Positions 1 through 64,000 of a stretch of DNA of 64,000 nt are shown one piece after another. The position numbers were made by a program, and so were the translations under genes. Every line of letters starts with the position of its first letter. The stretch's first letter is position 1. The DNA comes from Natrialba sp. SSL1 (GTDB taxonomy: Archaea; Halobacteriota; Halobacteria; Halobacteriales; Natrialbaceae): positions 62,001-126,000 of the forward strand of contig NZ_MASN01000040.1 of NCBI RefSeq assembly GCF_001861355.1, given 5' to 3'. The notes beneath the pieces were generated by a model. The model was given only the letters and a program-made list of their open reading frames with translations, was not told the DNA's origin and ran no database searches.

Positions 1-1
1 C

Positions 2-1369
2 CACCCCCGATTCGCGACGCCGTACCGCTCGATCGCCATCACCGGTGGCCTGATCATCATCTTCATCATCGGCCTCGGTGAGACAGTCGAGATCCTCTCG
101 AGTGCAGCAAGCGTGCTCCACCTGGTTGTCTACGCGCTGATCAACGCCTCGCTGATCGTCTTCCGGGAGACGAACCCGCCGGAGTACGATCCGGACTTCG
201 AGGTACCGTTCTACCCGTACCTGCCGATTGCCGGTTTCGTCCTCTCGCTCGGGTTGATCTACTACATGGACAACACGGCGACCCTGATCGCCGGCGCGTT
301 CGTCGTCTTCGCAGTTATCTGGTACTTCGCGTACGCGCGAACCAAGACGGATCTCGAGGGACTGCTCGGGACGTACATCCTGGACCGCTCCTCCGAGATG
401 CCTGACGCAGCCGTCACCGCGGCGAGTGCCGTCAAACCCGCCAACGAGGACGAACACACCGTCGTCGTCCCCGTCTCGAATCCACGAACCGAATCCGAAC
501 TGCTCTCGCTCGCGAGCGTGCTGGCGAAGGCAAACGACGGTCGCGTCCAGGCCGTCCACATCGTCGAGGTGCCAGACCAGACGCCACTCGAGGAGGGCTC
601 CGAACACATGCGACGCATCGACGCGGAGTCCCAGAAGCTGATGACGAACGTCGAGCAGAGTACGGAGACGCTCGACGTGCCCGTCGATGTTCGAACGGTC
701 GTCTCCCATCGATCGTTCGACGAGGTGTTCAACGTCGCCCAGCGCGAGAACGCCGACACGGTCGTTATGGGCTGGGGTCCTGACCGACCGTGGTCTGCGG
801 GTCGTGCCGAACGGCCGCTCGACGAGCTTACGCACGATCTGCCGTGTGACTTCCTCGTGCTCAACGACCGCGGCTTCGATCCTGAGCGCGTGCTGGTGCC
901 GACGGCGGGTGGCCCGGACTCCGAACTGAGCGCGGAAGTCGCACGAGAGCTCCGTGAACAGGTCGGTGCGGAGATCACCCTCCTGCACGTCGTTGACGAG
1001 GGGACGAGCCAACAGGACGGCGAAGCGTTCCTGAGCGAGTGGGCCGCTGAGCGCGGACTGGACGATGCGACGATCCGAATCGACACCTCTGGTGACGTCG
1101 AATCTGCGATTGCGACGGCAGCCCGTGACCACTCGCTGGTCGTTATCGGCGCGACCGAACGCGGCCTGCTCTCGCGGCTGTTCCGCGGCTCGCTGGCCTA
1201 CGACGTGGTCAACGAGGTCGACTGTTCGGTCTTGCTCGCCGAACGACCGACCTCGCGATCGCTTCGTGATCGGCTGTTTGGCCGGAAACACGAGCGCACT
1301 GACGGCGACGGCGACACCAACACCAACACCAATACCGACACCGAGAGCAAGCTCGAGAGCGACACCTAA
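2..1369 (+). CDS. APC-type amino-acid permease fused to tandem Usp domains (5' end missing)
   Basis: The reading frame is open to the window edge, so the N-terminal transport helices are lost. About 455 residues remain: the last hydrophobic helices of an amino acid/polyamine/cation permease, including the segment PPEYDPDFEVPFYP that matches the complete paralogue at 7473-9875. Two universal stress protein domains follow, starting near fragment residues 150 (HTVVVPVSNP) and 294 (ERVLVPTAGG). The tail is a D/N/T repeat. The family imports amino acids across the cytoplasmic membrane, and the Usp part should lie in the cytosol as a nucleotide-binding sensor. Substrate cannot be told from the sequence. 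Gene end and family are secure. Confidence 0.88.
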   Translation, partial: HPRFATPYRSIAITGGLIIIFIIGLGETVEILSSAASVLHLVVYALINASLIVFRETNPPEYDPDFEVPFYPYLPIAGFVLSLGLIYYMDNTATLIAGAFVVFAVIWYFAYARTKTDLEGLLGTYILDRSSEMPDAAVTAASAVKPANEDEHTVVVPVSNPRTESELLSLASVLAKANDGRVQAVHIVEVPDQTPLEEGSEHMRRIDAESQKLMTNVEQSTETLDVPVDVRTVVSHRSFDEVFNVAQRENADTVVMGWGPDRPWSAGRAERPLDELTHDLPCDFLVLNDRGFDPERVLVPTAGGPDSELSAEVARELREQVGAEITLLHVVDEGTSQQDGEAFLSEWAAERGLDDATIRIDTSGDVESAIATAARDHSLVVIGATERGLLSRLFRGSLAYDVVNEVDCSVLLAERPTSRSLRDRLFGRKHERTDGDGDTNTNTNTDTESKLESDT

Positions 1370-1379
1370 CCACCCCCGT

Positions 1380-1440
1380 TCTGCCACACTGTCCGCTCTG
1401 CCACACTACCCGTTCTTCCTCACCACCTTTTCTGCCACAC
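1380..1440 (+). repeat. Three copies of TCTGCCACAC after the permease gene
   Basis: The decamer TCTGCCACAC occurs at 1380-1389, 1397-1406 and 1431-1440, just after the permease stop codon. The stretch is C/T-rich with a T4 run before the third copy, so it may include the permease transcription end. The role is not known. Confidence 0.5.
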
Positions 1441-1464
1441 CGTTTCCTGTACCGTTCGGGAACG

Positions 1465-1471
1465 CATATAC
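1465..1471 (+). promoter_or_regulatory. TATA box of nop5
   Basis: CATATAC lies about 28 bases before the nop5 ATG at 1496. That spacing implies transcription starting at or near the start codon, the leaderless arrangement usual in haloarchaea. Confidence 0.5.
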
Positions 1472-1495
1472 GAGCCCGGTCACTACGATAGCAGT

Positions 1496-2446
1496 ATGAC
1501 TGACAGCGCCGCCGCGGAGTCGGCCTGGTTCGCGGCCGTCGATGCCGACGACCTCGAGGACCTCGACACCGTCGACACCGACGCCCACGACACCACCGCC
1601 GTCACCGCGATCCGCGACGGAACCGCCGCCACACCCGACAACTGGCCAGCACTGGCCGTCGAAACCGGCATTGCCGACGACGAGGACGAGTACTACGACC
1701 TGCTGCACACAGCAACGATGGCAGCCACTCGCGCCACCGTCACCGAGCGTGAAGCCGCCGACGACCGCCAGCTCGTCCACGCCGTCCGCGCCATGGACGA
1801 CTGCGAACGCACCGCCAACGAACTCGCCGAACGCCTCGCCGAGTGGGCCGGCACCATCGACGCCGACGCCGGCACCGGCACCGCGTTCGCCCGCGACATC
1901 GTCACTGGCGAGCACGCACTCGAGTCCGGCCACGAACCGATCGCCTCCCTGGCCGAACGCGTCGTCGACCTCGCGAACGAAGCCGACGACCTCCGGGAGT
2001 TCGTCGAGCGCCAGACGCCAACTGTCGCACCGAATCTCGCCGCCCTCGCCGGGCCGGTGCTCGGTGCCCGACTGCTCTCGCTGGCGGGTGGACTCGAGTC
2101 CCTCGCGAAGAAGCCAAGCGGGACGATTCAGGTGCTGGGTGCGGAAGATGCGCTGTTCGCCCACCTTCGCGGGCACGCGAGTTCGCCCAAGCACGGGATT
2201 CTCTACATGCACGACGCAGTTCGCGGGACGCATCCGGACGAGCGCGGCTCTGCGGCCCGTGCCGTCGCGGGGAAGGTCGCGATCGCCGCGCGCGTAGACC
2301 ACTACTCTGGTGAGCGAAAGCCGGAACTGGAGGCAGAACTCGAAGAGCGCGTCGAGACGATTCAGGCGCGGACGACGGCGGCCGACGACAATGGCGATGG
2401 CACTGCCGGCAACGACGCCGAAAATGGAGGCGAGTCCGATGCATAA
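1496..2446 (+). CDS. nop5: Nop5/Nop56-like box C/D RNP scaffold protein
   Basis: This 316-aa protein carries the Nop domain that binds L7Ae-bound box C/D guide RNA. The C-terminal half has the characteristic run GPVLGARLLSLAGGLESL followed by KKPSGTIQVLGAEDALF and a short acidic tail. The N-terminal part, which should contact fibrillarin, is unusually acidic, as expected for a halophile. Together with fibrillarin it forms the sRNP that 2'-O-methylates rRNA and tRNA. The stop codon overlaps the fibrillarin ATG, so the two genes are translationally coupled. Start choice fits a TATA box about 28 bases upstream and a leaderless mRNA. Confidence 0.95.
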   Translation: MTDSAAAESAWFAAVDADDLEDLDTVDTDAHDTTAVTAIRDGTAATPDNWPALAVETGIADDEDEYYDLLHTATMAATRATVTEREAADDRQLVHAVRAMDDCERTANELAERLAEWAGTIDADAGTGTAFARDIVTGEHALESGHEPIASLAERVVDLANEADDLREFVERQTPTVAPNLAALAGPVLGARLLSLAGGLESLAKKPSGTIQVLGAEDALFAHLRGHASSPKHGILYMHDAVRGTHPDERGSAARAVAGKVAIAARVDHYSGERKPELEAELEERVETIQARTTAADDNGDGTAGNDAENGGESDA

Positions 2447-3086
2447 CGCGCTCCCCGACGGCGTCGAGCGCCACGCGTTCGGCGGCGATGGCGACGGTGA
2501 CGGCCGCCTCGCCACCCGGGGCGACCCCGTCTACGGCGAACCGACCGACGGCGAGTGGCGCGCCTGGGACCCTAGCCGCTCGAAACTCGGCGCAATGATC
2601 GAACTCGAGATGGAGACGAATCTGGCGGGCGGCGACACCGTCCTCTATCTCGGCGCGGCGAGCGGAACGACGGTGAGCCACGTCGCGGACTTCGCCGGCC
2701 CAACGTACGCCGTCGAGTTCGCGGCTCGGCCAGCCCGAGACCTCCTTGAGGCGTCGGCCTCGCGTCCACGGCTGTTCCCGCTGCTCGCGGACGCCCGCAA
2801 GCCAGACACCTACGCTCACGTCGTCGAATCGGACATCGACGTCATCGTCCAGGACGTTGCCACGCGCGGGCAGGCGCGAGTTGCACTCGAGAACCGGCGG
2901 TTCCTCGCCGACGACGGCAGACTGCTGTTGGCGGTCAAGGCCCGAAGCGAAGACGTGACGCGCGACCCGGCGGCGGTGTTTGACGACGTGCGCGAAGAAC
3001 TGGAAACTGAGTACGAGGTACTCGATACGAAATCCTTAGAGCGGTACCACGCGGACCATCTGGGGATCGTGGCGCGGCCGCTGTAG
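2439..3086 (+). CDS. flpA: Fibrillarin-like rRNA/tRNA 2'-O-methyltransferase
   Basis: The 215-aa protein is the SAM-dependent catalytic subunit of the archaeal box C/D RNP. The SAM-binding motif VLYLGAASGTTVSH, the segment TYAVEFAARPARDLLE and the late motif DVIVQDVATRGQA are visible. The start at 2439 overlaps the nop5 stop by eight bases and is preceded by GGAGG at 2426-2430, eight bases from the ATG. An upstream in-frame start at 2310 would lie inside nop5 and is not favoured. The nop5-flpA order is the usual archaeal operon. Confidence 0.95.
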   Translation: MHNALPDGVERHAFGGDGDGDGRLATRGDPVYGEPTDGEWRAWDPSRSKLGAMIELEMETNLAGGDTVLYLGAASGTTVSHVADFAGPTYAVEFAARPARDLLEASASRPRLFPLLADARKPDTYAHVVESDIDVIVQDVATRGQARVALENRRFLADDGRLLLAVKARSEDVTRDPAAVFDDVREELETEYEVLDTKSLERYHADHLGIVARPL

Positions 3087-3114
3087 CTGTCGGGTACGGA
3101 GTAGCTGTCGGGTA
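3083..3114 (+). repeat. 14-bp direct repeat at the flpA stop codon
   Basis: GTAGCTGTCGGGTA occurs at 3083-3096 and again at 3101-3114. The first copy includes the fibrillarin stop codon. It looks like a short local duplication; G-rich triplet repeats follow. Confidence 0.7.
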
Positions 3115-3213
3115 GGGAGGGTGGTGATGTAAATGGCGGTGGCGGTGGCAGTGACGGTACCGGTACCGGAAGTGCCGACGACACCAGCAGTTTCGTTCGT
3201 GTTACAGAAAACC

Positions 3214-3221
3214 CATATATA
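3214..3221 (+). promoter_or_regulatory. TATA box of the PQQ-propeller lipoprotein
   Basis: CATATATAG lies about 30-36 bases before the ATG at 3250, giving a leaderless or very short-leader transcript. Confidence 0.55.
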
Positions 3222-3249
3222 GTGATGTCCGACACTCACCAAGAGACGA

Positions 3250-4542
3250 ATGAACGGACCGTGCGACCGACGAGCGTTTCTGGCGAGTGCAGCGACGGGG
3301 AGCATGCTCGGGCTGGCGGGCTGTCTCTCCGACGATGCTGAACAGGTGAGTACCGACGACGTGACGCCGTCGGTTCCGTCGGCCGATCCGGATGCGGACG
3401 TTTCCTGGGAGTCGTTCCAGTACGACGCGGGGAACACCGGTCACGCACCGGGCGTCGGCCCGACAGCCGAGGTAGAGACACTGTGGGAGTTCCCGACAGA
3501 CAACAGTGTCTACAGCAGCCCCGTCGTCGTCGACGGGACAGTGTACGTCGGCAGCATGGACGGCTCACTGTACGCACTCGAGTCGGACACCGGCGACGAG
3601 CGCTGGTCGTTCGCGACTGGCGAGTCGATCACGAGCAGTCCGTCGGTGGTCGACGGAACGGTCTACGTCGGGAGTATGGACGGGACGGTGTACGCGCTGC
3701 CGGCAGACGAGGACGGAACGCAGCCGGAACCGACGTGGACGTTCGAGACCGACGAAGGTGTCGCCGCAAGTCCAACCGTTGCTGACGGCGTCGTCTACGT
3801 CGGCAGCAACGATGGCCACCTCTACGCGCTCGACGCCGACGACGGCGAACTGCTGTGGGCGTTCGAGGCCGAAGACTCCGTCATGCGTGCACCTGCGGTC
3901 GCAGACGGGTCCGTCTATTTCGGGAGTACGGACCACTCGCTCTACGCGGTCGACATCGAGACGGCTGAAGAACAGTGGCCTGGCGCTGCTAATGGCGACG
4001 AAACCGATAATCCGATCGACGAACGCTGGCGCGTCGAGACGGACGACCGGATTCAGAGCAGGCCGACCGTCGCAGACGGCGTCGTCTACGTCGGCAGCAA
4101 CGACGATCTGCTGTACGCAGTCGAGGCTGACTCGGGCGACATCCGGTGGACGTTCCAGACAGGTGGCTCGGTCACGGCGAGTCCGGCCGTCACGGAACAC
4201 GCAGTCTACGCCGCGAGCTTCGATAACTACGTCCACGCCCTCTCGCCAACTGCAGGACCGGAGCCAGACGATGACGATGAGACTGCGAGCCCCGAGACGT
4301 ACTTCTGGGCCGAGAGCGGCTTTCAGGGAGTCCGAAGCAGTCCGGTCGTCGTCGGTGACGCACTCTACGTCGGCAACGAGGACGGCACCGTGCGATCGCT
4401 GTCGGCGGAGACGGGCGAGACGAACTGGCAGTTCACGACAGAGGGCTGGGTCGCCGCCAGCCCCGCGGTCGTCGACGGCGTCGTCTACGTCGGCAGCGGC
4501 GACGGATCGGTGTACGCACTCGCCGAGACGGACAGTAGTTAA
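3250..4542 (+). CDS. Tat-exported PQQ-like beta-propeller lipoprotein
   Basis: The 430-aa protein begins with a twin-arginine-type signal (CDRRAFLASAATG) and a lipobox LAGC near residue 25, so it is likely lipid-anchored outside the membrane. The rest is a run of PQQ-like propeller repeats, each with the pattern VVDGTVYVGSxDGxLYAL followed by GxxxW. At least seven repeats can be counted, enough for one closed propeller. Such proteins may bind a quinone cofactor, act as a scaffold like BamB, or bind sugars; no catalytic Asp/Ca site of a quinoprotein dehydrogenase was recognised. It stands alone, convergent with the trkH operon. Confidence 0.85.
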   Translation: MNGPCDRRAFLASAATGSMLGLAGCLSDDAEQVSTDDVTPSVPSADPDADVSWESFQYDAGNTGHAPGVGPTAEVETLWEFPTDNSVYSSPVVVDGTVYVGSMDGSLYALESDTGDERWSFATGESITSSPSVVDGTVYVGSMDGTVYALPADEDGTQPEPTWTFETDEGVAASPTVADGVVYVGSNDGHLYALDADDGELLWAFEAEDSVMRAPAVADGSVYFGSTDHSLYAVDIETAEEQWPGAANGDETDNPIDERWRVETDDRIQSRPTVADGVVYVGSNDDLLYAVEADSGDIRWTFQTGGSVTASPAVTEHAVYAASFDNYVHALSPTAGPEPDDDDETASPETYFWAESGFQGVRSSPVVVGDALYVGNEDGTVRSLSAETGETNWQFTTEGWVAASPAVVDGVVYVGSGDGSVYALAETDSS

Positions 4543-4557
4543 CTACCACTGCCCGGC

Positions 4558-6075
4558 TCACGACCGCCAGTACGCCCGCGTCAATAACACAAGCACCGGG
4601 AACAGTTCTAGCCGGCCGATCCACATATAGAGAATCATGAGCAACTTCGAGGTCTCGGGGAAGTCGCCGTAGCCCGCCATCGGTCCCACAACACCGAACC
4701 CGGGCCCAATGTTTCCGAGCGTCGCAATGGACGCGCTAACGAGGTCGATCGTGCCGATATCGTAGCCGACGCGTGCGGTATCGACCGCGAGGAGCACGAT
4801 GCCGACCAAGAATATCGCGACGTACAGCAGCGTAAACGCGTAGATCCCACGAATCGCCTCCTCGTCGAGCACCTTGCCGTTCATGCGAACCGGTCGCACT
4901 GCTTCCGGGTGGATCGACGTAAACACCTCCCGACGAAGTGACTTGAGAATCACCAGCCAGCGAAGCATCTTGATCCCGCCACCCGTCGACCCCGTACTGC
5001 CGCCCAGAAACATCACGAACAGCAAGAGCGCCTGTGCCGGGCCGCTCCACGCGTCGAAATCGACGCTCGCGTACCCCGTCGAGTTCGTCAACGACACGAT
5101 CTGGAACGCCGCGTGGCGCAGGCTGGACTCGAGTCCCGGATCTGGACCGACGTCACTGGCTGTGACTGCGAGCACGGCGGTCAGCAGCAGCGTCATCCCG
5201 GTGACAACGCCGAGATAGAATCGGAACTCGGTGTCGTTGATGAGTGCCCTGCGGTCACCTGCGAGCATGTGCCACCAGAGGACGAAGTTGACGCCCGCGA
5301 TGAACATGAACGGGATCACGAGCCACTGCACGGCCGGCGAGAAGGCAGCCATGCTGTCGGCTTCGGGGGAGAACCCACCAGTCGGCAGCGTCGTAAAGCC
5401 GTGTGCGATGGCGTTGTACGCGTCCATCTCCGGCGCGTAGCCCGTGAGGTGGAGACCGTACAACAGTGCGATGTACAGCAGCGTAAAGCCGATGTACGCG
5501 AGCCAGAGCACGCGAGCCGTCTCGGCGATGTGTGGCGTGAGCTTCGAGACGCCGGGTCCCGGCGTCTCGGCTTCCATCAACTGTGCGCCACCGACGGCCA
5601 GCTGTGAGAGAATTGCGACGGCGAGGACGATGATTCCCATCCCGCCGAGCCACTGTGTGAGCTGTCGCCACAGCATGATCGCGTGGGAGTGCTCCTCGAC
5701 GGAGATCGTCTCCATCACCGTCGCGCCGGTCGTCGTGAAGCCGCTCATGCTCTCGAAGAGTGCGTTGGTCGGGTGGGAAATTGCCCCAGTTCCCGCGAGG
5801 ATGTACGGTAACGCGCCAAAGATCGACGCGAACAGCCAGGTGAACGCCACGACGAAGAACGCTTCTCGCGCACCGGGTGTTGGGTCAGGATCGAGTTGAC
5901 GGAGAAGGAGGCCGAATCCGGCAGTGGCCGCCATCGAGACGACAAACACCCACAGATCCTCACCATACAGCAGGGCAGTGACGATCGGCACGATAAACGC
6001 AATCGAGAGCAGGGCAAGTAGTGTTCCAACGAGTGCTAGCCCTGCCCGCAGATTGACGTGAAGGCGACGCCGCAT
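4558..6075 (-). CDS. trkH: TrkH-type potassium uptake channel/transporter subunit
   Basis: This 505-aa membrane protein has the four pore repeats of the SKT superfamily. The selectivity-filter segments GFTTTGATVM, LPTGGFSPEAD, NSTGYASVDF and NIGPGFGVVG each keep the key glycine. It should conduct K+ (possibly with Na+ or H+) into the cell under control of the cytosolic TrkA. The start codon overlaps the stop of trkA by one base, so the pair is translationally coupled on the minus strand. The complete ORF contrasts with the frameshifted paralogue at 11444-12986. Confidence 0.94.
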   Translation of the reverse strand: MRRRLHVNLRAGLALVGTLLALLSIAFIVPIVTALLYGEDLWVFVVSMAATAGFGLLLRQLDPDPTPGAREAFFVVAFTWLFASIFGALPYILAGTGAISHPTNALFESMSGFTTTGATVMETISVEEHSHAIMLWRQLTQWLGGMGIIVLAVAILSQLAVGGAQLMEAETPGPGVSKLTPHIAETARVLWLAYIGFTLLYIALLYGLHLTGYAPEMDAYNAIAHGFTTLPTGGFSPEADSMAAFSPAVQWLVIPFMFIAGVNFVLWWHMLAGDRRALINDTEFRFYLGVVTGMTLLLTAVLAVTASDVGPDPGLESSLRHAAFQIVSLTNSTGYASVDFDAWSGPAQALLLFVMFLGGSTGSTGGGIKMLRWLVILKSLRREVFTSIHPEAVRPVRMNGKVLDEEAIRGIYAFTLLYVAIFLVGIVLLAVDTARVGYDIGTIDLVSASIATLGNIGPGFGVVGPMAGYGDFPETSKLLMILYMWIGRLELFPVLVLLTRAYWRS

Positions 6076-7409
6076 CAGATCACCTGTGAAACCTCATCCA
6101 ACACCGCGGAGTCAACGAAAACGACGACGTGGTCGCCGGGTTGAACGACCGTCGTCCCGCGCGGCGTGACGAGACGACCGCCTCTCGAGATCGCACCAAT
6201 CACGACCCCGTCAGGGAGATCCGCGGTCGCGTCGGCAATCTCTCGACCCGTCAGAACGCTGTTCTGGCCGGCTTCGATTTCGATCACTTCTGCCCGGTCG
6301 TGCTCGAGCATCGCGATCTTTTCCGTATGATCCGTCCGGGTGAACCGGACGATCTCTTCGGCGGTTTCCTCGCGCGGGTTGATCGCGACGTCGATACCCA
6401 CCGTTTCGAAGAGTTCCGCGTACTCGAGATTCTCGATTACTGCGACGGTCCGGTCGACGCCGAGTCGGCGCGCGAGCAAGGAGACGAGCAGGTTCTTCTC
6501 GTCGCCGTCGAGCGCCGCAACGACGATGTCCGCCTCGTCGACGTGTTCGCGCGCGAGGAACTCGGCGTCCGTGGCGTCGTTTTCCATTACCATCGTGTTC
6601 GGCAGGGCTTCGGCACACTCGCGAGCGCGGTCGTGGTCCTGTTCGATCAGCCGCGGGTTGAACCCGTGCTCTTCGAACTCGCGAGCGGTCTGAAAGCCGA
6701 TCTCGCTCGCGCCGACGATAACGACCTCGTCAGCGTCGGTGTCGTGGGTACAGACGATGTCGTCGGCGAACCCGGTCACGGACTCGGGACTGCCGATGAC
6801 GACGATTCGATCGCCCGCCTGAATGCTCGTCTCGCCGGTTGCAACGATCATCTCCTCGCCGCGGAAGATGGCGGCGAACGTCAGCGAATCGTACTGGTCT
6901 GCCTCCCTGACCGTCGAACCGGCGACGGGGCTGTTCGGTCCGATCTCGAACTCGGCCATCCGGACGAGCCCGCCGGCGAACATGTTGACGTCCTGTGCGG
7001 CCGGTAGGCCCGAAATCCGGAAAATCGTCTGGGCGGTCAGCAGGTCCGTACAGACCATGAAGTCGACGCCGAAGGCCCCTTCCGAACCGGTCCACGTCTC
7101 GAGAAGGGTCCGTCGTCTCACCCGAGCGATGGTGAAGGTGTCGCCGTTCGCTTTCGCAGCTCCACAGATGACGACGTTCGACTCGTCGTCGTCGGTGCAG
7201 GCGATCACCAACCCAGCGTCGTCGAGGCCGGCCTGGCGGAGCGTCTCGAGTTTTGTTCCGTCTCCCTGAATCGCGAGCACGTCGAGCCCGTACGTCAGTT
7301 CCTCGACCGTCTCTGCGTCGCGGTCGACGACGACGACGTCGTGCGACGATTCCAGATTGGCGGCGATCGATCGGCCAACCTCGCCAGCACCCACGACGAT
7401 TACGCGCAT
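6075..7409 (-). CDS. trkA: TrkA, two-domain RCK regulatory subunit of Trk potassium uptake
   Basis: The 444-aa protein contains two tandem RCK_N/RCK_C units. The first nucleotide-binding motif is MRVIVVGAGEVG at the N-terminus and the second is VVIVGASEIG about half way. Each Rossmann domain is followed by an RCK_C ligand domain. It binds NAD(H)/ATP and gates TrkH at the membrane. The start at 7409 is preferred over an upstream TTG because a GGAGAGGTG ribosome site lies just before it. It follows the permease-Usp gene by about 60 bases on the same strand and overlaps trkH. Confidence 0.93.
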   Translation of the reverse strand: MRVIVVGAGEVGRSIAANLESSHDVVVVDRDAETVEELTYGLDVLAIQGDGTKLETLRQAGLDDAGLVIACTDDDESNVVICGAAKANGDTFTIARVRRRTLLETWTGSEGAFGVDFMVCTDLLTAQTIFRISGLPAAQDVNMFAGGLVRMAEFEIGPNSPVAGSTVREADQYDSLTFAAIFRGEEMIVATGETSIQAGDRIVVIGSPESVTGFADDIVCTHDTDADEVVIVGASEIGFQTAREFEEHGFNPRLIEQDHDRARECAEALPNTMVMENDATDAEFLAREHVDEADIVVAALDGDEKNLLVSLLARRLGVDRTVAVIENLEYAELFETVGIDVAINPREETAEEIVRFTRTDHTEKIAMLEHDRAEVIEIEAGQNSVLTGREIADATADLPDGVVIGAISRGGRLVTPRGTTVVQPGDHVVVFVDSAVLDEVSQVI

Positions 7410-7472
7410 TCCACACTCACCTCTCCCATGCAAACATCGTCTCTCATGGATACTAGTGTAGCCATCGATTGG

Positions 7473-9875
7473 TCACCGTTCGAGTCGTTGGACCAGTGCT
7501 TGCCGGAACGTTCGGGGCGTTCTGGTCTCTCCTCTGGCCATGAGGACCGTTCCGTCGTGTTCCTGTTCGAGTTGCTGTGGGATCGATCCGTACAGCGCCT
7601 GTGCGACCGTGCTCGTTCCCGTTGCCCCGACGCAGATTGTGTCGTAGGTAAGCACCGCCTCAACGAGGGCCTCCCGGACATCCTCGTCGATGACGACGCG
7701 GGACTCGAACTCGTCGTCCGCGAGATCGGCCGTTTGCGCGACATCTGCGATCGTTTCGCGACCGATCGCAGTCGGGTCGAGCGCGACGTCGTCCGTTGCG
7801 TCCGCATCCACGGCCACATCCTCATCCTCGTTTTCGCCTTCGCCCTCGCCTTCGCGCTTTCTTTCGTCTTCAACTGTCCCTTCCGTCGCAGTATCGGCCG
7901 TTGCTACCATCCCACCGTCCGGTTCCACCGGCGGCTGCACGTTCAACAGCGTCACCGAGCTCTCGGGGAACGCCCGCCGAAGCTCGCCCGCTCGGCGCGC
8001 AGCAGCTGGCGCGTGCGGTCCGCTCCCGGCAAGTGCAACGATGTCCCCCGGTTCCTCCGTGGGATCTCGAACGAGCGTCACGTCACACGGAGCGCGCTCG
8101 AGTACCGGATCGATCGTCGAACCAAAGAGCACGTCTCGGCGACGGCGCTCACCCGCCCAGCCGAGGACGATGTGAGCTGCCGCCTCCTCCTCGAGTACCG
8201 AGAGAATCGTTTCACCCGCGTTTCGGCCGACGATCGCGCGCGTTCTGATATGCACGTCTAGATCGTCGGCGGCCTCGATGGTTCGGTCCAGGAGTGTGCG
8301 CTGGTTCTCGACGCGCTCTTCTTCGAACTCGATCTGCGACGGCGAGGTCTGTGGCGGGACCTCGATGACGTTGACGGCAACGAGTTCAGCATCCTGGTCC
8401 TGACTCGCAGCGCTCGCAGCAGCATATCTGATCAATGGCCGCTGCGTTTCAGGGTTCGAAACGGGGACGACGACGCGGTAGACATCGTTCTCCGGGCGTT
8501 CCTCGTCCGCCGGCGCGACGGCCTCACCGATTAACGTCGTCGAAATCGCCTGTTCTTTCGCGTAGAAGACGTACCAGCCGATGCTGACGACGATAATGCC
8601 AACGCCGATCAGCTGAACGGTAAGTGACATCTGGACCAACACGACGAGACACGCGACGAAGCCAAGCACCGGGACGAGCGGATACAGCCCCGCCGGGATC
8701 CGGAAGTCCGGGTCGTACTCCGCCGGCTCCGCGCGTCTGAGGACGACGACCGCGATGTGGACGAGCGCGTACGTAATGAGGAACATGAAGCTCGCCACGT
8801 CCGCGAGCGTGTCGATCGGGAGCGGGCTTGCGATCAGTGCAAGGATAATTGCCCCCGTCGCGAGAATCGCGCGGTACGGCGTCCGATACCGGTCGTGGAT
8901 GTCGTTGAGCCAGTTCGTCAGAATCTGATCTCGGCCCATCGCGTAGTTGACCCGCGCAGCCGAGAGAATCGACGCGTTCGCCGAGGAAATCGTCGCCAGG
9001 ATCGCACCGGCGATCATCACGACCGAGCCAACCGTGGCGAACTCGAGTGTGTACTCGCCCACGGTGAGCGAGCCGAACATGCCTGCGGCGGTCGCGGCGA
9101 CGTCTGCGACGGGCACGTCGGAGGCTTCGAGCTCTGGAACCGGGAGGAGACCGGTGCTGACGAGCATGACGAGGACGTACAGCGCCGTCGGTGTGAGGAC
9201 GGCCGCGATCATCGACAGTGGGAGGTTCCGTCCCGGATCTTTGATCTCCTCAGCGCTGGTGGCGACCACCTCGAAGCCGATGAACGCGACGAACACCGTG
9301 CCGACCGTGGCGCCGACAGCTCCCCAGCCATCCGGTGCGAACGGATCGAGCAGCGTCGTATCGATACGCGCGATTCCAACGGTGATGAAGACGAGGATCA
9401 GGAGGACGAGCAGGATGACGATGACGTTCTGGAGCGAGCCGGTTTCCTTGACGCCGCGGTAGTTAACGGCGACGAGGAGTGCGGCCATGCCCAGAGCGGC
9501 GACGACGACGGCGGGCGCACCCGACGACTGATCGAGCAGGTACTGGCCGAAGCCGAGCATGTAGAACGCGGTCGCAAACATCAGTCCGGCCCACATACCC
9601 CAGCCGACGATCGTACCGAAGAAACTGCCGAGCGCGTGGTTGACGTAGTAGTAGCTACCACCAGCTTTCGGCATACCAGTTGCCAGTTCTGAAAGTGAAA
9701 GAGCCGCTAGCAGTGCGACGAGTCCGCCGACCGCGAACGAAATCATGCTCGCGGGACCGGCGCTTTCGGCGACGATGCCCGGCAGAACGAAAATACCGGC
9801 TCCGATCATAGTGCCGAGGCCGAGCGTGTACGCTTCGAGGAAGCCGAGATCACGTGCGAGTTCCTGGTCAGACAT
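7473..9875 (-). CDS. APC-type amino-acid permease fused to tandem Usp domains
   Basis: About 800 residues. The N-terminal 440 residues form a twelve-helix permease with the family signature GLGTMIGAGIFVLPG near the start. The cytoplasmic C-terminal 350 residues carry two Usp domains; the first starts at YRVVVPVSNPETQRP and the second is interrupted by an acidic low-complexity insert (EGEGEGENEDEDVAVDAD). The architecture matches the truncated gene at the left edge. It is upstream of trkA and trkH on the same strand, which suggests co-expression with potassium uptake. A GTG at 9887 is an alternative start; the ATG at 9875 is preferred by position relative to a TATA-like CTATTC about 30 bases upstream. 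Confidence 0.9.
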   Translation of the reverse strand: MSDQELARDLGFLEAYTLGLGTMIGAGIFVLPGIVAESAGPASMISFAVGGLVALLAALSLSELATGMPKAGGSYYYVNHALGSFFGTIVGWGMWAGLMFATAFYMLGFGQYLLDQSSGAPAVVVAALGMAALLVAVNYRGVKETGSLQNVIVILLVLLILVFITVGIARIDTTLLDPFAPDGWGAVGATVGTVFVAFIGFEVVATSAEEIKDPGRNLPLSMIAAVLTPTALYVLVMLVSTGLLPVPELEASDVPVADVAATAAGMFGSLTVGEYTLEFATVGSVVMIAGAILATISSANASILSAARVNYAMGRDQILTNWLNDIHDRYRTPYRAILATGAIILALIASPLPIDTLADVASFMFLITYALVHIAVVVLRRAEPAEYDPDFRIPAGLYPLVPVLGFVACLVVLVQMSLTVQLIGVGIIVVSIGWYVFYAKEQAISTTLIGEAVAPADEERPENDVYRVVVPVSNPETQRPLIRYAAASAASQDQDAELVAVNVIEVPPQTSPSQIEFEEERVENQRTLLDRTIEAADDLDVHIRTRAIVGRNAGETILSVLEEEAAAHIVLGWAGERRRRDVLFGSTIDPVLERAPCDVTLVRDPTEEPGDIVALAGSGPHAPAAARRAGELRRAFPESSVTLLNVQPPVEPDGGMVATADTATEGTVEDERKREGEGEGENEDEDVAVDADATDDVALDPTAIGRETIADVAQTADLADDEFESRVVIDEDVREALVEAVLTYDTICVGATGTSTVAQALYGSIPQQLEQEHDGTVLMARGETRTPRTFRQALVQRLER

Positions 9876-9887
9876 AGACACTGACAC

Positions 9888-10234
9888 CCCCGTGGATACT
9901 GAATAGAGAGAAAAGACGCCGCGGATGTTTGTGGATCGAAAGTCGGCTCATATACTGGGATACTGAACCCCACTCTTTGTTAAGTGTATTGACTGAGCAA
10001 GCTGATCGATCCGGACCAGCGGGTCTGGACTGCTATCGAGACGGTGAGTATCACAGTGACAAGCCAGTCAACTACTTTTTTCAGGTGGCACAAAACCGGG
10101 CTGCATTTTGATGGTCTCTCCTCCGCGACCGACCGAGCAATTCTCCTTAGTCAATTTGAGTGGAGAATATTTTTGATTCCTAAACTAGACAGTCTTATAT
10201 TCCCAAATCAAAAATAGTGTCATCAGTGTCCAAT
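9888..10234. other. AT-richer divergent regulatory region
   Basis: This gap separates the minus-strand permease-trkAH unit from the plus-strand usp-trk unit. It is clearly more AT-rich than its surroundings. It holds promoter elements for both directions and the inverted repeat at 10168-10216. A 60-codon open frame at 9929-10111 shows no recognisable motif and is not called. Confidence 0.6.
10168..10216 (+). promoter_or_regulatory. 11-bp perfect inverted repeat flanking the usp-trk operon promoter
   Basis: TATTTTTGATT at 10168-10178 is the exact reverse complement of AATCAAAAATA at 10206-10216. The TATA-like element CTTATATT (10194-10201) lies between them. A dimeric regulator bound to both arms would cover the promoter, so this is a good operator candidate. 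A role as an RNA hairpin is less likely because the left arm lies upstream of the expected transcription start. Confidence 0.6.
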
Positions 10235-10306
10235 ATGAGGTCACTGACGACAGACGATAGCGGCAACGAGTACACAACCGGTACACCAGGGGGAGACGAT
10301 GACTAA
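10235..10306 (+). CDS. Possible 23-codon leader ORF of the usp-trk operon
   Basis: An ATG about 34 bases after the TATA box opens a 23-codon frame whose stop codon overlaps the first codons of the Usp gene by eight bases. The peptide is short, polar and ends in an acidic GGDDD. It could couple translation to the Usp gene, whose own ribosome site (GGGGGAG, 10289-10295) sits inside the leader. A second short ORF precedes the other Usp gene at 13200. No homology is claimed. Confidence 0.35.
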   Translation: MRSLTTDDSGNEYTTGTPGGDDD

Positions 10307-10766
10307 CTCCCTGATCGAACAACTCGTGGTCCCGATCGCAAACGAACGGGATGCACGTGCGACGTGTGACGCACTCGAGTCGGTCGTCGACGACGGGGTC
10401 GAGACGATCACCGTCGTCCACGTACTCGAACAGACAACCGGCTATCCCGACAAAGCGCCGTTCGAGGCGCGAGCAACGGCGGCCGAATCGATCTTCGAAA
10501 TCGTCGAGACGTGGTTTCAGAATGGTCCGGAGATTCGCCGCGAACTTCGGTACGGGGCCGATGTCGTCGACGAAATTATCGCGACAGCGGAGGCGGTCGA
10601 CGCATCCTCTATCGGATTTGCCCACCAGCCGGAGAGCCGGCTAAAACGGCTGCTATCGAATACGGAATCGTATCGCCTGATCACCGAGAGTGAACAGCCC
10701 GTCCTCGTGTTTTCACGGGTCGAATCGGCCGGTTCGGACGAAACGCAGACTGATTCGGAGGCATAA
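10299..10766 (+). CDS. UspA-family universal stress protein
   Basis: The 155-aa single-domain Usp starts with the family pattern LIEQLVVPIANERDA and continues with the hydrophobic strand ITVVHVLEQ. The usual ATP-binding GxxxxG...S/T loop near the C-terminus is not well conserved; the region reads AHQPESRLKRLLSNTESY, like the second Usp at 13200. It is probably cytosolic and may not bind ATP in the standard way. Three bases after its stop a short TrkA begins, so it is the first main gene of a potassium-transport operon and may modulate that transporter. Confidence 0.88.
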   Translation: MTNSLIEQLVVPIANERDARATCDALESVVDDGVETITVVHVLEQTTGYPDKAPFEARATAAESIFEIVETWFQNGPEIRRELRYGADVVDEIIATAEAVDASSIGFAHQPESRLKRLLSNTESYRLITESEQPVLVFSRVESAGSDETQTDSEA

Positions 10767-10769
10767 GAG

Positions 10770-11438
10770 ATGTACATCATTATCGTTGGCGCAGGGAGCA
10801 TCGGCTCGAATCTGATCGACCTCGCGGTTGCGGACGGCAACGACGTTGTCGTCATCGAAGACGACGAGGAACGCGCAAACGAAATCGCGAGCGAGTACGA
10901 CTGTCTCGTCCTCAACGCGGATGCGACGACGAATAGCACGCTCACAGATGCCGAAATTGGCCGTGCTGATGCCGTCATTACGACGACGAACGTCGACGCG
11001 GTCAACATCATGGTCATGTTGCTCGCACAGGAACACGATGTCGCAAATCTCGTCAGTGTTGTTCACGACCCCGAAAACCTACCAGTGTTCGAGAAGATCG
11101 GCGTTACACTCATCGAGAATCCACAGCGGCTGATCGCCGATTATCTCTACCACTCGGTTCGGTACCCCGGCGTCAGCGACTTTATCGACCTCGAGGACGA
11201 CACGGAACTTGTCGAGTTGACCGTCACCGAAGACGCACCGATGAGCGGGCAGCGACTCCGGACGGCCACCGAGTCCGGGCGGCTCCCGGACGGTTGTCTC
11301 GTCGTCGCGCTCAAGCGCGGTTCGGAGATCCGACCACCGAAAGGAGATACGTCGATTCGGGCGGGTGATCAGGTGACGGTGTTCACGGACGATGTCTCGC
11401 TCGCAGATGCGGTCGCAGCGTTCACCGGTGAGCACTGA
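10770..11438 (+). CDS. Short TrkA/KtrA-type RCK protein (one RCK_N plus RCK_C)
   Basis: The 222-aa protein has one Rossmann nucleotide-binding domain (MYIIIVGAGSIGSNL, acidic strand end VVVIEDDEE) and a C-terminal RCK_C domain from about residue 140. It is half the length of the TrkA at 6075-7409, as for KtrA-like regulators that form octameric rings. GGAGG lies eight bases before the ATG. It is tightly packed between a Usp gene and a TrkH reading frame, so it most likely gates that TrkH. Confidence 0.92.
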   Translation: MYIIIVGAGSIGSNLIDLAVADGNDVVVIEDDEERANEIASEYDCLVLNADATTNSTLTDAEIGRADAVITTTNVDAVNIMVMLLAQEHDVANLVSVVHDPENLPVFEKIGVTLIENPQRLIADYLYHSVRYPGVSDFIDLEDDTELVELTVTEDAPMSGQRLRTATESGRLPDGCLVVALKRGSEIRPPKGDTSIRAGDQVTVFTDDVSLADAVAAFTGEH

Positions 11439-11443
11439 TTCCG

Positions 11444-12986
11444 ATGCAGTTCAGTACCGTTGGGCGAGGCGTCGGCCGTATCGTGCAGGTCGTCTCGCTC
11501 ATGGCATTTCTCTCCGTTCCAGTCGCCGCGCTTAACGGCGAGTACTTCGCGGTGCCGGCGTTCGTCGTCTCGGGTCTGCTCATGCTCGCTATCGGGACGG
11601 CCCTCGCACGCGGCTTCGCGAACGCGCCGGACCCCGGAACGCTTCACGGGATGCTCATCGCGGCGAGTGCGTGGGGCGTCGTCGGCGTCCTCGGCGGCGT
11701 ACCGTTCCTTCTGATCGCATGGACGAATCACTGTGGATCCGCTTCCAGCGTGGATGAACACGCCAGCGATCAACGACACGACGGCTGTCTTTCGAGAGCC
11801 GCTCAACGCGATGTTCGAAAGTATGAGCGGCTTCACCAGCACCGGGCTGACGATGGCTGCCGTCGAAGACGACCTCCCGCGGTCGCTACATTGGTGGCGC
11901 TCGTTCACAGAGTGGGTCGGCGGCGTCGGTGTCATCGTTCTCACCGTCGCCATTCTCGCGCGACCCGGAAGCGGCTCGTTGACGCTCTACCAGAGCGAAG
12001 CCCGATCGGAGAAGATTCACCCCAGTATCGTCTCGACGGTTCGAGAGATCTGGAAGCTCTACCTCGGCTTTACAGCTGCAGCCATCGTGCTGTTCCTCGC
12101 GGTCGGGATGCCACTCTGGGGGGCGATCAACCACGCGATGACCGCCATCGCCACCGGCGGTTTCTCGATCCACGCCGACTCGATCGGTCACTATGGGAGT
12201 CCGCTGATCGAGTACGCCGTCATCCCGGTGATGGTCGCCGGCAGCATTGCGTTCCCGATTCACTATCTCATCCTCAAAGGTGAGATTCGAAATATCTACG
12301 CCGATATTCAGACCAGATGGGTTTTCATCTGGTTCAGCATCGGCTCGGTTGCACTAACTGCCGCCCTGTTGCTGACCGACCAGTACGAAACCGTTGAGGA
12401 GACGTTCCGTATCGCGCTCTTCCAGTTCGTCTCTGCGACCTCGAACACTGGCTTCGGTACTGCGACAATCGGCAACGGCACGGAACAGGCCTGGACAGCC
12501 GGTGCAACGTTGCTCGTCTGTCTCGGTATGCTCACCGGTGCCGCCGCTGGCTCGACCGTCGGCGGGCTGAAACTCATCCGCGTCGCCACGCTTCTCAAAG
12601 GGACCCTCTGGCAGATTCGGAGCGTCTTCTCTCCAGACACGGCGATCAGAAAGCTCCGCCTCGGTAAGCGGACACTCTCAGAAACACAGGCCCAGCGGGA
12701 GTACACCGAAGCTGCCGTCGTCTTCGTCCTCTGGATCGTGTTCCTCATCGTCGGCGTCGCCGTCCTCCTCTGGACGCTCTCGCCAGACCACCCACTCGAG
12801 TACGTCATCTTCGACGTGATGAGTGCACAGAGTAATGTCGGCCTCGATGCGGGAATCACCGGTCCAGAGATGCCCGAGACGGCCAAAGCGATGTTGTTCT
12901 TCAACATGTGGATTGGGCGTCTCGAGATCATTCCGATTGCGGTGTTGTTCGGTGCGCTCTTCCGGACCGCTGGACTCTATGAGTGA
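11444..12986 (+). pseudogene. TrkH-type potassium transporter split by a frameshift
   Basis: Two overlapping frames together encode one TrkH of about 513 residues. Frame one (from the ATG at 11444) supplies the first two to three helices and ends in sense near 11731 (PFLLIAWTNH). The remainder, from about 11733 (VDPLPAWMNTPAIND), lies one base further along and contains the filter segments GFTSTGLTM, ATGGFSIHAD, SNTGFGTATI and SNVGLDAGI. One extra base or two missing bases near 11729-11735 explains the break. No slippery heptamer is evident. It is either a recent pseudogene, a sequencing error, or less likely recoding. The downstream frame is otherwise intact, arguing for a recent event or an error. 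Confidence 0.85.
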
Positions 12987-13118
12987 GAGCGGTAGTGAAT
13001 TCACACTGCTGTCGTATATTTTGAAGCGGTAAAATATCGGGCGAGAAATTCGGAATCGTAACCTAGAGACTAATATATCTGCGTATCGTCATCACCGACC
13101 GAGAACGGGAAGCGATAG

Positions 13119-13187
13119 ATGATAGCCACTCACGTAGTGAATTCGTCTCAGTCTGCCATCGCAGCACCAGGGGATGAACCGCGCTGA
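13119..13187 (+). CDS. Possible 22-codon leader ORF before the second Usp gene
   Basis: An ATG about 41 bases after a TATA-like TAATATAT (13071-13078) opens a 22-codon frame that ends 12 bases before the Usp ATG. Its length and position mirror the leader ORF before the Usp gene at 10299. Coding status is unproven. Confidence 0.25.
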   Translation: MIATHVVNSSQSAIAAPGDEPR

Positions 13188-13199
13188 GCGGATGGACCG

Positions 13200-13631
13200 A
13201 TGACAGTACAACAACTCCGTCGTGTAATCGTCCCGGTCGCAAACGAGGCGGATGCACGACAAACGTACGAATCGATACGACAGCACGTCGCACCAGACGT
13301 GTTGATCCACGTCGTTCACGTGATCGAGAAAGCGGGTGGTGCACCTGACAAAGCGCCACTCGGTGCGCGTCAGCGCCAGGCGGAAACGGTTTTCGAGCAG
13401 GCGCTCGAGACACTCGAGCCGGTTGGATACGAAGTTGAAACCGAACTCAGGTACGGGCGGGATATCATCGACGAAATTCAGACTGTCGTCGACGAACACG
13501 ATGGTGCCGCCATCGCGTTCGTGCCTCGGGAGAGCAGCCGTCTTCTCCGAGTACTCACCGGCGACAAGACGCGACGACTCGTGACAGTGGGGGATGTTCC
13601 AGTACTCGTCCTCCCGGAGGAAGTATCGTGA
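13200..13631 (+). CDS. UspA-family universal stress protein
   Basis: The 143-aa protein is a close paralogue of the Usp at 10299: both share the start LRRVIVPVANEADA/LVVPIANERDA, the segment APDKAPLGAR and the end VPVLVLPEE. It lacks a clear C-terminal ATP-binding loop. It follows the frameshifted TrkH by about 210 bases and is translationally coupled to the small Cys-rich gene at 13628. A role in stress-linked control of potassium transport is inferred from location only. Confidence 0.87.
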   Translation: MTVQQLRRVIVPVANEADARQTYESIRQHVAPDVLIHVVHVIEKAGGAPDKAPLGARQRQAETVFEQALETLEPVGYEVETELRYGRDIIDEIQTVVDEHDGAAIAFVPRESSRLLRVLTGDKTRRLVTVGDVPVLVLPEEVS

Positions 13632-13777
13632 CGGTCGACATCTGTTCGCCGGAACCGGCGGGTCACTGTCGTGTCTGCTCTCTGTGTACGGTAGACCGTC
13701 CTGATGACGCAACTCGTCAGCTTCGAGAAAAACTGACAGACACAGCGGTGCTCACGATGCACCAGTTACTGAACTGA
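13628..13777 (+). CDS. 49-aa Cys-rich (putative zinc-binding) small protein
   Basis: A GTG start overlaps the Usp stop codon (GTGA) and is preceded by GGAGG at 13616-13620, seven bases away, an ideal ribosome site. The 49 residues contain Cys6, Cys14, Cys17 and Cys20 (HCRVCSLC) plus His13, enough for one zinc site, followed by an amphipathic charged stretch and an H-containing end. Haloarchaea encode many such micro zinc-finger proteins. Coupling to usp suggests a shared regulatory role. The coding call rests on the ribosome site, overlap and Cys spacing. Confidence 0.65.
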   Translation: MTVDICSPEPAGHCRVCSLCTVDRPDDATRQLREKLTDTAVLTMHQLLN

Positions 13778-13780
13778 TCA

Positions 13781-13795
13781 TTTTCGATGCGAAAA
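13781..13795 (+). promoter_or_regulatory. TTTTCG-N3-CGAAAA palindrome upstream of the HTH-RCK gene
   Basis: Perfect 6-bp arms with a 3-base spacer lie about 40 bases upstream of the TATA box of the regulator gene. It is a plausible operator, perhaps for autoregulation. Confidence 0.4.
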
Positions 13796-13833
13796 CCAAC
13801 CGACTTCAAATTAGGCGATAGAAAGTACCGTAG

Positions 13834-13841
13834 ATATATAT
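13834..13841 (+). promoter_or_regulatory. TATA box of the HTH-RCK regulator
   Basis: ATATATAT lies about 27 bases before the ATG at 13865, which supports that start and a leaderless transcript. Confidence 0.55.
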
Positions 13842-13864
13842 TCTGTCGTCACGCAGAAAGGGAC

Positions 13865-14659
13865 ATGGGAGATGGGTCCGGAGGCAGCTATCGCCTTGAC
13901 GAAATCGATCGGCGAATCATTTACGCGCTGATGTCCGACGCGCGAAACACGTCAGCCCCCGCCATCGCAGAGCAAGTCAGCGTCTCCGGTGCGACGATCC
14001 GCAACCGGATCGCCCAACTCGAAGAACACGGCATCATCGACGGCTACCACGCGACCGTCGACTTCGAGCACGCCGACGGCTCGCTGATGAATCTCTTCCT
14101 CTGTCACGCATCCTTCGGCGAAGTCGAGGGCGTCGCCCGCCGAATCGGGACGATTCCGGGCGTGATCAACGTCCGCGAACTCATGGGCGGGCACATGAAC
14201 CTCCACGTCCTCGCCGTCGGCACCGACACCGCCGACCTCCGTCGCATCGGACGCGAACTCGAACAACTAGACGTTGCAATCGAAGACGAGTTCCTCATGC
14301 AGACTGAGCACGACTTCCCCTACACGCCCTACGGCCCCGCAGATGGTCGCCGCCGCGAACCGCTCGCAGACTACATCAGTCTCACCGGCGGCGCGGAAGT
14401 CGTCGAAATTTCCGTCCACGAAGACGCGCCGATCGCCGGCCGCACACTCGAGTCGGCCGCCGACGACGACGTCTTAGAAGACGAGACACTCGTCGTCGCA
14501 ATCGAACGCGACGACGCAGTGATCACGCCCCACGGTGATACCGAAATTAGACCACACGACGTGGTGACCGTCTTCTCACCCGACGGAACGAACGAACCGG
14601 CACTAACGGCGTTCCGCGGGCCTGATGGCACTGCACACTCGCCGACACGACCGAGCTAA
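13865..14659 (+). CDS. Lrp/AsnC-type HTH regulator with C-terminal RCK_C (TrkA-C) domain
   Basis: About 264 residues. Residues 10-60 form an Lrp/AsnC winged helix (RLDEIDRRIIYALMSDAR, then SVSGATIRNRIAQLEEHGII). A middle ligand/oligomer domain resembling the AsnC regulatory domain follows, and residues 185-250 form an RCK_C domain (VVEISVHEDAPIAGRTLES). The same RCK_C module occurs in the two TrkA proteins nearby, so it may sense the same ligand as the transporter gates. An upstream start at 13787 is possible but the TATA box at 13834 makes 13865 the likely start. It probably controls the potassium/Usp genes. Confidence 0.88.
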   Translation: MGDGSGGSYRLDEIDRRIIYALMSDARNTSAPAIAEQVSVSGATIRNRIAQLEEHGIIDGYHATVDFEHADGSLMNLFLCHASFGEVEGVARRIGTIPGVINVRELMGGHMNLHVLAVGTDTADLRRIGRELEQLDVAIEDEFLMQTEHDFPYTPYGPADGRRREPLADYISLTGGAEVVEISVHEDAPIAGRTLESAADDDVLEDETLVVAIERDDAVITPHGDTEIRPHDVVTVFSPDGTNEPALTAFRGPDGTAHSPTRPS

Positions 14660-14668
14660 TACACTACG

Positions 14669-15106
14669 ATGTCACTCGACAGGCTTCTTCCGTCGTTCTT
14701 GCAACGAGAACGGGCGGATGACAGACCGCCGGCCGACGCGGATGGAGTGGTCCTCCACGAGTGTCGACACTGTGGGTCGAAGTTCGAGGAGTATCCCGAG
14801 ACGTGTCCAGTCTGTGGCTCGACGGAAATTGCCACCTATCAGTTCGAGTCGGACGACGCGGACGATGAACACGAGGCTGACGGCAACGAGGACGCCGATG
14901 TGACCGGCGATACTGCAGGTGCAGATGCAAGCACAGACACGGACACGGACACGGATGAAGAGAGAAACGGCGTCGATCACGCGACGGATACGACGGACAC
15001 AACGGACGCAGCGCAGGAGAATACGGGCAACCGCGACGACTCCACAGACGACGCAGAGACGAACACCGGTACAAACGGCATCGAGGATAACGCCGGTCAC
15101 GACTGA
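14669..15106 (+). CDS. Zinc-ribbon protein with long acidic D/T-rich tail
   Basis: The 145-aa protein has an N-terminal zinc ribbon of rubrerythrin type, CRHCGSKFEEYPETCPVCGS, around residues 32-51. The remaining two thirds are low-complexity acidic residues with a TDTDTDTDE run. It starts ten bases after the HTH-RCK stop codon and may be co-transcribed with it. The function is not known; a role in protein or nucleic-acid contact through the ribbon is possible. Confidence 0.75.
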   Translation: MSLDRLLPSFLQRERADDRPPADADGVVLHECRHCGSKFEEYPETCPVCGSTEIATYQFESDDADDEHEADGNEDADVTGDTAGADASTDTDTDTDEERNGVDHATDTTDTTDAAQENTGNRDDSTDDAETNTGTNGIEDNAGHD

Positions 15107-15315
15107 CGTAACGGCGCATCGATTGTGCGTCGTTCCAGCCTCGAAGCACGCGTGACCGTTCTTCGGCGGTGAACAACCGAATTAGCGGATACCGACCGTT
15201 CTATGAGTCTGGGAGACCGACCTCGGGTGACTGCGACCGACCTCAGGTGACTGCGGTTCAACGGCTGTATCCAGCCCCAACAGCTATCCGATCCGTTGTG
15301 GAACCGCAATGCGGA

Positions 15316-16920
15316 ATGTCAAACTACACCACAATCGGTGACACACTCGAGCAGACGGTTGACCGGTACCCCGACCGCGACGCGATCATCGACCCGCGTG
15401 CGGACCTGCGCTTCACCTACGCCGAATTTGACGAGCGCGTCAATCGACTCGCGAACGCGCTCCGAGAGCGCGGCATCGAGAAGGGTGACCGGGTCGCGAC
15501 GGTGTTGCACAACAGTAACGAGTTCGTTATCACTGTCTACGCGTGCGCAAAGATCGGTGCCGTCTTTACGCCGCTGAACTTCCGCCTGCCGGGCGGTGAG
15601 ATCGAGTACATCGTCAACGACGCCGAGGCGGCCCTACTCGTCTTCGAGGCCGCAACGCGCGAGGCCGTCGAAGCTGCCCGACCCGCACTCGAGTCCGTCG
15701 ACGACTACGTCTACATCGACGACGATGTCCCGTCGTATGCGACCGCGTTCGACGAGGTACTCGAGTCCGGCGCAGCCAACCGACCCGCGGTCGACGTGGC
15801 CGAGGACGATGCCTACGCGTTCATCTACACCTCGGGGACGGCGGGGCGGCCGAAGGGAGTCGTCCACGAACACCGGAGTATGGTGGATCACAACCTGCTG
15901 TGTATCGCCGAGATGAACGTGACGAGAGACGATGTCGGACTGTCGGTAATGCCGCTGTACCATTGTGCAGAGTTGCACTGTAACCTGTTCCCGCGCGTCC
16001 AGCGAGGGGCGACGACCGTTATCCACCACGAGTTCGAGCCCCAGGCGGCGCTCGAGGCGATCGAGGAGTACGATGTCTCGCTGCTGTTCGCCGCACCGAC
16101 GGCCTGGAACGCGCTGTCGTTGACCGCTGCCGACCTGGATGTCGACATCTCCTCGCTGCGCGTCGGGCTGTACGGCGCTGCGCCGATGCCCGAACAGGTG
16201 CTCGAGAACTGCCGCACGCACCTCTGTGAGGACTATCTGCAGGCCTATGGGATGACCGAAATCGGACCGGCAGGTGTGATCCAGCGACCCGAGGACCAAC
16301 TCGAGAAGCAAGGCTGTGCGGGACTGCCGGCGCTCAACCACGAGGTGCGGATCGTCGAACCGGATGCGGACCCGGACCAGCACGTTGCACAGGGCGAAAT
16401 CGGCGAGATACTCATCGCCAGCCCGTGTACGATGCGCGAGTACTGGAACCGGCCGGAGGCGACTGCGCAGTCGCTTCGCGAGCACGAGGGGACGACCTGG
16501 TACTACACCGGCGATCTGGGCTATCACGATGATGACGGCTACCTCTACGTGGTCGACCGGAAGGACGACATGATCGTCTCGGGCGGCGAGAACATCTACC
16601 CGGCCGAAGTCGAAGACGTACTGTTCGCTCACGACGCCGTCGAGGAGGCCGCTGTGGTCGGCGAACCGGACGAGGAGTGGGGTGAGCGCGTCACCGCCTA
16701 CGTCGTCACCGACGGCAGCGCCATCAGTGATGTGGAACTAGACGAGTACGTACTCGAGAGCGACCATCTTGCAGACTTCAAGCGCCCGCGAGAGTACGTC
16801 TTCGTCGAGGCGTTACCGAAGAACCCGAGCGGGAAGGTGCAGAAGTTCAAGTTGCGCGAGAGTGCGACCGCGGAGACGAGCACGCAGACGGACGCGAAAG
16901 CGGATGCAGCGGGCGAGTAG
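15316..16920 (+). CDS. AMP-forming acyl-CoA synthetase (long-chain fatty-acid-CoA ligase type)
   Basis: The 534-aa enzyme of the ANL superfamily activates a carboxylic acid with ATP and CoA. The P-loop YTSGTAGRPKG, the motif YGMTEIGPAG, the hinge region YLYVVDRKDDMIVSGGENIY and the C-terminal catalytic lysine in NPSGKVQKFKLRE are all present. An in-frame extension back to 15169 is possible, but homologous N-termini normally start at MSNYTTIGDTLEQ as here. The substrate (medium- or long-chain fatty acid) cannot be decided from sequence. It stands as a single gene. Confidence 0.92.
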   Translation: MSNYTTIGDTLEQTVDRYPDRDAIIDPRADLRFTYAEFDERVNRLANALRERGIEKGDRVATVLHNSNEFVITVYACAKIGAVFTPLNFRLPGGEIEYIVNDAEAALLVFEAATREAVEAARPALESVDDYVYIDDDVPSYATAFDEVLESGAANRPAVDVAEDDAYAFIYTSGTAGRPKGVVHEHRSMVDHNLLCIAEMNVTRDDVGLSVMPLYHCAELHCNLFPRVQRGATTVIHHEFEPQAALEAIEEYDVSLLFAAPTAWNALSLTAADLDVDISSLRVGLYGAAPMPEQVLENCRTHLCEDYLQAYGMTEIGPAGVIQRPEDQLEKQGCAGLPALNHEVRIVEPDADPDQHVAQGEIGEILIASPCTMREYWNRPEATAQSLREHEGTTWYYTGDLGYHDDDGYLYVVDRKDDMIVSGGENIYPAEVEDVLFAHDAVEEAAVVGEPDEEWGERVTAYVVTDGSAISDVELDEYVLESDHLADFKRPREYVFVEALPKNPSGKVQKFKLRESATAETSTQTDAKADAAGE

Positions 16921-17075
16921 GATGGCCCAGCAGACGAGTTGCGGCGTGAGATGAAGCCCAGCCCTGTACAGTCTCACGTTTCGCGCTGTGGCGAGTGAGT
17001 GGTGACTCGCCGGTAAAATCGTTCCTGTCTCCGTGACACTCTGTCCTACCGACACAGTGTGCCGACTCCAAACCG

Positions 17076-17081
17076 TATTTA
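17076..17081 (+). promoter_or_regulatory. TATA box of gshA
   Basis: TATTTA lies 26-31 bases before the ATG at 17107 and supports that start codon. Confidence 0.45.
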
Positions 17082-17106
17082 CTGTCACAGACGAAACGTC
17101 CAGACG

Positions 17107-18189
17107 ATGGAACGCGGGTCGCCGGATTCGTTCACGCGCATGGGCACGCTGGGGATCGAAGAGGAGTGTTTCGTCGTCGACGAGCACGGTCGACCCACGA
17201 GCGGTACCGACGAACTCGTCTACGACCACGACCCTCCGGAGATCCTCGCCGACAGACTCGACCACGAACTGTTCAAGTTCGTCATCGAGACCCAGACACC
17301 GCTCATCGAGGATCCCAGCAACGCCCGCGAGGTGCTCCTCGAGATCCGTCGTGCACTCGTCGACCACGCCGAGCGCCACGGCTTCCGAATTGCCGCCGCG
17401 GGGCTCCACCCGCTCGCGCGCTGGCGTGAACTCGAGCACGCGGAAAAGCCACGCTATCGCGCGCAACTCGATCGCATTCAGTACCCACAGCATCGAAACA
17501 CCACCGCTGGCGTCCACGTCCACGTCGGCGTCAACGACGCCGATAAGGCCGTCTGGATCGCCAACGAACTGCGCTGGTACGTCCCGATCATGCTCGCTCT
17601 CTCGGCGAACTCGCCGTACTGGAACGGCTTCGACACCGGCCTGCAGTCCGCACGCGCGAAACTCTTCGAGGGGCTTCCGAACACCGGGATGCCGACCTAC
17701 TTCGAGGACTACGAGGACTTCGACCGCTTCGAGCGCCGGATGCTCGAAACTGACTCGATCAACGACCGCGGCGAACTTTGGTACGACGTGCGTCCGCATA
17801 CCGAACACGGCACCGTCGAACTCCGCACGCCGGACGGCCAGGCCGAGCCCGATATCGTGCTGGCGTTCGTCGAGTACGCCCACGCGCTCGTCGAGGCGCT
17901 CGCCGAGGAGTACGAGGACGGCACTCCCAGTTCGCGCCACCGACGCGAACTGCTCGACGAGAACAAGTGGCGCGCGCTGCGCTACGGCCACGAGGCCTCG
18001 TTTATCGACCGCGACCTCGAAGGCACCGTCGACCTCGGCGAGGTCGTCGACCGCGAGTGTGCTCGCCTCGGTATCGACGGCATCCGCGAGGTCTACGAAC
18101 GCGACAGCGGGGCAACCAGACAGCGCGAGCTACTCGAGTCCGGCGGGCCGGACGAACTCTGTGACTCGCTGTTGCTCGGTACGGAGTAG
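17107..18189 (+). CDS. gshA: Glutamate-cysteine ligase (haloarchaeal GshA)
   Basis: The 360-aa protein belongs to the GCS2/YbdK carboxylate-amine ligase family; the opening [17 protein letters not shown] holds the conserved E-E-E metal/ATP residues. HHxxH-like features such as HVHVGVND and the C-terminal [20 protein letters not shown] are typical. In haloarchaea this enzyme makes gamma-glutamylcysteine, the main low-molecular-weight thiol in place of glutathione. A TATA box upstream supports the chosen start. It is monocistronic. Confidence 0.9.
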
Positions 18190-18242
18190 CGCCTGGTCGG
18201 TGGCGCGCTCAGTTCCGAAGAAGTGACTGTTATTGGTGACGG

Positions 18243-18593
18243 TTAGTTGTCTTCGTCGTCTTCGTCTTCGTCGCCGTTCTCTTCGTCACCATTCTCTTCG
18301 TCACCGTTCTCATCGTCGCCGTTCTCGTCATCCATGCCGTTCTCTTCGTCACCGTTCTCATCGTCCATGCCGTTCTCTTCGTCGCCGTTCTCATCGTCCA
18401 TGCCGTTCTCTTCGTCTCCGTTCTCGTCATCCATGCCGTTCTCATCGGCTGGATCGTCGTCATCTGCTGGGTCGTCACCCGGATCGGCCGGGTCATCAGG
18501 ATCTTCCGGATCGTCGTTACATCCTGCGAGCGCAGCAGCGCCTACCGCACCGCTGATCGCGATCAGTCGTCGGCGTGTGAGTCGGTCGTCCAT
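18243..18593 (-). CDS. Small acidic repeat lipoprotein
   Basis: The 116-aa protein has a Tat-like signal (TRRRLIAISGAVG) and a lipobox ALAGC around residue 25. The mature part is almost only D, E, N and G: four copies of the 11-residue unit ENGMDDENGDE, then shorter ENGDE units. The DNA is correspondingly repetitive (33-bp units). It should be a highly charged, disordered, surface-anchored peptide. Similar ENGDEENGDE runs occur inside the quinoproteins at 51070 and 53580. The function is unknown. Confidence 0.7.
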   Translation of the reverse strand: MDDRLTRRRLIAISGAVGAAALAGCNDDPEDPDDPADPGDDPADDDDPADENGMDDENGDEENGMDDENGDEENGMDDENGDEENGMDDENGDDENGDEENGDEENGDEDEDDEDN

Positions 18594-19027
18594 TGTCAGA
18601 TCCTCGCTTCCATACCGGAACGGCGACCACCAATAGAATGCGGCACCTATCTCGCGGGTACAGCGGACAAACGATTGTTACATCCACTCCCCAAGACACC
18701 GAGATAAATATATGGTAACATGCGGCATAAATTTGTATCTCTGAGGGTACACATACTCAGATGGCATGGCCGAGCACGGCGAATTCAGGCCATCATCTAA
18801 CAATCGTTTACGAGCAGGGGCCACGCGGGCACTAGAGCGTTTCACTCACATCACTGACTCGAACCGGAGCGAGGACTGGGATCACTCGCGTATGGAACGC
18901 TTTCCGGGTGAAAGACACCGAAGAGACGCTCGATTAATCAAACGAGAAGAGTTTCGTAACGCAGAAACTGTCTGTCTTGGCCGCCAGTCTCGTGTGCTAT
19001 CGGTCGGACACTGCACAGCGAACGGTG
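18594..19027. other. Intergenic region with no supported gene
   Basis: The stretch 18700-18770 is AT-rich with ATAAATATATGG. A 94-codon plus-strand frame at 18766-19050 runs into the 3' end of gfcR, has mixed codon use and a basic product unlike haloarchaeal proteins, and is not called. No RNA gene was recognised. Confidence 0.5.
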
Positions 19028-19705
19028 TCACTCGTTTGTTCCGACACTGATCACTTGCAAGAGTGAGTAGACCGGGACGCCCTCGATTTCTTCGATCCCC
19101 TGTTTGTCCGCGAGCACGACACAGGCAAGCGGCTCGCCACCTTCCGTGCGAATCGCTTCGATCGTCTCTCGCATCGTCGTCCCGCTCGTGATGGTATCGT
19201 CGACGATGTAGCACTCTCGGTTGCGGATGCCGGCAAAGTTCCGGGAAAAGGTCCCGCCGAGATCCTCGATATCGCCTTCTTCCCACTGGTGTTTTGCAGG
19301 CGTGTACGTGCCGAGGTCCGTCTCGAGTTCCCGCGCGACGAGCGTGGCGATCGGACCACCCGCTTTCTCGATCCCGATCGTCAGGTCGACATCCTCGCCG
19401 TGTTTTGCGAGGAGATCGGCCATTGCAGCAGCGATATGGCCCATCCGCTTGCTGTCGCGACCGATCGCGGCCCAGTCGACGTGGATGTCCTGTGGACGGC
19501 TCCCGTTCTCGGCAGCGGTCGTTGGTGCCGACGACGTATCCGCTGTGTCCGTCTCCGCATCGGACTGCGTCGTCGCATCGCTTCGCTCGACGAGCCAGCT
19601 TGCGGTTTCGCGTGAGACGTTCAGTTCGTCTGCGATTTCGCCCTTCGAGAGCCCGCGCGCCGCCAGTTCAGCAGCGCTCTCGATGAGATCGTCGACGTTT
19701 TTCAT
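19028..19705 (-). CDS. gfcR: GfcR-type regulator: HTH plus orotate phosphoribosyltransferase-like domain
   Basis: The 225-aa protein begins with a helix-turn-helix (LSKGEIADELNVSRETASWL, residues 19-38), continues through an acidic linker, and ends in a type I phosphoribosyltransferase fold with the PRPP loop YIVDDTITSGTT (166-177). GfcR of Haloferax volcanii activates glucose-degradation genes of the semi-phosphorylative Entner-Doudoroff route. Pyrimidine synthesis itself is unlikely because of the HTH. A canonical TATAAAAA box 21-28 bases upstream fixes the start at 19705 rather than 19780. Confidence 0.9.
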   Translation of the reverse strand: MKNVDDLIESAAELAARGLSKGEIADELNVSRETASWLVERSDATTQSDAETDTADTSSAPTTAAENGSRPQDIHVDWAAIGRDSKRMGHIAAAMADLLAKHGEDVDLTIGIEKAGGPIATLVARELETDLGTYTPAKHQWEEGDIEDLGGTFSRNFAGIRNRECYIVDDTITSGTTMRETIEAIRTEGGEPLACVVLADKQGIEEIEGVPVYSLLQVISVGTNE

Positions 19706-19725
19706 ATGCTGTCCTTCGGACGCGG

Positions 19726-19733
19726 TTTTTATA
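19726..19733 (-). promoter_or_regulatory. TATA box of gfcR
   Basis: On the minus strand this reads TATAAAAA, the best TATA box in the window, ending about 21 bases before the gfcR ATG. The mRNA should be leaderless. Confidence 0.65.
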
Positions 19734-19887
19734 GTCGTGTCGTCCTTTCGAAAATGGGCCGTGACCGTGGACCACGGCAACGATCACGCAAGAGCGAGAG
19801 CGAGAGCGGTGGGTAGCACACGTCCTACGTACGCACCGCAACACCCGACTGAAAACGATTATCCCGCTGCCACTGCCAGTTGATCAC

Positions 19888-21180
19888 ATGGAACGCTACG
19901 ATCTCGTCTACCGGCTGTACGACGAGTACGACACCACCACGTTGCGTGAGTATCAGGAGTTCGTCGACATCTTCCCCGCCGTCGACTCGCGAGTTGCACT
20001 CGAGCACTGGCAGGATGCAAACGACGAACTCGAAGCGCGCAAGAACGAGATCCGCAGTGACTTTGCAGCGGGCGAAACGTTCGCGGAGATTGCAGCGCAC
20101 ACGACCCGCGATCAGGCGTTTACGGCACTCGATCTGGAGGCCAAGTACGGCCGCGCGGTGAACGTACTCGTGCTCGACGTCGACGAGACGCTGCGCTCGG
20201 CCGGTGGCACGGACAACGAGATCCCCCGCGAGACACTACACGTACTGACGGAGTTCCACGAAGCCGGGATCCCGATCGTCATCTGTACGGGCCAGACCTT
20301 GGAGAACGTCAAGGGCTTTGCGATCCAGGGGCTGGGCAGCGAAATCGTCCACTCCGGCGACCTCTCGATCGTCTACGAGGCGGGGACGGGCGTCTTCACG
20401 CCGGGCCACGGAGCCGACACGAAACAACTGCTCTACGAGGACCTGGACGACGAGATTCGGGACGTCTTCGACGACGTGCGCTCGCGCATCCTGCCCGACG
20501 CCCCCGCGGATCTGCGGCGGGGCTGTCACCTGCAGGGCAACGAATTCAACGTGACGATGAAGCCGAACTACGAAACCGGCTCCACCCAGGCCCGCGAGAT
20601 CATCGACGAAGCACTGGTCTACGTACTCGAGTTGCTCGCGGACTCGGTAGGCACGGTGGCCGCGTTCGGCAGTGTGGAGGAAGGTGGAGACGCCGAAAAC
20701 GGCGACGTCGAACTCGAGGGCGAATCGATCACCGACTGGACGCATACCTTCTACGCCAGCCAGGACCCCGAAATTCGGGCCGTCCTGGAGAGCGAAGGCG
20801 CGTACCCGGATCTCGACCCCGACGCCGTTCCCGGCGACCTCGAAGCCGTGCTCGACCGAATCGACGTGGCCTACTACGAGGCCGACGCCGCTGAGATCGG
20901 CAGTCTCGAACTCAACAAAGTCGTCGGTGTCGAGCGCGCGCTCGACGTGCTCGACGTCGCGGACCCGTTCGCGCTCGTCATGGGCGACTCCAAGAGCGAC
21001 CTGCGGGTCATGCGCTGGGCCGCCGAGAACGACGCCGGCATCGCCGCCGCTCCCGAACACGCCTCGCGGGACACCCTGGAGCACGTCCTCGACACGGACG
21101 AACTCGTCTTCGACCGCGGTCGCAGCGTCGACGTGTTGCGGACCGTGTACGCGCTCAATCAGTTAGCCCGACTCGAGTAA
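19888..21180 (+). CDS. HAD-superfamily phosphatase with haloarchaeal N-terminal extension
   Basis: The 430-aa protein has an N-terminal helical part (about 85 residues) before HAD motif I, VLVLDVDETLRS, with the two catalytic aspartates. Motif II is IVICTGQT and motif IV is LVMGDSKSDLRVM. The large cap between them carries an acidic insertion around residue 265. Members hydrolyse phosphoesters in the cytosol; the substrate is not predictable. It is followed within 50 bases by a second HAD gene, hinting at linked roles. Confidence 0.82.
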   Translation: MERYDLVYRLYDEYDTTTLREYQEFVDIFPAVDSRVALEHWQDANDELEARKNEIRSDFAAGETFAEIAAHTTRDQAFTALDLEAKYGRAVNVLVLDVDETLRSAGGTDNEIPRETLHVLTEFHEAGIPIVICTGQTLENVKGFAIQGLGSEIVHSGDLSIVYEAGTGVFTPGHGADTKQLLYEDLDDEIRDVFDDVRSRILPDAPADLRRGCHLQGNEFNVTMKPNYETGSTQAREIIDEALVYVLELLADSVGTVAAFGSVEEGGDAENGDVELEGESITDWTHTFYASQDPEIRAVLESEGAYPDLDPDAVPGDLEAVLDRIDVAYYEADAAEIGSLELNKVVGVERALDVLDVADPFALVMGDSKSDLRVMRWAAENDAGIAAAPEHASRDTLEHVLDTDELVFDRGRSVDVLRTVYALNQLARLE

Positions 21181-21225
21181 TCCCGATCCTCACAGCCGGA
21201 CTCGACCGGGCTGACCGAAGTCCCT

Positions 21226-21798
21226 ATGGACCCGCCGGCCCTCCACAGCACTGTGACCGAGTACGACGCGATCGTCTACGATCTGGATGGCACGCTCGTC
21301 GACCTCGACGTCGACTGGAACGCCGTCGCTGCCGACGTACGGAGCGTCTACGCCGACGCGAACGTCGACCCGCCAAGCGAGGATCTCTGGGCGATGCTCG
21401 AGGGCGCGGGCGACGCTGGCCTCACGGACGCCGTCGAGGAGGCTATCGCCACCCACGAACGCGACGGTGCATCGACCTCACCTCGGCTCGCACACGCGGA
21501 CGAACTCGAAAACGGCGCGCAAGCAACGGCGGTCGGCGTCTGCTCGCTCAACTGTGAGGCCGCCTGCCGACGGGCACTCGAGTCCCACGGACTCGCGTCG
21601 GCGGTGGACGTGATCGTCGGTCGGGATACGGTCGAGACGCAGAAGCCGGATCCGGAGCCGTTGCTCGTTGCGGTCGACGAGCTCGGTGTCGAACCGTCGG
21701 ACGCGGTTTTTATCGGTGATTCGGCACGGGACGAACAGACGGCCAGGCGGGCCGGCGTCGAGTTCGAGTACGTCGACGATGGGCCGTCTGGTGTCTGA
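21226..21798 (+). CDS. HAD-superfamily hydrolase (phosphoglycolate phosphatase-like)
   Basis: The 190-aa protein shows HAD motif I VYDLDGTLVDLDVDW, a short cap, motif III around KPDPEPL and motif IV VFIGDSARDEQTA. It is compact compared with typical phosphoglycolate phosphatases (about 220 aa). A form III RuBisCO is encoded elsewhere in the window, so a phosphoglycolate role is possible, but this is only inference. An internal start at VTEYDAIVY is an alternative. Confidence 0.82.
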   Translation: MDPPALHSTVTEYDAIVYDLDGTLVDLDVDWNAVAADVRSVYADANVDPPSEDLWAMLEGAGDAGLTDAVEEAIATHERDGASTSPRLAHADELENGAQATAVGVCSLNCEAACRRALESHGLASAVDVIVGRDTVETQKPDPEPLLVAVDELGVEPSDAVFIGDSARDEQTARRAGVEFEYVDDGPSGV

Positions 21799-21906
21799 AG
21801 CGGCCGCCGGGTTCTCGTTTCTTGTGTCCTGTCCCGCACCACGCTTGCTCTCGTTCCTACGCTTCTCTCACTTCGACCCCCAAGCCCAGCCTCGCATAGG
21901 GACGCG

Positions 21907-22140
21907 TTAGCGTTGTGCGCGCTTCGCGTACAGAAATACCGAAATCGAGACGAACAGCCAGATGACCGCACCGACGCGGATTGCAAACTCGGCTCGCGAC
22001 CCCCACGTCGGAAGCTCCGCGCTCGTCGAAAGCAGCGCGACGATCGGTGCCCCGATCAGGATCGTGAGGACGAACGTCACCTGCATCACCCACCCGTAAT
22101 CGACGCCGTCGGGCGTGGTGGTTTCGACGGGGTCTGGCAC
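21907..22140 (-). CDS. Small haloarchaeal membrane protein (two helices)
   Basis: A 77-aa product is predicted from the GTG at 22140, which has GGGAG eight bases upstream and a CTTAAGA TATA-like box about 25 bases upstream. The protein has two hydrophobic segments (VMQVTFVLTILIGAPIVALL and AVIWLFVSISVFLYA) and a short charged C-terminus KRAQR. It looks like one of the conserved small haloarchaeal membrane proteins of unknown function. A longer start at 22206 is less likely. Confidence 0.65.
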   Translation of the reverse strand: MPDPVETTTPDGVDYGWVMQVTFVLTILIGAPIVALLSTSAELPTWGSRAEFAIRVGAVIWLFVSISVFLYAKRAQR

Positions 22141-22292
22141 GAGTGAATCTCCCGACTCAGCCCTCTTAAGCGTCGCGACTCGCCGCTCGCAGCGGCTGTG
22201 GCCCACCCAACTCGTGTGCTTGGCGCGCCCGAAACTCGCGCGCTACTCGCGTCGCGACGGCTCGCCAGCAGCGCAGCTGAAGAACGGTGCTG

Positions 22293-22300
22293 TTTACTAT
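22293..22300 (+). promoter_or_regulatory. TATA box of panB
   Basis: TTTACTAT lies 25-32 bases before the panB ATG, supporting the start at 22325 instead of the long upstream frame. Confidence 0.5.
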
Positions 22301-22324
22301 TCGAACGCGAACACGAACGTACGC

Positions 22325-23137
22325 ATGACCACTGTCCGGGACGTGAGCGCCAAAGCAGGCGACGAACCGATCACGATGCTGACGGCCTACGACGCGCCGA
22401 CCGCCGACATCGTCGACGACGCCGGCGTCGACATCATCCTCGTCGGCGACAGCCTCGGCAATACGTCGCTCGGCCACGACACGACGCTCCCCGTCACCGT
22501 CGACGACATGGCACGCCACGTCGGCGCTGTCAGCCGCGCAACCGACGATGCCCTCGTCGTCGCCGACATGCCGTTCCTCTCCTTCGGCGTCGACGAAGCC
22601 GCGAGCATCGAAAACGCCGGTCGAATGCTCAAAGAGGAGGGCGCTGACGCGGTCAAACTCGAGTGCGGTCCGCACACGGTCGACCTCACCGAAAAACTGG
22701 TCCAGCTCGGGATTCCGGTGATGGCTCACCTCGGGCTGACGCCACAGCACGTCAACCAGTACGGCGGCTACCCTCGGCAAGGGACGGACCAGGCGGCCGC
22801 AGAACAGATTCTCGACCTCGCTCGCGGGCACGAGGCGGCCGGCGCGTTCTCGCTGGTCCTCGAGCACATCCCGTCGAATCTCGCTGCCGAGGTGACGGCC
22901 GAACTCGAGACGCCGACGATCGGAATCGGTGCCGGTCCCGAGTGTGACGGACAGGTGCTCGTCGTCGACGACGCGGTCGGGTTGAGCGAGTGGTCGCCGT
23001 CGTTCGCGAAGCAATTTGGGTCGGTTCGCGAGGAGATGGAGTCGGCCGTGGATGACTATGTCGAGGCAGTCGAATCTGGCTCGTTCCCGGCGGACGAGCA
23101 CAGTCACGAGTCGGCGGATCTGGACGAGATTTATTGA
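22325..23137 (+). CDS. panB: 3-methyl-2-oxobutanoate hydroxymethyltransferase
   Basis: The 270-aa enzyme makes ketopantoate from 2-oxoisovalerate and methylene-tetrahydrofolate (or a pterin analogue) at the start of coenzyme A synthesis. The Mg2+ loop LVGDSLGNTSLGHDTTLPV, the segment VKLECG and the late motif TIGIGAGPECDGQVLV are all intact, and the length is normal. The long in-frame upstream extension to 22115 is not part of the protein, given the promoter at 22293. Cytosolic; monocistronic. Confidence 0.95.
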   Translation: MTTVRDVSAKAGDEPITMLTAYDAPTADIVDDAGVDIILVGDSLGNTSLGHDTTLPVTVDDMARHVGAVSRATDDALVVADMPFLSFGVDEAASIENAGRMLKEEGADAVKLECGPHTVDLTEKLVQLGIPVMAHLGLTPQHVNQYGGYPRQGTDQAAAEQILDLARGHEAAGAFSLVLEHIPSNLAAEVTAELETPTIGIGAGPECDGQVLVVDDAVGLSEWSPSFAKQFGSVREEMESAVDDYVEAVESGSFPADEHSHESADLDEIY

Positions 23138-23232
23138 GCGGTTCGGTTAGTGCTCGCGGTCGGTGCGTATAGCGATGACGGCGAGGTTGGGTTGTAGGGT
23201 GTCGATCGTAGATCGTATTCCAAACGAAGGCG

Positions 23233-23805
23233 TCAGCCTTGGGAAAACGCACTCGCGGTAGCCGCCGCACCGAACGCAGCGAGCGCGACTCCGGCGATCA
23301 TCGTGACGGGAAAGAATAGATCCTCGGCGAGCGCGCTGAGAAGTGGGTTCGACGGCATGCCGCTGAGTGAGCCGAGAACGAACAAGAGCAGACAGAACAC
23401 CACGAAGCCGGCGACTGCACCGATGGCACCGAGCGTGCCAACGGCGGACGGCGACTGGTCGAACTGAGTCCCGGTGAGGACGCCGGTCAGGGTCGCCACA
23501 ACCGGTGCGAGCAAAATTGCAGAGCCGATCGCATCGACCACGATGTGGAGGCTCTCGATTTCACCTTCCATCCCGAAGGAACCACCGAACCCGGCGAAGA
23601 TGTTGTACAGGACCGGTGGAACACCGAATCCGATCGCGATGGTCGCGAATAGGAGCACGTTGAACGTGATGACCCGCCCGTTTTCCGCCCGGAGGAAGGT
23701 GTCTGCGAAGACATCACTGGGGAGGCGTGGGTTCCACTCGTCGTCTGAGTCGCTCTCCGCGTCTGTTCTCCCGTCCGGGTCATCGCTCGGCGACTGATCG
23801 TCCAT
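23233..23805 (-). CDS. Membrane protein of unknown function
   Basis: The 190-aa protein starts at MDDQSPSDDPDG (23805) with an acidic cytosolic N-terminus of about 45 residues. Four hydrophobic segments follow (for example ITFNVLLFATIAIGFG and GAVAGFVVFCLLLFVLG). No enzymatic motif was recognised. It is divergent from the gene at 23891 with only 85 bases between them, so the two may share regulation. Confidence 0.7.
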   Translation of the reverse strand: MDDQSPSDDPDGRTDAESDSDDEWNPRLPSDVFADTFLRAENGRVITFNVLLFATIAIGFGVPPVLYNIFAGFGGSFGMEGEIESLHIVVDAIGSAILLAPVVATLTGVLTGTQFDQSPSAVGTLGAIGAVAGFVVFCLLLFVLGSLSGMPSNPLLSALAEDLFFPVTMIAGVALAAFGAAATASAFSQG

Positions 23806-23890
23806 ACGTTCAGTACAGACATGTCTCACAAAACTGTTGTTGATTGATGATACAACCAACATTGATTGCAATATAGCGCTAACAGACAGT

Positions 23891-24205
23891 ATGTCGCGTA
23901 TCGTGACGTCAGTCAGTGCGATCTGCCTCTTTATCGGCGGCACACTGGCGCTTGCAATCGTCCTCGCCCTGGTCCTGCTCCCACAACCCACCCTTCCGCT
24001 CTCGTCCTGCACCGACGTTGGATACGTCGGCGGACCGCCGGGTGGCTTCGAGTACGAGGGTTACTCGTGGCTCTGGCTAGAGTACTCGCCGGACGGCGGC
24101 GTGAACCGGTGTGGGACACCGATCGTCTCGGTCGCGGTCGGACTGCTTGTGGTTGGTGGTGTCCTCTTTGGCATTGATCGCCGAACGCAGTCGTTCGACC
24201 GCTGA
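23891..24205 (+). CDS. Small membrane protein of unknown function
   Basis: The 104-aa product has an N-terminal hydrophobic helix (SAICLFIGGTLALAIVLALV), an external loop with two cysteines (SSCTDVGYVGG, NRCGTP) that could form a disulfide, and a second helix near the C-terminus. The start at 23891 fits a TATA-like CAATATAG just upstream. A 21-bp unit containing the stop codon is tandemly duplicated after the gene. Unknown family. Confidence 0.6.
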   Translation: MSRIVTSVSAICLFIGGTLALAIVLALVLLPQPTLPLSSCTDVGYVGGPPGGFEYEGYSWLWLEYSPDGGVNRCGTPIVSVAVGLLVVGGVLFGIDRRTQSFDR

Positions 24206-24221
24206 ACGCAGTCGTTCGACC
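24183..24221 (+). repeat. Tandem 21-bp duplication across a stop codon
   Basis: GAACGCAGTCGTTCGACC occurs at 24183-24200 and 24204-24221. Each copy contains GAACG-N4-CGTTC, a 5-bp hairpin. The stop codon of the upstream membrane protein lies between the copies, so a single base change (CGA or CGC to TGA in context) separates a shorter from a longer product. Confidence 0.7.
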
Positions 24222-24297
24222 ACCGACCGAACCCATCACTAATCCGAAAACCGCTTCGATACCATGCCATCCAACTCCGCGTACCGCGCTCTCCCGC

Positions 24298-25080
24298 CTA
24301 CTCCACGGTCGACGCGACGAACTCGCTCACCGCCTCGTTGAACGCCGCCGGCTGCTCGAGCATTACCATGTGCGCCGCGTCCTCGAGTGCGACCGACTGA
24401 GCGTCGTCGATCTCGTCGACCAGAAACTCGTGATACCGCGGCGGCGTCAGCTTGTCGTGCTCGCCGTAGACGACCAGCGTCGGCACGCCGATCCCACCCA
24501 GTTCGTCGCGCACGTCGAACGTATGGCACGTCTCGAAATCCCGCTGCGTGACCGCCTGCCCGCACGCGCGCATCTGGTCACTCGAGTGCGTCGCCAACTC
24601 GCTCTCGGCGTCGTGGAAGAGGCGGTCGGAACCGTGGAGGAACTCGACGGCGCGCTCGAAGTCGTCTGCGAGCCAGTTGCGGAGGTCCTCGAGTACGCCG
24701 AGACGAGCGCCGGTGCCGGTGAGGACGACGGCGTCCGGACGGTACTCGTCGCCGCGCTCGATGAGGATGTGCATGACGACGGCACCGCCGAGTGAGTTGC
24801 CGACGAGAACGTCGGCGTCGGTTTCGGTCGCGACGGCGATGACGTCGTCGGCGTAGGCCGAGAGGGTTGTGTAGCCGGCGCTCGCGTCGATATCGCCGGA
24901 GTCGCCGTGACCGCTCAGGTCGAGCGTGACGACGGGATACTGATCGGCGAGGCGGTGCTGGGATTTCCAGGCCTCCCGCGTGCCGCCGCTCCCGTGAACG
25001 AAACAGATCGTCGGCCCCTCCCCACCCCGGTCTGAAACCTCGTAGGCCGTTTCCCGGCCCTGGTGTGATACCGTCTCCAT
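24298..25080 (-). CDS. Alpha/beta-fold hydrolase
   Basis: The 260-aa protein shows the complete family pattern: oxyanion region CFVHGSGGTREAW, nucleophile elbow VGNSLGGAV (Ser), acid in YGEHDKLTPP and base in DAAHMVMLEQ. It lacks a signal peptide and should be cytosolic. Closest textbook relatives are 3-oxoadipate enol-lactonase or general esterases; the substrate is not predictable. The start at METVSHQGRETAY (25080) is preferred over 25092. Confidence 0.85.
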   Translation of the reverse strand: METVSHQGRETAYEVSDRGGEGPTICFVHGSGGTREAWKSQHRLADQYPVVTLDLSGHGDSGDIDASAGYTTLSAYADDVIAVATETDADVLVGNSLGGAVVMHILIERGDEYRPDAVVLTGTGARLGVLEDLRNWLADDFERAVEFLHGSDRLFHDAESELATHSSDQMRACGQAVTQRDFETCHTFDVRDELGGIGVPTLVVYGEHDKLTPPRYHEFLVDEIDDAQSVALEDAAHMVMLEQPAAFNEAVSEFVASTVE

Positions 25081-25129
25081 AGCTGTTCGCACGACCGGCG
25101 CGGGTATAAAGTCTCAGCCGGTGGACGGC

Positions 25130-25594
25130 TTACGAACCGAGTGTGATCGCCTCGTCCGCCGCGTTCTGCAACGCATCCGAACGGCCGTGGGTGCCCGGCG
25201 CGATTGCGATCGTTTCGATTCCCTGCGCCGCCGCGTGTTCGAGAACGGGTTTGAAGTCGGTATCGCGCGAGGCGATCGCGAGCGTGTCGACCGTCCGGTC
25301 GGTCGAGAGTGCGGTCGCGTCGACGGCTAACTTTACGTCGACGTCGCCACTTGTGATGACGACTTCGAAGCCGCGCGCCTCGGCGGCCTGAATGAGCCCG
25401 GGTGTCGCGTGTTCGTCGAGATAGAGTCGGATAACGCCGACGCGGCCGAGATCACTCGCAACGTCGCGGAGGTCGTCGAGATCGACGTCGAACTCGTCGC
25501 GGAAGACGTTCGGCCCGTCGACGAACAGCCCGACGGCTGGCTCGCGGTGGGAGTCGGTATCGGGAGCGAGACGGGCGCGAACGCGGTCAAACAT
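25130..25594 (-). CDS. NYN-domain (LabA/DUF88-like, PIN-fold) putative RNase
   Basis: The 154-aa protein contains the NYN family signatures: GLFVDGPNVFRDEF near the N-terminus, SGDVDVKLAVDATAL in the middle and IASRDTDFKPVLEHA, supplying the aspartates of a PIN-like active site. Such proteins are predicted metal-dependent RNases. The start at MFDRVRARLAP (25594) matches the beginning of the conserved part. It lies about 50 bases from the hydrolase on the same strand and may share its transcript. Confidence 0.82.
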   Translation of the reverse strand: MFDRVRARLAPDTDSHREPAVGLFVDGPNVFRDEFDVDLDDLRDVASDLGRVGVIRLYLDEHATPGLIQAAEARGFEVVITSGDVDVKLAVDATALSTDRTVDTLAIASRDTDFKPVLEHAAAQGIETIAIAPGTHGRSDALQNAADEAITLGS

Positions 25595-25934
25595 ACCGAT
25601 CGGTAGCCACGGGTCCGGGAAAGGTGTAGCGAAACCGCCTGGAACTCCCACTCTCGTTCACCGCAGAGCGCTGCCACTGGGTGTGTTCGCCTCTCTCCCC
25701 GTCTGTTCTGGCACCTCCAATCGCGACAGCTAGTTCACCCCACCGCCGTCGGGCGAAAACAGTGTCTCTGTTTCTCACGCCACTCCGTCTCGTATAAGTC
25801 GCCGCCTACAGCTGTGCAGCACTTATATACAACATATGTTTCTAGAATCATAAATTGACTGTAAGAAATAGAGAATAAATCGTTCTGAGTTCGATAAAAC
25901 TCTACTACTTTCACGAAAAGATGACTATCATCGC

Positions 25935-28016
25935 ATGCAACCAGAACGACGCGATACGCGAAGCCGCAGATCGGTGCTCAGGGGTGCCGGAGTTCTCGGT
26001 GGGCTCGTCGGAGCCACCGGTCTCTCGAGTGCCACGCCCGGCCGCGATCCAGGGCCGAAACAGACGGAACTACTCCTCGGAATTAAATCTACATACGCGC
26101 GCGATTCGGCCGACGGCACCGAACGAACGGCGCGCGACGCGGTGCCGGCCGATGCGACGGTCGTCCACTCGAACGAGCAACTCGAGTACGTCGCCGTCGA
26201 GCTCCCGGCCGAACTCCCCGCGGAGGCGGTGGATCGGATTCGGGATGCACTCGAGTCGAACGATGCGGTCGAGTACGTCGAGGAGAACGCGACGCTGCAG
26301 TCGCTGTACACGCCGAACGATCCGTACTACGACAGCCAGCACGCACCACAGCAGGTCAACTGTGAGGCGGCCTGGGCTGAAACGCTCGGTGACGACGACG
26401 TGACGATTGCGGTCGTCGACCAGGGTGTCGAGTACGATCACGAGAACCTTGTCGGAAACCTCGATGACCGTGTCGGAGCGGTCTTCGTTGGCCGGGGAAG
26501 CGATCCCGAGCCGCTCTCGAGGGACGACACCCACGGGACGCTCGTCGCCGGAATCGCCGCCGGCGAGACGGGGAACGGGACGGGGCAGGCTGGAATCAGC
26601 AACTGCTCGCTGCTGGCCGCGCGGGCGCTCGACGAACAGGGCCGGGGCGCGCTCTCGGACATCGCTGATGCGATCCAGTGGGCGGCGGACGAGGGCGTCG
26701 ACGTGATCAACCTCTCGCTGGGGAGTTCGAGCGGGCTGTGGACGCTCGAAAACGCCTGTGAGTACGCCACCGAACGGGGAGCGCTCGTCGTCGCAGCGGC
26801 CGGCAACAGCGGTGGCAGCGTCATGTATCCAGCCGCATACGACGACGTCCTCGCCGTCTCGGCCGTCACGTCGCGCGATCGACTCGCATCGTTCTCGAAC
26901 CGCGGCTCCGAGATCGATCTCGCCGCGCCCGGGCAAAACCTGCTCTCAACGACGCTCAACGACGGCTACGACCGGGTTTCTGGAACGTCGGCAGCCGCCC
27001 CCGTCGTCGCCGGCGTCGCCGGACTTGTCAGGTCTGTGTATCCGGGGCTCTCGAGTAGCGCGCTGCGCGAGCACCTGCGAGACACCGCCGCGGATATCGG
27101 CCTCAGTTCGGCAGCACAGGGTGCAGGTCGCGTCGATGCGGGGAACGCAGTTACGACAGCCCCGGAGGGGTACGATGGGCCGGACGAACGGGACGACGAC
27201 GAAGCTGGTGAGGACGACGAGGATTCGGAGAACGACGACGACAGTGAGGACGGAGAAACCCACCTGCTCTCGTTCGTCACCGAACCCGACGCTCGATTCG
27301 CCGGCTACGAGTTCACTGCCACCGGTCCGGTCGAGTTTACGACGGCTCCCGGACAGACACCCTCCGGTGGGACCATCGAGGGCGGCACCTACAGCGCGGA
27401 GGATTACATCGAGGAAGACGACGGCACCTGGCACGCCGGCGGCGTCACCGGCGGCGGGCAGGGCGACGCCTTCAGCGTCGAGGGCGCGATCACGTCGATC
27501 GAGATCGGCCAACCCGACGTGATGTGGGTCGAACTCGACGGCGAGCGACTGTCTCCCGAAGAGGTTATCGAGGAGACAGCGGGTGATGGCGACGATGGAA
27601 CAGAAGACGGCGCTGACGAGGGTGACGGCGACGGTGACGACGAACCCGATGACGACGGTGACGACGAGGACGAGCCACAGTGTGGCGACGAAACCAACAC
27701 CGCCCGCGTCGAGGGCGACCTCGACGGCAGCGGCTGGTGGCCCGACACCGCGCGCTGGCGATACACACCGCAGACGGCGAACCCGTGTGAACTAACGCTC
27801 ACGCTCGAGGGCCCATCGGATTCCGACGTTGGACTCTACATCACGCGTGACGGGCGACGGCCAACCCAGTGGGACGCCGATGCGTCTGCCACCGACACCG
27901 GCGACAGCCAGTCGCTCACGACCGCACTCGAGTCGGACGACGAGATTCGTATCCTCGTCACCGCAACGGGCGGGAGTGGGACGTACACACTCGAGTTGAC
28001 TGAGCAGGGCTACTGA
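25935..28016 (+). CDS. Halolysin-type secreted subtilisin-like serine protease
   Basis: This 693-aa exported protease has a Tat signal (SRRSVLRGAGVLGG, residues 10-23), an inhibitor-like propeptide to about 125, and an S8 domain with Asp162 (VVDQGVEYD), His200 (DTHGTLVAG), Asn291 (AAGNSGG) and Ser352 (SGTSAAAP). The His motif is slightly unusual, HGTLVAG instead of HGTHVAG. An extra domain at about 440-545 has no counterpart in its neighbour, an acidic linker follows, and the end resembles a pre-peptidase C-terminal domain. It should degrade proteins outside the cell at high salt. Confidence 0.93.
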   Translation: MQPERRDTRSRRSVLRGAGVLGGLVGATGLSSATPGRDPGPKQTELLLGIKSTYARDSADGTERTARDAVPADATVVHSNEQLEYVAVELPAELPAEAVDRIRDALESNDAVEYVEENATLQSLYTPNDPYYDSQHAPQQVNCEAAWAETLGDDDVTIAVVDQGVEYDHENLVGNLDDRVGAVFVGRGSDPEPLSRDDTHGTLVAGIAAGETGNGTGQAGISNCSLLAARALDEQGRGALSDIADAIQWAADEGVDVINLSLGSSSGLWTLENACEYATERGALVVAAAGNSGGSVMYPAAYDDVLAVSAVTSRDRLASFSNRGSEIDLAAPGQNLLSTTLNDGYDRVSGTSAAAPVVAGVAGLVRSVYPGLSSSALREHLRDTAADIGLSSAAQGAGRVDAGNAVTTAPEGYDGPDERDDDEAGEDDEDSENDDDSEDGETHLLSFVTEPDARFAGYEFTATGPVEFTTAPGQTPSGGTIEGGTYSAEDYIEEDDGTWHAGGVTGGGQGDAFSVEGAITSIEIGQPDVMWVELDGERLSPEEVIEETAGDGDDGTEDGADEGDGDGDDEPDDDGDDEDEPQCGDETNTARVEGDLDGSGWWPDTARWRYTPQTANPCELTLTLEGPSDSDVGLYITRDGRRPTQWDADASATDTGDSQSLTTALESDDEIRILVTATGGSGTYTLELTEQGY

Positions 28017-28367
28017 CGCGCGCCACTCACCGGGTGGGGATGGTACCGAGAGCGGGCAGAGACAGCGGTCGAGGCGGGGTGCTGTCACGTGACATCCGAG
28101 ACAAATCAGCGCTGTTACGCCAATCTCACCCTCGGTTTCCACCTGGGCGACAACGTGTCTGAACCAGAGCGCAGTATTCCCCATTATCTGCAAACTATGC
28201 GAGTGTTTACCAGCCTCAAAGAACGTATCAGCAGAACCTTGTTGTCGACGGTTATTTCTTAGAGATATTAGACTGTAGAAGTGTAATAGATGCCTAGATT
28301 TATCGGTGTAAATTCTAACCTGTTTCATAACACTTTAATAGAAAGTCAGTATTTTCTATGTCGTATC
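28017..28367. other. Intergenic region between the two halolysin genes
   Basis: The first half is GC-rich and holds nothing recognised. The last 150 bases are AT-rich and contain TTTAATAG at 28334-28341, a plausible TATA box about 27-34 bases before the second protease start. Confidence 0.5.
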
Positions 28368-29981
28368 ATGACACGTGATACCAATAGAAATGTCGGGCGG
28401 CGATCAGTACTGAAAGCGGCAAGCGCATTGGGGGCTTTCCTGGGACTCGGGGGAGTTGCCAGCGCAACACCGGGACGCGAGCCCGGCCCCAAAAAGGACG
28501 AGATCATCGTCGGCGTCTCCGAGCGCGCAGCAAGCACGGAGGCGACGGTCGAATCGAAGATTCCGGCGAACGCGGACATCGTCCACACGAACGAGACGCT
28601 CGGCTACGTTGCGGTCAAGTTCCCGAGCAACGCTGCCGAACAGGCACGCGAGAATTTCAAACGGAACGTCCTCGAGGAAGACGACATCGAGTACGCCGAG
28701 GACAACGCGACCTACGAAACCCTGGAAGTCCCGAACGACCCGATGTACGGCCAGCAGTACGCGCCACAGCAGGTCAACTGTGAGGGGGCCTGGGCGGAGA
28801 CCTACGGCGACGGTGACGTGACGATTTCGGTCATCGACCAGGGTATCCAGTACGACCACGAGAACCTCGCGGAGAACATGGACGGCAGCGTCTCGAACTA
28901 CGGATACGATTTCGTCGACAATGACGGCGACCCGTATCCGGTCAGTGCCGGTGAGAACCACGGCACACACGTCGGCGGCATCGCCGCTGGCGGTACGAAC
29001 AATGGCACCGGACACGCCGGCATCAGTAACTGTTCGATGCTTTCAGCACGCGCGCTCGGCGACGGTGGCGGTGGGTCACTTTCAGACATCGCCGACGCAA
29101 TTCAGTGGTCTGCAGACCAGGATGCAGACATCATCAACATGTCCCTCGGTGGCGGTGGCTACAGTCAGACGCTCGACAACGCCTGCCAGTACGCCGAAGA
29201 CCAGGGAACGCTGCTCATTGCCGCAGCAGGGAACGACTACGGTGGCAGCGTCTCCTACCCGGCGGCCTACGACAGCGTCATGGCCGTCTCCTCGCTCGAC
29301 GAGGGCGAAACCCTCTCGTCGTTCTCGAACGTCGGCCCGGAGATCGAACTCGCCGCACCCGGCGGGAACGTTCTCTCGACGGTCAACTGGGACGATTACG
29401 ACGCACTTTCGGGCACCTCGATGGCGTCACCGGTCGCCGCCGGTGTCGCCGGCCTCGCACTGTCGGCCCATCCGGGTCTCTCGAACGATGAACTGCGTAG
29501 TCACCTGCAAAACACTGCAGTCGACATCGGGCTGTCCTCCGAAGAACAGGGTTACGGTCGGGTCGACGCCGAGCAGGCAGTGACGACGGATCCGGACGAC
29601 GACGATGATGACGACGACGATGACGATCCAGGTGACGGAGAATGTGGTGACGAGACGAACACCGCAAGCGCCGATGGCTACCTCAGCGGCGGCTGGGGCG
29701 GCAACCCGAGTGACACCTACAGCTACGAGCTGTCGACCGACAACCCGTGTCACGCAACCGTCACCCTCGACGGCCCATCGTCAGGTGCCACCTTCGACCT
29801 CTTCCTGACACTCGACGGTCGCACGCCGACGACGAGCGACTACGACCGCCGCTCGTACAACTGGGGCGCAGACGAGGAGATCCAGGTCGACCTGGATGGT
29901 AACGAGGAACTCGGTATCCTCGTCGACCGTTACGACGGGAGTGGCTCCTACACGCTCACCATCGAAGAACTGGGCTCCTAA
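28368..29981 (+). CDS. Halolysin-type secreted subtilisin-like serine protease
   Basis: The 537-aa protein is a close tandem paralogue of the gene before it. It has a Tat signal ([17 protein letters not shown]), a propeptide, and catalytic Asp157 (VIDQGIQYD), His198 (NHGTHVGG), Asn289 and Ser351 (SGTSMASP). A poly-Asp linker precedes a C-terminal domain of PPC type ([17 protein letters not shown]). Unlike its neighbour it lacks the extra middle domain. An upstream in-frame ATG at 28290 is unlikely because the promoter lies between. Both enzymes share the start of the mature region, APQQVNCE(A/G)AW. Confidence 0.93.
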
Positions 29982-30150
29982 CCGAGTCCCGACCGGGGCG
30001 TTTCACACCAAGCCCACGTTCCACTCGAGTGCCGGCCACTGACACGACGACGCCAGCACGCACCACGCCACCCACACCAGCAGTCGGACATCGGCCACGC
30101 CATGCCAACTCGAGTGGGTCGTGACAGATAGGAGCCACTGCAAGTCAGTG

Positions 30151-30188
30151 TACACCTAATCGCCAGATTCCTCGGTGATTAGTGTGTA
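30151..30188 (+). other. Strong imperfect hairpin of unknown role
   Basis: TACACCTAATCGCC (30151-30164) pairs with GGTGATTAGTGTGTA (30174-30188) to give about 14 base pairs with one bulged T, one G-U pair and a nine-base loop. No T run follows directly, so it is not a classical terminator. It could be an RNA element, a 3' processing site or an operator. Confidence 0.5.
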
Positions 30189-30313
30189 AACAGTTGCAGT
30201 TGCTACTAGAGGACCAGGGCTGTGGTCTGGTGACTGTCAGGGCAGCAGCCATACGGGTACAGCCTCCGCACCGACGCATCCCGCTTTTTTGTCTCACAGT
30301 GTGCGCCATACAC

Positions 30314-30327
30314 GTCACGATCGTGAC
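30314..30327 (+). promoter_or_regulatory. 14-bp perfect palindrome upstream of gcvT
   Basis: GTCACGATCGTGAC is perfectly self-complementary and ends about 20 bases before the gcvT TATA box. The position is typical for an activator or repressor site of the glycine cleavage genes. Confidence 0.5.
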
Positions 30328-30346
30328 AACACAATCACAAAAGACC

Positions 30347-30354
30347 TTACTATC
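30347..30354 (+). promoter_or_regulatory. TATA box of gcvT
   Basis: TTACTATC lies about 21-28 bases before the gcvT ATG, giving a leaderless transcript. Confidence 0.5.
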
Positions 30355-30374
30355 CCCGGCGTGTCCTGCCGAGT

Positions 30375-31472
30375 ATGCCGCTTCAGACGCCGCCTTTGCG
30401 TGGGATTCACGACGAACGTGGTGCCAAATTTACGGAGTTTGGCGGTTGGGATATGCCGGTCGAGTTCGACTCGATTCAGACGGAACACGAGGCCGTCCGG
30501 GAGGACGTCGGTATCTTCGACGTCTCGCACATGGGCCAGATTCACGTCACCGGTCCGGACGCGACGACGTTGATGCAACGGCTGACCTCCAACGATGTCA
30601 CCCGACTCGCTGTCGGCGATTCCCAATACGCGACGATTACGGACGAAGATGGACAGATCATCGACGACACGGTCGTCTACCGCCTTCCAGACGAGGACGG
30701 CGAGGCGACCTACCTGTTCGTTCCGAACGCTGGTACCGACGAAGCGACCCACGAACGGTGGATCAGCTACCGCAACGAGTTCGACCTCGAGGCGACCGTC
30801 GATAATCAGACCGACGAGTACGCCATGTTCGCCGTGCAGGGGCCGAACGCACCCGCACTCGTCGACGACGTCACCGAGGAGTCGGTCACCGATATCGACC
30901 GATTCACGGCGACGATGGCAACCGTCGACGGCGTCGAGTGCTGGACCGCACGCACCGGCTACACCGGCGAGGACGGCTTCGAACTGATCGTGCCCGCCAC
31001 CGAGGCCGAGGACATCTGGGCACAGTTCGACTGCCAACCCTGTGGGCTCGGTTCGCGAGACACGCTCCGAATCGAAGCCGGCCTGCTGCTCGCCGGCCAG
31101 GACTTCGACCTCGAATCGAATCCACGAACGCCGTACGAGGCCGGCATCGGCTTCACCGTCGCACTCGACACCGAGTTCGTCGGCCGCGACGCACTCGAGT
31201 CGGCTCGCGAGGACGGCTTCGACGAGGAACTCGTGGGCTTCCAGTTGATCGATCGCGGGATTCCACGCCACGGCTACGACATTACAAACATGGATAGCCG
31301 CGTTATCGGCACCGTCACCAGCGGGACGATGAGTCCGACACTCGACCAGCCGATCGGCCTCGGCTACGTCCCGAGTGAGTACGCAGAGCCGGGAACGACC
31401 CTACAAGTCGTCGTCCGCGGCCAGTCGAAAAAGGCAAGAGTTGAAACGATGCCGTTCATCGATACGGTTTAA
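30375..31472 (+). CDS. gcvT: Glycine cleavage system T protein (aminomethyltransferase)
   Basis: The 365-aa cytosolic enzyme takes the methylamine group from lipoylated GcvH, releases ammonia and passes the one-carbon unit to tetrahydrofolate. The family start [20 protein letters not shown], the segment [14 protein letters not shown] and the folate-pocket motif [16 protein letters not shown] are present, and the C-terminal barrel is complete. gcvH follows 90 bases downstream. No gcvP gene lies next to the pair in this window. Confidence 0.95.
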
Positions 31473-31561
31473 GTACCGGCTGCACGCAGACGAAGATAGC
31501 GACCCGTAACCGAGAGACGAACCACTTCACACACCGCAGACACGATACCCAGACACCTCAC

Positions 31562-31948
31562 ATGAGCTTCGACATTCCCGACGACCGACGATACCTCGAA
31601 TCGCACGAATGGGCACTCGAAACCGACGACGGAACCGTCCGCGTCGGTATCAGCGACTTCGCACAGGACGAACTCGGCGACGTCGTCTTCGTCGAACTGC
31701 CTGACGACGGCGACGAACTCTCTCAGGAAGCCGAATTCGGCGTTATCGAGTCCATCAAGGCCGTTTCCGATCTCTACGCCCCCGTCGGCGGCGAGGTCGT
31801 CGCCATCAACGAGGAACTCTTCAACGCGCCCGAACTCGTCAACGACGACCCGTTCGGCGACGGCTGGATGCTCGAGATCGATCCCGCCGACGCGGACGAA
31901 CTCGAGAACCTGCTCTCGGCTGACGAGTACGAAGCACAGGTTGCCTAA
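31562..31948 (+). CDS. gcvH: Glycine cleavage system H protein (lipoyl carrier)
   Basis: The 128-aa protein is the shuttle subunit of glycine decarboxylase. The lipoyl lysine is Lys66 in [16 protein letters not shown]. The opening [11 protein letters not shown] and the later [13 protein letters not shown] are standard for GcvH. It follows gcvT on the same strand and probably shares its transcript. The length is normal. Confidence 0.96.
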
Positions 31949-32103
31949 TCGCGGCCCATAACGATCAACGATCAGGGCCGGTTGACCGTTGCTCTCCTCG
32001 CTAGCATGCTGCATCTGTATCCGTATCCGCATCCCGCCCGTCACCGGCCCCAGTTGGCTACTCGAGTACAACGCGAGACGAACCGCGCCGGGTTCAGCGA
32101 TCG

Positions 32104-33249
32104 ATGATCTCCACCATCACCGGACTCGACCTGGTCGCACTCGTACTTCTCGGCCACATCTGGGCTGTTTTCGTTGCACTGGCGATACACGCCGACAACG
32201 CTGATCCGGATCCGGAGTCTGGTGCCCGTTGGGCGGGACGGCGCTTTTCTCTCGGAACGCGGCTGTACGCCGGGACGCTCCTGGTCGCGACGCTCGTCGT
32301 CTGGCTACCGTTTGCGGTCGGCGGCTATCCGTTCTGGCCCGAGGCGGCAGACTCGGGGACTGCTCGTGGCGCGTTCTTCGCGACTGCTCTTGGCGGAATC
32401 GCCATTGGCGGTGGCTTCTATCTCCTTGCCGGCGGAGTCGTCGCCGCGGTGACCAGCTACCGGCTCCGACAAGAGGGACCGACAGCTATCGGCGGCGTCG
32501 ACGACGGACTCATCACCGTTTCGGGAACAGTGATTCCGACGACGGATAGTGAGACGAGCGGTGGAACCCACACTAGCACCAACACCCTCACCACACCACT
32601 GACAGGGACCATCGCCGTCTGGTACCAGCTTACGGCAACCGACGCTGACACAGCGACACCGTCGTCGTTCATTGCTCGCCTCAGCAGTCTGCTTGCGACT
32701 CGACTGAGAATCGGAACCGCGAACGAAACGCAGCAACTCGAGTGCGACCACGTCCCATTCGTCCTCGAAGACGACACCGGTCAGATCCGAGTCGACCCCG
32801 CCCACGCAGCGGTTGCACTCGAGTCGACCACGACACGGGTGCGGGCATCGGAGACGCCGCCGGACCGCCTCGCGGCGTGGCTGCGCGACGCGCGGTACGC
32901 GGCCGATGTCGATCAGGAGCGGACGTATCACGAGACGGTACTCGAGCCGGGTGCCGAGGTGACGGTCACGGGTATTGCGCGGTCGAAGACGGCTGATTCG
33001 GGTGCCGCTGTGGATCCTACTGTCGCGACAGACGGCATTGGAGCAACACCGGCTACAGAAACGGACGGCACACCGCTCGTCATCGCTGCACGAAAGCCGA
33101 CGACCGAGTTGTTCATCGAGAGCGGGTGCGATCAGACGGCGCTCGCACGAGCGTGGTTCCGCGGAACGGTCGATCGCGGGGTACTCTGGGGTCTGGCAAT
33201 GATCGCTGCCGGCAGCGCAGCGCTGTGGTGGATGGCACTCTCCTGGTGA
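32104..33249 (+). CDS. GIDE-like (MULAN/E3-ligase-type) membrane protein without RING finger
   Basis: The 381-aa protein has three N-terminal membrane helices, then a soluble domain of about 200 residues, then a C-terminal helix (LWGLAMIAAGSAALWWMAL). The soluble part reads GTVIPTTD...IAVWYQL...VPFVLEDDTGQIRVDP...ERTYHETVLEPGAEVTVTG and later ELFIES. This order resembles the GIDE domain of eukaryotic mitochondrial E3 ligases and their prokaryotic relatives. No RING finger is present, so ligase activity is not expected. It stands downstream of gcvTH but is probably separate. Confidence 0.72.
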   Translation: MISTITGLDLVALVLLGHIWAVFVALAIHADNADPDPESGARWAGRRFSLGTRLYAGTLLVATLVVWLPFAVGGYPFWPEAADSGTARGAFFATALGGIAIGGGFYLLAGGVVAAVTSYRLRQEGPTAIGGVDDGLITVSGTVIPTTDSETSGGTHTSTNTLTTPLTGTIAVWYQLTATDADTATPSSFIARLSSLLATRLRIGTANETQQLECDHVPFVLEDDTGQIRVDPAHAAVALESTTTRVRASETPPDRLAAWLRDARYAADVDQERTYHETVLEPGAEVTVTGIARSKTADSGAAVDPTVATDGIGATPATETDGTPLVIAARKPTTELFIESGCDQTALARAWFRGTVDRGVLWGLAMIAAGSAALWWMALSW

Positions 33250-33268
33250 ACGATGGGATCGTAACGGG

Positions 33269-33469
33269 TCACTCCGAGTGCTGCTCAGCAGCGCCATCGT
33301 CCTCGACCGGCGTCGACCGGTTGAACGCGATCAACACCGCACCGGAGACGACGACCATGCCGACCGCCCAGAGTAGCCAGGCGCTCGGCTCATCGAGGAC
33401 GTATACGAGTGCGAGCGTTGCCAGGTAGAACACCGCCAGGGCAGCCGTCCACTGTTCGGTTCGATCCAT
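33269..33469 (-). CDS. Small two-helix membrane protein
   Basis: The 66-aa product has two hydrophobic segments (ALAVFYLATLALVYVL and LLWAVGMVVVSGAVLIAF) and an acidic C-terminal tail. It lies seven bases downstream of the HTH regulator on the same strand, so the two are likely co-transcribed. No family assignment is made. Confidence 0.68.
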   Translation of the reverse strand: MDRTEQWTAALAVFYLATLALVYVLDEPSAWLLWAVGMVVVSGAVLIAFNRSTPVEDDGAAEQHSE

Positions 33470-33476
33470 AGCAGGG

Positions 33477-34187
33477 TTACTCGAGTCCCACCAGTTCGTC
33501 GAGGAGGTCCTCGAGCGGCGTCGTGGTCACGGCGAGCGAGTAGCCGTCGATGCGTGCAAGGTCGGCCGCGTGGGGCCAGAGGTCGTCTTCGTCGATGCCG
33601 TGGAGGATGACGGCGTTCGGCGTCGGGTTGAGCACGCGCAGGGCGACGGCGGTCGCTTCGCCGCGGGTGACGCCCGTAAAGACGAGGACGCGGTTGGTGC
33701 TCTGGCCGTAGAGACGGAAGAATTCCTCGCTGGAGAGTCTGGTAATCGCTTCGATGCTGTCGATGACGGTGTGACCGCTGATGCGATCCGTGCCGCCGGA
33801 GGCGACTTCCGTCGCGTCGACATCGGTGTAGAGTTCCGAGAGACGGACCGAACTCGCGTACTCGCGCAGATCGAGGACGACGTCGCTGTCGAACCCCGCG
33901 GAGAGCACGCGCCCGTACTGCCGGATCCGGTCGCCGCCGCGGCGCTCGTCGATCGTGAGGAGTCCCTCGACGAGTCGGCCGACGACGCCGATGCCGGGGC
34001 TCTCACGGCGGCCGCTCTCGTAGTCGGAGATCACCGACGAAGAGACGTCGAGTTCGGCCGCGAGATCAGTCTGAGAGATGTCGAAGTCGGTCCGCCACTT
34101 GCGCAGCGTCGCTCCGGGGTCGTCACTCAGCGTTATTTCGCCGGCGATCTTCTCTGCGAGTTCGCGTTTCGGCCCGCGTCCGCCCAT
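33477..34187 (-). CDS. XRE-type HTH transcriptional regulator with large ligand domain
   Basis: The 236-aa protein has an N-terminal Cro/C1-type HTH (RTDFDISQTDLAAELDVSSS, then VISDYESGRRESPGIGVV, about residues 32-70). The C-terminal 150 residues are a conserved archaeal domain (SIEAITRLSSEEFFRLYG, VLVFTGVTRGEATAVAL) seen in a family of predicted archaeal transcription regulators (COG1709-like). It probably binds DNA as a dimer and senses an unknown ligand. The downstream membrane gene is seven bases away. Confidence 0.83.
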   Translation of the reverse strand: MGGRGPKRELAEKIAGEITLSDDPGATLRKWRTDFDISQTDLAAELDVSSSVISDYESGRRESPGIGVVGRLVEGLLTIDERRGGDRIRQYGRVLSAGFDSDVVLDLREYASSVRLSELYTDVDATEVASGGTDRISGHTVIDSIEAITRLSSEEFFRLYGQSTNRVLVFTGVTRGEATAVALRVLNPTPNAVILHGIDEDDLWPHAADLARIDGYSLAVTTTPLEDLLDELVGLE

Positions 34188-34284
34188 AGTCGTCGGTCGG
34201 ATGGGGTCCCCAAGTAGCTACCGGAGCGCGTCGAATTCGATCGACGGCTGCGGAAAAAGCGTCAGTTTCGCGTGTCGGGTTCGA

Positions 34285-34485
34285 CTACGCGTTGTTCATT
34301 CGCTTGCTCTCACGGTTACCACAGCGCTGGCACTCGCGAACGCGGTACGGTTCTCGCGAGTACCGCGCGTTAGCGCCTTCGCCGCCTTCAGTAACGAGCT
34401 GCACAGAAACTTCGTGTAAGGTGTCAACTTCACAGACTTCACAGGGTTCAGTCATCCCGTTTGACACACCATCAGTCGTTGCCAT
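34285..34485 (-). CDS. Small zinc-ribbon protein
   Basis: The 66-aa protein carries two CxxC knuckles, CEVCEVDTLHEV and CQRCGNRES, separated by about 35 residues, which is a beta-ribbon zinc site. The start at MATTDGVSNGMTEP (34485) is assumed; an internal ATG at the TEP position is possible. It belongs to the abundant haloarchaeal small zinc-ribbon proteins. The function is unknown, perhaps RNA- or ribosome-related. Confidence 0.78.
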   Translation of the reverse strand: MATTDGVSNGMTEPCEVCEVDTLHEVSVQLVTEGGEGANARYSREPYRVRECQRCGNRESKRMNNA

Positions 34486-34725
34486 ACTCGTCACTCTCAC
34501 CAACATATGATATATCCCGATCAGCGGATTCGAACGCAGAGAAGGGGTATATATAGGTGTCTTCAGGAATTGAGAATAGCGGCAAGAGTATATTGTTCTC
34601 TGCTGACAGTACCGCGGTCCGTGTCAGTACTAGCCAATACGTTTCGGCCAATAAAAATATAACGGATGGAGAAAGTCGGCCGGACTGGGAAAGCCTTTTG
34701 CTGTGACTCGCGCAACGGGTTAGAC

Positions 34726-35076
34726 ATGAATGAGGAGTCCTCCATCGAGGAAATTCTCGATACGATCGGGGACGAGCATGCGCGGACCATTCTCGCCTCG
34801 ATCAGTCGTGAGCCGGGCTCGGCAAAGGAGCTCGCAGAGCGACTCGAGCTCTCACAACCGACGATCTATCGTCGCCTCGACGTCCTCAAAGAGAACGAAC
34901 TGATCAATGACCGGACGCTCGTCGCCGACGACGGGAATCACTACAAGGAGTACACGTGCAATTTCAATAGCACGGTCATCTCGCTGGAAGACGACGAGTA
35001 CGACGTCCGAATCTTCCGGGAGGAGAATCTCCCCGACCGATTCACGCGACTGTGGGACGAACTCGGAGTCCAGTAG
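34726..35076 (+). CDS. ArsR-type winged-helix transcriptional regulator
   Basis: The 116-aa protein is an ArsR-like winged helix: DTIGDEHARTILASISREPG, then SAKELAERLELSQPTIYRRL as the recognition part, then a wing and a short C-terminal tail. There is no cysteine metal site, so a metal sensor role is unlikely. The start at MNEESSIEEIL (34726) fits the domain border. A small membrane gene lies 250 bases downstream; this pairing is common in haloarchaea and suggests a sensor-regulator couple. Confidence 0.85.
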   Translation: MNEESSIEEILDTIGDEHARTILASISREPGSAKELAERLELSQPTIYRRLDVLKENELINDRTLVADDGNHYKEYTCNFNSTVISLEDDEYDVRIFREENLPDRFTRLWDELGVQ

Positions 35077-35216
35077 TGATCGCTGGACGTGTGATGATGA
35101 TGGCGGTGGCGACGATACCCCGATACCGGGACGAGTACAGCTCCGCAATCAACTCAGCCAACGGAGAGACGACTCCTCTCACTGCGATTCGGTCGATGAA
35201 TACGCATACAGTCACG

Positions 35217-35258
35217 GACACGGATACGGATACGAATACGAATACAGACACGAATACG
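35217..35258 (+). repeat. Hexanucleotide tandem repeat (RAYACG)n
   Basis: Seven copies of a six-base unit (GACACG, GATACG, AATACG and variants) run in the gap between the ArsR gene and the membrane gene. The same kind of repeat, when coding, gives the TD/TE/TN tracts seen in several proteins of this window. Confidence 0.7.
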
Positions 35259-35329
35259 GAACCAACGCGCCTGCCAAAACCGCTACAACCCCTCCCTCCA
35301 ACACTCTCTCACTCAGGTGATCTCCACTA

Positions 35330-35605
35330 ATGCTCGACGCACTCGCAGAGGGGGTCCTCATGCTGATGCAACTGACCGTCTTTGCACTGGCACTCGGCCT
35401 CACCCTCATCAGCTTTCAATCGTACACGAAGAGTCAGTCGAAACGACTCGAGTCGGCGTTCATCGGCTTTGCCTTCCTCAGTATGGGCGTTGCCCTGACG
35501 ACGATCACGTCACAGCTCCCGTCGGCTGCAACGGCGTTCTACATCGTCGAAACGATTCCGTTCATCGTCGGATTCGGCATGCTGTACGTCTCGCTGTACC
35601 GGTAG
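35330..35605 (+). CDS. Small three-helix membrane protein paired with an ArsR regulator
   Basis: The 91-aa product is nearly all hydrophobic with three likely helices (LMQLTVFALALGLTLISF, IGFAFLSMGVALTTI, IVETIPFIVGFGMLYVSLY) and a basic loop KSQSKRLES. It matches the type of small membrane protein found next to winged-helix regulators in haloarchaea. It could relay a membrane signal to the regulator at 34726. No transport motif is seen. Confidence 0.75.
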   Translation: MLDALAEGVLMLMQLTVFALALGLTLISFQSYTKSQSKRLESAFIGFAFLSMGVALTTITSQLPSAATAFYIVETIPFIVGFGMLYVSLYR

Positions 35606-35619
35606 CCACACCCACCTGA

Positions 35620-36375
35620 TTACTCCGACTCGAACGCTGGTTCTACCGTCTCGACACGCGACTCAACCCACGACGCCGCCGCGTCGACCGACTCCGCGGT
35701 CGTCCCAGTGATCCGAATCCGCCCCGGTCGCTGCTCGCTGCGCGGGTAGCTCCCAACACTGACGTCGAACTCGTTCGTGACGGACTCGAGTACGTCGTGC
35801 AGCGAGCCCTCGGGAGCGGGGGTGTAGATCGTCCGGGCGACGGATTCGCCGGAGAACTCGTCGGCGACGCTCTCGAACATCGCGCGCATTTCGTCGGGGA
35901 TGCCGGCGAAGACGTAGACGCCGTCGACGACGCAGCCGGGAGCCCAGCCCTCGTCGACGACGATGGGTGTTGCACCCTCGGGGAGCGAGGCGGCGACCTC
36001 GAGGTCGAGTTGCAGGTCGTAGTCGGCGACCAGCTCCGGGTTTTCCTCCCGGAACGCGGCGGCTTTCTCGCGCAGTCGGTCGTAAATCTCCTCGAAAACG
36101 ACGAACTCGCGGTCGAGGCCGTCGGCCACCGCGGGAACGGTGACGTCGTCGGGCGTGCCGCCGATGCCACCGGTGACGATGACCGCGTCGAACTCGGGGT
36201 CGTCGTGCCAGCGCGCGACGATGCTCGCGATGAGTTCGCGTTCGTCGGGCACCGTCAGGATGCGCCTGACGGTCGCGCCGCGGTCGCTGAGTCGGGCGGC
36301 GAGCCAGGAGGCGTTGGTGTTCGTCGTCTGCCCGGCGAGGAGTTCGTCGCCGACGGTGAGGAGTGCGACATTCAT
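35620..36375 (-). CDS. CinA-type molybdopterin-binding-domain protein
   Basis: The 251-aa protein opens with MNVALLTVGDELLAGQTTNT and has the motif IVTGGIGGTPDDVTVPAVA, both hallmarks of the CinA/MoaB-like fold. It corresponds to the N-terminal (COG1058) domain of bacterial CinA; the C-terminal nicotinamide-nucleotide amidase domain is absent. In bacteria this domain has ADP-ribose pyrophosphatase activity, which is a possible function here. Monocistronic and cytosolic. Confidence 0.87.
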   Translation of the reverse strand: MNVALLTVGDELLAGQTTNTNASWLAARLSDRGATVRRILTVPDERELIASIVARWHDDPEFDAVIVTGGIGGTPDDVTVPAVADGLDREFVVFEEIYDRLREKAAAFREENPELVADYDLQLDLEVAASLPEGATPIVVDEGWAPGCVVDGVYVFAGIPDEMRAMFESVADEFSGESVARTIYTPAPEGSLHDVLESVTNEFDVSVGSYPRSEQRPGRIRITGTTAESVDAAASWVESRVETVEPAFESE

Positions 36376-36433
36376 ACCGACGGTTCGGGCTCGACTCAGT
36401 TAGCGTCCGCGGCTTGGCTTGCGTAGGCGGCCG

Positions 36434-37558
36434 TCACTGCGACGTAGCAGCACCGCTATCTCCGCCGTTATCAGTCGCGTCCGACCGTGCGCGTAGCCGT
36501 TCGATTCGCGCGCCGAACGACGGGTTTGGGGAGAACCACTCACGACCGGGATCGGTATCGTGAGTGAACCCACCCGTCCCAACAGCGTGTTCGATGGCAT
36601 CCGTGAGGACGGCAGCGCCGACTTCGTCGGCGGCTCGTCTGTCGGTGAAGTACCGCAGCCGTCTGGTTCCGCCCCATCCGAGCAGGACGGTCGCGAGTGC
36701 GAGGACCGCACCGACAGCAGCCCCGCTGAGGAAGAACGCGAGAAGGAAGCCTACAGCTGCACCGAGAAGCGGCAGCATCACGACCAGCGTACTGTAACAG
36801 CGCTTTTGCTCACGCCGCGCGACGACCAGTGCCGTGAGAGCCTCGTCGTCAAGCGACTCGAGTGCCGCCCGCGAGACGAACAGCACTCGATACTGCGGCG
36901 GCCCGGCGAGGCGAGTGGTCAGGAACTGAGTCTCGGAGTCGACGACACGAACGCGGACGGAGCGTGGTGTGAGCGCCGCGGACTCGAGTACACCCGTTAG
37001 ACGCGCTCGTTCAGCGTCGGTTGGTTGGCGGACGGGGTTCAGAAGCGAAATGAGAACGGGTGTAGTGGCCCAGCAGAGAAGACCGATGAGTGGGACGAGC
37101 GCGAGCGTAGCGAGTGGACCGCCCTGAAGGACCGGTCGAACGAGGAGGGCGGCAAAACCGAACGCGAGAACGATGAGCATCGTCAGAGAGCGAGCGTACC
37201 GCCGACAAACGGTCGCCGGGTCAGCAGAATGGAACAGGTCGGGTGTCGTCCGAAGGGTACCGACGACGGACGCCGTTCCGACGACTCCGCCGGCGAGTCC
37301 GGCCAGCAACACTGCGAAGCCATCGGAGATGAGTCGGGGAACCGCGACGTGTCCGAGATCGACGTTGAACCAGAGGGCGAAGGCAACAGCGGTTGCGAAG
37401 CCTACTGTGATCGTATTCAGTCCGCGTGTTGCCGTTTCTCCACTGAGCCGAGATGCGACGTAGCCGTACAGAACGCCGATGCCACCGGCAACGATTGTGG
37501 CGAGAGCGACGGTGACGACGAGCGAGAGCCAGCCACCGACGGTGATTTCCAGCGACAT
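36434..37558 (-). CDS. Degenerate M48 (HtpX-like) membrane peptidase homologue
   Basis: The 374-aa protein has seven or so hydrophobic segments and a soluble region matching HtpX-type peptidases: RVLFVSRAALESLDDEALTA is where the helix before the active site lies. The zinc motif HExxH is replaced by REQKR (residues 249-253): both histidines are arginine, only the Glu remains. The third-ligand region reads DRRAADEVGAAVL. It is therefore likely a catalytically dead member with a regulatory or binding role. The C-terminus is soluble and Ser/Asp-rich. Confidence 0.72.
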   Translation of the reverse strand: MSLEITVGGWLSLVVTVALATIVAGGIGVLYGYVASRLSGETATRGLNTITVGFATAVAFALWFNVDLGHVAVPRLISDGFAVLLAGLAGGVVGTASVVGTLRTTPDLFHSADPATVCRRYARSLTMLIVLAFGFAALLVRPVLQGGPLATLALVPLIGLLCWATTPVLISLLNPVRQPTDAERARLTGVLESAALTPRSVRVRVVDSETQFLTTRLAGPPQYRVLFVSRAALESLDDEALTALVVARREQKRCYSTLVVMLPLLGAAVGFLLAFFLSGAAVGAVLALATVLLGWGGTRRLRYFTDRRAADEVGAAVLTDAIEHAVGTGGFTHDTDPGREWFSPNPSFGARIERLRARSDATDNGGDSGAATSQ

Positions 37559-37657
37559 AGCTGGCGTTTAGGGAGCGGATGTAAACGAGTTTCTCTTCTG
37601 ATGGGTATTTTTGTTTATTCGGGGAACGCTTTTCTTTTCGCCCACAGTATACCGACT

Positions 37658-37888
37658 ATGGCCGACGTAGCTCTGGACGACCGTGGCCGTCTGACGCTTC
37701 CGAAGGAAATTCGAGAGCGATACGGCGAGCGCTACCACATCGTGCAGCTTCACGACGGAATCAAGCTCGTGCCGGTCGCCGAGGATCCACTCGAGGCGCT
37801 CCGAAACGAATTCGGGGATGTTGAGAAGTCGGCCGACGAACTTCGCGACGGTGCACGAGATCTAGCCCTCGACGAGGCCGGCCGATAG
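37658..37888 (+). CDS. AbrB/SpoVT-type antitoxin (VapB-like)
   Basis: The 76-aa protein has the swapped-hairpin DNA-binding domain: MADVALDDRGRLTLPKEIRE, then GERYHIVQLHDGIKLVPVA. The charged helical C-terminus should wrap the toxin. Its stop codon is immediately followed by the ATG of a PIN-domain gene, the usual antitoxin-toxin order. It likely represses its own promoter. Confidence 0.87.
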   Translation: MADVALDDRGRLTLPKEIRERYGERYHIVQLHDGIKLVPVAEDPLEALRNEFGDVEKSADELRDGARDLALDEAGR

Positions 37889-38242
37889 ATGTACGCGGAA
37901 ACCGACTTTCTACTGGCGCTCATCAAGGACGAGGACTGGCTCGGAGAGGCTGCCGAGACAGTGTATCGCGCGCACCAGGACGAACTGTGGACCTCACAGT
38001 TCACGCTCATCGAACTCCTGATGGTCGCCTACCGGGAGGACCGAGACACCGAACGCGTCGTTTCGAACGCCGTCAACCTCGTCGAGGTACGCGGTGACGT
38101 AGACACCGTCGTCGCCGCAGCAACGTACGTCGAAGACCACGGGTTCACGCCGTTCGATGCGCTCCACCTCGTCGAATCGAGCGGTGAGACGATCGTCTCG
38201 AGCGACGACACGTACGCAGACGTAGCTCCCGACTCGACCTGA
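37889..38242 (+). CDS. PIN-domain toxin (VapC-like RNase)
   Basis: The 117-aa PIN protein shows the acidic active-site set: Asp in MYAETDFLLAL, Glu in TLIELLMVAYRED, Asp in GFTPFDALHL and Asp in IVSSDDTYADV. VapC toxins cut tRNA or rRNA when released from their antitoxin. It is abutted to the AbrB gene with no gap. The length is slightly below the usual 130 residues but all motifs are present. Confidence 0.87.
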   Translation: MYAETDFLLALIKDEDWLGEAAETVYRAHQDELWTSQFTLIELLMVAYREDRDTERVVSNAVNLVEVRGDVDTVVAAATYVEDHGFTPFDALHLVESSGETIVSSDDTYADVAPDST

Positions 38243-38304
38243 AGACGGTCGCCGAGGAGTGATGCTCCGCAATCCCTAAACGCGACTCGTCCCAATAGCC
38301 AGCA

Positions 38305-39837
38305 ATGAGCGACTGGACCGAAACGTACCGTCCGACGACGCTGTCGGAGGTACGCGGGAACAACAAGGCCCGCGACAAACTCAAGGAGTGGGCCGAGACC
38401 TGGGACGACCACCGGGACGCGGTGATCGTCCACGGGAGCCCCGGCGTCGGGAAGACCTCGGCCGCCCACGCGCTGGCGAACGATCTGGGGTGGCCCGTGA
38501 TGGAACTCAACGCCAGCGACAGCCGCGGAGCCGACGTCATCGAGCGCATCGCCGGCGAGGCCGCAAAGAGCGGGACGCTCACCGGCGGCGAGTCGGGCCG
38601 ACGGCTGGTCATTCTGGACGAAGCGGACAACTTCCACGGCAACGCCGACTACGGCGGCTCGCGGGAGGTCACCCGCGTCGTCAAGAGCGCCAACCAGCCG
38701 ATGGTGCTCGTGGCCAACGAGTTCTACGACATGAGCCAGAGTCTCCGTAACGCCTGCGAGACGATCGAGTTCCGCGACGTTTCGAAGCGCTCGATCGTCC
38801 CCGTCCTGCGGGATATCTGTCGCCGCGAGGACATCGAGTTCGAGGACGACGCCCTGCAGAAGATCGCCGAGGACACGAGCGGCGACCTCCGATCTGCGGT
38901 CAACGACCTCCAGGCAGTCGCCGAGGAAGCCGAACGACTGACCGTCGACGACGTGGTGACCGGCGACCGTGACACGACGGAAGGTATCTTCGACTTTCTG
39001 GACACGCTCATCAAGGAAGAAGACGCCGAAGGTGCGCTCAAGGCCTCCTACGACGTCGACGAGAACCCGGACGAGATGCTGAACTGGATCGAAGATAACG
39101 TCCCCAAGGACTACCAGGGTGCGGAACTGGCGGACGCCTACGAGTTCCTCGCGAACGCCGACCGCTGGCTAGGCCGAGTTCGTTCGACGCAGAACTACTC
39201 GTTCTGGCGCTACGCCTCGGACAACATGACTGCCGGCGTCGCCGCCTCCCGCCGTGAGCCCAAGGGAGGCTGGACCAGGTACGGGCCGCCGAGCTACTGG
39301 CGCAAACTCGGCAGCAGCAAGGGCACGCGCAAGACGCGCGACGCAATCGCCGAACGGATCGCCGAGCGCGAGGGAACGAGTGTCGGGACCGCCCGCCGAG
39401 AGATCATGCCGTTCCTCTCGGCGATGACCCACCACTGCAAGAATCGGGATCTGACAGTGCAAATGGCCGCGGCGTACGAGCTCGACGAGAAGGAGGTCTC
39501 GTTCGTGACGGGAAGTGGAAAGAGCACCAACAAGGTCCAGTCGATCGTCGAGGACGCCGAAGAGCTACTCACCGAGCAGACGGTCGAACACTCCGGCTCT
39601 GCGTTCTTCGATACGTCCGATTCGGACACCGATTCAGCAGCGGCGACGGACGCGGATTCGCCGGCCGACGACGAGGCGTCTGAAGCAGCCAGCGATGGAC
39701 AGGGACAGGAAACGCTCGTCTCTGCGGGAGAGGACGGGGCCGGTTCGTCTGAGGAAGAGCCGGACGACACACCTGCTGAAACAGGTGCACCAGACGAGAC
39801 CGACGACGATCAGTCCGGCCTGAACGACTTCTTCTGA
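38305..39837 (+). CDS. rfcL: Replication factor C large subunit (clamp loader)
   Basis: The 510-aa AAA+ ATPase loads the PCNA clamp onto DNA with the small RFC subunits. Walker A is HGSPGVGKTS (Lys50) and Walker B is LVILDEADN (Asp105). An RFC box MSDWTETYRPTTLSEVRGN opens the protein. The last 90 residues are an acidic linker ending in QSGLNDFF, which is a perfect PCNA-interacting peptide (QxxLxxFF). A TATA-like CCTAAACG box upstream supports the start and a leaderless mRNA. Confidence 0.96.
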   Translation: MSDWTETYRPTTLSEVRGNNKARDKLKEWAETWDDHRDAVIVHGSPGVGKTSAAHALANDLGWPVMELNASDSRGADVIERIAGEAAKSGTLTGGESGRRLVILDEADNFHGNADYGGSREVTRVVKSANQPMVLVANEFYDMSQSLRNACETIEFRDVSKRSIVPVLRDICRREDIEFEDDALQKIAEDTSGDLRSAVNDLQAVAEEAERLTVDDVVTGDRDTTEGIFDFLDTLIKEEDAEGALKASYDVDENPDEMLNWIEDNVPKDYQGAELADAYEFLANADRWLGRVRSTQNYSFWRYASDNMTAGVAASRREPKGGWTRYGPPSYWRKLGSSKGTRKTRDAIAERIAEREGTSVGTARREIMPFLSAMTHHCKNRDLTVQMAAAYELDEKEVSFVTGSGKSTNKVQSIVEDAEELLTEQTVEHSGSAFFDTSDSDTDSAAATDADSPADDEASEAASDGQGQETLVSAGEDGAGSSEEEPDDTPAETGAPDETDDDQSGLNDFF

Positions 39838-39996
39838 TCAATCTCGTCCAATTTGGCCGTCTATAGCGTCTCCAGTGACAACGATCCCACTTCTGTGAGG
39901 TGTAGAAAGACCTATACGTCACCCGTAGACACGTCGTCATAATCGCGGTTCGGCTCGGTGGGTACCGCCCTGGCCCCGTTCCGCACGAGCAGGTCC

Positions 39997-40716
39997 ATGA
40001 CCGACAAGAGCGACTTCACAACAGGTGATAGTAATGACGACGCCCTCACAATGGGTGCCAACGACGCTGACAGCTTCACAGCAGGCACCGGTGAGGAAGA
40101 CGCTATTGGCAGCGAGACCGAGACCGAGACTGAGACTGAGACCAGCATCGATACCGGGAGCGAGAACCAGAGCGATACCACAACGAAACCAAATCTTCGA
40201 AAAGCACTCCTGTTACTCCTCGTCGGTGCCGGCGTCATCTGGCTCGGTTACTCCGACTACACCACTCAGGAGGAGCGCCTCGAGAACGCAGTCGAGGTCG
40301 ACGCCGAAATCGTCGAGACGGACGTCGACCGACGGAGTTCAAGCAGCGGCAGTAGCGGCTCCACGTACTACCCCGTCGTCGAATTCGAATACACCTACGA
40401 GGAGTCGACGTACACCAGTTCGAATCTCCACGCGAGTGACTCTCGCAGCGGGCACTCGAGTCGGTCGGCAGCCCAGTCGATCGTCGCGGAGTACCCGGAG
40501 GGTGAACAGGTGACGGCGTATCTCGATCCAAGCGAGCCCGAGGCGGCGTTTCTCGAGACGGAGCAGTCGAACGCACCCGTCCTCTGGATGGTGTTGGGTG
40601 CGTTCTTCGGGCTGGTCGGGGTTGGAATGGTCGTGAAGGGGCAGTTAGCGAAGCGAGGGATCGACGATGACGAGGTCGAGGACGAGAACCGAAACGAGCA
40701 AACAACGCGGCAGTAG
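39997..40716 (+). CDS. DUF3592-type membrane protein
   Basis: The 239-aa protein has an acidic disordered N-terminus with an ETETETETET run, a membrane helix (ALLLLLVGAGVIWLGY), an external beta-rich domain and a second helix (PVLWMVLGAFFGLVGVGMVV). The domain reads YYPVVEFEYTYEESTYTS and YPEGEQVTAYLDPSEPEAAFLE, characteristic of DUF3592 proteins. A GTG at 39958 is an alternative start. The function is not known. Confidence 0.8.
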   Translation: MTDKSDFTTGDSNDDALTMGANDADSFTAGTGEEDAIGSETETETETETSIDTGSENQSDTTTKPNLRKALLLLLVGAGVIWLGYSDYTTQEERLENAVEVDAEIVETDVDRRSSSSGSSGSTYYPVVEFEYTYEESTYTSSNLHASDSRSGHSSRSAAQSIVAEYPEGEQVTAYLDPSEPEAAFLETEQSNAPVLWMVLGAFFGLVGVGMVVKGQLAKRGIDDDEVEDENRNEQTTRQ

Positions 40717-40803
40717 CACTATAGAGGGGCTGAAACCTGTGCAGAACAGACGTTGATCGAGAGCGTGCCCGAGACCGAACCGCCGCGCACATCGAACGAA
40801 CCG

Positions 40804-42039
40804 CTACAGCAACCCGAGTTCGGAGCCGACCGTCCGGAACGCCTCCAGACACGTGATAATATCGTCGCGGTCGTGGGTCGCGATCGGCGCGACGCGGAGC
40901 CGGCTCTCACCTTCTGGCACCGCGGGCGGCCGAATCGGCGGAACGACGATCCCGCGGGCGCGAAGCCCGTCCGCGAACGCGAGCGCATCTCGTTGGTCGC
41001 CGACGACAACGGGGAGAATCTGGGACTCACCCGGGATCGAGAACCCCATCGTCTCGAGTCCGTCCCGGAGATGCGCGACGTTCTCCCAGAGCTGTTCGCG
41101 CGCCTCGCTGTGGCGTGCGAGGTGAAGCGACTCGCTCGCGGCCGCGGCCGCCGTCGGTGCGAGTCCCGTCGAGAAGGCGAACGAGCGCGCCTCGTTGAGC
41201 AGACTCTCGATGAGTGCGTCGCTGCCGGCGACGTAGCCGCCCTGGCTTGCAAGCGCCTTCGAGAGGGTCCCCATCTGGATGTGAACCTGGTCCTCGAGTC
41301 CCTCCGCCTGCACGACGCCGCCGCCGTCCACGTAGAGCCCCGTCGCGTGGGCCTCGTCGACCATTACCCACGCGCCGAACTCCTCGGCGAGGTCGCAGAT
41401 TTCCGAGAGCGGCGCGACGGTGCCGTCGACGCTGAAGACGGTGTCCGTGACGATGAGCCAGGATTCGTCGTCGCTGTCTCCGTTCGTCCCCGTGCTGGCG
41501 TCGGCCGCGGCACGGGACTCGAGTGCATCGCGCAGACTCGCCGGATCGCAGTGGTCGTAGACGACGGTCTCACAGCCGGCGAGTCGGCAGCCGTCGATGA
41601 GACTCGCGTGGTTGCGTTCGTCGGAGAAGATGACGTCCGGCTCGAGTGCGGTGATCGTACCGACGTTCGCAGCGTAGCCGGAGGAGAACGCGAGCGCGCG
41701 CTCGGTGCCCTTGGTTTCGGCGAGCAGTCGCTCCAGGTCGTGGTGGACCATGGTATCGCCGGTGATGATGCGGCTCGCACCGGCACCAGTACCGACGGTG
41801 GCGGCGGCCTGTCGCGCCGCGTCCTGCACCCGCTGGTCGTCTGTCAACCCGAGGTAGTTGTTCGAGGAGAAGACGAGCGCCTCGTCGGCGTCGAGTACCG
41901 GCAGATCGCCGCCGGCGGCGTCTGCGAAGTAGCCGCGCTCGGCGACCCGATCGACGGGGGAGAGCGTCCGTTTTTGCGCGCGTTCCTCGAGTGACCCCAG
42001 TCGGGCCTCGAGGTCGAACCCGCGGTCGCAGTCTTCCAT
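40804..42039 (-). CDS. bioF: 8-amino-7-oxononanoate synthase-like PLP enzyme
   Basis: The 411-aa alpha-oxoamine synthase condenses an acyl-CoA with an amino acid. The PLP lysine is Lys261 in MGTLSKALASQGGYVAG; FSSNNYLGLTDD, VMVDEAHATG and the C-terminal RLRVAPIATH are typical. It could be BioF (biotin) or 2-amino-3-ketobutyrate CoA ligase; the sequence GTGAGASRIITGDTMVHH favours BioF-type reading but no other bio gene lies nearby. Cytosolic. Confidence 0.8.
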   Translation of the reverse strand: MEDCDRGFDLEARLGSLEERAQKRTLSPVDRVAERGYFADAAGGDLPVLDADEALVFSSNNYLGLTDDQRVQDAARQAAATVGTGAGASRIITGDTMVHHDLERLLAETKGTERALAFSSGYAANVGTITALEPDVIFSDERNHASLIDGCRLAGCETVVYDHCDPASLRDALESRAAADASTGTNGDSDDESWLIVTDTVFSVDGTVAPLSEICDLAEEFGAWVMVDEAHATGLYVDGGGVVQAEGLEDQVHIQMGTLSKALASQGGYVAGSDALIESLLNEARSFAFSTGLAPTAAAAASESLHLARHSEAREQLWENVAHLRDGLETMGFSIPGESQILPVVVGDQRDALAFADGLRARGIVVPPIRPPAVPEGESRLRVAPIATHDRDDIITCLEAFRTVGSELGLL

Positions 42040-42125
42040 TCGCCTGAAGGGAGTCCGTGGCGTGGTTTTACTCTCACGGTTCCGTTCTCATAAGGAAGTT
42101 GGCACGACGGGGCCCGTTACGGGAA

Positions 42126-43376
42126 TTATCGCGGTGTTTCGCTCCCCCACTTATCGAGTGCGGTCGCGAGTTCGGCGTGATCCTGCGCGTACTCCTCGAG
42201 TGGGACGCCTTCGAGACTCGCGTCGGTAGCCTGCCGAAGCGCTTTCGCGCCGGCGTGGGTGCCGTCGGGGTGGCCGTGGATGCCACCGCCGGCCTGAATG
42301 CAGATATCGGTACCGAGCGCGTCGATGAGTTGGTCGACGACGCCGGGGTGGAGGCCACCGGAGGCGACGGGGAGGACGGGGTTCAGCCCGTGACAGTCGC
42401 CGTGGAGCCAGTCGTTGATCCCAGGCGTGTCCTCGTTTGCGAGCTTGCCGAGTCCGGCGGTGCCGGTGTGAATGTGGTCGACGCCGCAGAGCCGGGAAAG
42501 CTGTGCGATGACACGCATGGAGACACCGTGGTGGTCCATGCGGTCGAAGGCAGCGTGCATGGCCCGGTGGGCGTGGATCGCGAGTCCGTGTTCCTCACAC
42601 CGGTCGCGGACACTCTGGACGGCCGACCAGCCGCAGGTGATGATGTCGACCATGACGAAGCCGCCGCCGTGTTCGGCGACGAGGTCGACGCGCTCTACCA
42701 TCTCGTTCGTCTCCGCCGTGACGTTCACGAGGTAGTCCTTGCGCTCGCCGACGTCCTCCTCGACGCGGTCGCGAGCGGCGAGACTCTCCGCGAGGCGGTC
42801 CTCGAACGGGTTGAAGTCCTGGTCGGTAAGATTCTCGTCGTCTTTCAATAGATCGACGCCGCCGCGCCAGGCCTCCTCGCCGACGCGGACGTGGGCGTCC
42901 GTCGAGAGGCCGACCTTGGGTTTCGGAACCGTCGCCAGAATCGGGCGGTCGCCGGCGTCGAGTTTCTCGCGTGCGACGCTCGTGCCGAACTGCGGGCCGG
43001 GGAAGCCCGACGTAATCGACTCGGGCCACTCGCAGTCCTCGAGTCGGATTGCGTCGACGGCTTTCATACCCATGATATTCCCCGCGATACAGGAGAGGAT
43101 CTGCGGCATGCTGCCCGCCTCGAACAGTTCCGCGGGGTAGGCGACGGTGATCTCGTCGCCGTCGATTCCGCAGGCGACCGCGCCGAGATGAGTTAGTTCG
43201 TCCTCGTCGACGTGCAGGGCGGCCCACGTGCCGTTCGAGGACTCCGAGGCGACGCGGCTCGCGGCGGCTTCCATCGACATGCCTTCGGCTGGGTCGATGG
43301 TGAAGGTACAGACGAGGTCAGTCGAATCGGGGTCGTACTCGCGGTCGAGGAAATCGTCGTACTCGATGCCAGTCAT
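42126..43376 (-). CDS. rbcL: Form III (archaeal) RuBisCO large subunit
   Basis: The 416-aa protein has the catalytic RuBisCO set: Lys in VPKPKVGLS (about 152-154), the carbamylated Lys178 in GGVDLLKDDENL with its Asp and Glu metal ligands, HRAMHAAF, loop 6 GTAGLGKLANEDTPG and VASGGLHPG. It lacks a small subunit and is shorter than plant-type enzymes. In archaea form III works in AMP salvage: ribose-1,5-bisphosphate to ribulose-1,5-bisphosphate, then CO2 fixation to 3-phosphoglycerate. The start at MTGIEYDDFL (43376) is preferred over 43391. Confidence 0.94.
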   Translation of the reverse strand: MTGIEYDDFLDREYDPDSTDLVCTFTIDPAEGMSMEAAASRVASESSNGTWAALHVDEDELTHLGAVACGIDGDEITVAYPAELFEAGSMPQILSCIAGNIMGMKAVDAIRLEDCEWPESITSGFPGPQFGTSVAREKLDAGDRPILATVPKPKVGLSTDAHVRVGEEAWRGGVDLLKDDENLTDQDFNPFEDRLAESLAARDRVEEDVGERKDYLVNVTAETNEMVERVDLVAEHGGGFVMVDIITCGWSAVQSVRDRCEEHGLAIHAHRAMHAAFDRMDHHGVSMRVIAQLSRLCGVDHIHTGTAGLGKLANEDTPGINDWLHGDCHGLNPVLPVASGGLHPGVVDQLIDALGTDICIQAGGGIHGHPDGTHAGAKALRQATDASLEGVPLEEYAQDHAELATALDKWGSETPR

Positions 43377-43612
43377 GGTAGTCCTTGACATTCATCGCGG
43401 TGACTAATAGTGTTTGCGCGGATTTCGCTGACTGAAGTCAGCAACCGGAGACGTATCCATTACTCCCGTCCCACTCCCAAAGACAGGATGTGTTAGACAG
43501 AAGTGACCATTCGTCCACCCACTCATCGCTATTCGGACGAGAACGGCCAATACACTAATACGGTACGTCTCATCTCGGACGTGACAGGAAAAATTGCAAA
43601 AATTAATTAGCT

Positions 43613-43620
43613 ATTATAAT
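43613..43620 (+). promoter_or_regulatory. TATA box of the acidic protein at 43642
   Basis: ATTATAAT in an AT-rich stretch lies 22-29 bases before the ATG, consistent with a leaderless mRNA. Confidence 0.5.
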
Positions 43621-43641
43621 ACAGTGTGACTGTGAGCGTGC

Positions 43642-44529
43642 ATGACCGATAGTACGACCGACGACAACGCGGGGGATGGCGGCGTCGACGTCGGCGGGCA
43701 CGGGACGGATCTCTTTGGCGAGATGACCGACGACGTGTTCGGCGGGCCGGCAGTCGACGAGGACGAGACCAGGCGACACGCCAGCGAGACCGACGACGAT
43801 GGAACAGCGACGGCCGAGGAGACCGACGGCGCCGACGAAACCAGCACTGACACCACCGGGACTAGCGACGGCGTCGCCGACCAGACCGCAGCCTCCGTCT
43901 TCGGTCAGCTCAAAGGCGACGACGAAGCCGCCGTCGACGACGTCCTCGACGAGGACAGCCCGGACGATATCATCGCAAGCGCCGACGAGGAACCTGACGA
44001 GCACCCCGGCGACGACCTCGAGGGCCTGCTGGCAGACGAAGGGGAACTCGAGGAACTGTTGCTCACGGGCCGGACGAAAGAACAGGAGTTCCTCTGGGTT
44101 GACACTGGTGAGTCGGTGGAGGCAGACGAGACAGTGACGGAGTCGGAAGGAGAGTCTGAGTCCGGAGCCGGAACGGGAGCCGACTCTGAGACAGGAACTC
44201 CTGGCGCCGGACCAGATCCTGACGCGTCCGCCACGGACGAATCGGTCGATGCACACGCCGACGCTGCTGACACACCTGCTGACTCCCCGCGGGTCGTTGA
44301 CGACGGTCCGATTACGGACCGCGCTGTCGACGAGACGAACGATGAGCGCACTGTCGACGACTCTGCAGCCATCGAGGGTGAGACGGGCACAGACACAGAG
44401 AGGGATAGAGATAGCGAGCCCGAGCCAGACGCAGAGGTAGACACAGAGACAGACACAGAAACAGACACAAACACAAACACCGATGGCGTCCTCACCCGCC
44501 TCCGCACCACCGTCGGCAACCTCTTCTGA
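43642..44529 (+). CDS. Highly acidic haloarchaeal protein of unknown function
   Basis: The 295-aa protein is largely low-complexity D/E/T. Recognisable islands are DLFGEMTDDVFGGPAVDEDE near residue 23, ASVFGQLKGDDEAAVDDVL around 84, and a moderately hydrophobic stretch LEELLLTGRTKEQEFLWVDT at 132-151. The end is TETDTNTNTDG then VLTRLRTTVGNLF. A repeated VFG motif suggests short linear peptide interactions. No enzymatic domain is seen. The strong TATA box shows it is expressed. Confidence 0.68.
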   Translation: MTDSTTDDNAGDGGVDVGGHGTDLFGEMTDDVFGGPAVDEDETRRHASETDDDGTATAEETDGADETSTDTTGTSDGVADQTAASVFGQLKGDDEAAVDDVLDEDSPDDIIASADEEPDEHPGDDLEGLLADEGELEELLLTGRTKEQEFLWVDTGESVEADETVTESEGESESGAGTGADSETGTPGAGPDPDASATDESVDAHADAADTPADSPRVVDDGPITDRAVDETNDERTVDDSAAIEGETGTDTERDRDSEPEPDAEVDTETDTETDTNTNTDGVLTRLRTTVGNLF

Positions 44530-44834
44530 CCGCTCTCGAACGCAATCACGGACACGCCTCGCTACTGTCGGTACTCGAGTACCCCGTCATCGACTCATAC
44601 TAGCACCTCTGTTGCTATCCCGTCGGGCTGAGACCACTCGCTGTGCCGTGTTACAGTGAGTGTTCGAGGCCACGCCAGCGTAGATTCGCCGTACGGAACA
44701 GCCCGTGATTGCAAGCGGGGGGCGGATTGGCGCTGGAGAAGAACGGTACCTACGGATGAGTGGCAACGACTATCAGTTGACATCTAGGGCGATGACCGAA
44801 TACACCTTTAGGCGCTCGCGTGTCGCGTGCTACC
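44530..44834. other. Intergenic region with no recognised element
   Basis: One copy of the ACTCGAGT palindrome lies at 44573. No gene, hairpin or clear promoter beyond the start of the next gene was recognised. Confidence 0.4.
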
Positions 44835-45125
44835 ATGGGGAAAGAGTATCGAACGACGCCCAACCCGCCGGAAGAGCCCACAGAACGGAGCGTTACTGAT
44901 GCGGACGAGTCGATGACGGCGGTGCGACGGGGTGCCTGGGTTGCGACCTCGTCGCTGTTCGGTCTGGCGTTCCTCGTCGTCGCGCTGATGCAGGTAACGC
45001 GCCTGTTTGCGACCTCCTCGCCCTACGGCGGATTCGGTGTCGTCGACGGCTTCGTCATCGGCGTCGTCGTGCTCGCGTTTATCGCGGGGCTGGCCGTTGG
45101 TCGTCGCGAGCTCGCGGCGGGATAG
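44835..45125 (+). CDS. Small two-helix membrane protein
   Basis: The 96-aa protein has a charged N-terminus with Pro/Glu residues (TTPNPPEEPTERS) and two membrane helices (SSLFGLAFLVVALMQVTRLF and GFVIGVVVLAFIAGLAVG). The end RRELAAG is cytosolic by the positive-inside rule. The upstream GTG at 44820 is an alternative start. No family assignment. Confidence 0.68.
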   Translation: MGKEYRTTPNPPEEPTERSVTDADESMTAVRRGAWVATSSLFGLAFLVVALMQVTRLFATSSPYGGFGVVDGFVIGVVVLAFIAGLAVGRRELAAG

Positions 45126-45146
45126 CTGAGCATCGACGGGGCCAAC

Positions 45147-45173
45147 GGTGTCGGCGGTGTCGGCGGTGTCGAC
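45147..45173 (+). repeat. Three copies of a 9-bp repeat
   Basis: GGTGTCGGC occurs twice and GGTGTCGAC once, in direct tandem just after the membrane gene. It may form weak structure but no role is known. Confidence 0.65.
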
Positions 45174-45339
45174 ACTCGAGACCGGAGACCGAATCCAGCA
45201 GACCGAGCCTACGACTCTTGTTCTTTTCAACGACGGTGAGTCGGCTGTGAGGCAGTGGCGAGCGAGTACGCAGAGCGCAACAGCACCCTCACGAGGACAA
45301 ACGCAGCTTTGACACGGGGTGGGTCTCCATTGGTAGCTA

Positions 45340-46332
45340 ATGAGTACAGACGTGGATTTACGGGAGTTCGTCCCCGACAGTTGCGCGGATCTGCTCGAGC
45401 GCACTGACGGGGAGCTGAAGTCTGCACTCCCCGAACTCGCGCGGGACAGGGGACGAATGGGGGAGGTAGACCAGGCCGTCAACGCGCTCCCGTCACATCA
45501 CGAACTCCACCGCGGCGATGCGCGGGACCTCTCGATGGTGCCCGACGAGAGCATCGAACTCGTCGTCACCTCGCCGCCGTACTTCGATATCAAAGATTAC
45601 GAGAACGGCACCGGCGGCGAGGACCAGCTGGGGGATATCGATGGCTACGAGGCGTTCAACGACGAAATCGACCGCGTCTGGGAGCAGTGCTACGAGAAGC
45701 TCGTCCCCGGCGGCCGCATGTGCATCGTCGTCGGCGACGTGCTCCGCTCGCGCAGCGACCACGGCCGCCACCGCGTCCTCCCGCTGCACGCCACCATTCA
45801 GGAGCGCTGTACCGACATCGGCTTCGACAATCTCGCGCCGATCATCTGGTACAAGATCGGCAACTCGAGTCTCGAAGCCGGCGGCAACGCGCGCTTTCTC
45901 GGCAAACCGTACGAACCCGGTGCCGTCATCAAAAACGATATCGAGTACATTCTGCTCTTTCGCAAACCCGGCGACTACCGCTCCCCAACTGTCGCAGAGC
46001 GCGTCCTGAGCCTGATCGAGGCCGACCGCCACCAGACGATGTTCCGCCAGCTCTGGACCGACATCACCGGCGAAGCACAGACCGACCACCCTGCACCCTA
46101 TCCCGCATCGCTCGCTGAACGGCTCATCCGCATGTTCTCGTTCGTCCGCGACACCGTCCTCGACCCGTTCGCCGGTTCCGGCTCGACGGCCGTCGGCGCG
46201 ACCCGCTGTGGCCGGGACTCGATTTCGGTCGAACTCGAGGAGGAGTACTTCGAGATCGCGAAACAACGGGTCGAACGCGAGCGGGGGACGCTGACGAATT
46301 ATCGGAACGTGTCGGTGGAGACCTTTCGGTAG
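45340..46332 (+). CDS. Orphan beta-class DNA methyltransferase (amino-methylating)
   Basis: The 330-aa enzyme has the catalytic motif TSPPY (77-81) first and the SAM-binding motif DPFAGSG (from 275) last, the beta-class order. The SPPY rather than DPPY form is typical for N4-cytosine methylation. It lacks a neighbouring restriction endonuclease. Haloarchaea commonly carry an orphan N4-cytosine methylase for CTAG, a word that is scarce in such genomes; this gene may be that enzyme, but the target is not provable here. Confidence 0.87.
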   Translation: MSTDVDLREFVPDSCADLLERTDGELKSALPELARDRGRMGEVDQAVNALPSHHELHRGDARDLSMVPDESIELVVTSPPYFDIKDYENGTGGEDQLGDIDGYEAFNDEIDRVWEQCYEKLVPGGRMCIVVGDVLRSRSDHGRHRVLPLHATIQERCTDIGFDNLAPIIWYKIGNSSLEAGGNARFLGKPYEPGAVIKNDIEYILLFRKPGDYRSPTVAERVLSLIEADRHQTMFRQLWTDITGEAQTDHPAPYPASLAERLIRMFSFVRDTVLDPFAGSGSTAVGATRCGRDSISVELEEEYFEIAKQRVERERGTLTNYRNVSVETFR

Positions 46333-46425
46333 CCAGAGTTGCGTTCCGACTCACGGACGTGGGTCGAGCTGAATCGAACGGTACGACAGAACACAAAAAC
46401 CGCAAAACGGAGCGCGTGTCCGCGC

Positions 46426-47298
46426 TCAGGCGATGAACTCTTCGATGTGGTCTGCGACTTCTTCTGGCGTGTCGCCGACGGGGACGCCCGCGTCGTTCAG
46501 CGCGTTAATCTTGCTCTCTGCGGTGCCAGTCCCGGAGCCGGAGACGATTGCACCGGCGTGGCCCATGCGCTTTCCTGGCGGTGCCGTGCGGCCGGCGATG
46601 AAGCCAGCGACCGGCGTATCGACGTGCTCGTCGATGAACGCTGCTGCCTCTTCTTCGTCCTCGCCGCCGATCTCACCGCACATGACGATCGCTTCCGTCT
46701 CGTCGTCGTTCTCGAAGAGCTCGAGTGCGTCGACGAAGTCGGTGCCGATGATCGGGTCGCCGCCGATGCCGATGGCGGTGGTCTGCCCGATGCCGCGGTT
46801 GGTCAGGTTGTCGACGACCTGGTAGGTCAGCGTCCCGGAGCGCGAGACGAGACCGACCTTCCCCTCGGAGAAGATGTTGCCGGGGAGAATACCGAGTTTT
46901 GCCTCGCCGGGCGTGATGAGGCCGGGACAGTTCGGACCGACGAGTCGGGTGTCGGTTTCCGAGAGGCGCTTGTTGACCTTCGCCATATCCTGGGTCGGGA
47001 TACCCTCCGTGATTGCGACGGCGAGGTCGAGGTCGGAGTCGAGCGCTTCGAAGATGGCGTCGCCCGCGAACGCCGGCGGGACGAAGATGACCGAGGTGTC
47101 TGCGTTCTCTTCCTCGACGGCCTCGTGGACCGTGTCGTAGACCGGCACGCCGGCGGCCTCCTGGCCGCCCTTGCCGGGGACCGCACCGGCGACGACGTTG
47201 GTGCCGTACTCCATCATCTGTTCGGCGTGGAACTTGCCTTCCCCGCCCGTAATTCCCTGTACCACGACGCGCGTGTCGTCGTCGACTAGCACACTCAT
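46426..47298 (-). CDS. sucD: Succinyl-CoA synthetase alpha subunit
   Basis: The 290-aa subunit binds CoA and carries the phosphohistidine, His247 in [15 protein letters not shown]. The N-terminal CoA domain shows [16 protein letters not shown] and [15 protein letters not shown]. With SucC it makes ATP (or GTP) from succinyl-CoA in the citric acid cycle. The start overlaps the last base of the sucC stop codon, so the genes are coupled. Confidence 0.97.
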
Positions 47299-48455
47299 TA
47301 TTCGTTCACCTCCTCGGCGTACGCGACGGTACGCTCGACCGCGTCCTCGAGTGTCTGTTCGACAGTCACGAGGTCTTCGTTCAGAATCTCCATGCCTTCC
47401 TCCCAGTTGGTGCCGGCGAGACGGACGACGACCGGCTTCGGGATTTCGTCGAACTGCTCGAGTGCCTCGTTGATCCCCTTGGCGACCTCGTCGCCGCGGG
47501 TGATGCCGCCGAAGATGTTGAAGACGACGCTGTCGACGTTGTCGTCGGAGAAGACCATATCAAGCGCGTTGGCGATGCGTGCTGCCTTCGCGCCACCGCC
47601 GACGTCCAAGAAGTTCGCTGGCTCGCCGCCGTAGTAGTCGACGAGGTCGAGCGTGGTCATGACGAGACCGGCACCGTTGCCGATGATACCGACGTTGCCC
47701 TCGAGACGGACGTAGTCGAAGCCGTACTCGTCTGCCTTCTGCTCGAGTTCGTCGCCGCCGCTTGCAGCTTCTTCTTCCATCTCGGCCAGCTCGGGCTGGC
47801 GGAAGAGGGCGTCTTCGTCGATGTTCATCACGGCGTCGGCTGCGATGACCTCGTCGTCAGCCGTGACCATCAGCGGGTTGATTTCGGCGTCGGAACCGTC
47901 GCGGCTCTCCCAAAGATCGTAGAGGGTGGTGAGAACGCTCGCGACGTCGTTGGCGACGCTCTTGTCGACACCGGCGTCGTAGACGGCCTTGCGGGCCTGG
48001 AACGGATGCATGCCGAACGCGGGGTCGATGTGCTCGCGGGCGATCGCGTCGGGGTCCTCCTCGGCGACCTCCTCGATGTTGACTCCACCCTTGGTGGAGA
48101 CCATAGCGACGGGCTTGCCCTCGCCGCGGTCCATCGTGATGCCGACGTAGAGTTCGTCGGTGAAGTCGACCGCTTCCTCGACGAGAACCTGTCCGACGTG
48201 GTAGCCCTTGAGGTCCATGCCGATGATGGACTCGGCGGCCTCACGGGCCTCCTCGTCGTTCTCGACGAGTTCAATCCCGCCGGCCTTGCCGCGGCCGCCG
48301 ACCTGTACCTGCGCCTTGACTGCGACTGGATACCCGATCTCTTCGGCCGCGGTCAGTACACCGTCGACGTCAGAGGCGAGTTGGGACGACGGCGTGGGGA
48401 CGCCGGCGTCGGCGAAGACCTGCTTCGCCTGGTACTCGTGCAGTTTCATAGCCAT
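47298..48455 (-). CDS. sucC: Succinyl-CoA synthetase beta subunit
   Basis: The 385-aa subunit has an ATP-grasp fold. Visible motifs are [20 protein letters not shown] at the N-terminus, [19 protein letters not shown] for nucleotide and metal binding, and [17 protein letters not shown] near the C-terminus. The start may be 48455 or the second ATG at 48449. A TATA-like GATTTAAG lies about 25 bases upstream. It precedes sucD in one operon. Confidence 0.97.
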
Positions 48456-48733
48456 TCGAACGGCCGTTCTGACCTTGCTTAAATCCTGTTAGTTTCCACT
48501 CGCGGCGTGATATCTGCCTGTTACGTGGATGGCGACTGTCTCGGACACACGGCAGCAGCCAGCCCACGCAGACCGCGGACCGAAGGGTTTGACTCCCGAC
48601 GGATCCAAACGTACTCCGTGTTCACTCCAGCTGTCTCGGCAGTGTCGACACCGACGCCCCGGGCGACGACGTCCGACCCGACGACAGCCTTCCCCCACCA
48701 ACCCACACCCGCCACTCCCAGCGAAGGGTACCC

Positions 48734-49624
48734 GTGACCACCTCGACCGATACCGACACTGACACTGACAGCGCCGACACCGTCGACCGCTGGCGCTCGT
48801 CACTCACGCGCGCACTCGAGTTACTCGTCCACAGCAACCTCTTTATCTCGCTGGCGACGATGAGCGTCGTCGTGACGACGGCGCTGCTTGCCGACCTTCC
48901 CATCGAGGCGCTGCCGCTGTTCATCGTCTTCGCCGTGACGATGTTCGTCTACACCGTCAACCGGCTCACGGACCTCGCGGAGGACGAGGAAAACATGCCC
49001 GACCGAGCGGCGCTGACGCGACGGTACGGCCGACTCTGGCTGGCAGTCGGCGCTGGGCTGTACCTGCTCGCAATCGTCGCCGCCGTCGCCGCCGGCGTTC
49101 CGGGGGCCGGCTACATGCTCGTCCCGCTGCTCGTCGCCGCGGCGTACTCGAGTGGCCTGAAGCAGGTGTTTCTGGTGAAGAACGTGGTAGTCGGCCTCGC
49201 CTGGGGACTGTTGCCCCTCGGAATGGGCTACTACTACCAGCAGCTCTGGACCGTCGACATCCTGTTTTTGGCGGGCTACGTCACCGCGATGATTACTGTC
49301 GCAGCCGTCATCTTCGACCTCAAGGACATCACGGGGGACCGCGAGGAGGGGATTGCGACGGTGCCGAACGTTTTCGGGCCGCGCTGGACTCGCATCGGCG
49401 CGCAGGTGACAAACGTCGTGATCGCAGCGGTCGTCGTCGCACTCGTTCTGAGCGGAGTGCTCTCGAGTCGGTTCCTGATAGTGCTCGCGATGAACGCCTA
49501 CGTCGGGGCGTACATTCCGTTCGCTGATCCGGATTACGGACCGCTGTACTACGGGTTCATCGTCGACGGCGAGCACATTTTTCTCGCCGCCGTCGTCACC
49601 GTCTTCGAGCTGCTCATCTGGTGA
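48734..49624 (+). CDS. UbiA-family prenyltransferase
   Basis: The 296-aa protein starts with a T/D repeat (TSTDTDTDTDSADT) and then has eight or nine membrane helices. The first Asp-rich motif reads NRLTDLAEDEEN and the second DLKDITGDREEG, matching the two prenyl-diphosphate/Mg2+ sites of UbiA enzymes. Haloarchaeal members act in archaeal lipid, menaquinone or carotenoid (lycopene elongase) synthesis. No carotenoid or menaquinone gene is next to it, so the acceptor is open. The GTG start at 48734 is the likely one. Confidence 0.87.
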   Translation: MTTSTDTDTDTDSADTVDRWRSSLTRALELLVHSNLFISLATMSVVVTTALLADLPIEALPLFIVFAVTMFVYTVNRLTDLAEDEENMPDRAALTRRYGRLWLAVGAGLYLLAIVAAVAAGVPGAGYMLVPLLVAAAYSSGLKQVFLVKNVVVGLAWGLLPLGMGYYYQQLWTVDILFLAGYVTAMITVAAVIFDLKDITGDREEGIATVPNVFGPRWTRIGAQVTNVVIAAVVVALVLSGVLSSRFLIVLAMNAYVGAYIPFADPDYGPLYYGFIVDGEHIFLAAVVTVFELLIW

Positions 49625-49732
49625 CCCTGTGTTCGTCGGAGTCCTCCAAGAGCCGTGTACTCGAGTGCGCATCTGACCGTGTACGCTTATCTGACCGTGC
49701 ACTCGAGTGGAAGCCTGAGAGAAAACAGCGGC

Positions 49733-49960
49733 TCAGTCCCGGTCCGTCGCTGCCCAGTCGCAGTCCTGGCACTTCTGTCCCGTCACGAACTCCGTCACCG
49801 ACGGCATGTAGCCGACCTCGAGGACGTTCCCGCCGCACTCTGGACAGTCCGTCTCGGCCTCGGAAATTTGCTCGGCCTCCATAACGGAGTCGTCTTCGAT
49901 CAGTTCTGCAAGCGTCTGTGCGGTCACCATTCGACCCTGAACGACGCGATTTTCGCTCAC
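49733..49960 (-). CDS. Small zinc-ribbon protein (DUF5795-like)
   Basis: The 75-aa product starts at a GTG (SENRVVQGRMVTAQTLAELI) and contains CPECGGNVLEVGYMPSV and then QKCQDCDWAATDRD, a two-knuckle zinc site. It resembles a conserved haloarchaeal family of about this length. The long upstream open frame to 50665 is not coding by content. Function unknown. Confidence 0.75.
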   Translation of the reverse strand: MSENRVVQGRMVTAQTLAELIEDDSVMEAEQISEAETDCPECGGNVLEVGYMPSVTEFVTGQKCQDCDWAATDRD

Positions 49961-50153
49961 GACTACCCATGTGAGCGCGACACTCCTAAGCGTTTTCAGC
50001 GCAGTTACACTGTGTGATAGATTCGTCGCTCTGCGTATGGTTGGGTACAATTCTGATGAGGTGTGAGGAGATGGTGTGGACGTGCCGCCAAAATATGCGT
50101 TTCGGTGGTAAGAGACGACTACTGACCGCTGCCTGTCACTGCGTGCACAACGG

Positions 50154-50159
50154 TATAAG
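50154..50159 (+). promoter_or_regulatory. TATA box of the gene at 50183
   Basis: TATAAG lies 24-29 bases before the ATG and supports that this small gene is real and leaderless. Confidence 0.55.
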
Positions 50160-50182
50160 TCCCATCGACCGTCTGTGACCGC

Positions 50183-50551
50183 ATGGAGACACACTGGGCG
50201 ACCGTGGACGGCGTTCGTCTGGAACTGCCGTGTGATTGTACGGTTACAGAGCTCCGCGAGGAACTGCACAAGCCAACCGATGCGGTCCTCGTCGCAGTGA
50301 CCGGTGATCTGGTATCCGTCGTCCACGATGACGACCAGCCGCTTTCGGACTTGATCGCTGGCTGTGCGGATACGTACTACTTCTGGCGAGCCGCAGAGCC
50401 AACGCGAAACGAGATTCTCGCTGCACCGGAACTCGAGCGTGCGGTCGAAACAGCCACAGACGGACCAGGGGTCGAAGCAGCGACCGGGAACAAGACCACG
50501 ACCGACAGCGAGAGCGAGACCACGTTCCAGCGTCCCGGAATCGACAACTGA
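50183..50551 (+). CDS. Haloarchaeal protein of unknown function
   Basis: The 122-aa protein has a structured first 80 residues (THWATVDGVRLELPCDCTVT, then ELREELHKPTDAVLVAV and GDLVSVVHDDDQPLSDLI) and a Ser/Thr-rich tail. The alternation of short strands with one helix is compatible with a ubiquitin-like or beta-grasp fold, but this is only an impression. It has its own promoter at 50154. No catalytic motif is visible. Confidence 0.62.
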   Translation: METHWATVDGVRLELPCDCTVTELREELHKPTDAVLVAVTGDLVSVVHDDDQPLSDLIAGCADTYYFWRAAEPTRNEILAAPELERAVETATDGPGVEAATGNKTTTDSESETTFQRPGIDN

Positions 50552-51069
50552 ACCCGATGGGTCGGCTAGTCGACTCGCTGTCACAGGAGATATAGGAACG
50601 GTCTCGATTCTGAAGTCCAATTGGACAGTGTCCACGGGAGACACGTCAGCTGTGGCGACCAGCAATCGTCCGGAACGCCGCAGGGTGTAACCATAATTTG
50701 GTCACGCGATAGACACCTGTAGAGACCAGTACACAAATTCCAGAAAGTCGACAGCTCCAGTGATACCAGAGGACGCAATTCGGGCACGCAAAATGTGGTT
50801 ACGATCACAGTCACGGGTTCCGAACGGATGTGACGGTGCAGATACCCTCACTGCCGGAGAGAGCCACTCTCGATCCAGTAGAAGAGACCATTACTCGGTG
50901 CTAAATACGTGTTTCTCGTTCGAAATTCAGACAAGTCGAGATTAGTAGAGGAACGATCGCTCCGGTTTATTGTCCAACGAGGACACGTCGCTATCCGACA
51001 CAGAGCGTGTCGATAGTGCGATACCAGCGCTATCCAGGCGAACGCACACTACGGTGACAGGTACATACA
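50552..51069. other. Intergenic region upstream of the quinoprotein locus
   Basis: About 520 bases without a supported gene. Open frames on both strands (for example 50760-50945) lack motifs and have non-haloarchaeal codon use. The GC content is lower than in the flanking genes, so this may be a regulatory region or an insertion scar. Confidence 0.45.
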
Positions 51070-53346
51070 ATGACAGCACATCAGTCAGACCGATCACACA
51101 CGGTATCCAGGCGGCTCCTGATGCAGGCGACTGCACTCGCGTCTGTTTCAGGGTTTGCGACGACGGCACTCGCACAGGACGGTGAAAACAACCAGATAGA
51201 ACTGCTGGGCCGAACCAGTGGCTGGATCGGAAGCTCTCCCGATGATATCGCAGACGAGCGCAATCCGACGCTCGAACTCGTCGAGGGCGAGGAGTACACC
51301 CTCATCTGGGAGAACGAAGACGGCGCCGGACACAACTTCGTCATCGAAGACGAAGAAGGTGAAGAGAACTTCGTCGAAACGGACGTCATCTCGGGGACGG
51401 GCGAGACCCAGGAAGTCGAGTTCACCGCCGAGGAAGGGATGGCCGAGTACTACTGTGCACCCCATCCCCAGTCCATGCGCGGGGATATCGAACTCGTCGA
51501 CGAGGCTAACGGCGAGGAAGAAGAGGTCGAAGACGAACCGGACGCCATCATCGGCGACGGCCCAACCGTCGGCCTCGAAACCGTCGCCGACGGCCTGAAC
51601 GCACCCATCGACCTCCAGTTTGCAGAGGAGGAGACCGATCGCCGATTCATCGTCGACCAGACCGGTCAGATTCACATCCACGGCGAGGACGGACTCGAGG
51701 ACGAGCCGTTCCTCGACATCGAAGATCGGATGGTCGAACTCGACGGCGACTTCGACGAGCGCGGCCTGCTCGGACTCGCCTTCCACCCGGAGTTCGAGGA
51801 GAACGGACGATTCTATGTCCGGTACAGCGCGCCGGGTGAGGAGCCAGAGTACGGCGCACCCGGTGCGGAAGTGCCGGAAGTCGTCGACCACCTCGATACA
51901 CTCGCACAGTTCGAGACGGCCGACGACGACAACACGGAAGCAGATCCCGATTCCGAGGAAATCCTCCTCGAGATCCCACAGCCGCAGTTCAACCACAACG
52001 CGGGTCCGATCGCGTTCGGGCCTGATGACTGTCTCTACGTTTCGACAGGTGACGGTGGTGGTGCCGGTGACAGCGACGAGGGACACGTCGACGACTGGTA
52101 TCCCGAAATCGAAGGCGGCAACGGACAGGACACCGAGCACAACCTACTCGGCGGCATTCTCCGACTCGATGTCGACGACGACGGTGACGAGGAGCGAAAC
52201 TACGGCATTCCCGACGACAACCCGCTCGTCGACTCCGAGGAGAACCTGCCGGAGTACTGGGCGTGGGGACTGCGTAACCCGTGGGGTATGTCCTTCGAGA
52301 ACGGCGAACTGCTCGCCGCAGACGTCGGGCAGGCGCTGTTCGAGATCATCAACCACGTCGAGGAGGGCGGCAACTACGGCTGGAACGTCTGGGAAGGGAC
52401 CCACTGTTTCGACCCAGACACGCCCGAAGAGCCGCCGGAGGATTGTCCAGACAGTGTCTCGGACGATCTCCCCGAGCCACGCGCCGGCGAACCGCTACTC
52501 GGCCCCGTAATCGAGTACCCACAGGAAGTCGATATGGGTCGGTACGGCGACGAGGCCAACGGGGACGAGGAGAACGGCGACGAAGAAGACGCCGAACGCG
52601 GGGCCGAAACCGACAACGGCGAGCGCGACCGCATCGGCACCGCGATCATCGGCGGCACGATGTACGAGGCCGGCGAGATCGGGGAGCTCGAGAACGCCTA
52701 CGTCTTCGGTGACTGGAGCTGGGACGGCGAAGGTCCCGGCCGACTCTTCATCGCCCACCCGCCAGAAGGGTGGCCAAACGGTGAAGAGGATCCCGAGGAC
52801 GACGAGGACGAGGACGATGCAGCCCTCGACGACGAGAACGACAACGGCGTCGAGGACGATGACGACGAGGTCGAGAACGGAGCGGACGACGATGCAGAGG
52901 ACGAAAACGGCGAGGACTTCGAGCCGGTCGATCCCGAAGGTGAAAACGGAGCGGACGACGAGAACGGGACCGACGAAGACGGACTCGAACAGTACCATCC
53001 GCCGGACGAGGTCGACCTCTGGGACATCGAAGAGCTCACCGTCGAAGGCGACGGCGAAGTCGCTGGCGATGGCATGATGGAGCAGCTCGTCTACGCCTTC
53101 GGCCGCGACGCCGACGGCGAGGTCTACGTCCTGACGTCCGACACGCCGACGATCGAGGGCGAAGGCTTCGTCAGCCGTATTGTGCCGGCTGACGATGAGG
53201 ATGTCGACGAAGAGGAAGACGGAGTCGTGGACGAGGACGAAGACGACCTCGACGAAGAGGACGATGCAATGGACGACGATGAAGATGACGTCGAGGTCGA
53301 CGACGATATCGAAGACGACGAAAACGACGAAAACGAGGACAACTGA
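51070..53346 (+). CDS. Cupredoxin-fused PQQ-dependent sugar dehydrogenase (Tat-exported)
   Basis: The 758-aa protein has a Tat signal (VSRRLLMQATALASV), then a type 1 copper domain with His88, Cys129, His132 and Met136 (GHNF...YYCAPHPQSM). From about residue 170 follows a six-bladed glucose/sorbosone dehydrogenase domain: GLLGLAFHPEFEENGRFYV, GLRNPWGMSFENGELLAADV and GGNYGWNVWEGTHCF. Acidic inserts lie at about 575-640 and in the tail (700-758). The copper domain could take electrons from PQQ within the same chain. It converges with the PQQ dehydrogenase at 53580. Confidence 0.9.
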   Translation: MTAHQSDRSHTVSRRLLMQATALASVSGFATTALAQDGENNQIELLGRTSGWIGSSPDDIADERNPTLELVEGEEYTLIWENEDGAGHNFVIEDEEGEENFVETDVISGTGETQEVEFTAEEGMAEYYCAPHPQSMRGDIELVDEANGEEEEVEDEPDAIIGDGPTVGLETVADGLNAPIDLQFAEEETDRRFIVDQTGQIHIHGEDGLEDEPFLDIEDRMVELDGDFDERGLLGLAFHPEFEENGRFYVRYSAPGEEPEYGAPGAEVPEVVDHLDTLAQFETADDDNTEADPDSEEILLEIPQPQFNHNAGPIAFGPDDCLYVSTGDGGGAGDSDEGHVDDWYPEIEGGNGQDTEHNLLGGILRLDVDDDGDEERNYGIPDDNPLVDSEENLPEYWAWGLRNPWGMSFENGELLAADVGQALFEIINHVEEGGNYGWNVWEGTHCFDPDTPEEPPEDCPDSVSDDLPEPRAGEPLLGPVIEYPQEVDMGRYGDEANGDEENGDEEDAERGAETDNGERDRIGTAIIGGTMYEAGEIGELENAYVFGDWSWDGEGPGRLFIAHPPEGWPNGEEDPEDDEDEDDAALDDENDNGVEDDDDEVENGADDDAEDENGEDFEPVDPEGENGADDENGTDEDGLEQYHPPDEVDLWDIEELTVEGDGEVAGDGMMEQLVYAFGRDADGEVYVLTSDTPTIEGEGFVSRIVPADDEDVDEEEDGVVDEDEDDLDEEDDAMDDDEDDVEVDDDIEDDENDENEDN

Positions 53347-53466
53347 CGGATACTGACACGAGGATCCGTCAAACGGCCTCGACTCGGTCGACGCTCTCGT
53401 TCATTTTTCGGCAGTAAGAAGGAGGTGATTCGCTGCTGAGAGTGTCCCGTAACTTGTAACGTGGTG

Positions 53467-53522
53467 TTCGTGGCTCGTAGCTCGTGACTCAGGACTCAGG
53501 ACTCGTGATTCGTGACTCGTGA
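53467..53522 (+). repeat. Eight tandem copies of a 7-bp repeat between convergent genes
   Basis: The unit is CTCGTGA with variants CTCAGGA, TTCGTGA, CTCGTAG and TTCGTGG. The eight copies run without gaps for 56 bases between the stop codons of the two quinoprotein genes. A heptamer is out of phase with codons, so it is non-coding. Confidence 0.85.
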
Positions 53523-53579
53523 TGACACGGAGTCGAGGATCCGAAAACAGCTGCCGTCAAAAAACGAACGGGGAATCGA

Positions 53580-55496
53580 TCAGCGCTGCAGTGAGAGGAC
53601 GGCGAACCGGTTTCCTGGCTCGGTCCAGTCCTCACGTTCGCCGCCTGCCGGTGCGGCGACGTACTGTTTGTCTTCGCCGGGATCGTACCAGCTGATCGGC
53701 GCACCGGAGACGGCGGCCCCGACGTTCCACTCGGCCAGTTCTTCGCCGGTCTCCGTGTCGAACGCGGTGAACAGGTCGCGACCATCGCCGGCGAAGGTGA
53801 TCCCGGTCGCCGTGGTCATCGAACCGCCCCACGGCGGGGTCTGCTGCCAGCTGTACCACTGTTGCCACTTCACCTCGCCGGTGAACGGGTCGATACCGGC
53901 GAGAACGCCGCCGTTTTCGTTCCAGAACGGTACCTCTTCTTCTTCGATCTCTTCGGCTGCTTCCTCCTCTTCTTCTTCCTCTTCCTCGTCCTCCTCGTCC
54001 TCCTCGTCATCGTCGACTGTCTCGACATCCTCTTCCTCGTCTTCGAGTTCCTCTTCGACCTCGACGATCTCTTCGCGCGGCGTTTCGATATCCGGTTCGT
54101 CGATCTCCTCTTCCTCGCCCGGGACCCGGTCTCGTCTGATCGTGTCCATGCCGATGTAGACCTCACCCGGCTCGTACTCGACCTCGAACCAGGAGAACTT
54201 CATCGGGTGGTTCACGCCCTTGACGACCATCGTCCGCGAAACTGGGTCGAAGGAACTGGTCTGTGGGTTCGTACCGCCGCGGAGCTCCGGCATAATCCAC
54301 GGCGCATCCTCCAGATCCTCGTACGGCGGCAGCGACCACATGTTGTGGTGCTGGACGTACTCCTCGCTTCGCTGGTGGAGCTGTCCAGTCTCCATGTTGA
54401 CCGTGTAGACCCAGCCGGTTTTGCCGGGCCACGCCGCAAACCGCGTCGGCTCGCCGTTGTGCTCCTCTTCGAAGACCAGCGCCGGACTCGGTGAGTCGTA
54501 GTCCCACCAGTCGTGTGGCGCGTCCTGGTAGTGCCACTCGTACTCGCCCGTCTGGATGTCGACCGCGACTTTTCCTGCCGTGTAGGGGTTGAATCCCGGC
54601 CGAACGGTTCCATACCAGGGCCCTGGGTTTGCAGACGGGATGATGATCGTCCCGCTCTCGGGATCGAGGTTCGACGCCGCCCAGGCCGTCCCGCCGCCGT
54701 GCATCCAGGAGTCGCCGACCCACTCGTGTTCGGGCGTCATATTCACCCGCCACTCCGGCGAGCCGTCCTCGACGTTGATCCCGTCGAAGAATCCACTAAC
54801 ACCGAACTCACCGCCGAAGCTCCCCTTCATCAGAACGCCGTCACAGATCATCGGCGGGAACGACGATGTGGTCCCGCGCGAGCGCTCCCAGCGAAGTTCC
54901 TCGTGCATGCCGACATCGGTGTCGGCGACCTCTCCGCGATACGCCGCCGCACCGTTGTAGTACCACTCCGGCTCACCGGTATAGCGATCCATCGCGAGCA
55001 CGCCGAGATCCAACGTACTCTTGTAGATCATGTCACCGAGCACCGCCGGCCCACGCTCTGCCGGCGGCGTCTCCGCCGATGTTCCGTCTGCGTTCTCGTA
55101 GATGTTCCGCCACAGAATTTCTCCGGTTCGGCCATTGATCGCGTACAGCCTGTCCGGTCCGATCGTCTGATAGATAATCGGCGGATCGCCCTGCACTACC
55201 AGCGGCGACCCCTGGAAGTCGTTCTCCGGCGCACCCAACTCGAGTACGTACTCGAACTCGAGTTGGTCGACGTTCTCCGGCGTGATCTGGTCGGCCGTCG
55301 TGTGGCGGTGGCCTTCGTAGTTGTTACCGAAGACGAGCCAGTTCTCGGGGTTCTGCCCGGATTCGCGGATGTCGGATTCGGTGATATCGACCTCCGGAAT
55401 CTGGTCTGTATCGTACTGTTCGAGCTGCGATTCGCCGGGCATCTCGTCCCACGGTGCGTCTTCCGGGAGTTCTTCGAGGTGTGATTCGAACGTCAT
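53580..55496 (-). CDS. PQQ-dependent (methanol/alcohol-type) dehydrogenase without own signal peptide
   Basis: The 638-aa protein is an eight-bladed quinoprotein. Segments GGEFGVSGFFDGINVEDG, ANPGPWYGTVRPG and APHDWWDYDSPSP correspond to the Ca2+/PQQ site and catalytic Asp region of methanol dehydrogenase-type enzymes. The vicinal Cys-Cys pair is absent. A 65-residue Glu/Asp-only insert interrupts the last blades (about 457-521). There is no signal peptide, although these enzymes work outside the membrane. The gene overlaps the stop codon of a Tat-signal protein by four bases, suggesting export as a complex. Confidence 0.9.
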   Translation of the reverse strand: MTFESHLEELPEDAPWDEMPGESQLEQYDTDQIPEVDITESDIRESGQNPENWLVFGNNYEGHRHTTADQITPENVDQLEFEYVLELGAPENDFQGSPLVVQGDPPIIYQTIGPDRLYAINGRTGEILWRNIYENADGTSAETPPAERGPAVLGDMIYKSTLDLGVLAMDRYTGEPEWYYNGAAAYRGEVADTDVGMHEELRWERSRGTTSSFPPMICDGVLMKGSFGGEFGVSGFFDGINVEDGSPEWRVNMTPEHEWVGDSWMHGGGTAWAASNLDPESGTIIIPSANPGPWYGTVRPGFNPYTAGKVAVDIQTGEYEWHYQDAPHDWWDYDSPSPALVFEEEHNGEPTRFAAWPGKTGWVYTVNMETGQLHQRSEEYVQHHNMWSLPPYEDLEDAPWIMPELRGGTNPQTSSFDPVSRTMVVKGVNHPMKFSWFEVEYEPGEVYIGMDTIRRDRVPGEEEEIDEPDIETPREEIVEVEEELEDEEEDVETVDDDEEDEEDEEEEEEEEEAAEEIEEEEVPFWNENGGVLAGIDPFTGEVKWQQWYSWQQTPPWGGSMTTATGITFAGDGRDLFTAFDTETGEELAEWNVGAAVSGAPISWYDPGEDKQYVAAPAGGEREDWTEPGNRFAVLSLQR

Positions 55497-56431
55497 TGGC
55501 TGGTCACCCCAGCTGGGGCGCGCTTGTCGTCGGTGATTCGGATCACGTCGTCGAGCAGGAACTCCTGGCCGATGATCATGATCGCGCTGCTGCCGCTGAT
55601 CAGAGTCGAGAGGTGTTCGTCCGCGATGGAGCCCTCCGCGAGGTCGCGCGCGGCGGCACCCATGAGGTAGTAGCCGCCGAGCATGGACTTAATGTCCCAG
55701 AGCCCGCGGTCGATCATCTCTGAGGTGACGAGCACTTCGTTCGTCCAGAGGTAGTGATCGAGGCCGTCGATCCACAGCAGGGATCCTTCCGCAGCTCGCT
55801 GATGCAGGGGCGCAACGTAGTCGTAGACGACGCCGTCGTCGAGCGCCTCTGCCGGCGGGTATGCCTCTGTCGGCATCCACCACGAGAGCTGTTCGCGCGC
55901 GTTGACGATGTTTGTCACGAGCGCTGCTTGCTCCTGTTCGGCGAAACCAACCTCTGCCAGCGTGGCCGGCAGCGCGTCGAGGTGGAGCAACTGCCGTGTC
56001 GTCGTCTCGATGTGTTCGGGCGTGAACGCCGGCAGCGTCTGCTCTGCGCTCGCAAAGAAGCCGACATCCGCCAGGTGCGCGTTGATCTCCCACGCTGGCC
56101 CGGTCAGCGCCTGATACGCCTCGGAGCCGGCCTCGGGAACGCCCATCGTCTCGATTTCGGGCAACTGCTCGAAGGACGCCGTCAACGCACCCAATTGGTT
56201 GCTCAACAGTGTGGCGTCGAGCGAGCCGGTAAGCCCGTCACGAATCCCCTGTCCCATTTCGGCCAGCCCGCTTGCTGTGCCGCTCGATACCTCCGCTCTG
56301 AGGTCGTGCAACGTCGCTCCCGCGATCGTCCCGCCGGCGATGACACCGAGTGCCTTCAGGAACTCACGGCGTTCATCGTCGCTGACCTCTCCGTAACTAT
56401 ACCGCTCTCTTGGGTCGGTACCGTATGCCAT
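55493..56431 (-). CDS. Tat-signal partner protein of the PQQ dehydrogenase
   Basis: The 312-aa protein has a twin-arginine signal (DERREFLKALGVIAGGTIAG, Arg21-Arg22) that appears to stay as an anchor. The rest is rich in helices with a few aromatic residues (LSWWMPTEAYPPAEALDDGV, GSLLWIDGLDHYLWTNEVL). No cofactor motif such as CxxCH is present. Its stop overlaps the dehydrogenase start (ATGA), so the two are co-translated. It is most simply a membrane-anchoring and Tat-escort subunit. The family is not recognised. Confidence 0.78.
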   Translation of the reverse strand: MAYGTDPRERYSYGEVSDDERREFLKALGVIAGGTIAGATLHDLRAEVSSGTASGLAEMGQGIRDGLTGSLDATLLSNQLGALTASFEQLPEIETMGVPEAGSEAYQALTGPAWEINAHLADVGFFASAEQTLPAFTPEHIETTTRQLLHLDALPATLAEVGFAEQEQAALVTNIVNAREQLSWWMPTEAYPPAEALDDGVVYDYVAPLHQRAAEGSLLWIDGLDHYLWTNEVLVTSEMIDRGLWDIKSMLGGYYLMGAAARDLAEGSIADEHLSTLISGSSAIMIIGQEFLLDDVIRITDDKRAPAGVTSQ

Positions 56432-56833
56432 GGCACAGGAGAACGCGGGACAGTCCAGCAATTAGCTGTTTCCACAGTTTCGACTTCTGCGAGAGGTTTC
56501 TCGACGTGTACTGTGATATGTTACCAAGTTTTACCCTCGCCATCCCTCATTTCGGTGAATAATAGTATGTTGGCCGAGCCGACAACCTGCATCGGAACAC
56601 AGCCGAAACAGGCATCACTTGTACAACGATCACCATCCGAGTCACCATCTATAATATCATGTTAAGATGACACCAAGTAGTGCACATAGCGCGAGACTAT
56701 CACGCCGCGACGAATCACGATATTGCCCTCGCTGTGAGAGTCTGGTTTGGTAGTGATTTCGATTATATAAACAAAGATCCAAATCACGTTGGAGTAAGTA
56801 TTGACTTGGAAGCGCTACAATTCATAATTACCG
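56432..56833. other. AT-rich divergent regulatory region
   Basis: The gap between the quinoprotein unit and the HTH gene is AT-rich, with GATTATATAAAC at about 56760-56771 as a likely promoter. A 60-codon GTG frame at 56680-56862 overlaps the next gene in another frame and is not supported. Confidence 0.5.
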
Positions 56834-57202
56834 ATGGCGAGAAAGCAATCCCTCACGAATGACGCCGCACATACGATTCTCTCGGATCCCCAGCGACGAC
56901 ACCTCCTCTATCTTCTGAAGAAGAATGGGAAGCGAACCGTCGACGACCTTGCATACCAGATCGCTGCCCAAGAACAGGATGCACATCCGGAGACAGTCAG
57001 CGAGGAAGCCTACCAACGTGTTGCCATTTCACTCGTACACAAGCACCTCCCGCTGCTTGACGATCATAACGTCATTCAATATGATCAGGAAAATCAGGAA
57101 GTCATTCTCATGGATGTATTCGATGATCTTAAGGGCTCCTTTGGAGAACGCGAGCGCACCGGCAAGACCTCAATTCTCCAAAAGTTGGTCCCTGGCTATT
57201 AG
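56834..57202 (+). CDS. DUF7344-like winged-helix protein
   Basis: The 122-aa protein contains a winged helix typical of the haloarchaeal DUF7344 group: AHTILSDPQRRHLLYLLKKN, then KRTVDDLAYQIAAQE and ISLVHKHLPLLDDHNVIQYD. It probably binds DNA; the genes next to it encode a kinase and response regulator on the other strand, converging with it. A possible regulator of sensory or gas-vesicle/phosphotransfer output, unproven. Confidence 0.82.
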   Translation: MARKQSLTNDAAHTILSDPQRRHLLYLLKKNGKRTVDDLAYQIAAQEQDAHPETVSEEAYQRVAISLVHKHLPLLDDHNVIQYDQENQEVILMDVFDDLKGSFGERERTGKTSILQKLVPGY

Positions 57203-57250
57203 ATCCCGCGTGACTGTCATCGTTCCTGTGCCCCGTTGCTATTTATCTTC

Positions 57251-57694
57251 TTATCGGCTGTCACATTCGGGTAGCTGAACGAGAGAGAGCCAGAACTGTT
57301 CGAGCGTCTGGATCGTATCGATAAACTCAACCGGGTCGACTGGTTTCGTCAGATAGGCATTGGCGTGGAGGTCGTACGATTTGACCAGATCATCGTGGCT
57401 ATCTGAGCTCGTGAGAACGATAACTGGGATATGCCTCAAATTGGAGTCCGCTTTGAGCTCTTCAAGGACTTCCTCACCGTCCTTCCGTGGCAGGTTGAGA
57501 TCAAGCAGGATGAGATCCGGACACGGCGCATCGGCGAACTCGCCGCGCTGGTAACAGAAGTCGAGTGCATCAACGCCGTCTTCCGTCACGTGGAGTGTGT
57601 TAGCGATCTTCCCGTCCTTGAACGCTTCTCGGGTGAGTCGAACATCACCAGGGTTGTCCTCAACGAGGAGAATATCTGCTTCATTCTTGCTCAT
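57251..57694 (-). CDS. Single-domain response regulator
   Basis: The 147-aa receiver has acid pocket Glu12/Asp13 (LLVEDNPGD), phospho-acceptor Asp65 (LILLDLNLPRKDG), Thr95 and Lys117 (YLTKPVD). It has no output domain and is of the Rcp1/CheY-like type. The start overlaps the stop of the histidine kinase by four bases, so it is very likely the cognate partner. Confidence 0.93.
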   Translation of the reverse strand: MSKNEADILLVEDNPGDVRLTREAFKDGKIANTLHVTEDGVDALDFCYQRGEFADAPCPDLILLDLNLPRKDGEEVLEELKADSNLRHIPVIVLTSSDSHDDLVKSYDLHANAYLTKPVDPVEFIDTIQTLEQFWLSLVQLPECDSR

Positions 57695-59703
57695 TGCCTC
57701 CCACTCGAAGGGAGGGTAAATGAGAATGTCGACCCCTCGCCGGGTTCGGACTCGACCCAGATGTCCCCGCCGTGGCGCTCGATAATCCGCTCACAGAGCG
57801 CAAGTCCGATTCCCGTACCATCGCCATCGCTGCGACTTTGGCCTCGCTGAAACACCTCAAAGATTTGCTCTTGCTCTTCGGGATTGATCCCGATTCCCTC
57901 GTCTTCGATGGAGACGATCCAATCCGTGCCGTTCCGCTCTGCGGTTACGTGAACCGTCGGCTGGTCGTCGCTGTACTCGATGGCGTTATCCAACAGGTTC
58001 TGGACCACTTGGCGTAACTGGTCGGGGTCGCCCTGAACACGTGGAAGTGAGTCCGCCTCAATCGTCGCGTCGCTCTCCTCGATTGTTACCTGTAGGTTCT
58101 CACGGACATCGTCAAGAATGCGTTCCAAGTCGACCGGCTCTAATGGGTCGCCCTGTGTTTCGACGCGGGAGTACTGGAGCAACCCATCGATCATCGACCG
58201 CATCCGCTCGGCCCCATCCACGGCGAACTCGAGGAACTCCTCTCCCTCCTCGTCGAGGTCATAGCGGCTATCGATGAGTTGGAGGTACGACGAGACCATC
58301 CGCAGCGGCTCTTGCAGGTCGTGTGAGGCAGCATAAGCGAACTTCTCTAACCGTTTGTTCGATTCTTCGAGATCAGCGACCAGTTGTTCTAATCGTTGCT
58401 CCCGTGCTTTGCGCTCGGTGATATCGGCAACTGCGCCGTGCATCCGAACCGGCTCGCCATAAATATCGTATTCGACCTCTCCACGAGATTCGACCCAGGT
58501 GATGTCACCGGTCGTCCTCTCGATTCGGAACTCGGTCCTGAGTTCGCCTGTCTCCTCGATGGCTCGCTCGAGTTCCTCCCATGTTTCCTTCGCATCATCT
58601 TCGTGGATTGGTTCGTAAAAGGCCTTCATCGGGGCACCTTCTGTTGCTGGATCCATTTCGTACAACTCCAAGAGAGACTCGTCTGCAGTAACGACATCCT
58701 TCTGAATATCCCACGTCCAGATCCCGATCGACGCGGCTTCGGTCGCCACATCCAGTTGTGCCTTCCGATCTCGCAACTGGTTCTCCTTTTCTGTGCGCTC
58801 GATCGCCTCCGCGAGGATGTTGGCGACGCTCTGGACGAAGTTGACGTCCTCCTCGGTGAACTCTTGTTGGTCGGTATCGTGCGTCCCCAGAATCCCCCAC
58901 GGTTCGTCGAACGGCCCAATAATGGTGCTGATGCCGCTGTGGACATCGTGACTTGTCAGCAATTCCGGCCCGCTGAACCGTGTCTCCGTCTCGAGATCTT
59001 CGACGATGATCGGGTGATTATTCGCCAGCGTATACGCTGCCTGTGAGTCCGCTTCAACAGACGAGACTGTTGCCTCTCCAGCGATCCCCTCCTTCCATCC
59101 GACACCCTGGCGGAGTAGTAGTTCCTCGTTCTCGGGGTCGAGGTCGAGCACTTTGCAGTAGTCGTTGTCGAGTGCATCCGCGACCTTGCGGGCTGCCTCG
59201 TACATGAGATCGTTGAGGTCGTCGGCCTCGAGTGCGAACTGGCCGAGGTGGGCCACAGCCTCTTGCTGCTTGGCTCGGCGTTTGAGTTGCTGCGTTTGCG
59301 TCTTGGCCCGTCCGTCGTAGATACCGACACCAAGCCCTCCGACGCTACCCAGCGCCGTGAGAATCGGAATTCCGGTCAGTGGTTCGGAAATACCGCCTTC
59401 GGGCTGGAGATGAAACAAGATGAGGAGACCTGCCATTGCCCCGAACCCGGCGAGACACCATCCAGTGATGTCAGTGTGGAACTCGGCACTGATATCGCTC
59501 CGTGAGAGCGAGTACGCGCCGTAGATGAGGAGGAACCCAGGAACGACGATTAACAGCGTTATGAGAAGGATGCTACTGGTCGGCTCACCAATATTGAACA
59601 TGATAACTGCCCGGAAAACGGCAAGTACGACATAGAGCGCCCCAAGAGCGCCAATAATACGTCTCCCGCCGATCGTAGACACGAGGCGGTGCCAGTATGC
59701 CAT
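57691..59703 (-). CDS. Membrane histidine kinase with GAF and PAS domains
   Basis: The 670-aa kinase has four N-terminal membrane helices (to about 125), a short coiled coil, a GAF domain (about 150-300), a PAS/PAC domain (about 310-440), a HisKA domain with His461 (AYAASHDLQEPLRM) and an HATPase domain (N box LRQVVQNLLDNAIEYSDD; G boxes EDEGIGI and GDGTGIGLAL). The sensory input could be redox or light through the GAF domain; the ligand is unknown. It overlaps the response regulator gene by four bases. Confidence 0.93.
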   Translation of the reverse strand: MAYWHRLVSTIGGRRIIGALGALYVVLAVFRAVIMFNIGEPTSSILLITLLIVVPGFLLIYGAYSLSRSDISAEFHTDITGWCLAGFGAMAGLLILFHLQPEGGISEPLTGIPILTALGSVGGLGVGIYDGRAKTQTQQLKRRAKQQEAVAHLGQFALEADDLNDLMYEAARKVADALDNDYCKVLDLDPENEELLLRQGVGWKEGIAGEATVSSVEADSQAAYTLANNHPIIVEDLETETRFSGPELLTSHDVHSGISTIIGPFDEPWGILGTHDTDQQEFTEEDVNFVQSVANILAEAIERTEKENQLRDRKAQLDVATEAASIGIWTWDIQKDVVTADESLLELYEMDPATEGAPMKAFYEPIHEDDAKETWEELERAIEETGELRTEFRIERTTGDITWVESRGEVEYDIYGEPVRMHGAVADITERKAREQRLEQLVADLEESNKRLEKFAYAASHDLQEPLRMVSSYLQLIDSRYDLDEEGEEFLEFAVDGAERMRSMIDGLLQYSRVETQGDPLEPVDLERILDDVRENLQVTIEESDATIEADSLPRVQGDPDQLRQVVQNLLDNAIEYSDDQPTVHVTAERNGTDWIVSIEDEGIGINPEEQEQIFEVFQRGQSRSDGDGTGIGLALCERIIERHGGDIWVESEPGEGSTFSFTLPSSGRQ

Positions 59704-59931
59704 TGGTGCAACTGCGGGTAGAGGCCGTATAGAAGTGTTGGACCGGTTCTACTCCCGCGTCTTCCGAAGTTGCCATCTCCAGCGGACTAGAAAACACCAA
59801 TAAGGAACGATGTTAGGAGTACCCGTCTGTGATTTGACCACGCCCAGACGTACTCATCGCTGCGCGCGGCTGGTCATGTCCCAATCCCAGAACGTGCGCT
59901 TCCTTCTTCGTCACGTCGTTCCTCAGAAGAG

Positions 59932-60006
59932 TGCTCCGTCTGGGATTTGAACCCAGGTCATCGGCTCGAAAGGCCGAAATGATTGGCCGGACTACACCAA
60001 CGGAGC
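59932..60006 (-). tRNA. tRNA-Glu (anticodon UUC)
   Basis: On the minus strand a 75-base cloverleaf is visible. The acceptor stem GCTCCGT pairs with ACGGAGC, the anticodon stem is TCGGC/GCCGA around loop CTTTCGA (anticodon TTC), and the T arm is CTGGG-TTCAAAT-CCCAG. The discriminator base is A. No intron is seen and CCA is not encoded. Confidence 0.95.
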
Positions 60007-60220
60007 GTGTCTCGTACGCACTCTCTGCTTGCCGAGGGTTAATAAAAAACGTTCCGTTCCGCGTCCGTCGTGGCACGTACTGACGTACACGGCGAGTGAG
60101 CCCCATCTCGAAACGCAGACACACCCATTTCTGCCACCAGGGCCGTTCAAACCGCTGAATCAGCATCGTCCCCTCGTCCAACCGACCCTCTCCCCCGTTA
60201 GCGATTCACTCTCAATCGGC

Positions 60221-61807
60221 TCACTCCGCCCTCTGATCGAGCGTCCCGTACTCGAGTTCGAGTACTCCCTCGATCGTCGGTGTCACGGCCGTTGCGTCGA
60301 TAGCATCGACCGAACTGAGATCGACATTGTGCGCGGCCGGGCCACCGAGGGCGTAGCAGCCGTAGGCCGATTCGTCAACGCGGCCGTGAGAGCCGCTGAC
60401 TTTCGTGGGGTCGAGCGAGACCATCCCGTCCTCGCCGAAGAACAGCTCGCAGGGGTCGAAGCCGGGCTTGTCGTGGATGTCCATGTCGGTCGCGTACGGC
60501 GGCGCGTTGTCGTGGTCCGTCCACCAGTAGTACTGGAACCAGGCGTCCGGCTCAGCGACGAGGATGAAATCGCCCGCGTTCGGGTGGTCGATCCCCCACT
60601 CGGCCTTCTCGGCGTCGTCGATGACGGTGGCGACGCCGTCGAGATCGGCGAGCAACTCGCGGGCCGTCTCGAGTGCATCCGCGCTCGCGGTCGCATCTGT
60701 TTCCGCGTCCGTGTCTGTACCCGCATTCGCGTCCGAGCCCGCGCCCGAGCCAGCGTCTGCGTCCACATAGACGTGTGCAAGCTGATGATCCACCATCGCG
60801 AACGCGGCGGAGTTCGGAATGTCGGCGTCACCCTCCGCATCGGTCTCGAGGAGCCCCGCCTCGTGAAGCGCCCGATTCGGGAACACGGGCTGCTCCACGT
60901 CGTGGAACCCGTACTCGCTGATGAGGTTGATAGCGGTCTCATCCCAGCGGTCGGTCCCCGAGAGGAAGTCGAGAAAGCCCCCGAGCATCTCGTCGACCGT
61001 CTCGAGTTCCGCGTCGAACGCGTCGGAACTCGGGCCGTCGCTCTGACCGACGTAGTCCAGATGGGGAACGTACACCCAGAGCAGGTCGGGGTCGAAGCGC
61101 TCGACCGCCTCGCGCGCCGCGGAAAGGATCCATTTGCTTCCCTCCTCGTTCGCGCCTGGCCCCCAGTAGTTGTGCAGCGGGAAGTGTGCGTACGCTTCCT
61201 GGAGGTCATCGTAGAACCCGTCGGGATTCGTCCAGCAGTTCATCTCGATCAGGTTGTTGTCCTCGTCTTCGATGGGCGAGGGCGTCACCGCGACATCGGC
61301 GGTCGTCCCGATCAGGTGCTGGAAAAACAGCACGCCGGTCGTCAGCCCAGCCTCGCTCGCAGTTTCCCAGATCCGGTCGCGATCGGCGCGGTCGCGCTCC
61401 CAGAACTCGGCGGCCCGGCGCTCGCGGTCGAACTCACCGCTCGAGACGTCGCCGTGCTCGCTCGGCCCGGTCCCGGTCGCGAGAGTGGTCTGCGCTGGCA
61501 CCGTCAGTGCGGGAAATGGCGGTCGAAGGTCCGTCACCCGCTCGTCCGGAAAGAACGAGTGCAGCGTCGGGGTCCGCTCGGCGTCGATGTGCTGGGGCTG
61601 GAGCCCGACGACGTCGAGGACGATGAGTCGACCCGTGGAGTCGACCGTTTCGGAGTCGAACTCGAGTGCATCCTGCTCGACGGTCCCGCCGTCGGTTTCG
61701 ATGGGAGTGGATTGGGTACCTGTCTCGCCGTTCGTCTCGGCGTCTGTTTCGTCATCGGTGCGTTCAGTCGTATCAGGAACAGTGTCGTCAGTAGTGTCGT
61801 CAGTCAT
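60221..61807 (-). CDS. EboF-like alkaline phosphodiesterase/nucleotide pyrophosphatase family protein
   Basis: The 528-aa protein has an acidic N-terminal extension of about 55 residues, then an alkaline phosphatase-superfamily core: RLIVLDVVGLQPQHID, a Thr nucleophile region in PALTVPAQTTLATGTGPSEH, FPLHNYWGPGANEEGSKW, LLWVYVPHLDYVG, LISEYGFHDVEQPVFPNRAL and AMVDHQLAHVYVD. These segments are those of the phosphodiesterase of bacterial ebo clusters. An acidic insert lies at about residues 345-380. It overlaps the stop of the upstream inositol-3-phosphate synthase gene by four bases. Confidence 0.84.
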   Translation of the reverse strand: MTDDTTDDTVPDTTERTDDETDAETNGETGTQSTPIETDGGTVEQDALEFDSETVDSTGRLIVLDVVGLQPQHIDAERTPTLHSFFPDERVTDLRPPFPALTVPAQTTLATGTGPSEHGDVSSGEFDRERRAAEFWERDRADRDRIWETASEAGLTTGVLFFQHLIGTTADVAVTPSPIEDEDNNLIEMNCWTNPDGFYDDLQEAYAHFPLHNYWGPGANEEGSKWILSAAREAVERFDPDLLWVYVPHLDYVGQSDGPSSDAFDAELETVDEMLGGFLDFLSGTDRWDETAINLISEYGFHDVEQPVFPNRALHEAGLLETDAEGDADIPNSAAFAMVDHQLAHVYVDADAGSGAGSDANAGTDTDAETDATASADALETARELLADLDGVATVIDDAEKAEWGIDHPNAGDFILVAEPDAWFQYYWWTDHDNAPPYATDMDIHDKPGFDPCELFFGEDGMVSLDPTKVSGSHGRVDESAYGCYALGGPAAHNVDLSSVDAIDATAVTPTIEGVLELEYGTLDQRAE

Positions 61808-63051
61808 GCGTCGGTCTCACCGTGGCGGCTCGCGTAGTCGTACAGCCAGTGCAACTGCTTCGAGAAATCGTGCTCGTCAACCCCGAGCGGGGCCTTGAAG
61901 AACGAGGCGAGCTGGGGCTGGAGACCACCGTCGCCGTACTCGTCGGCGTGTGCGATCAGCCGAACCAGATCGAGCACGAGCGGCGCGGCCAGTGCCGAGT
62001 CCGACCCCTCCCAGGTGAACTGCATCGTCATCTCGGTGTTCAGGAAGCCCTCGAAGTGGATGTAGTCCCAGGCCGTCTTCCAGTCCGCGAGTGACGGCGT
62101 GTAGTCGATTCGCACGCGATTGTGGCCAATGTCTGGGAGGATGGACTCGAGTACGTCGCCCTTGCTCGCGAGTTTGCCGGCTGCGTTTTGCTCGTCCTCG
62201 AGTACGAGGCCGTCCTTGTTGCCGAGGATGTTGTGGCCCTCCCAGGAGAGAACGTTCAGGTTCCGGCCGGCAAACATGGGGGCGAGCGCGGACTTGACGA
62301 GCGTTTCGCCGGTTTTGGCGTCCCGGCCGACGTGGGGGACGTCGCGGTCGGCAGCGAGTTCCTGTACCCCGCCGAGTGCGTTGCCCGTGCTCGGCGTGAA
62401 GTTGACGAACGGATGGCCGGCGTCGATGGCGGCGTAGGCGTAGAGAACGCTTGCGGGCAGATCGCGGTCGTCATCGTCGAGTGCGTCCTCCAGTGCGTCA
62501 CGGGTGTCGTACCGGTCGGCTGTGGGGAGCTCCGGCTCTGTGGAGGCGACGTTGACGACGACGAGTCGGTCGAGGTCGTGTGCGGTCCGGAACGACTCGT
62601 AGTCGTCGCGGATCTGGTCGAGAACGGTCCGCAGCGAGAGCGATTCGTCGAGCTGTTCGCTCTCGTCGGTCACCGCAGCCCCGCAGTTGATCGCCGTCCC
62701 AACTTCGATTCGCTCGTCGACGGCGGCGAGGTCGTCACGGACGCCCGCAAGGGTTTCTTCATCGGGAACACCGTTTCGCTCGCACTGGCGCTCTGCCTGC
62801 TCGACGAGCGAGGTCGGATCGATGTCGTGGCCACCGAAGACGAACTCCTCGACGGGTGGCAACTCGAGTGCTGAGACTGGCTCGCGCTCGGTGACCATGC
62901 CGGTCGTATCTGTGTGGCCGGCGGCGATGGCCCGTGCGCCGACGATGGCCATCGTCGCGACGTTTCCACGCGCGCCGACGAGCCAGACGCCGGTCCGATC
63001 TCCGGTGAGCGAGTGTTTCGAGTCGGCTGCGCGAGGTGAGTCAGCACTCAT
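61804..63051 (-). CDS. Inositol-3-phosphate synthase family protein
   Basis: The 415-aa protein has the NAD-binding start TGVWLVGARGNVATMAIVGA and the family core VGRDAKTGETLVKSALAPMF, then NVLSWEGHNILGNKDG and FEGFLNTEMTMQFTWEG. Such enzymes convert glucose-6-phosphate to inositol-1-phosphate. Context differs from the usual archaeal lipid gene: it is coupled to the EboF-like gene and divergent from the EboB-like gene, so its product may feed an ebo-type pathway. The length is normal. Confidence 0.88.
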   Translation of the reverse strand: MSADSPRAADSKHSLTGDRTGVWLVGARGNVATMAIVGARAIAAGHTDTTGMVTEREPVSALELPPVEEFVFGGHDIDPTSLVEQAERQCERNGVPDEETLAGVRDDLAAVDERIEVGTAINCGAAVTDESEQLDESLSLRTVLDQIRDDYESFRTAHDLDRLVVVNVASTEPELPTADRYDTRDALEDALDDDDRDLPASVLYAYAAIDAGHPFVNFTPSTGNALGGVQELAADRDVPHVGRDAKTGETLVKSALAPMFAGRNLNVLSWEGHNILGNKDGLVLEDEQNAAGKLASKGDVLESILPDIGHNRVRIDYTPSLADWKTAWDYIHFEGFLNTEMTMQFTWEGSDSALAAPLVLDLVRLIAHADEYGDGGLQPQLASFFKAPLGVDEHDFSKQLHWLYDYASRHGETDA

Positions 63052-63350
63052 CGGCCATCACGAGCGCAGTGGGTAGGTTGGTGGAGGCCGTCGGCGCTCG
63101 GGGCGCTCGGCCTCGACTGTCGCGCGATCGCGCCGGGGGTCGTCGACAGCGGCTGCGCGTGTTCACTCATCCGGAAGCCATCGGTCCGGGACGGCTTTTG
63201 TTATGCCCGCCGTAGCACGCGTAACACGGTTTTGGCCGAGACTAACGCGACATTCCCCGCGAGCCAGGCGACCGTCGTTCAGGCACAATATGAGATTAGC
63301 TGCGTGAACGACCGGCATTCCAAAAGCGGGCGATTGCCGTACTCCGGGAC
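63052..63350. other. Divergent promoter region of the ebo-like genes
   Basis: About 300 bases between the minus-strand operon and the plus-strand TatD-like gene. The first half is GC-rich; AATATGAGATTAG around 63288-63300 is the most AT-rich patch and may serve the plus-strand gene. No gene is supported. Confidence 0.45.
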
Positions 63351-64000
63351 ATGCGCATTATCGACCCCCACATGCACATGGTGTCGCGCGCGGCCGACGA
63401 CTACAGGCGGGCGCGACGCGCGGGCATCGAGTGCTGTATCGAGCCGGCCTTCTGGAGCGGGCAGGACAAACAGCACGCGGGCGCGTTCTTCGATTATTTC
63501 GAGCAGATCATCGAACACGAGACCGACCGCGCAGAGCGGACGGCCAACATGGACCACTACGTGACGATCGGCCTCGAGCCCAAGGAGGCGAACTACCGGG
63601 AGATGGCCGAGGAAGTTCTCGAGCGCATTCCGGAGTATCTCGACCGCGATCCGGTCGTCGGCGTCGGCGAAATCGGTTTCGACCAGGTCACCGACGACGA
63701 AGAGTGGGCGTTCCGCGAGCAACTCGAGATCGCCGAGGATCGCGAACTGCCCGTCATCGTCCACACCCCCCACACCGACAAGCCGGCCGGCACCGAGCGC
63801 ATCGTCAAGATCATCGAGGAGATGGGCGTCACTCAGGACCGAATCATCATCGACCACAACACCGAGAACACGATCGATATCGCTGCACAGACCGACTGCT
63901 GGATCGGCTTCACCCTCTACCCCGGCAAGATCGAGGCCGACGCCGCAATCGACCTGTTAGAGGAGTACGGCACCGACAACATGATCTTCAACAGCGCCGC
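63351..64000 (+). CDS. EboB-like TatD-family metal-dependent hydrolase (3' end missing)
   Basis: The frame is open from the ATG at 63351 to the window edge (216 codons). The start MRIIDPHMHMVSRAADDYRR holds the HxH metal site. GIECCIEPAFWSGQDKQHAG, TIGLEPKEANYREMAEEVL, VVGVGEIGFDQV (Glu), VIVHTPHTDKPAGT (His) and IIDHNTENTIDIA (His) follow. This set matches the TatD-type hydrolase EboB of bacterial ebo clusters rather than DNase TatD. It is divergent from the EboF-like/inositol-phosphate operon. Confidence 0.85.
   Translation, partial: MRIIDPHMHMVSRAADDYRRARRAGIECCIEPAFWSGQDKQHAGAFFDYFEQIIEHETDRAERTANMDHYVTIGLEPKEANYREMAEEVLERIPEYLDRDPVVGVGEIGFDQVTDDEEWAFREQLEIAEDRELPVIVHTPHTDKPAGTERIVKIIEEMGVTQDRIIIDHNTENTIDIAAQTDCWIGFTLYPGKIEADAAIDLLEEYGTDNMIFNSA

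Follow-up and report, generated by a model that had tools for sequence, protein, structure and literature searches.

Gene organization of the locus

The window analyzed here is a 64,000-nucleotide stretch of a Natrialba sp. SSL1 contig, and a group of genes at its right end continues past the edge (Table 1). The coordinates of three of these genes match those of the first-pass annotation, the TatD ORF being open at the window edge, and the genes past position 64000 were read from the same contig. The inositol-3-phosphate synthase (MIPS) family gene and the EboF-like gene overlap by 4 nt, while the TatD gene is divergent from both, in agreement with the earlier description of a coupled pair and one gene facing the other way. 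The EboF-like and MIPS genes therefore stand divergent from the series EboB-like TatD, TIM barrel 1, and EboC-like UbiA, with TIM barrel 2 nearby. A promoter and terminator scan, which excludes archaeal promoters, gave no signal above chance.

Table 1. Genes of the cluster, in window coordinates (for genes beyond the window, window-equivalent coordinate = L003 position + 58000)
Gene	Position	L003 position	Strand	ORF	Location	Pfam
EboF-like PF01663 protein	60221..61807		(-)	528 aa	in window	PF01663
Inositol-3-phosphate synthase (MIPS) family	61804..63051		(-)	415 aa	in window	PF07994/PF01658
EboB-like TatD-type metal hydrolase	63351..64000 in window, ends 64151		(+)	266 aa total	crosses window edge	PF01026
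TIM barrel 1	64155-64985	6155-6985			beyond window edge, after TatD	PF01261
EboC-like UbiA	64986-65996	6986-7996			beyond window edge	PF01040
GSDH/cupredoxin protein	66058-68622	8058-10622	(-)		beyond window edge	
TIM barrel 2	68964-69836	10964-11836			beyond window edge	PF01261

Assignment of three proteins to ebo families

Pfam profile searches matched the TatD-type protein to PF01026 (72 bits), the EboF-like protein to PF01663 (158 bits), and the UbiA protein to PF01040 (61 bits). When the EboB-like and EboF-like proteins were searched by tblastn against 72,556 plasmids at a threshold of E<1e-12, each returned 51 records, and wherever the neighborhood was inspected it proved to be an ebo cluster or a homologous one; these clusters spanned Bacteroidota, Pseudomonadota, Deinococcota, Cyanobacteriota, Actinomycetota, and Haloarchaea. 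In phylogenetic trees, the haloarchaeal EboB, EboC, and EboF sequences formed their own clades and joined those of ebo clusters, whereas generic TatD, NPP, and DGGGP synthase proteins fell elsewhere, on long branches. These results support the predicted identity of the three haloarchaeal proteins as EboB, EboC, and EboF.

The TatD-type protein shares 37-47% identity (182-250 bits) with ebo-type TatDs, compared to at most 43 bits with generic TatDs, and its TIGR00010 score of 46 bits lies below the cut-off of 206. It carries the EP[AS]FW, NPKE, HTPH, and DWGxSDP-type motifs common to ebo-type TatDs, and the stretches PAFWSGQ, LEPKEAN, EIGFDQV, and VHTPHTDKP quoted previously are present in its translation. 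Search ranking, trees, and motifs agree in placing it with EboB of the ebo subgroup, as the first-pass annotation had proposed, and led us to reject a generic TatD DNase identity.

The EboF-like protein begins with an acidic, variable N-terminal region of about 58 aa, and its translation contains FPLHNYWGP, YVPHLDY, and SEYGFHDVEQPV, as noted before. The motifs VVGL, HLDY, SEYG, DHQxAH, and GSHG are common to the haloarchaeal protein and canonical EboF; the SEYG/VVGL signature is found in all EboF-type sequences, where generic ones have SDHG/xDG. EboF appears as a distinct PF01663 lineage, with weak basal support in the tree and motifs confined to EboF-type sequences. Its altered zinc ligands, with V, Q, E, and Y as replacements, are an oddity common to the archaeal and bacterial forms. 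Search ranking, trees, and motifs together rule out a generic phosphatase, and the earlier reading of an EboF-like phosphodiesterase holds for the family assignment.

An EboC (UbiA) homologue, suggested as something to look for rightward of the window, was found just beyond its edge. It scored 196 bits with the NCBIfam EboC model NF035940, below the curated cut-off of 250; the same model gives accepted UbiAs from ebo clusters lower scores, 99 for Streptomyces and 80 for Ketogulonicigenium, and it matched H. volcanii, run as a control, at E<1e-30. With the SCO3242-type model, the protein reached 172 bits, below the cut-off of 260. The tree, in which it stands apart from DGGGPS, places it with EboC of the ebo subgroup. 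A contig scan with the UbiA protein as the query recovers close relatives only. The first EboC motif is present. DGGGP synthase has a second Asp motif that is missing from EboC-type proteins, which makes their prenyl donor uncertain.

MIPS in the position of EboD

The MIPS protein matched PF07994/PF01658 with 164/113 bits and the A. fulgidus MIPS 1u1i with 284 bits. Two deposited variants, 3qvw and 3qvx, have catalytic lysines replaced by alanine; the haloarchaeal MIPS retains these lysines, and we assign it by sequence to the myo-inositol-1-phosphate synthase fold family, from which its product is predicted. It is the only MIPS that was detected in the Natrialba sp. SSL1 genome; a MIPS is also listed for Haloferax volcanii, HVO_B0213 (PMC8305020). 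Searches for an EboD/DHQ-synthase relative gave no match in nine haloarchaeal genomes and sub-cut-off matches only in three Desulfobacterota genomes, so that no EboD sugar-phosphate cyclase was recognized. The proposal that MIPS occupies the place where EboD would stand is supported by these searches and by Streptomyces clusters that possess EboA and EboE and show the same swap. The first-pass annotation had regarded the swap as an archaeal version; the swap is there, but the Streptomyces clusters show that it is not exclusive to archaea.

EboA, EboE, and the two TIM barrels

An EboA homologue had been anticipated in the neighborhood, but the EboA_domain model found none there or elsewhere in the genome. 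Although this model does detect EboA in Aureibacter and Streptomyces proteins, nothing exceeded its cut-off in 12 genomes, in a genome search run without a positive control. For EboE, a search, likewise without a positive control, gave no match to the full-length protein in nine haloarchaeal genomes, but two shorter TIM barrels are present. These score 155 and 149 bits with PF01261 and match IolO, IolE, and epimerase models. TIM1 (276 aa) scored 28.7 with the EboE model (cut-off 250), and hhalign supports a distant relation only; neither TIM1 nor TIM2 was taken for a true EboE, the profile similarity being distant. Each of the two groups across archaea and bacteria (SH-aLRT 97 and 93). With EboA and EboD missing from the nine haloarchaeal genomes searched, and no full-length EboE detected there, the cluster is not a canonical eboA-F operon, and its biochemistry may differ from that of canonical ebo.

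Conservation and co-occurrence

The gene set recurs in clusters across haloarchaeal genera. Among 99 Halobacteriales genomes, MIPS was found in 14/99 and TatD in 15/99, in nested fashion (Fisher p 4e-16; p = 1.9e-7 at the genus level), and the two co-occur even in genomes where their genes are unlinked. UbiA matches fall in the same genomes, corresponding to 14% of haloarchaeal genomes. The recurrence across genera and the MIPS/TatD co-occurrence indicate that the grouping is not due to chance. Recurrent neighbors of the cluster are exported redox or terpene-cyclase-like proteins. An FAH hydrolase and a PQQ dehydrogenase also adjoin it; the linkage of FAH and GSDH is inconstant, that of GSDH being missing in 3/9 genomes.

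Proposed pathway and alternative explanations

We know of no identification of the chemical product of ebo since the operon's description in 2016. The evidence for a family relation of the haloarchaeal genes to ebo is strong, and the presence of MIPS in the place of EboD suggests that ebo yields a cyclic sugar alcohol linked to a membrane lipid. We propose, with a probability of about one in two, a haloarchaeal ebo-type pathway in which homologues of EboB, EboC, and EboF work with MIPS instead of EboD and two TIM barrels instead of EboE and EboA, and in which an isoprenoid-cyclitol product serves metabolite traffic. Gene content, homology, synteny, co-occurrence, the MIPS catalytic motifs, and the first EboC motif were computed; we infer the substrate, product, step order, and export role. 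MIPS would cyclize glucose-6-phosphate to inositol phosphate, which the xylose-isomerase-like TIM barrels and the TatD-type enzyme may isomerize or trim. EboC, a UbiA-type intramembrane prenyltransferase, would prenylate the cyclitol within the membrane, and EboF, probably not an ordinary two-zinc phosphodiesterase, would act on a phosphorylated intermediate. Lodged in the membrane, the isoprenoid-cyclitol would help to move or anchor a metabolite for exported redox enzymes outside the cell, the GSDH/cupredoxin protein next door being a candidate user.

Several observations weigh against this pathway. An EboC homologue farnesylates in vitro an acceptor that is aromatic and not a cyclitol (PMC9235831). 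Haloarchaea are without an outer membrane, and the MIPS gene, as the sole one found in the genome, may serve other inositol pathways. The UbiA score is below the EboC cut-off, and GSDH is unlinked in a third of the genomes compared.

The genes could instead be an archaeal enzyme set of ebo ancestry with an unrelated product and no role in metabolite traffic, as the missing EboA, EboD, and full EboE and the inconstant GSDH neighbor might indicate; we consider this unlikely, as the three core proteins are kept together with their catalytic-site signatures and exported redox or terpene-cyclase-like proteins recur beside them. It is very doubtful that the cluster makes an inositol archaeal phospholipid, with MIPS feeding archaetidylinositol-phosphate synthesis and the other genes accessory. 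The Archaeoglobus enzyme is the nearest to MIPS among solved structures, and haloarchaeal polar lipids with a myo-inositol-derived headgroup have been stated (PMC8305020), but headgroup transfer belongs to the CDP-alcohol transferase family (PMC9385802), of which the cluster has no member, the UbiA sides with EboC and not with the lipid DGGGP synthase, UbiA is confined to a minority of haloarchaeal genomes, and the set occurs in bacteria too. A sugar or cyclitol catabolic island with IolE/IolI/epimerase-like TIM barrels has a slim chance: the model matches of these barrels and the GSDH, PQQ dehydrogenase, and FAH hydrolase neighbors would fit, whereas MIPS is biosynthetic, no inositol-breakdown dehydrogenase, kinase, or aldolase was seen in the cluster, the TatD, PF01663, and UbiA members are of ebo type, and the FAH and GSDH genes are not constant companions. 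That chance brought a lipid MIPS together with a TatD DNase and a phosphatase of generic type, for which the Pfam names by themselves are generic enough, is refuted by the co-occurrence data and contradicted by conserved synteny and ebo-specific similarity.

The ebo-type pathway, if true, would mean that an unrelated MIPS replaces EboD in the same gene company, pointing to a prenylated cyclitol across bacteria, archaea, and algal plastids. MIPS is a well-studied kind of enzyme, and the question of the ebo product therefore becomes testable. Any biochemical model of ebo must account for the altered zinc ligands of EboF and the missing second Asp motif of EboC.

Comparison with known ebo systems

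The canonical operon eboA-F is known from Bacteroidota, Cyanobacteria, and eustigmatophyte plastids (PMC5133447, PMC6282210), and an isoprenoid-cyclitol hypothesis was proposed for it earlier (PMC5133447). Periplasmic transport by ebo, ascribed in the first-pass annotation to bacteria and algae, has been demonstrated in Nostoc only, where ebo is required for the scytonemin monomer to reach the periplasm (PMC6282210). The present work extends ebo-type genes to Archaea; the open-access PMC papers searched contain no report of ebo in Archaea or of a MIPS-based ebo, and subscription papers may mention archaeal ebo. Like the canonical operon, the haloarchaeal cluster has homologues of EboB, EboC, and EboF that carry the motifs specific to each family, adjoining TIM barrels, and a ring-forming sugar-phosphate enzyme; unlike it, the cluster is archaeal, lacks EboA, EboD, and a recognizable full-length EboE, and has MIPS and two short TIM barrels.

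The actinobacterial "SCO3242-type" (MIPS/SCO3242) ebo clusters of Streptomyces plasmids share with it a MIPS without EboD, a UbiA of the EboC/SCO3242 kind, a TatD, a PF01663 protein, and an additional TIM barrel. In contrast, they possess EboA and EboE, their genes all run in the same direction (MIPS-UbiA-TIM-EboA-TatD-EboE-PDE), and their extra TIM barrel falls outside the TIM1 and TIM2 groups. We take SCO3241-SCO3244 of S. coelicolor to be the same actinobacterial cluster. Plasmids of Hymenobacter and Roseomonas combine a MIPS and a related TIM barrel with Gfo/Idh/MocA, YcaO, and PIG-L, but without TatD, UbiA, or a PF01663 member, and their MIPS is a separate clade.

Among Desulfobacterota, locus L059 holds all six haloarchaeal families together, L060 holds five, with the PF01663 gene elsewhere in its genome, and the Desulfosarcina MAG L032 holds five and a Streptomyces-type TIM barrel; EboA and EboE were not found in these three clusters. 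They differ from the haloarchaeal cluster in gene order and in the secreted squalene-cyclase-like and YdjY-domain proteins in or near them. Haloarchaea and Desulfobacterota thus have in common a form with two short TIM barrels. We tentatively suggest that this may be a third ebo form, which is built on MIPS and the two barrels and dispenses with EboA, EboD, and EboE, and that the product common to ebo pathways may be a prenylated cyclitol.

Gene content and layout of the Natrialba cluster

The Natrialba cluster is very probably related to ebo (probability about 0.9). The first-pass annotation had read it as ebo-like, and that relation is supported, but searches for EboA and EboD found neither, so the cluster does not qualify as a canonical eboA-F operon. 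The three genes it had reported lie at the positions it gave; the window spans 62001-126000 of its contig, one of 61 in the genome, the contig extends farther, and the next 13 kb was also read. With domains assigned by Pfam, the minus strand carries an EboF-like PF01663 gene and an inositol-3-phosphate synthase gene (MIPS) with a 4-base overlap, and divergent from MIPS run an EboB-like TatD gene, a short xylose-isomerase-like TIM barrel (TIM1) three bases later and, directly after it, a UbiA gene. Beyond UbiA lie a GSDH-type gene in the opposite direction and a second such barrel, TIM2. The EboF-like gene has a tRNA-Glu at its 3′ end, which may mark a boundary or integration site, and a histidine kinase/response-regulator-like pair beside the cluster is a possible regulator. 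A RuBisCO large-chain family protein is also encoded in the window.

Features of the cluster and its surroundings (window coordinates; L003 is a stretch of the same contig that runs past the right edge, and its position + 58000 gives the window equivalent)
Feature	Position	Strand	Remarks
RuBisCO large-chain family	42126-43391	-	
GSDH-family protein 1	51070-53346	+	twin-arginine leader, cupredoxin domain
PQQ-dehydrogenase-type propeller	53580-56461	-	long Asp/Glu-rich insertion
Sensor histidine kinase and response-regulator-like ORF	57251-59703	-	kinase: archaeal 4TM, GAF, PAS
tRNA-Glu	59931-60006	-	
EboF-like PF01663	60221-61807	-	
MIPS	61804-63051	-	
EboB-like TatD	from 63351	+	
GSDH-family protein 2	L003 8058-10622	-	twin-arginine leader, cupredoxin domain

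Family assignment of the cluster proteins

The TatD and EboF-like proteins each matched 51 records in a plasmid collection (tblastn, E<1e-12), and every neighbourhood inspected (Aureibacter, Mycetohabitans, Azospirillum, Ketogulonicigenium, Salipiger, Deinococcus, Gloeothece, Streptomyces and haloarchaea) was ebo or a homologous cluster, that of Gloeothece comprising just TatD and a DHQ-synthase-like gene. TatD scored 182-250 bits against ebo-type TatDs and ≤43 against generic ones from the same and other genomes. EboB-, EboC- and EboF-type proteins stood apart from generic ones in trees built by a quick method (SH-aLRT) with long generic branches; the base of the EboF part is weakly supported, and one entry classed as generic, L097, is actually the EboF that a Desulfobacterota genome carries away from its cluster. 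Neighbourhoods and trees, together with bit scores for TatD and motifs for the PF01663 protein, support the proposed EboB- and EboF-like identities. TIM1 and TIM2 each group across Archaea and Bacteria (SH-aLRT 97 and 93).

Among the ebo members that might have lain to the right of the window, EboC is represented by the UbiA, which scored 196 bits against the EboC model (cut-off 250), compared with 342 for canonical Aureibacter, 99 (Streptomyces) and 80 (Ketogulonicigenium) for UbiAs accepted as ebo-cluster members, and 57 for a DGGGP-synthase-like protein of the same genome. Searches of haloarchaeal and Desulfobacterota genomes, run without a positive control, turned up neither EboA nor EboE. 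In EboC-type proteins the first Asp motif (NDxxDxxxD in Natrialba) and Y-x4-K are conserved, but a single Glu (Gln in one) stands where DGGGP synthase has its second Asp motif. An EboC homologue farnesylates 8-HQA in vitro (PMC9235831), so this loss need not mean an inactive UbiA.

MIPS aligned over its length with the Archaeoglobus fulgidus enzyme (284 bits), and the lysines mutated to alanine in the deposited variants are conserved. MIPS of ebo-type clusters splits from that of other plasmid clusters (support 100, in a narrow sample).

At sites that read xDG, DxxGH and SDHG in generic paralogues and in the solved NPP 2gsn, all the EboF-type proteins compared, archaeal and bacterial, carry VVGL, HLDYxxQ-type (HLDYxxL in a few haloarchaea) and SEYG/SEYA. 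The four positions changed, to V, Q or L, E and Y, are zinc ligands in Xanthomonas NPP (D54, H214, D257, H258); equivalents of the nucleophile Thr, D210 and H363 are retained. Because these ligand positions are replaced, EboF is unlikely, judging from its residues, to be an ordinary two-zinc phosphodiesterase.

Recurrence in haloarchaea

The gene-by-gene comparison covered 13 loci located through UbiA, 12 of them haloarchaeal and one in a Desulfosarcina MAG, together with 14 MIPS neighbourhoods from genomes of the order. The arrangement in which the EboF-like and MIPS genes diverge from TatD, TIM1, UbiA and TIM2 recurs in Natrialba, Natrinema, Halovenus, Halorussus and further genera, and slightly rearranged on plasmids of Halobaculum, Haladaptatus (no MIPS listed), Halocatena and Natronococcus (where MIPS and the EboF-like gene follow downstream of the others and share their direction). 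In a sample of 99 genomes from the order, 14 carry MIPS, and all of these are among the 15 with TatD (Fisher p 4e-16); by genus (6 of 42 for both) p is 1.9e-7, the safer figure since the genomes are related. In several of these genomes the two genes are widely separated or on different contigs, so linkage does not by itself explain their co-occurrence. At class level, 55 of 391 genomes have UbiA, the MIPS/TatD-bearing ones among them.

Exported neighbours

The only two GSDH proteins found in the Natrialba genome flank the cluster. GSDH lies within ~10 kb in 6 of 9 genomes with a linked cluster (0.29 expected), a count from related genomes at a distance chosen after the data were seen. A ScyD/ScyE-family gene lies directly upstream of the cluster on one Streptomyces plasmid (L067), a PQQ dehydrogenase neighbours Salipiger ebo, and secreted squalene-hopene-cyclase-like and YdjY-domain proteins occur in or near three Desulfobacterota clusters (L032, L059, L060). 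In Natrialba, the PQQ-type propeller gene shares a 4-nt overlap with an ORF of 322 aa that carries a twin-arginine-like leader and matches no Pfam family.

Proposed pathway and comparison with bacterial clusters

An isoprenoid-cyclitol product of EboD and EboC has been argued (PMC5133447). The MIPS-based set fits this idea by an independent route, because the one differing enzyme likewise makes a cyclitol. MIPS would convert glucose-6-phosphate to inositol phosphate, the TIM barrels and TatD-type enzyme would modify the cyclitol, and UbiA would attach it to a prenyl chain; the resulting lipid may serve traffic across the membrane, and exported partners recur nearby. We regard this pathway as tentative, with the odds close to even.

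The open-access ebo papers examined, and a combined text search of that literature, contained no mention of an inositol enzyme. Plasmids of Hymenobacter (L070) and Roseomonas (L071) carry another conserved cluster, with MIPS, Gfo/Idh/MocA, YcaO, TIM barrel and PIG-L deacetylase genes. Among the Desulfobacterota, L059 has the full haloarchaeal set of six families; L060 and L032 (the Desulfosarcina MAG) have five each, and L032 adds a Streptomyces-type TIM barrel. The first-pass proposal that MIPS stands in place of EboD agrees with a search of nine haloarchaeal genomes that found no EboD/DHQ-synthase relative and with the same swap in Streptomyces, where it is already visible in database annotation: those clusters comprise MIPS, UbiA, a TIM barrel, EboA, TatD, EboE and a PF01663 protein without EboD, and the swap thus exists beside accepted ebo members.
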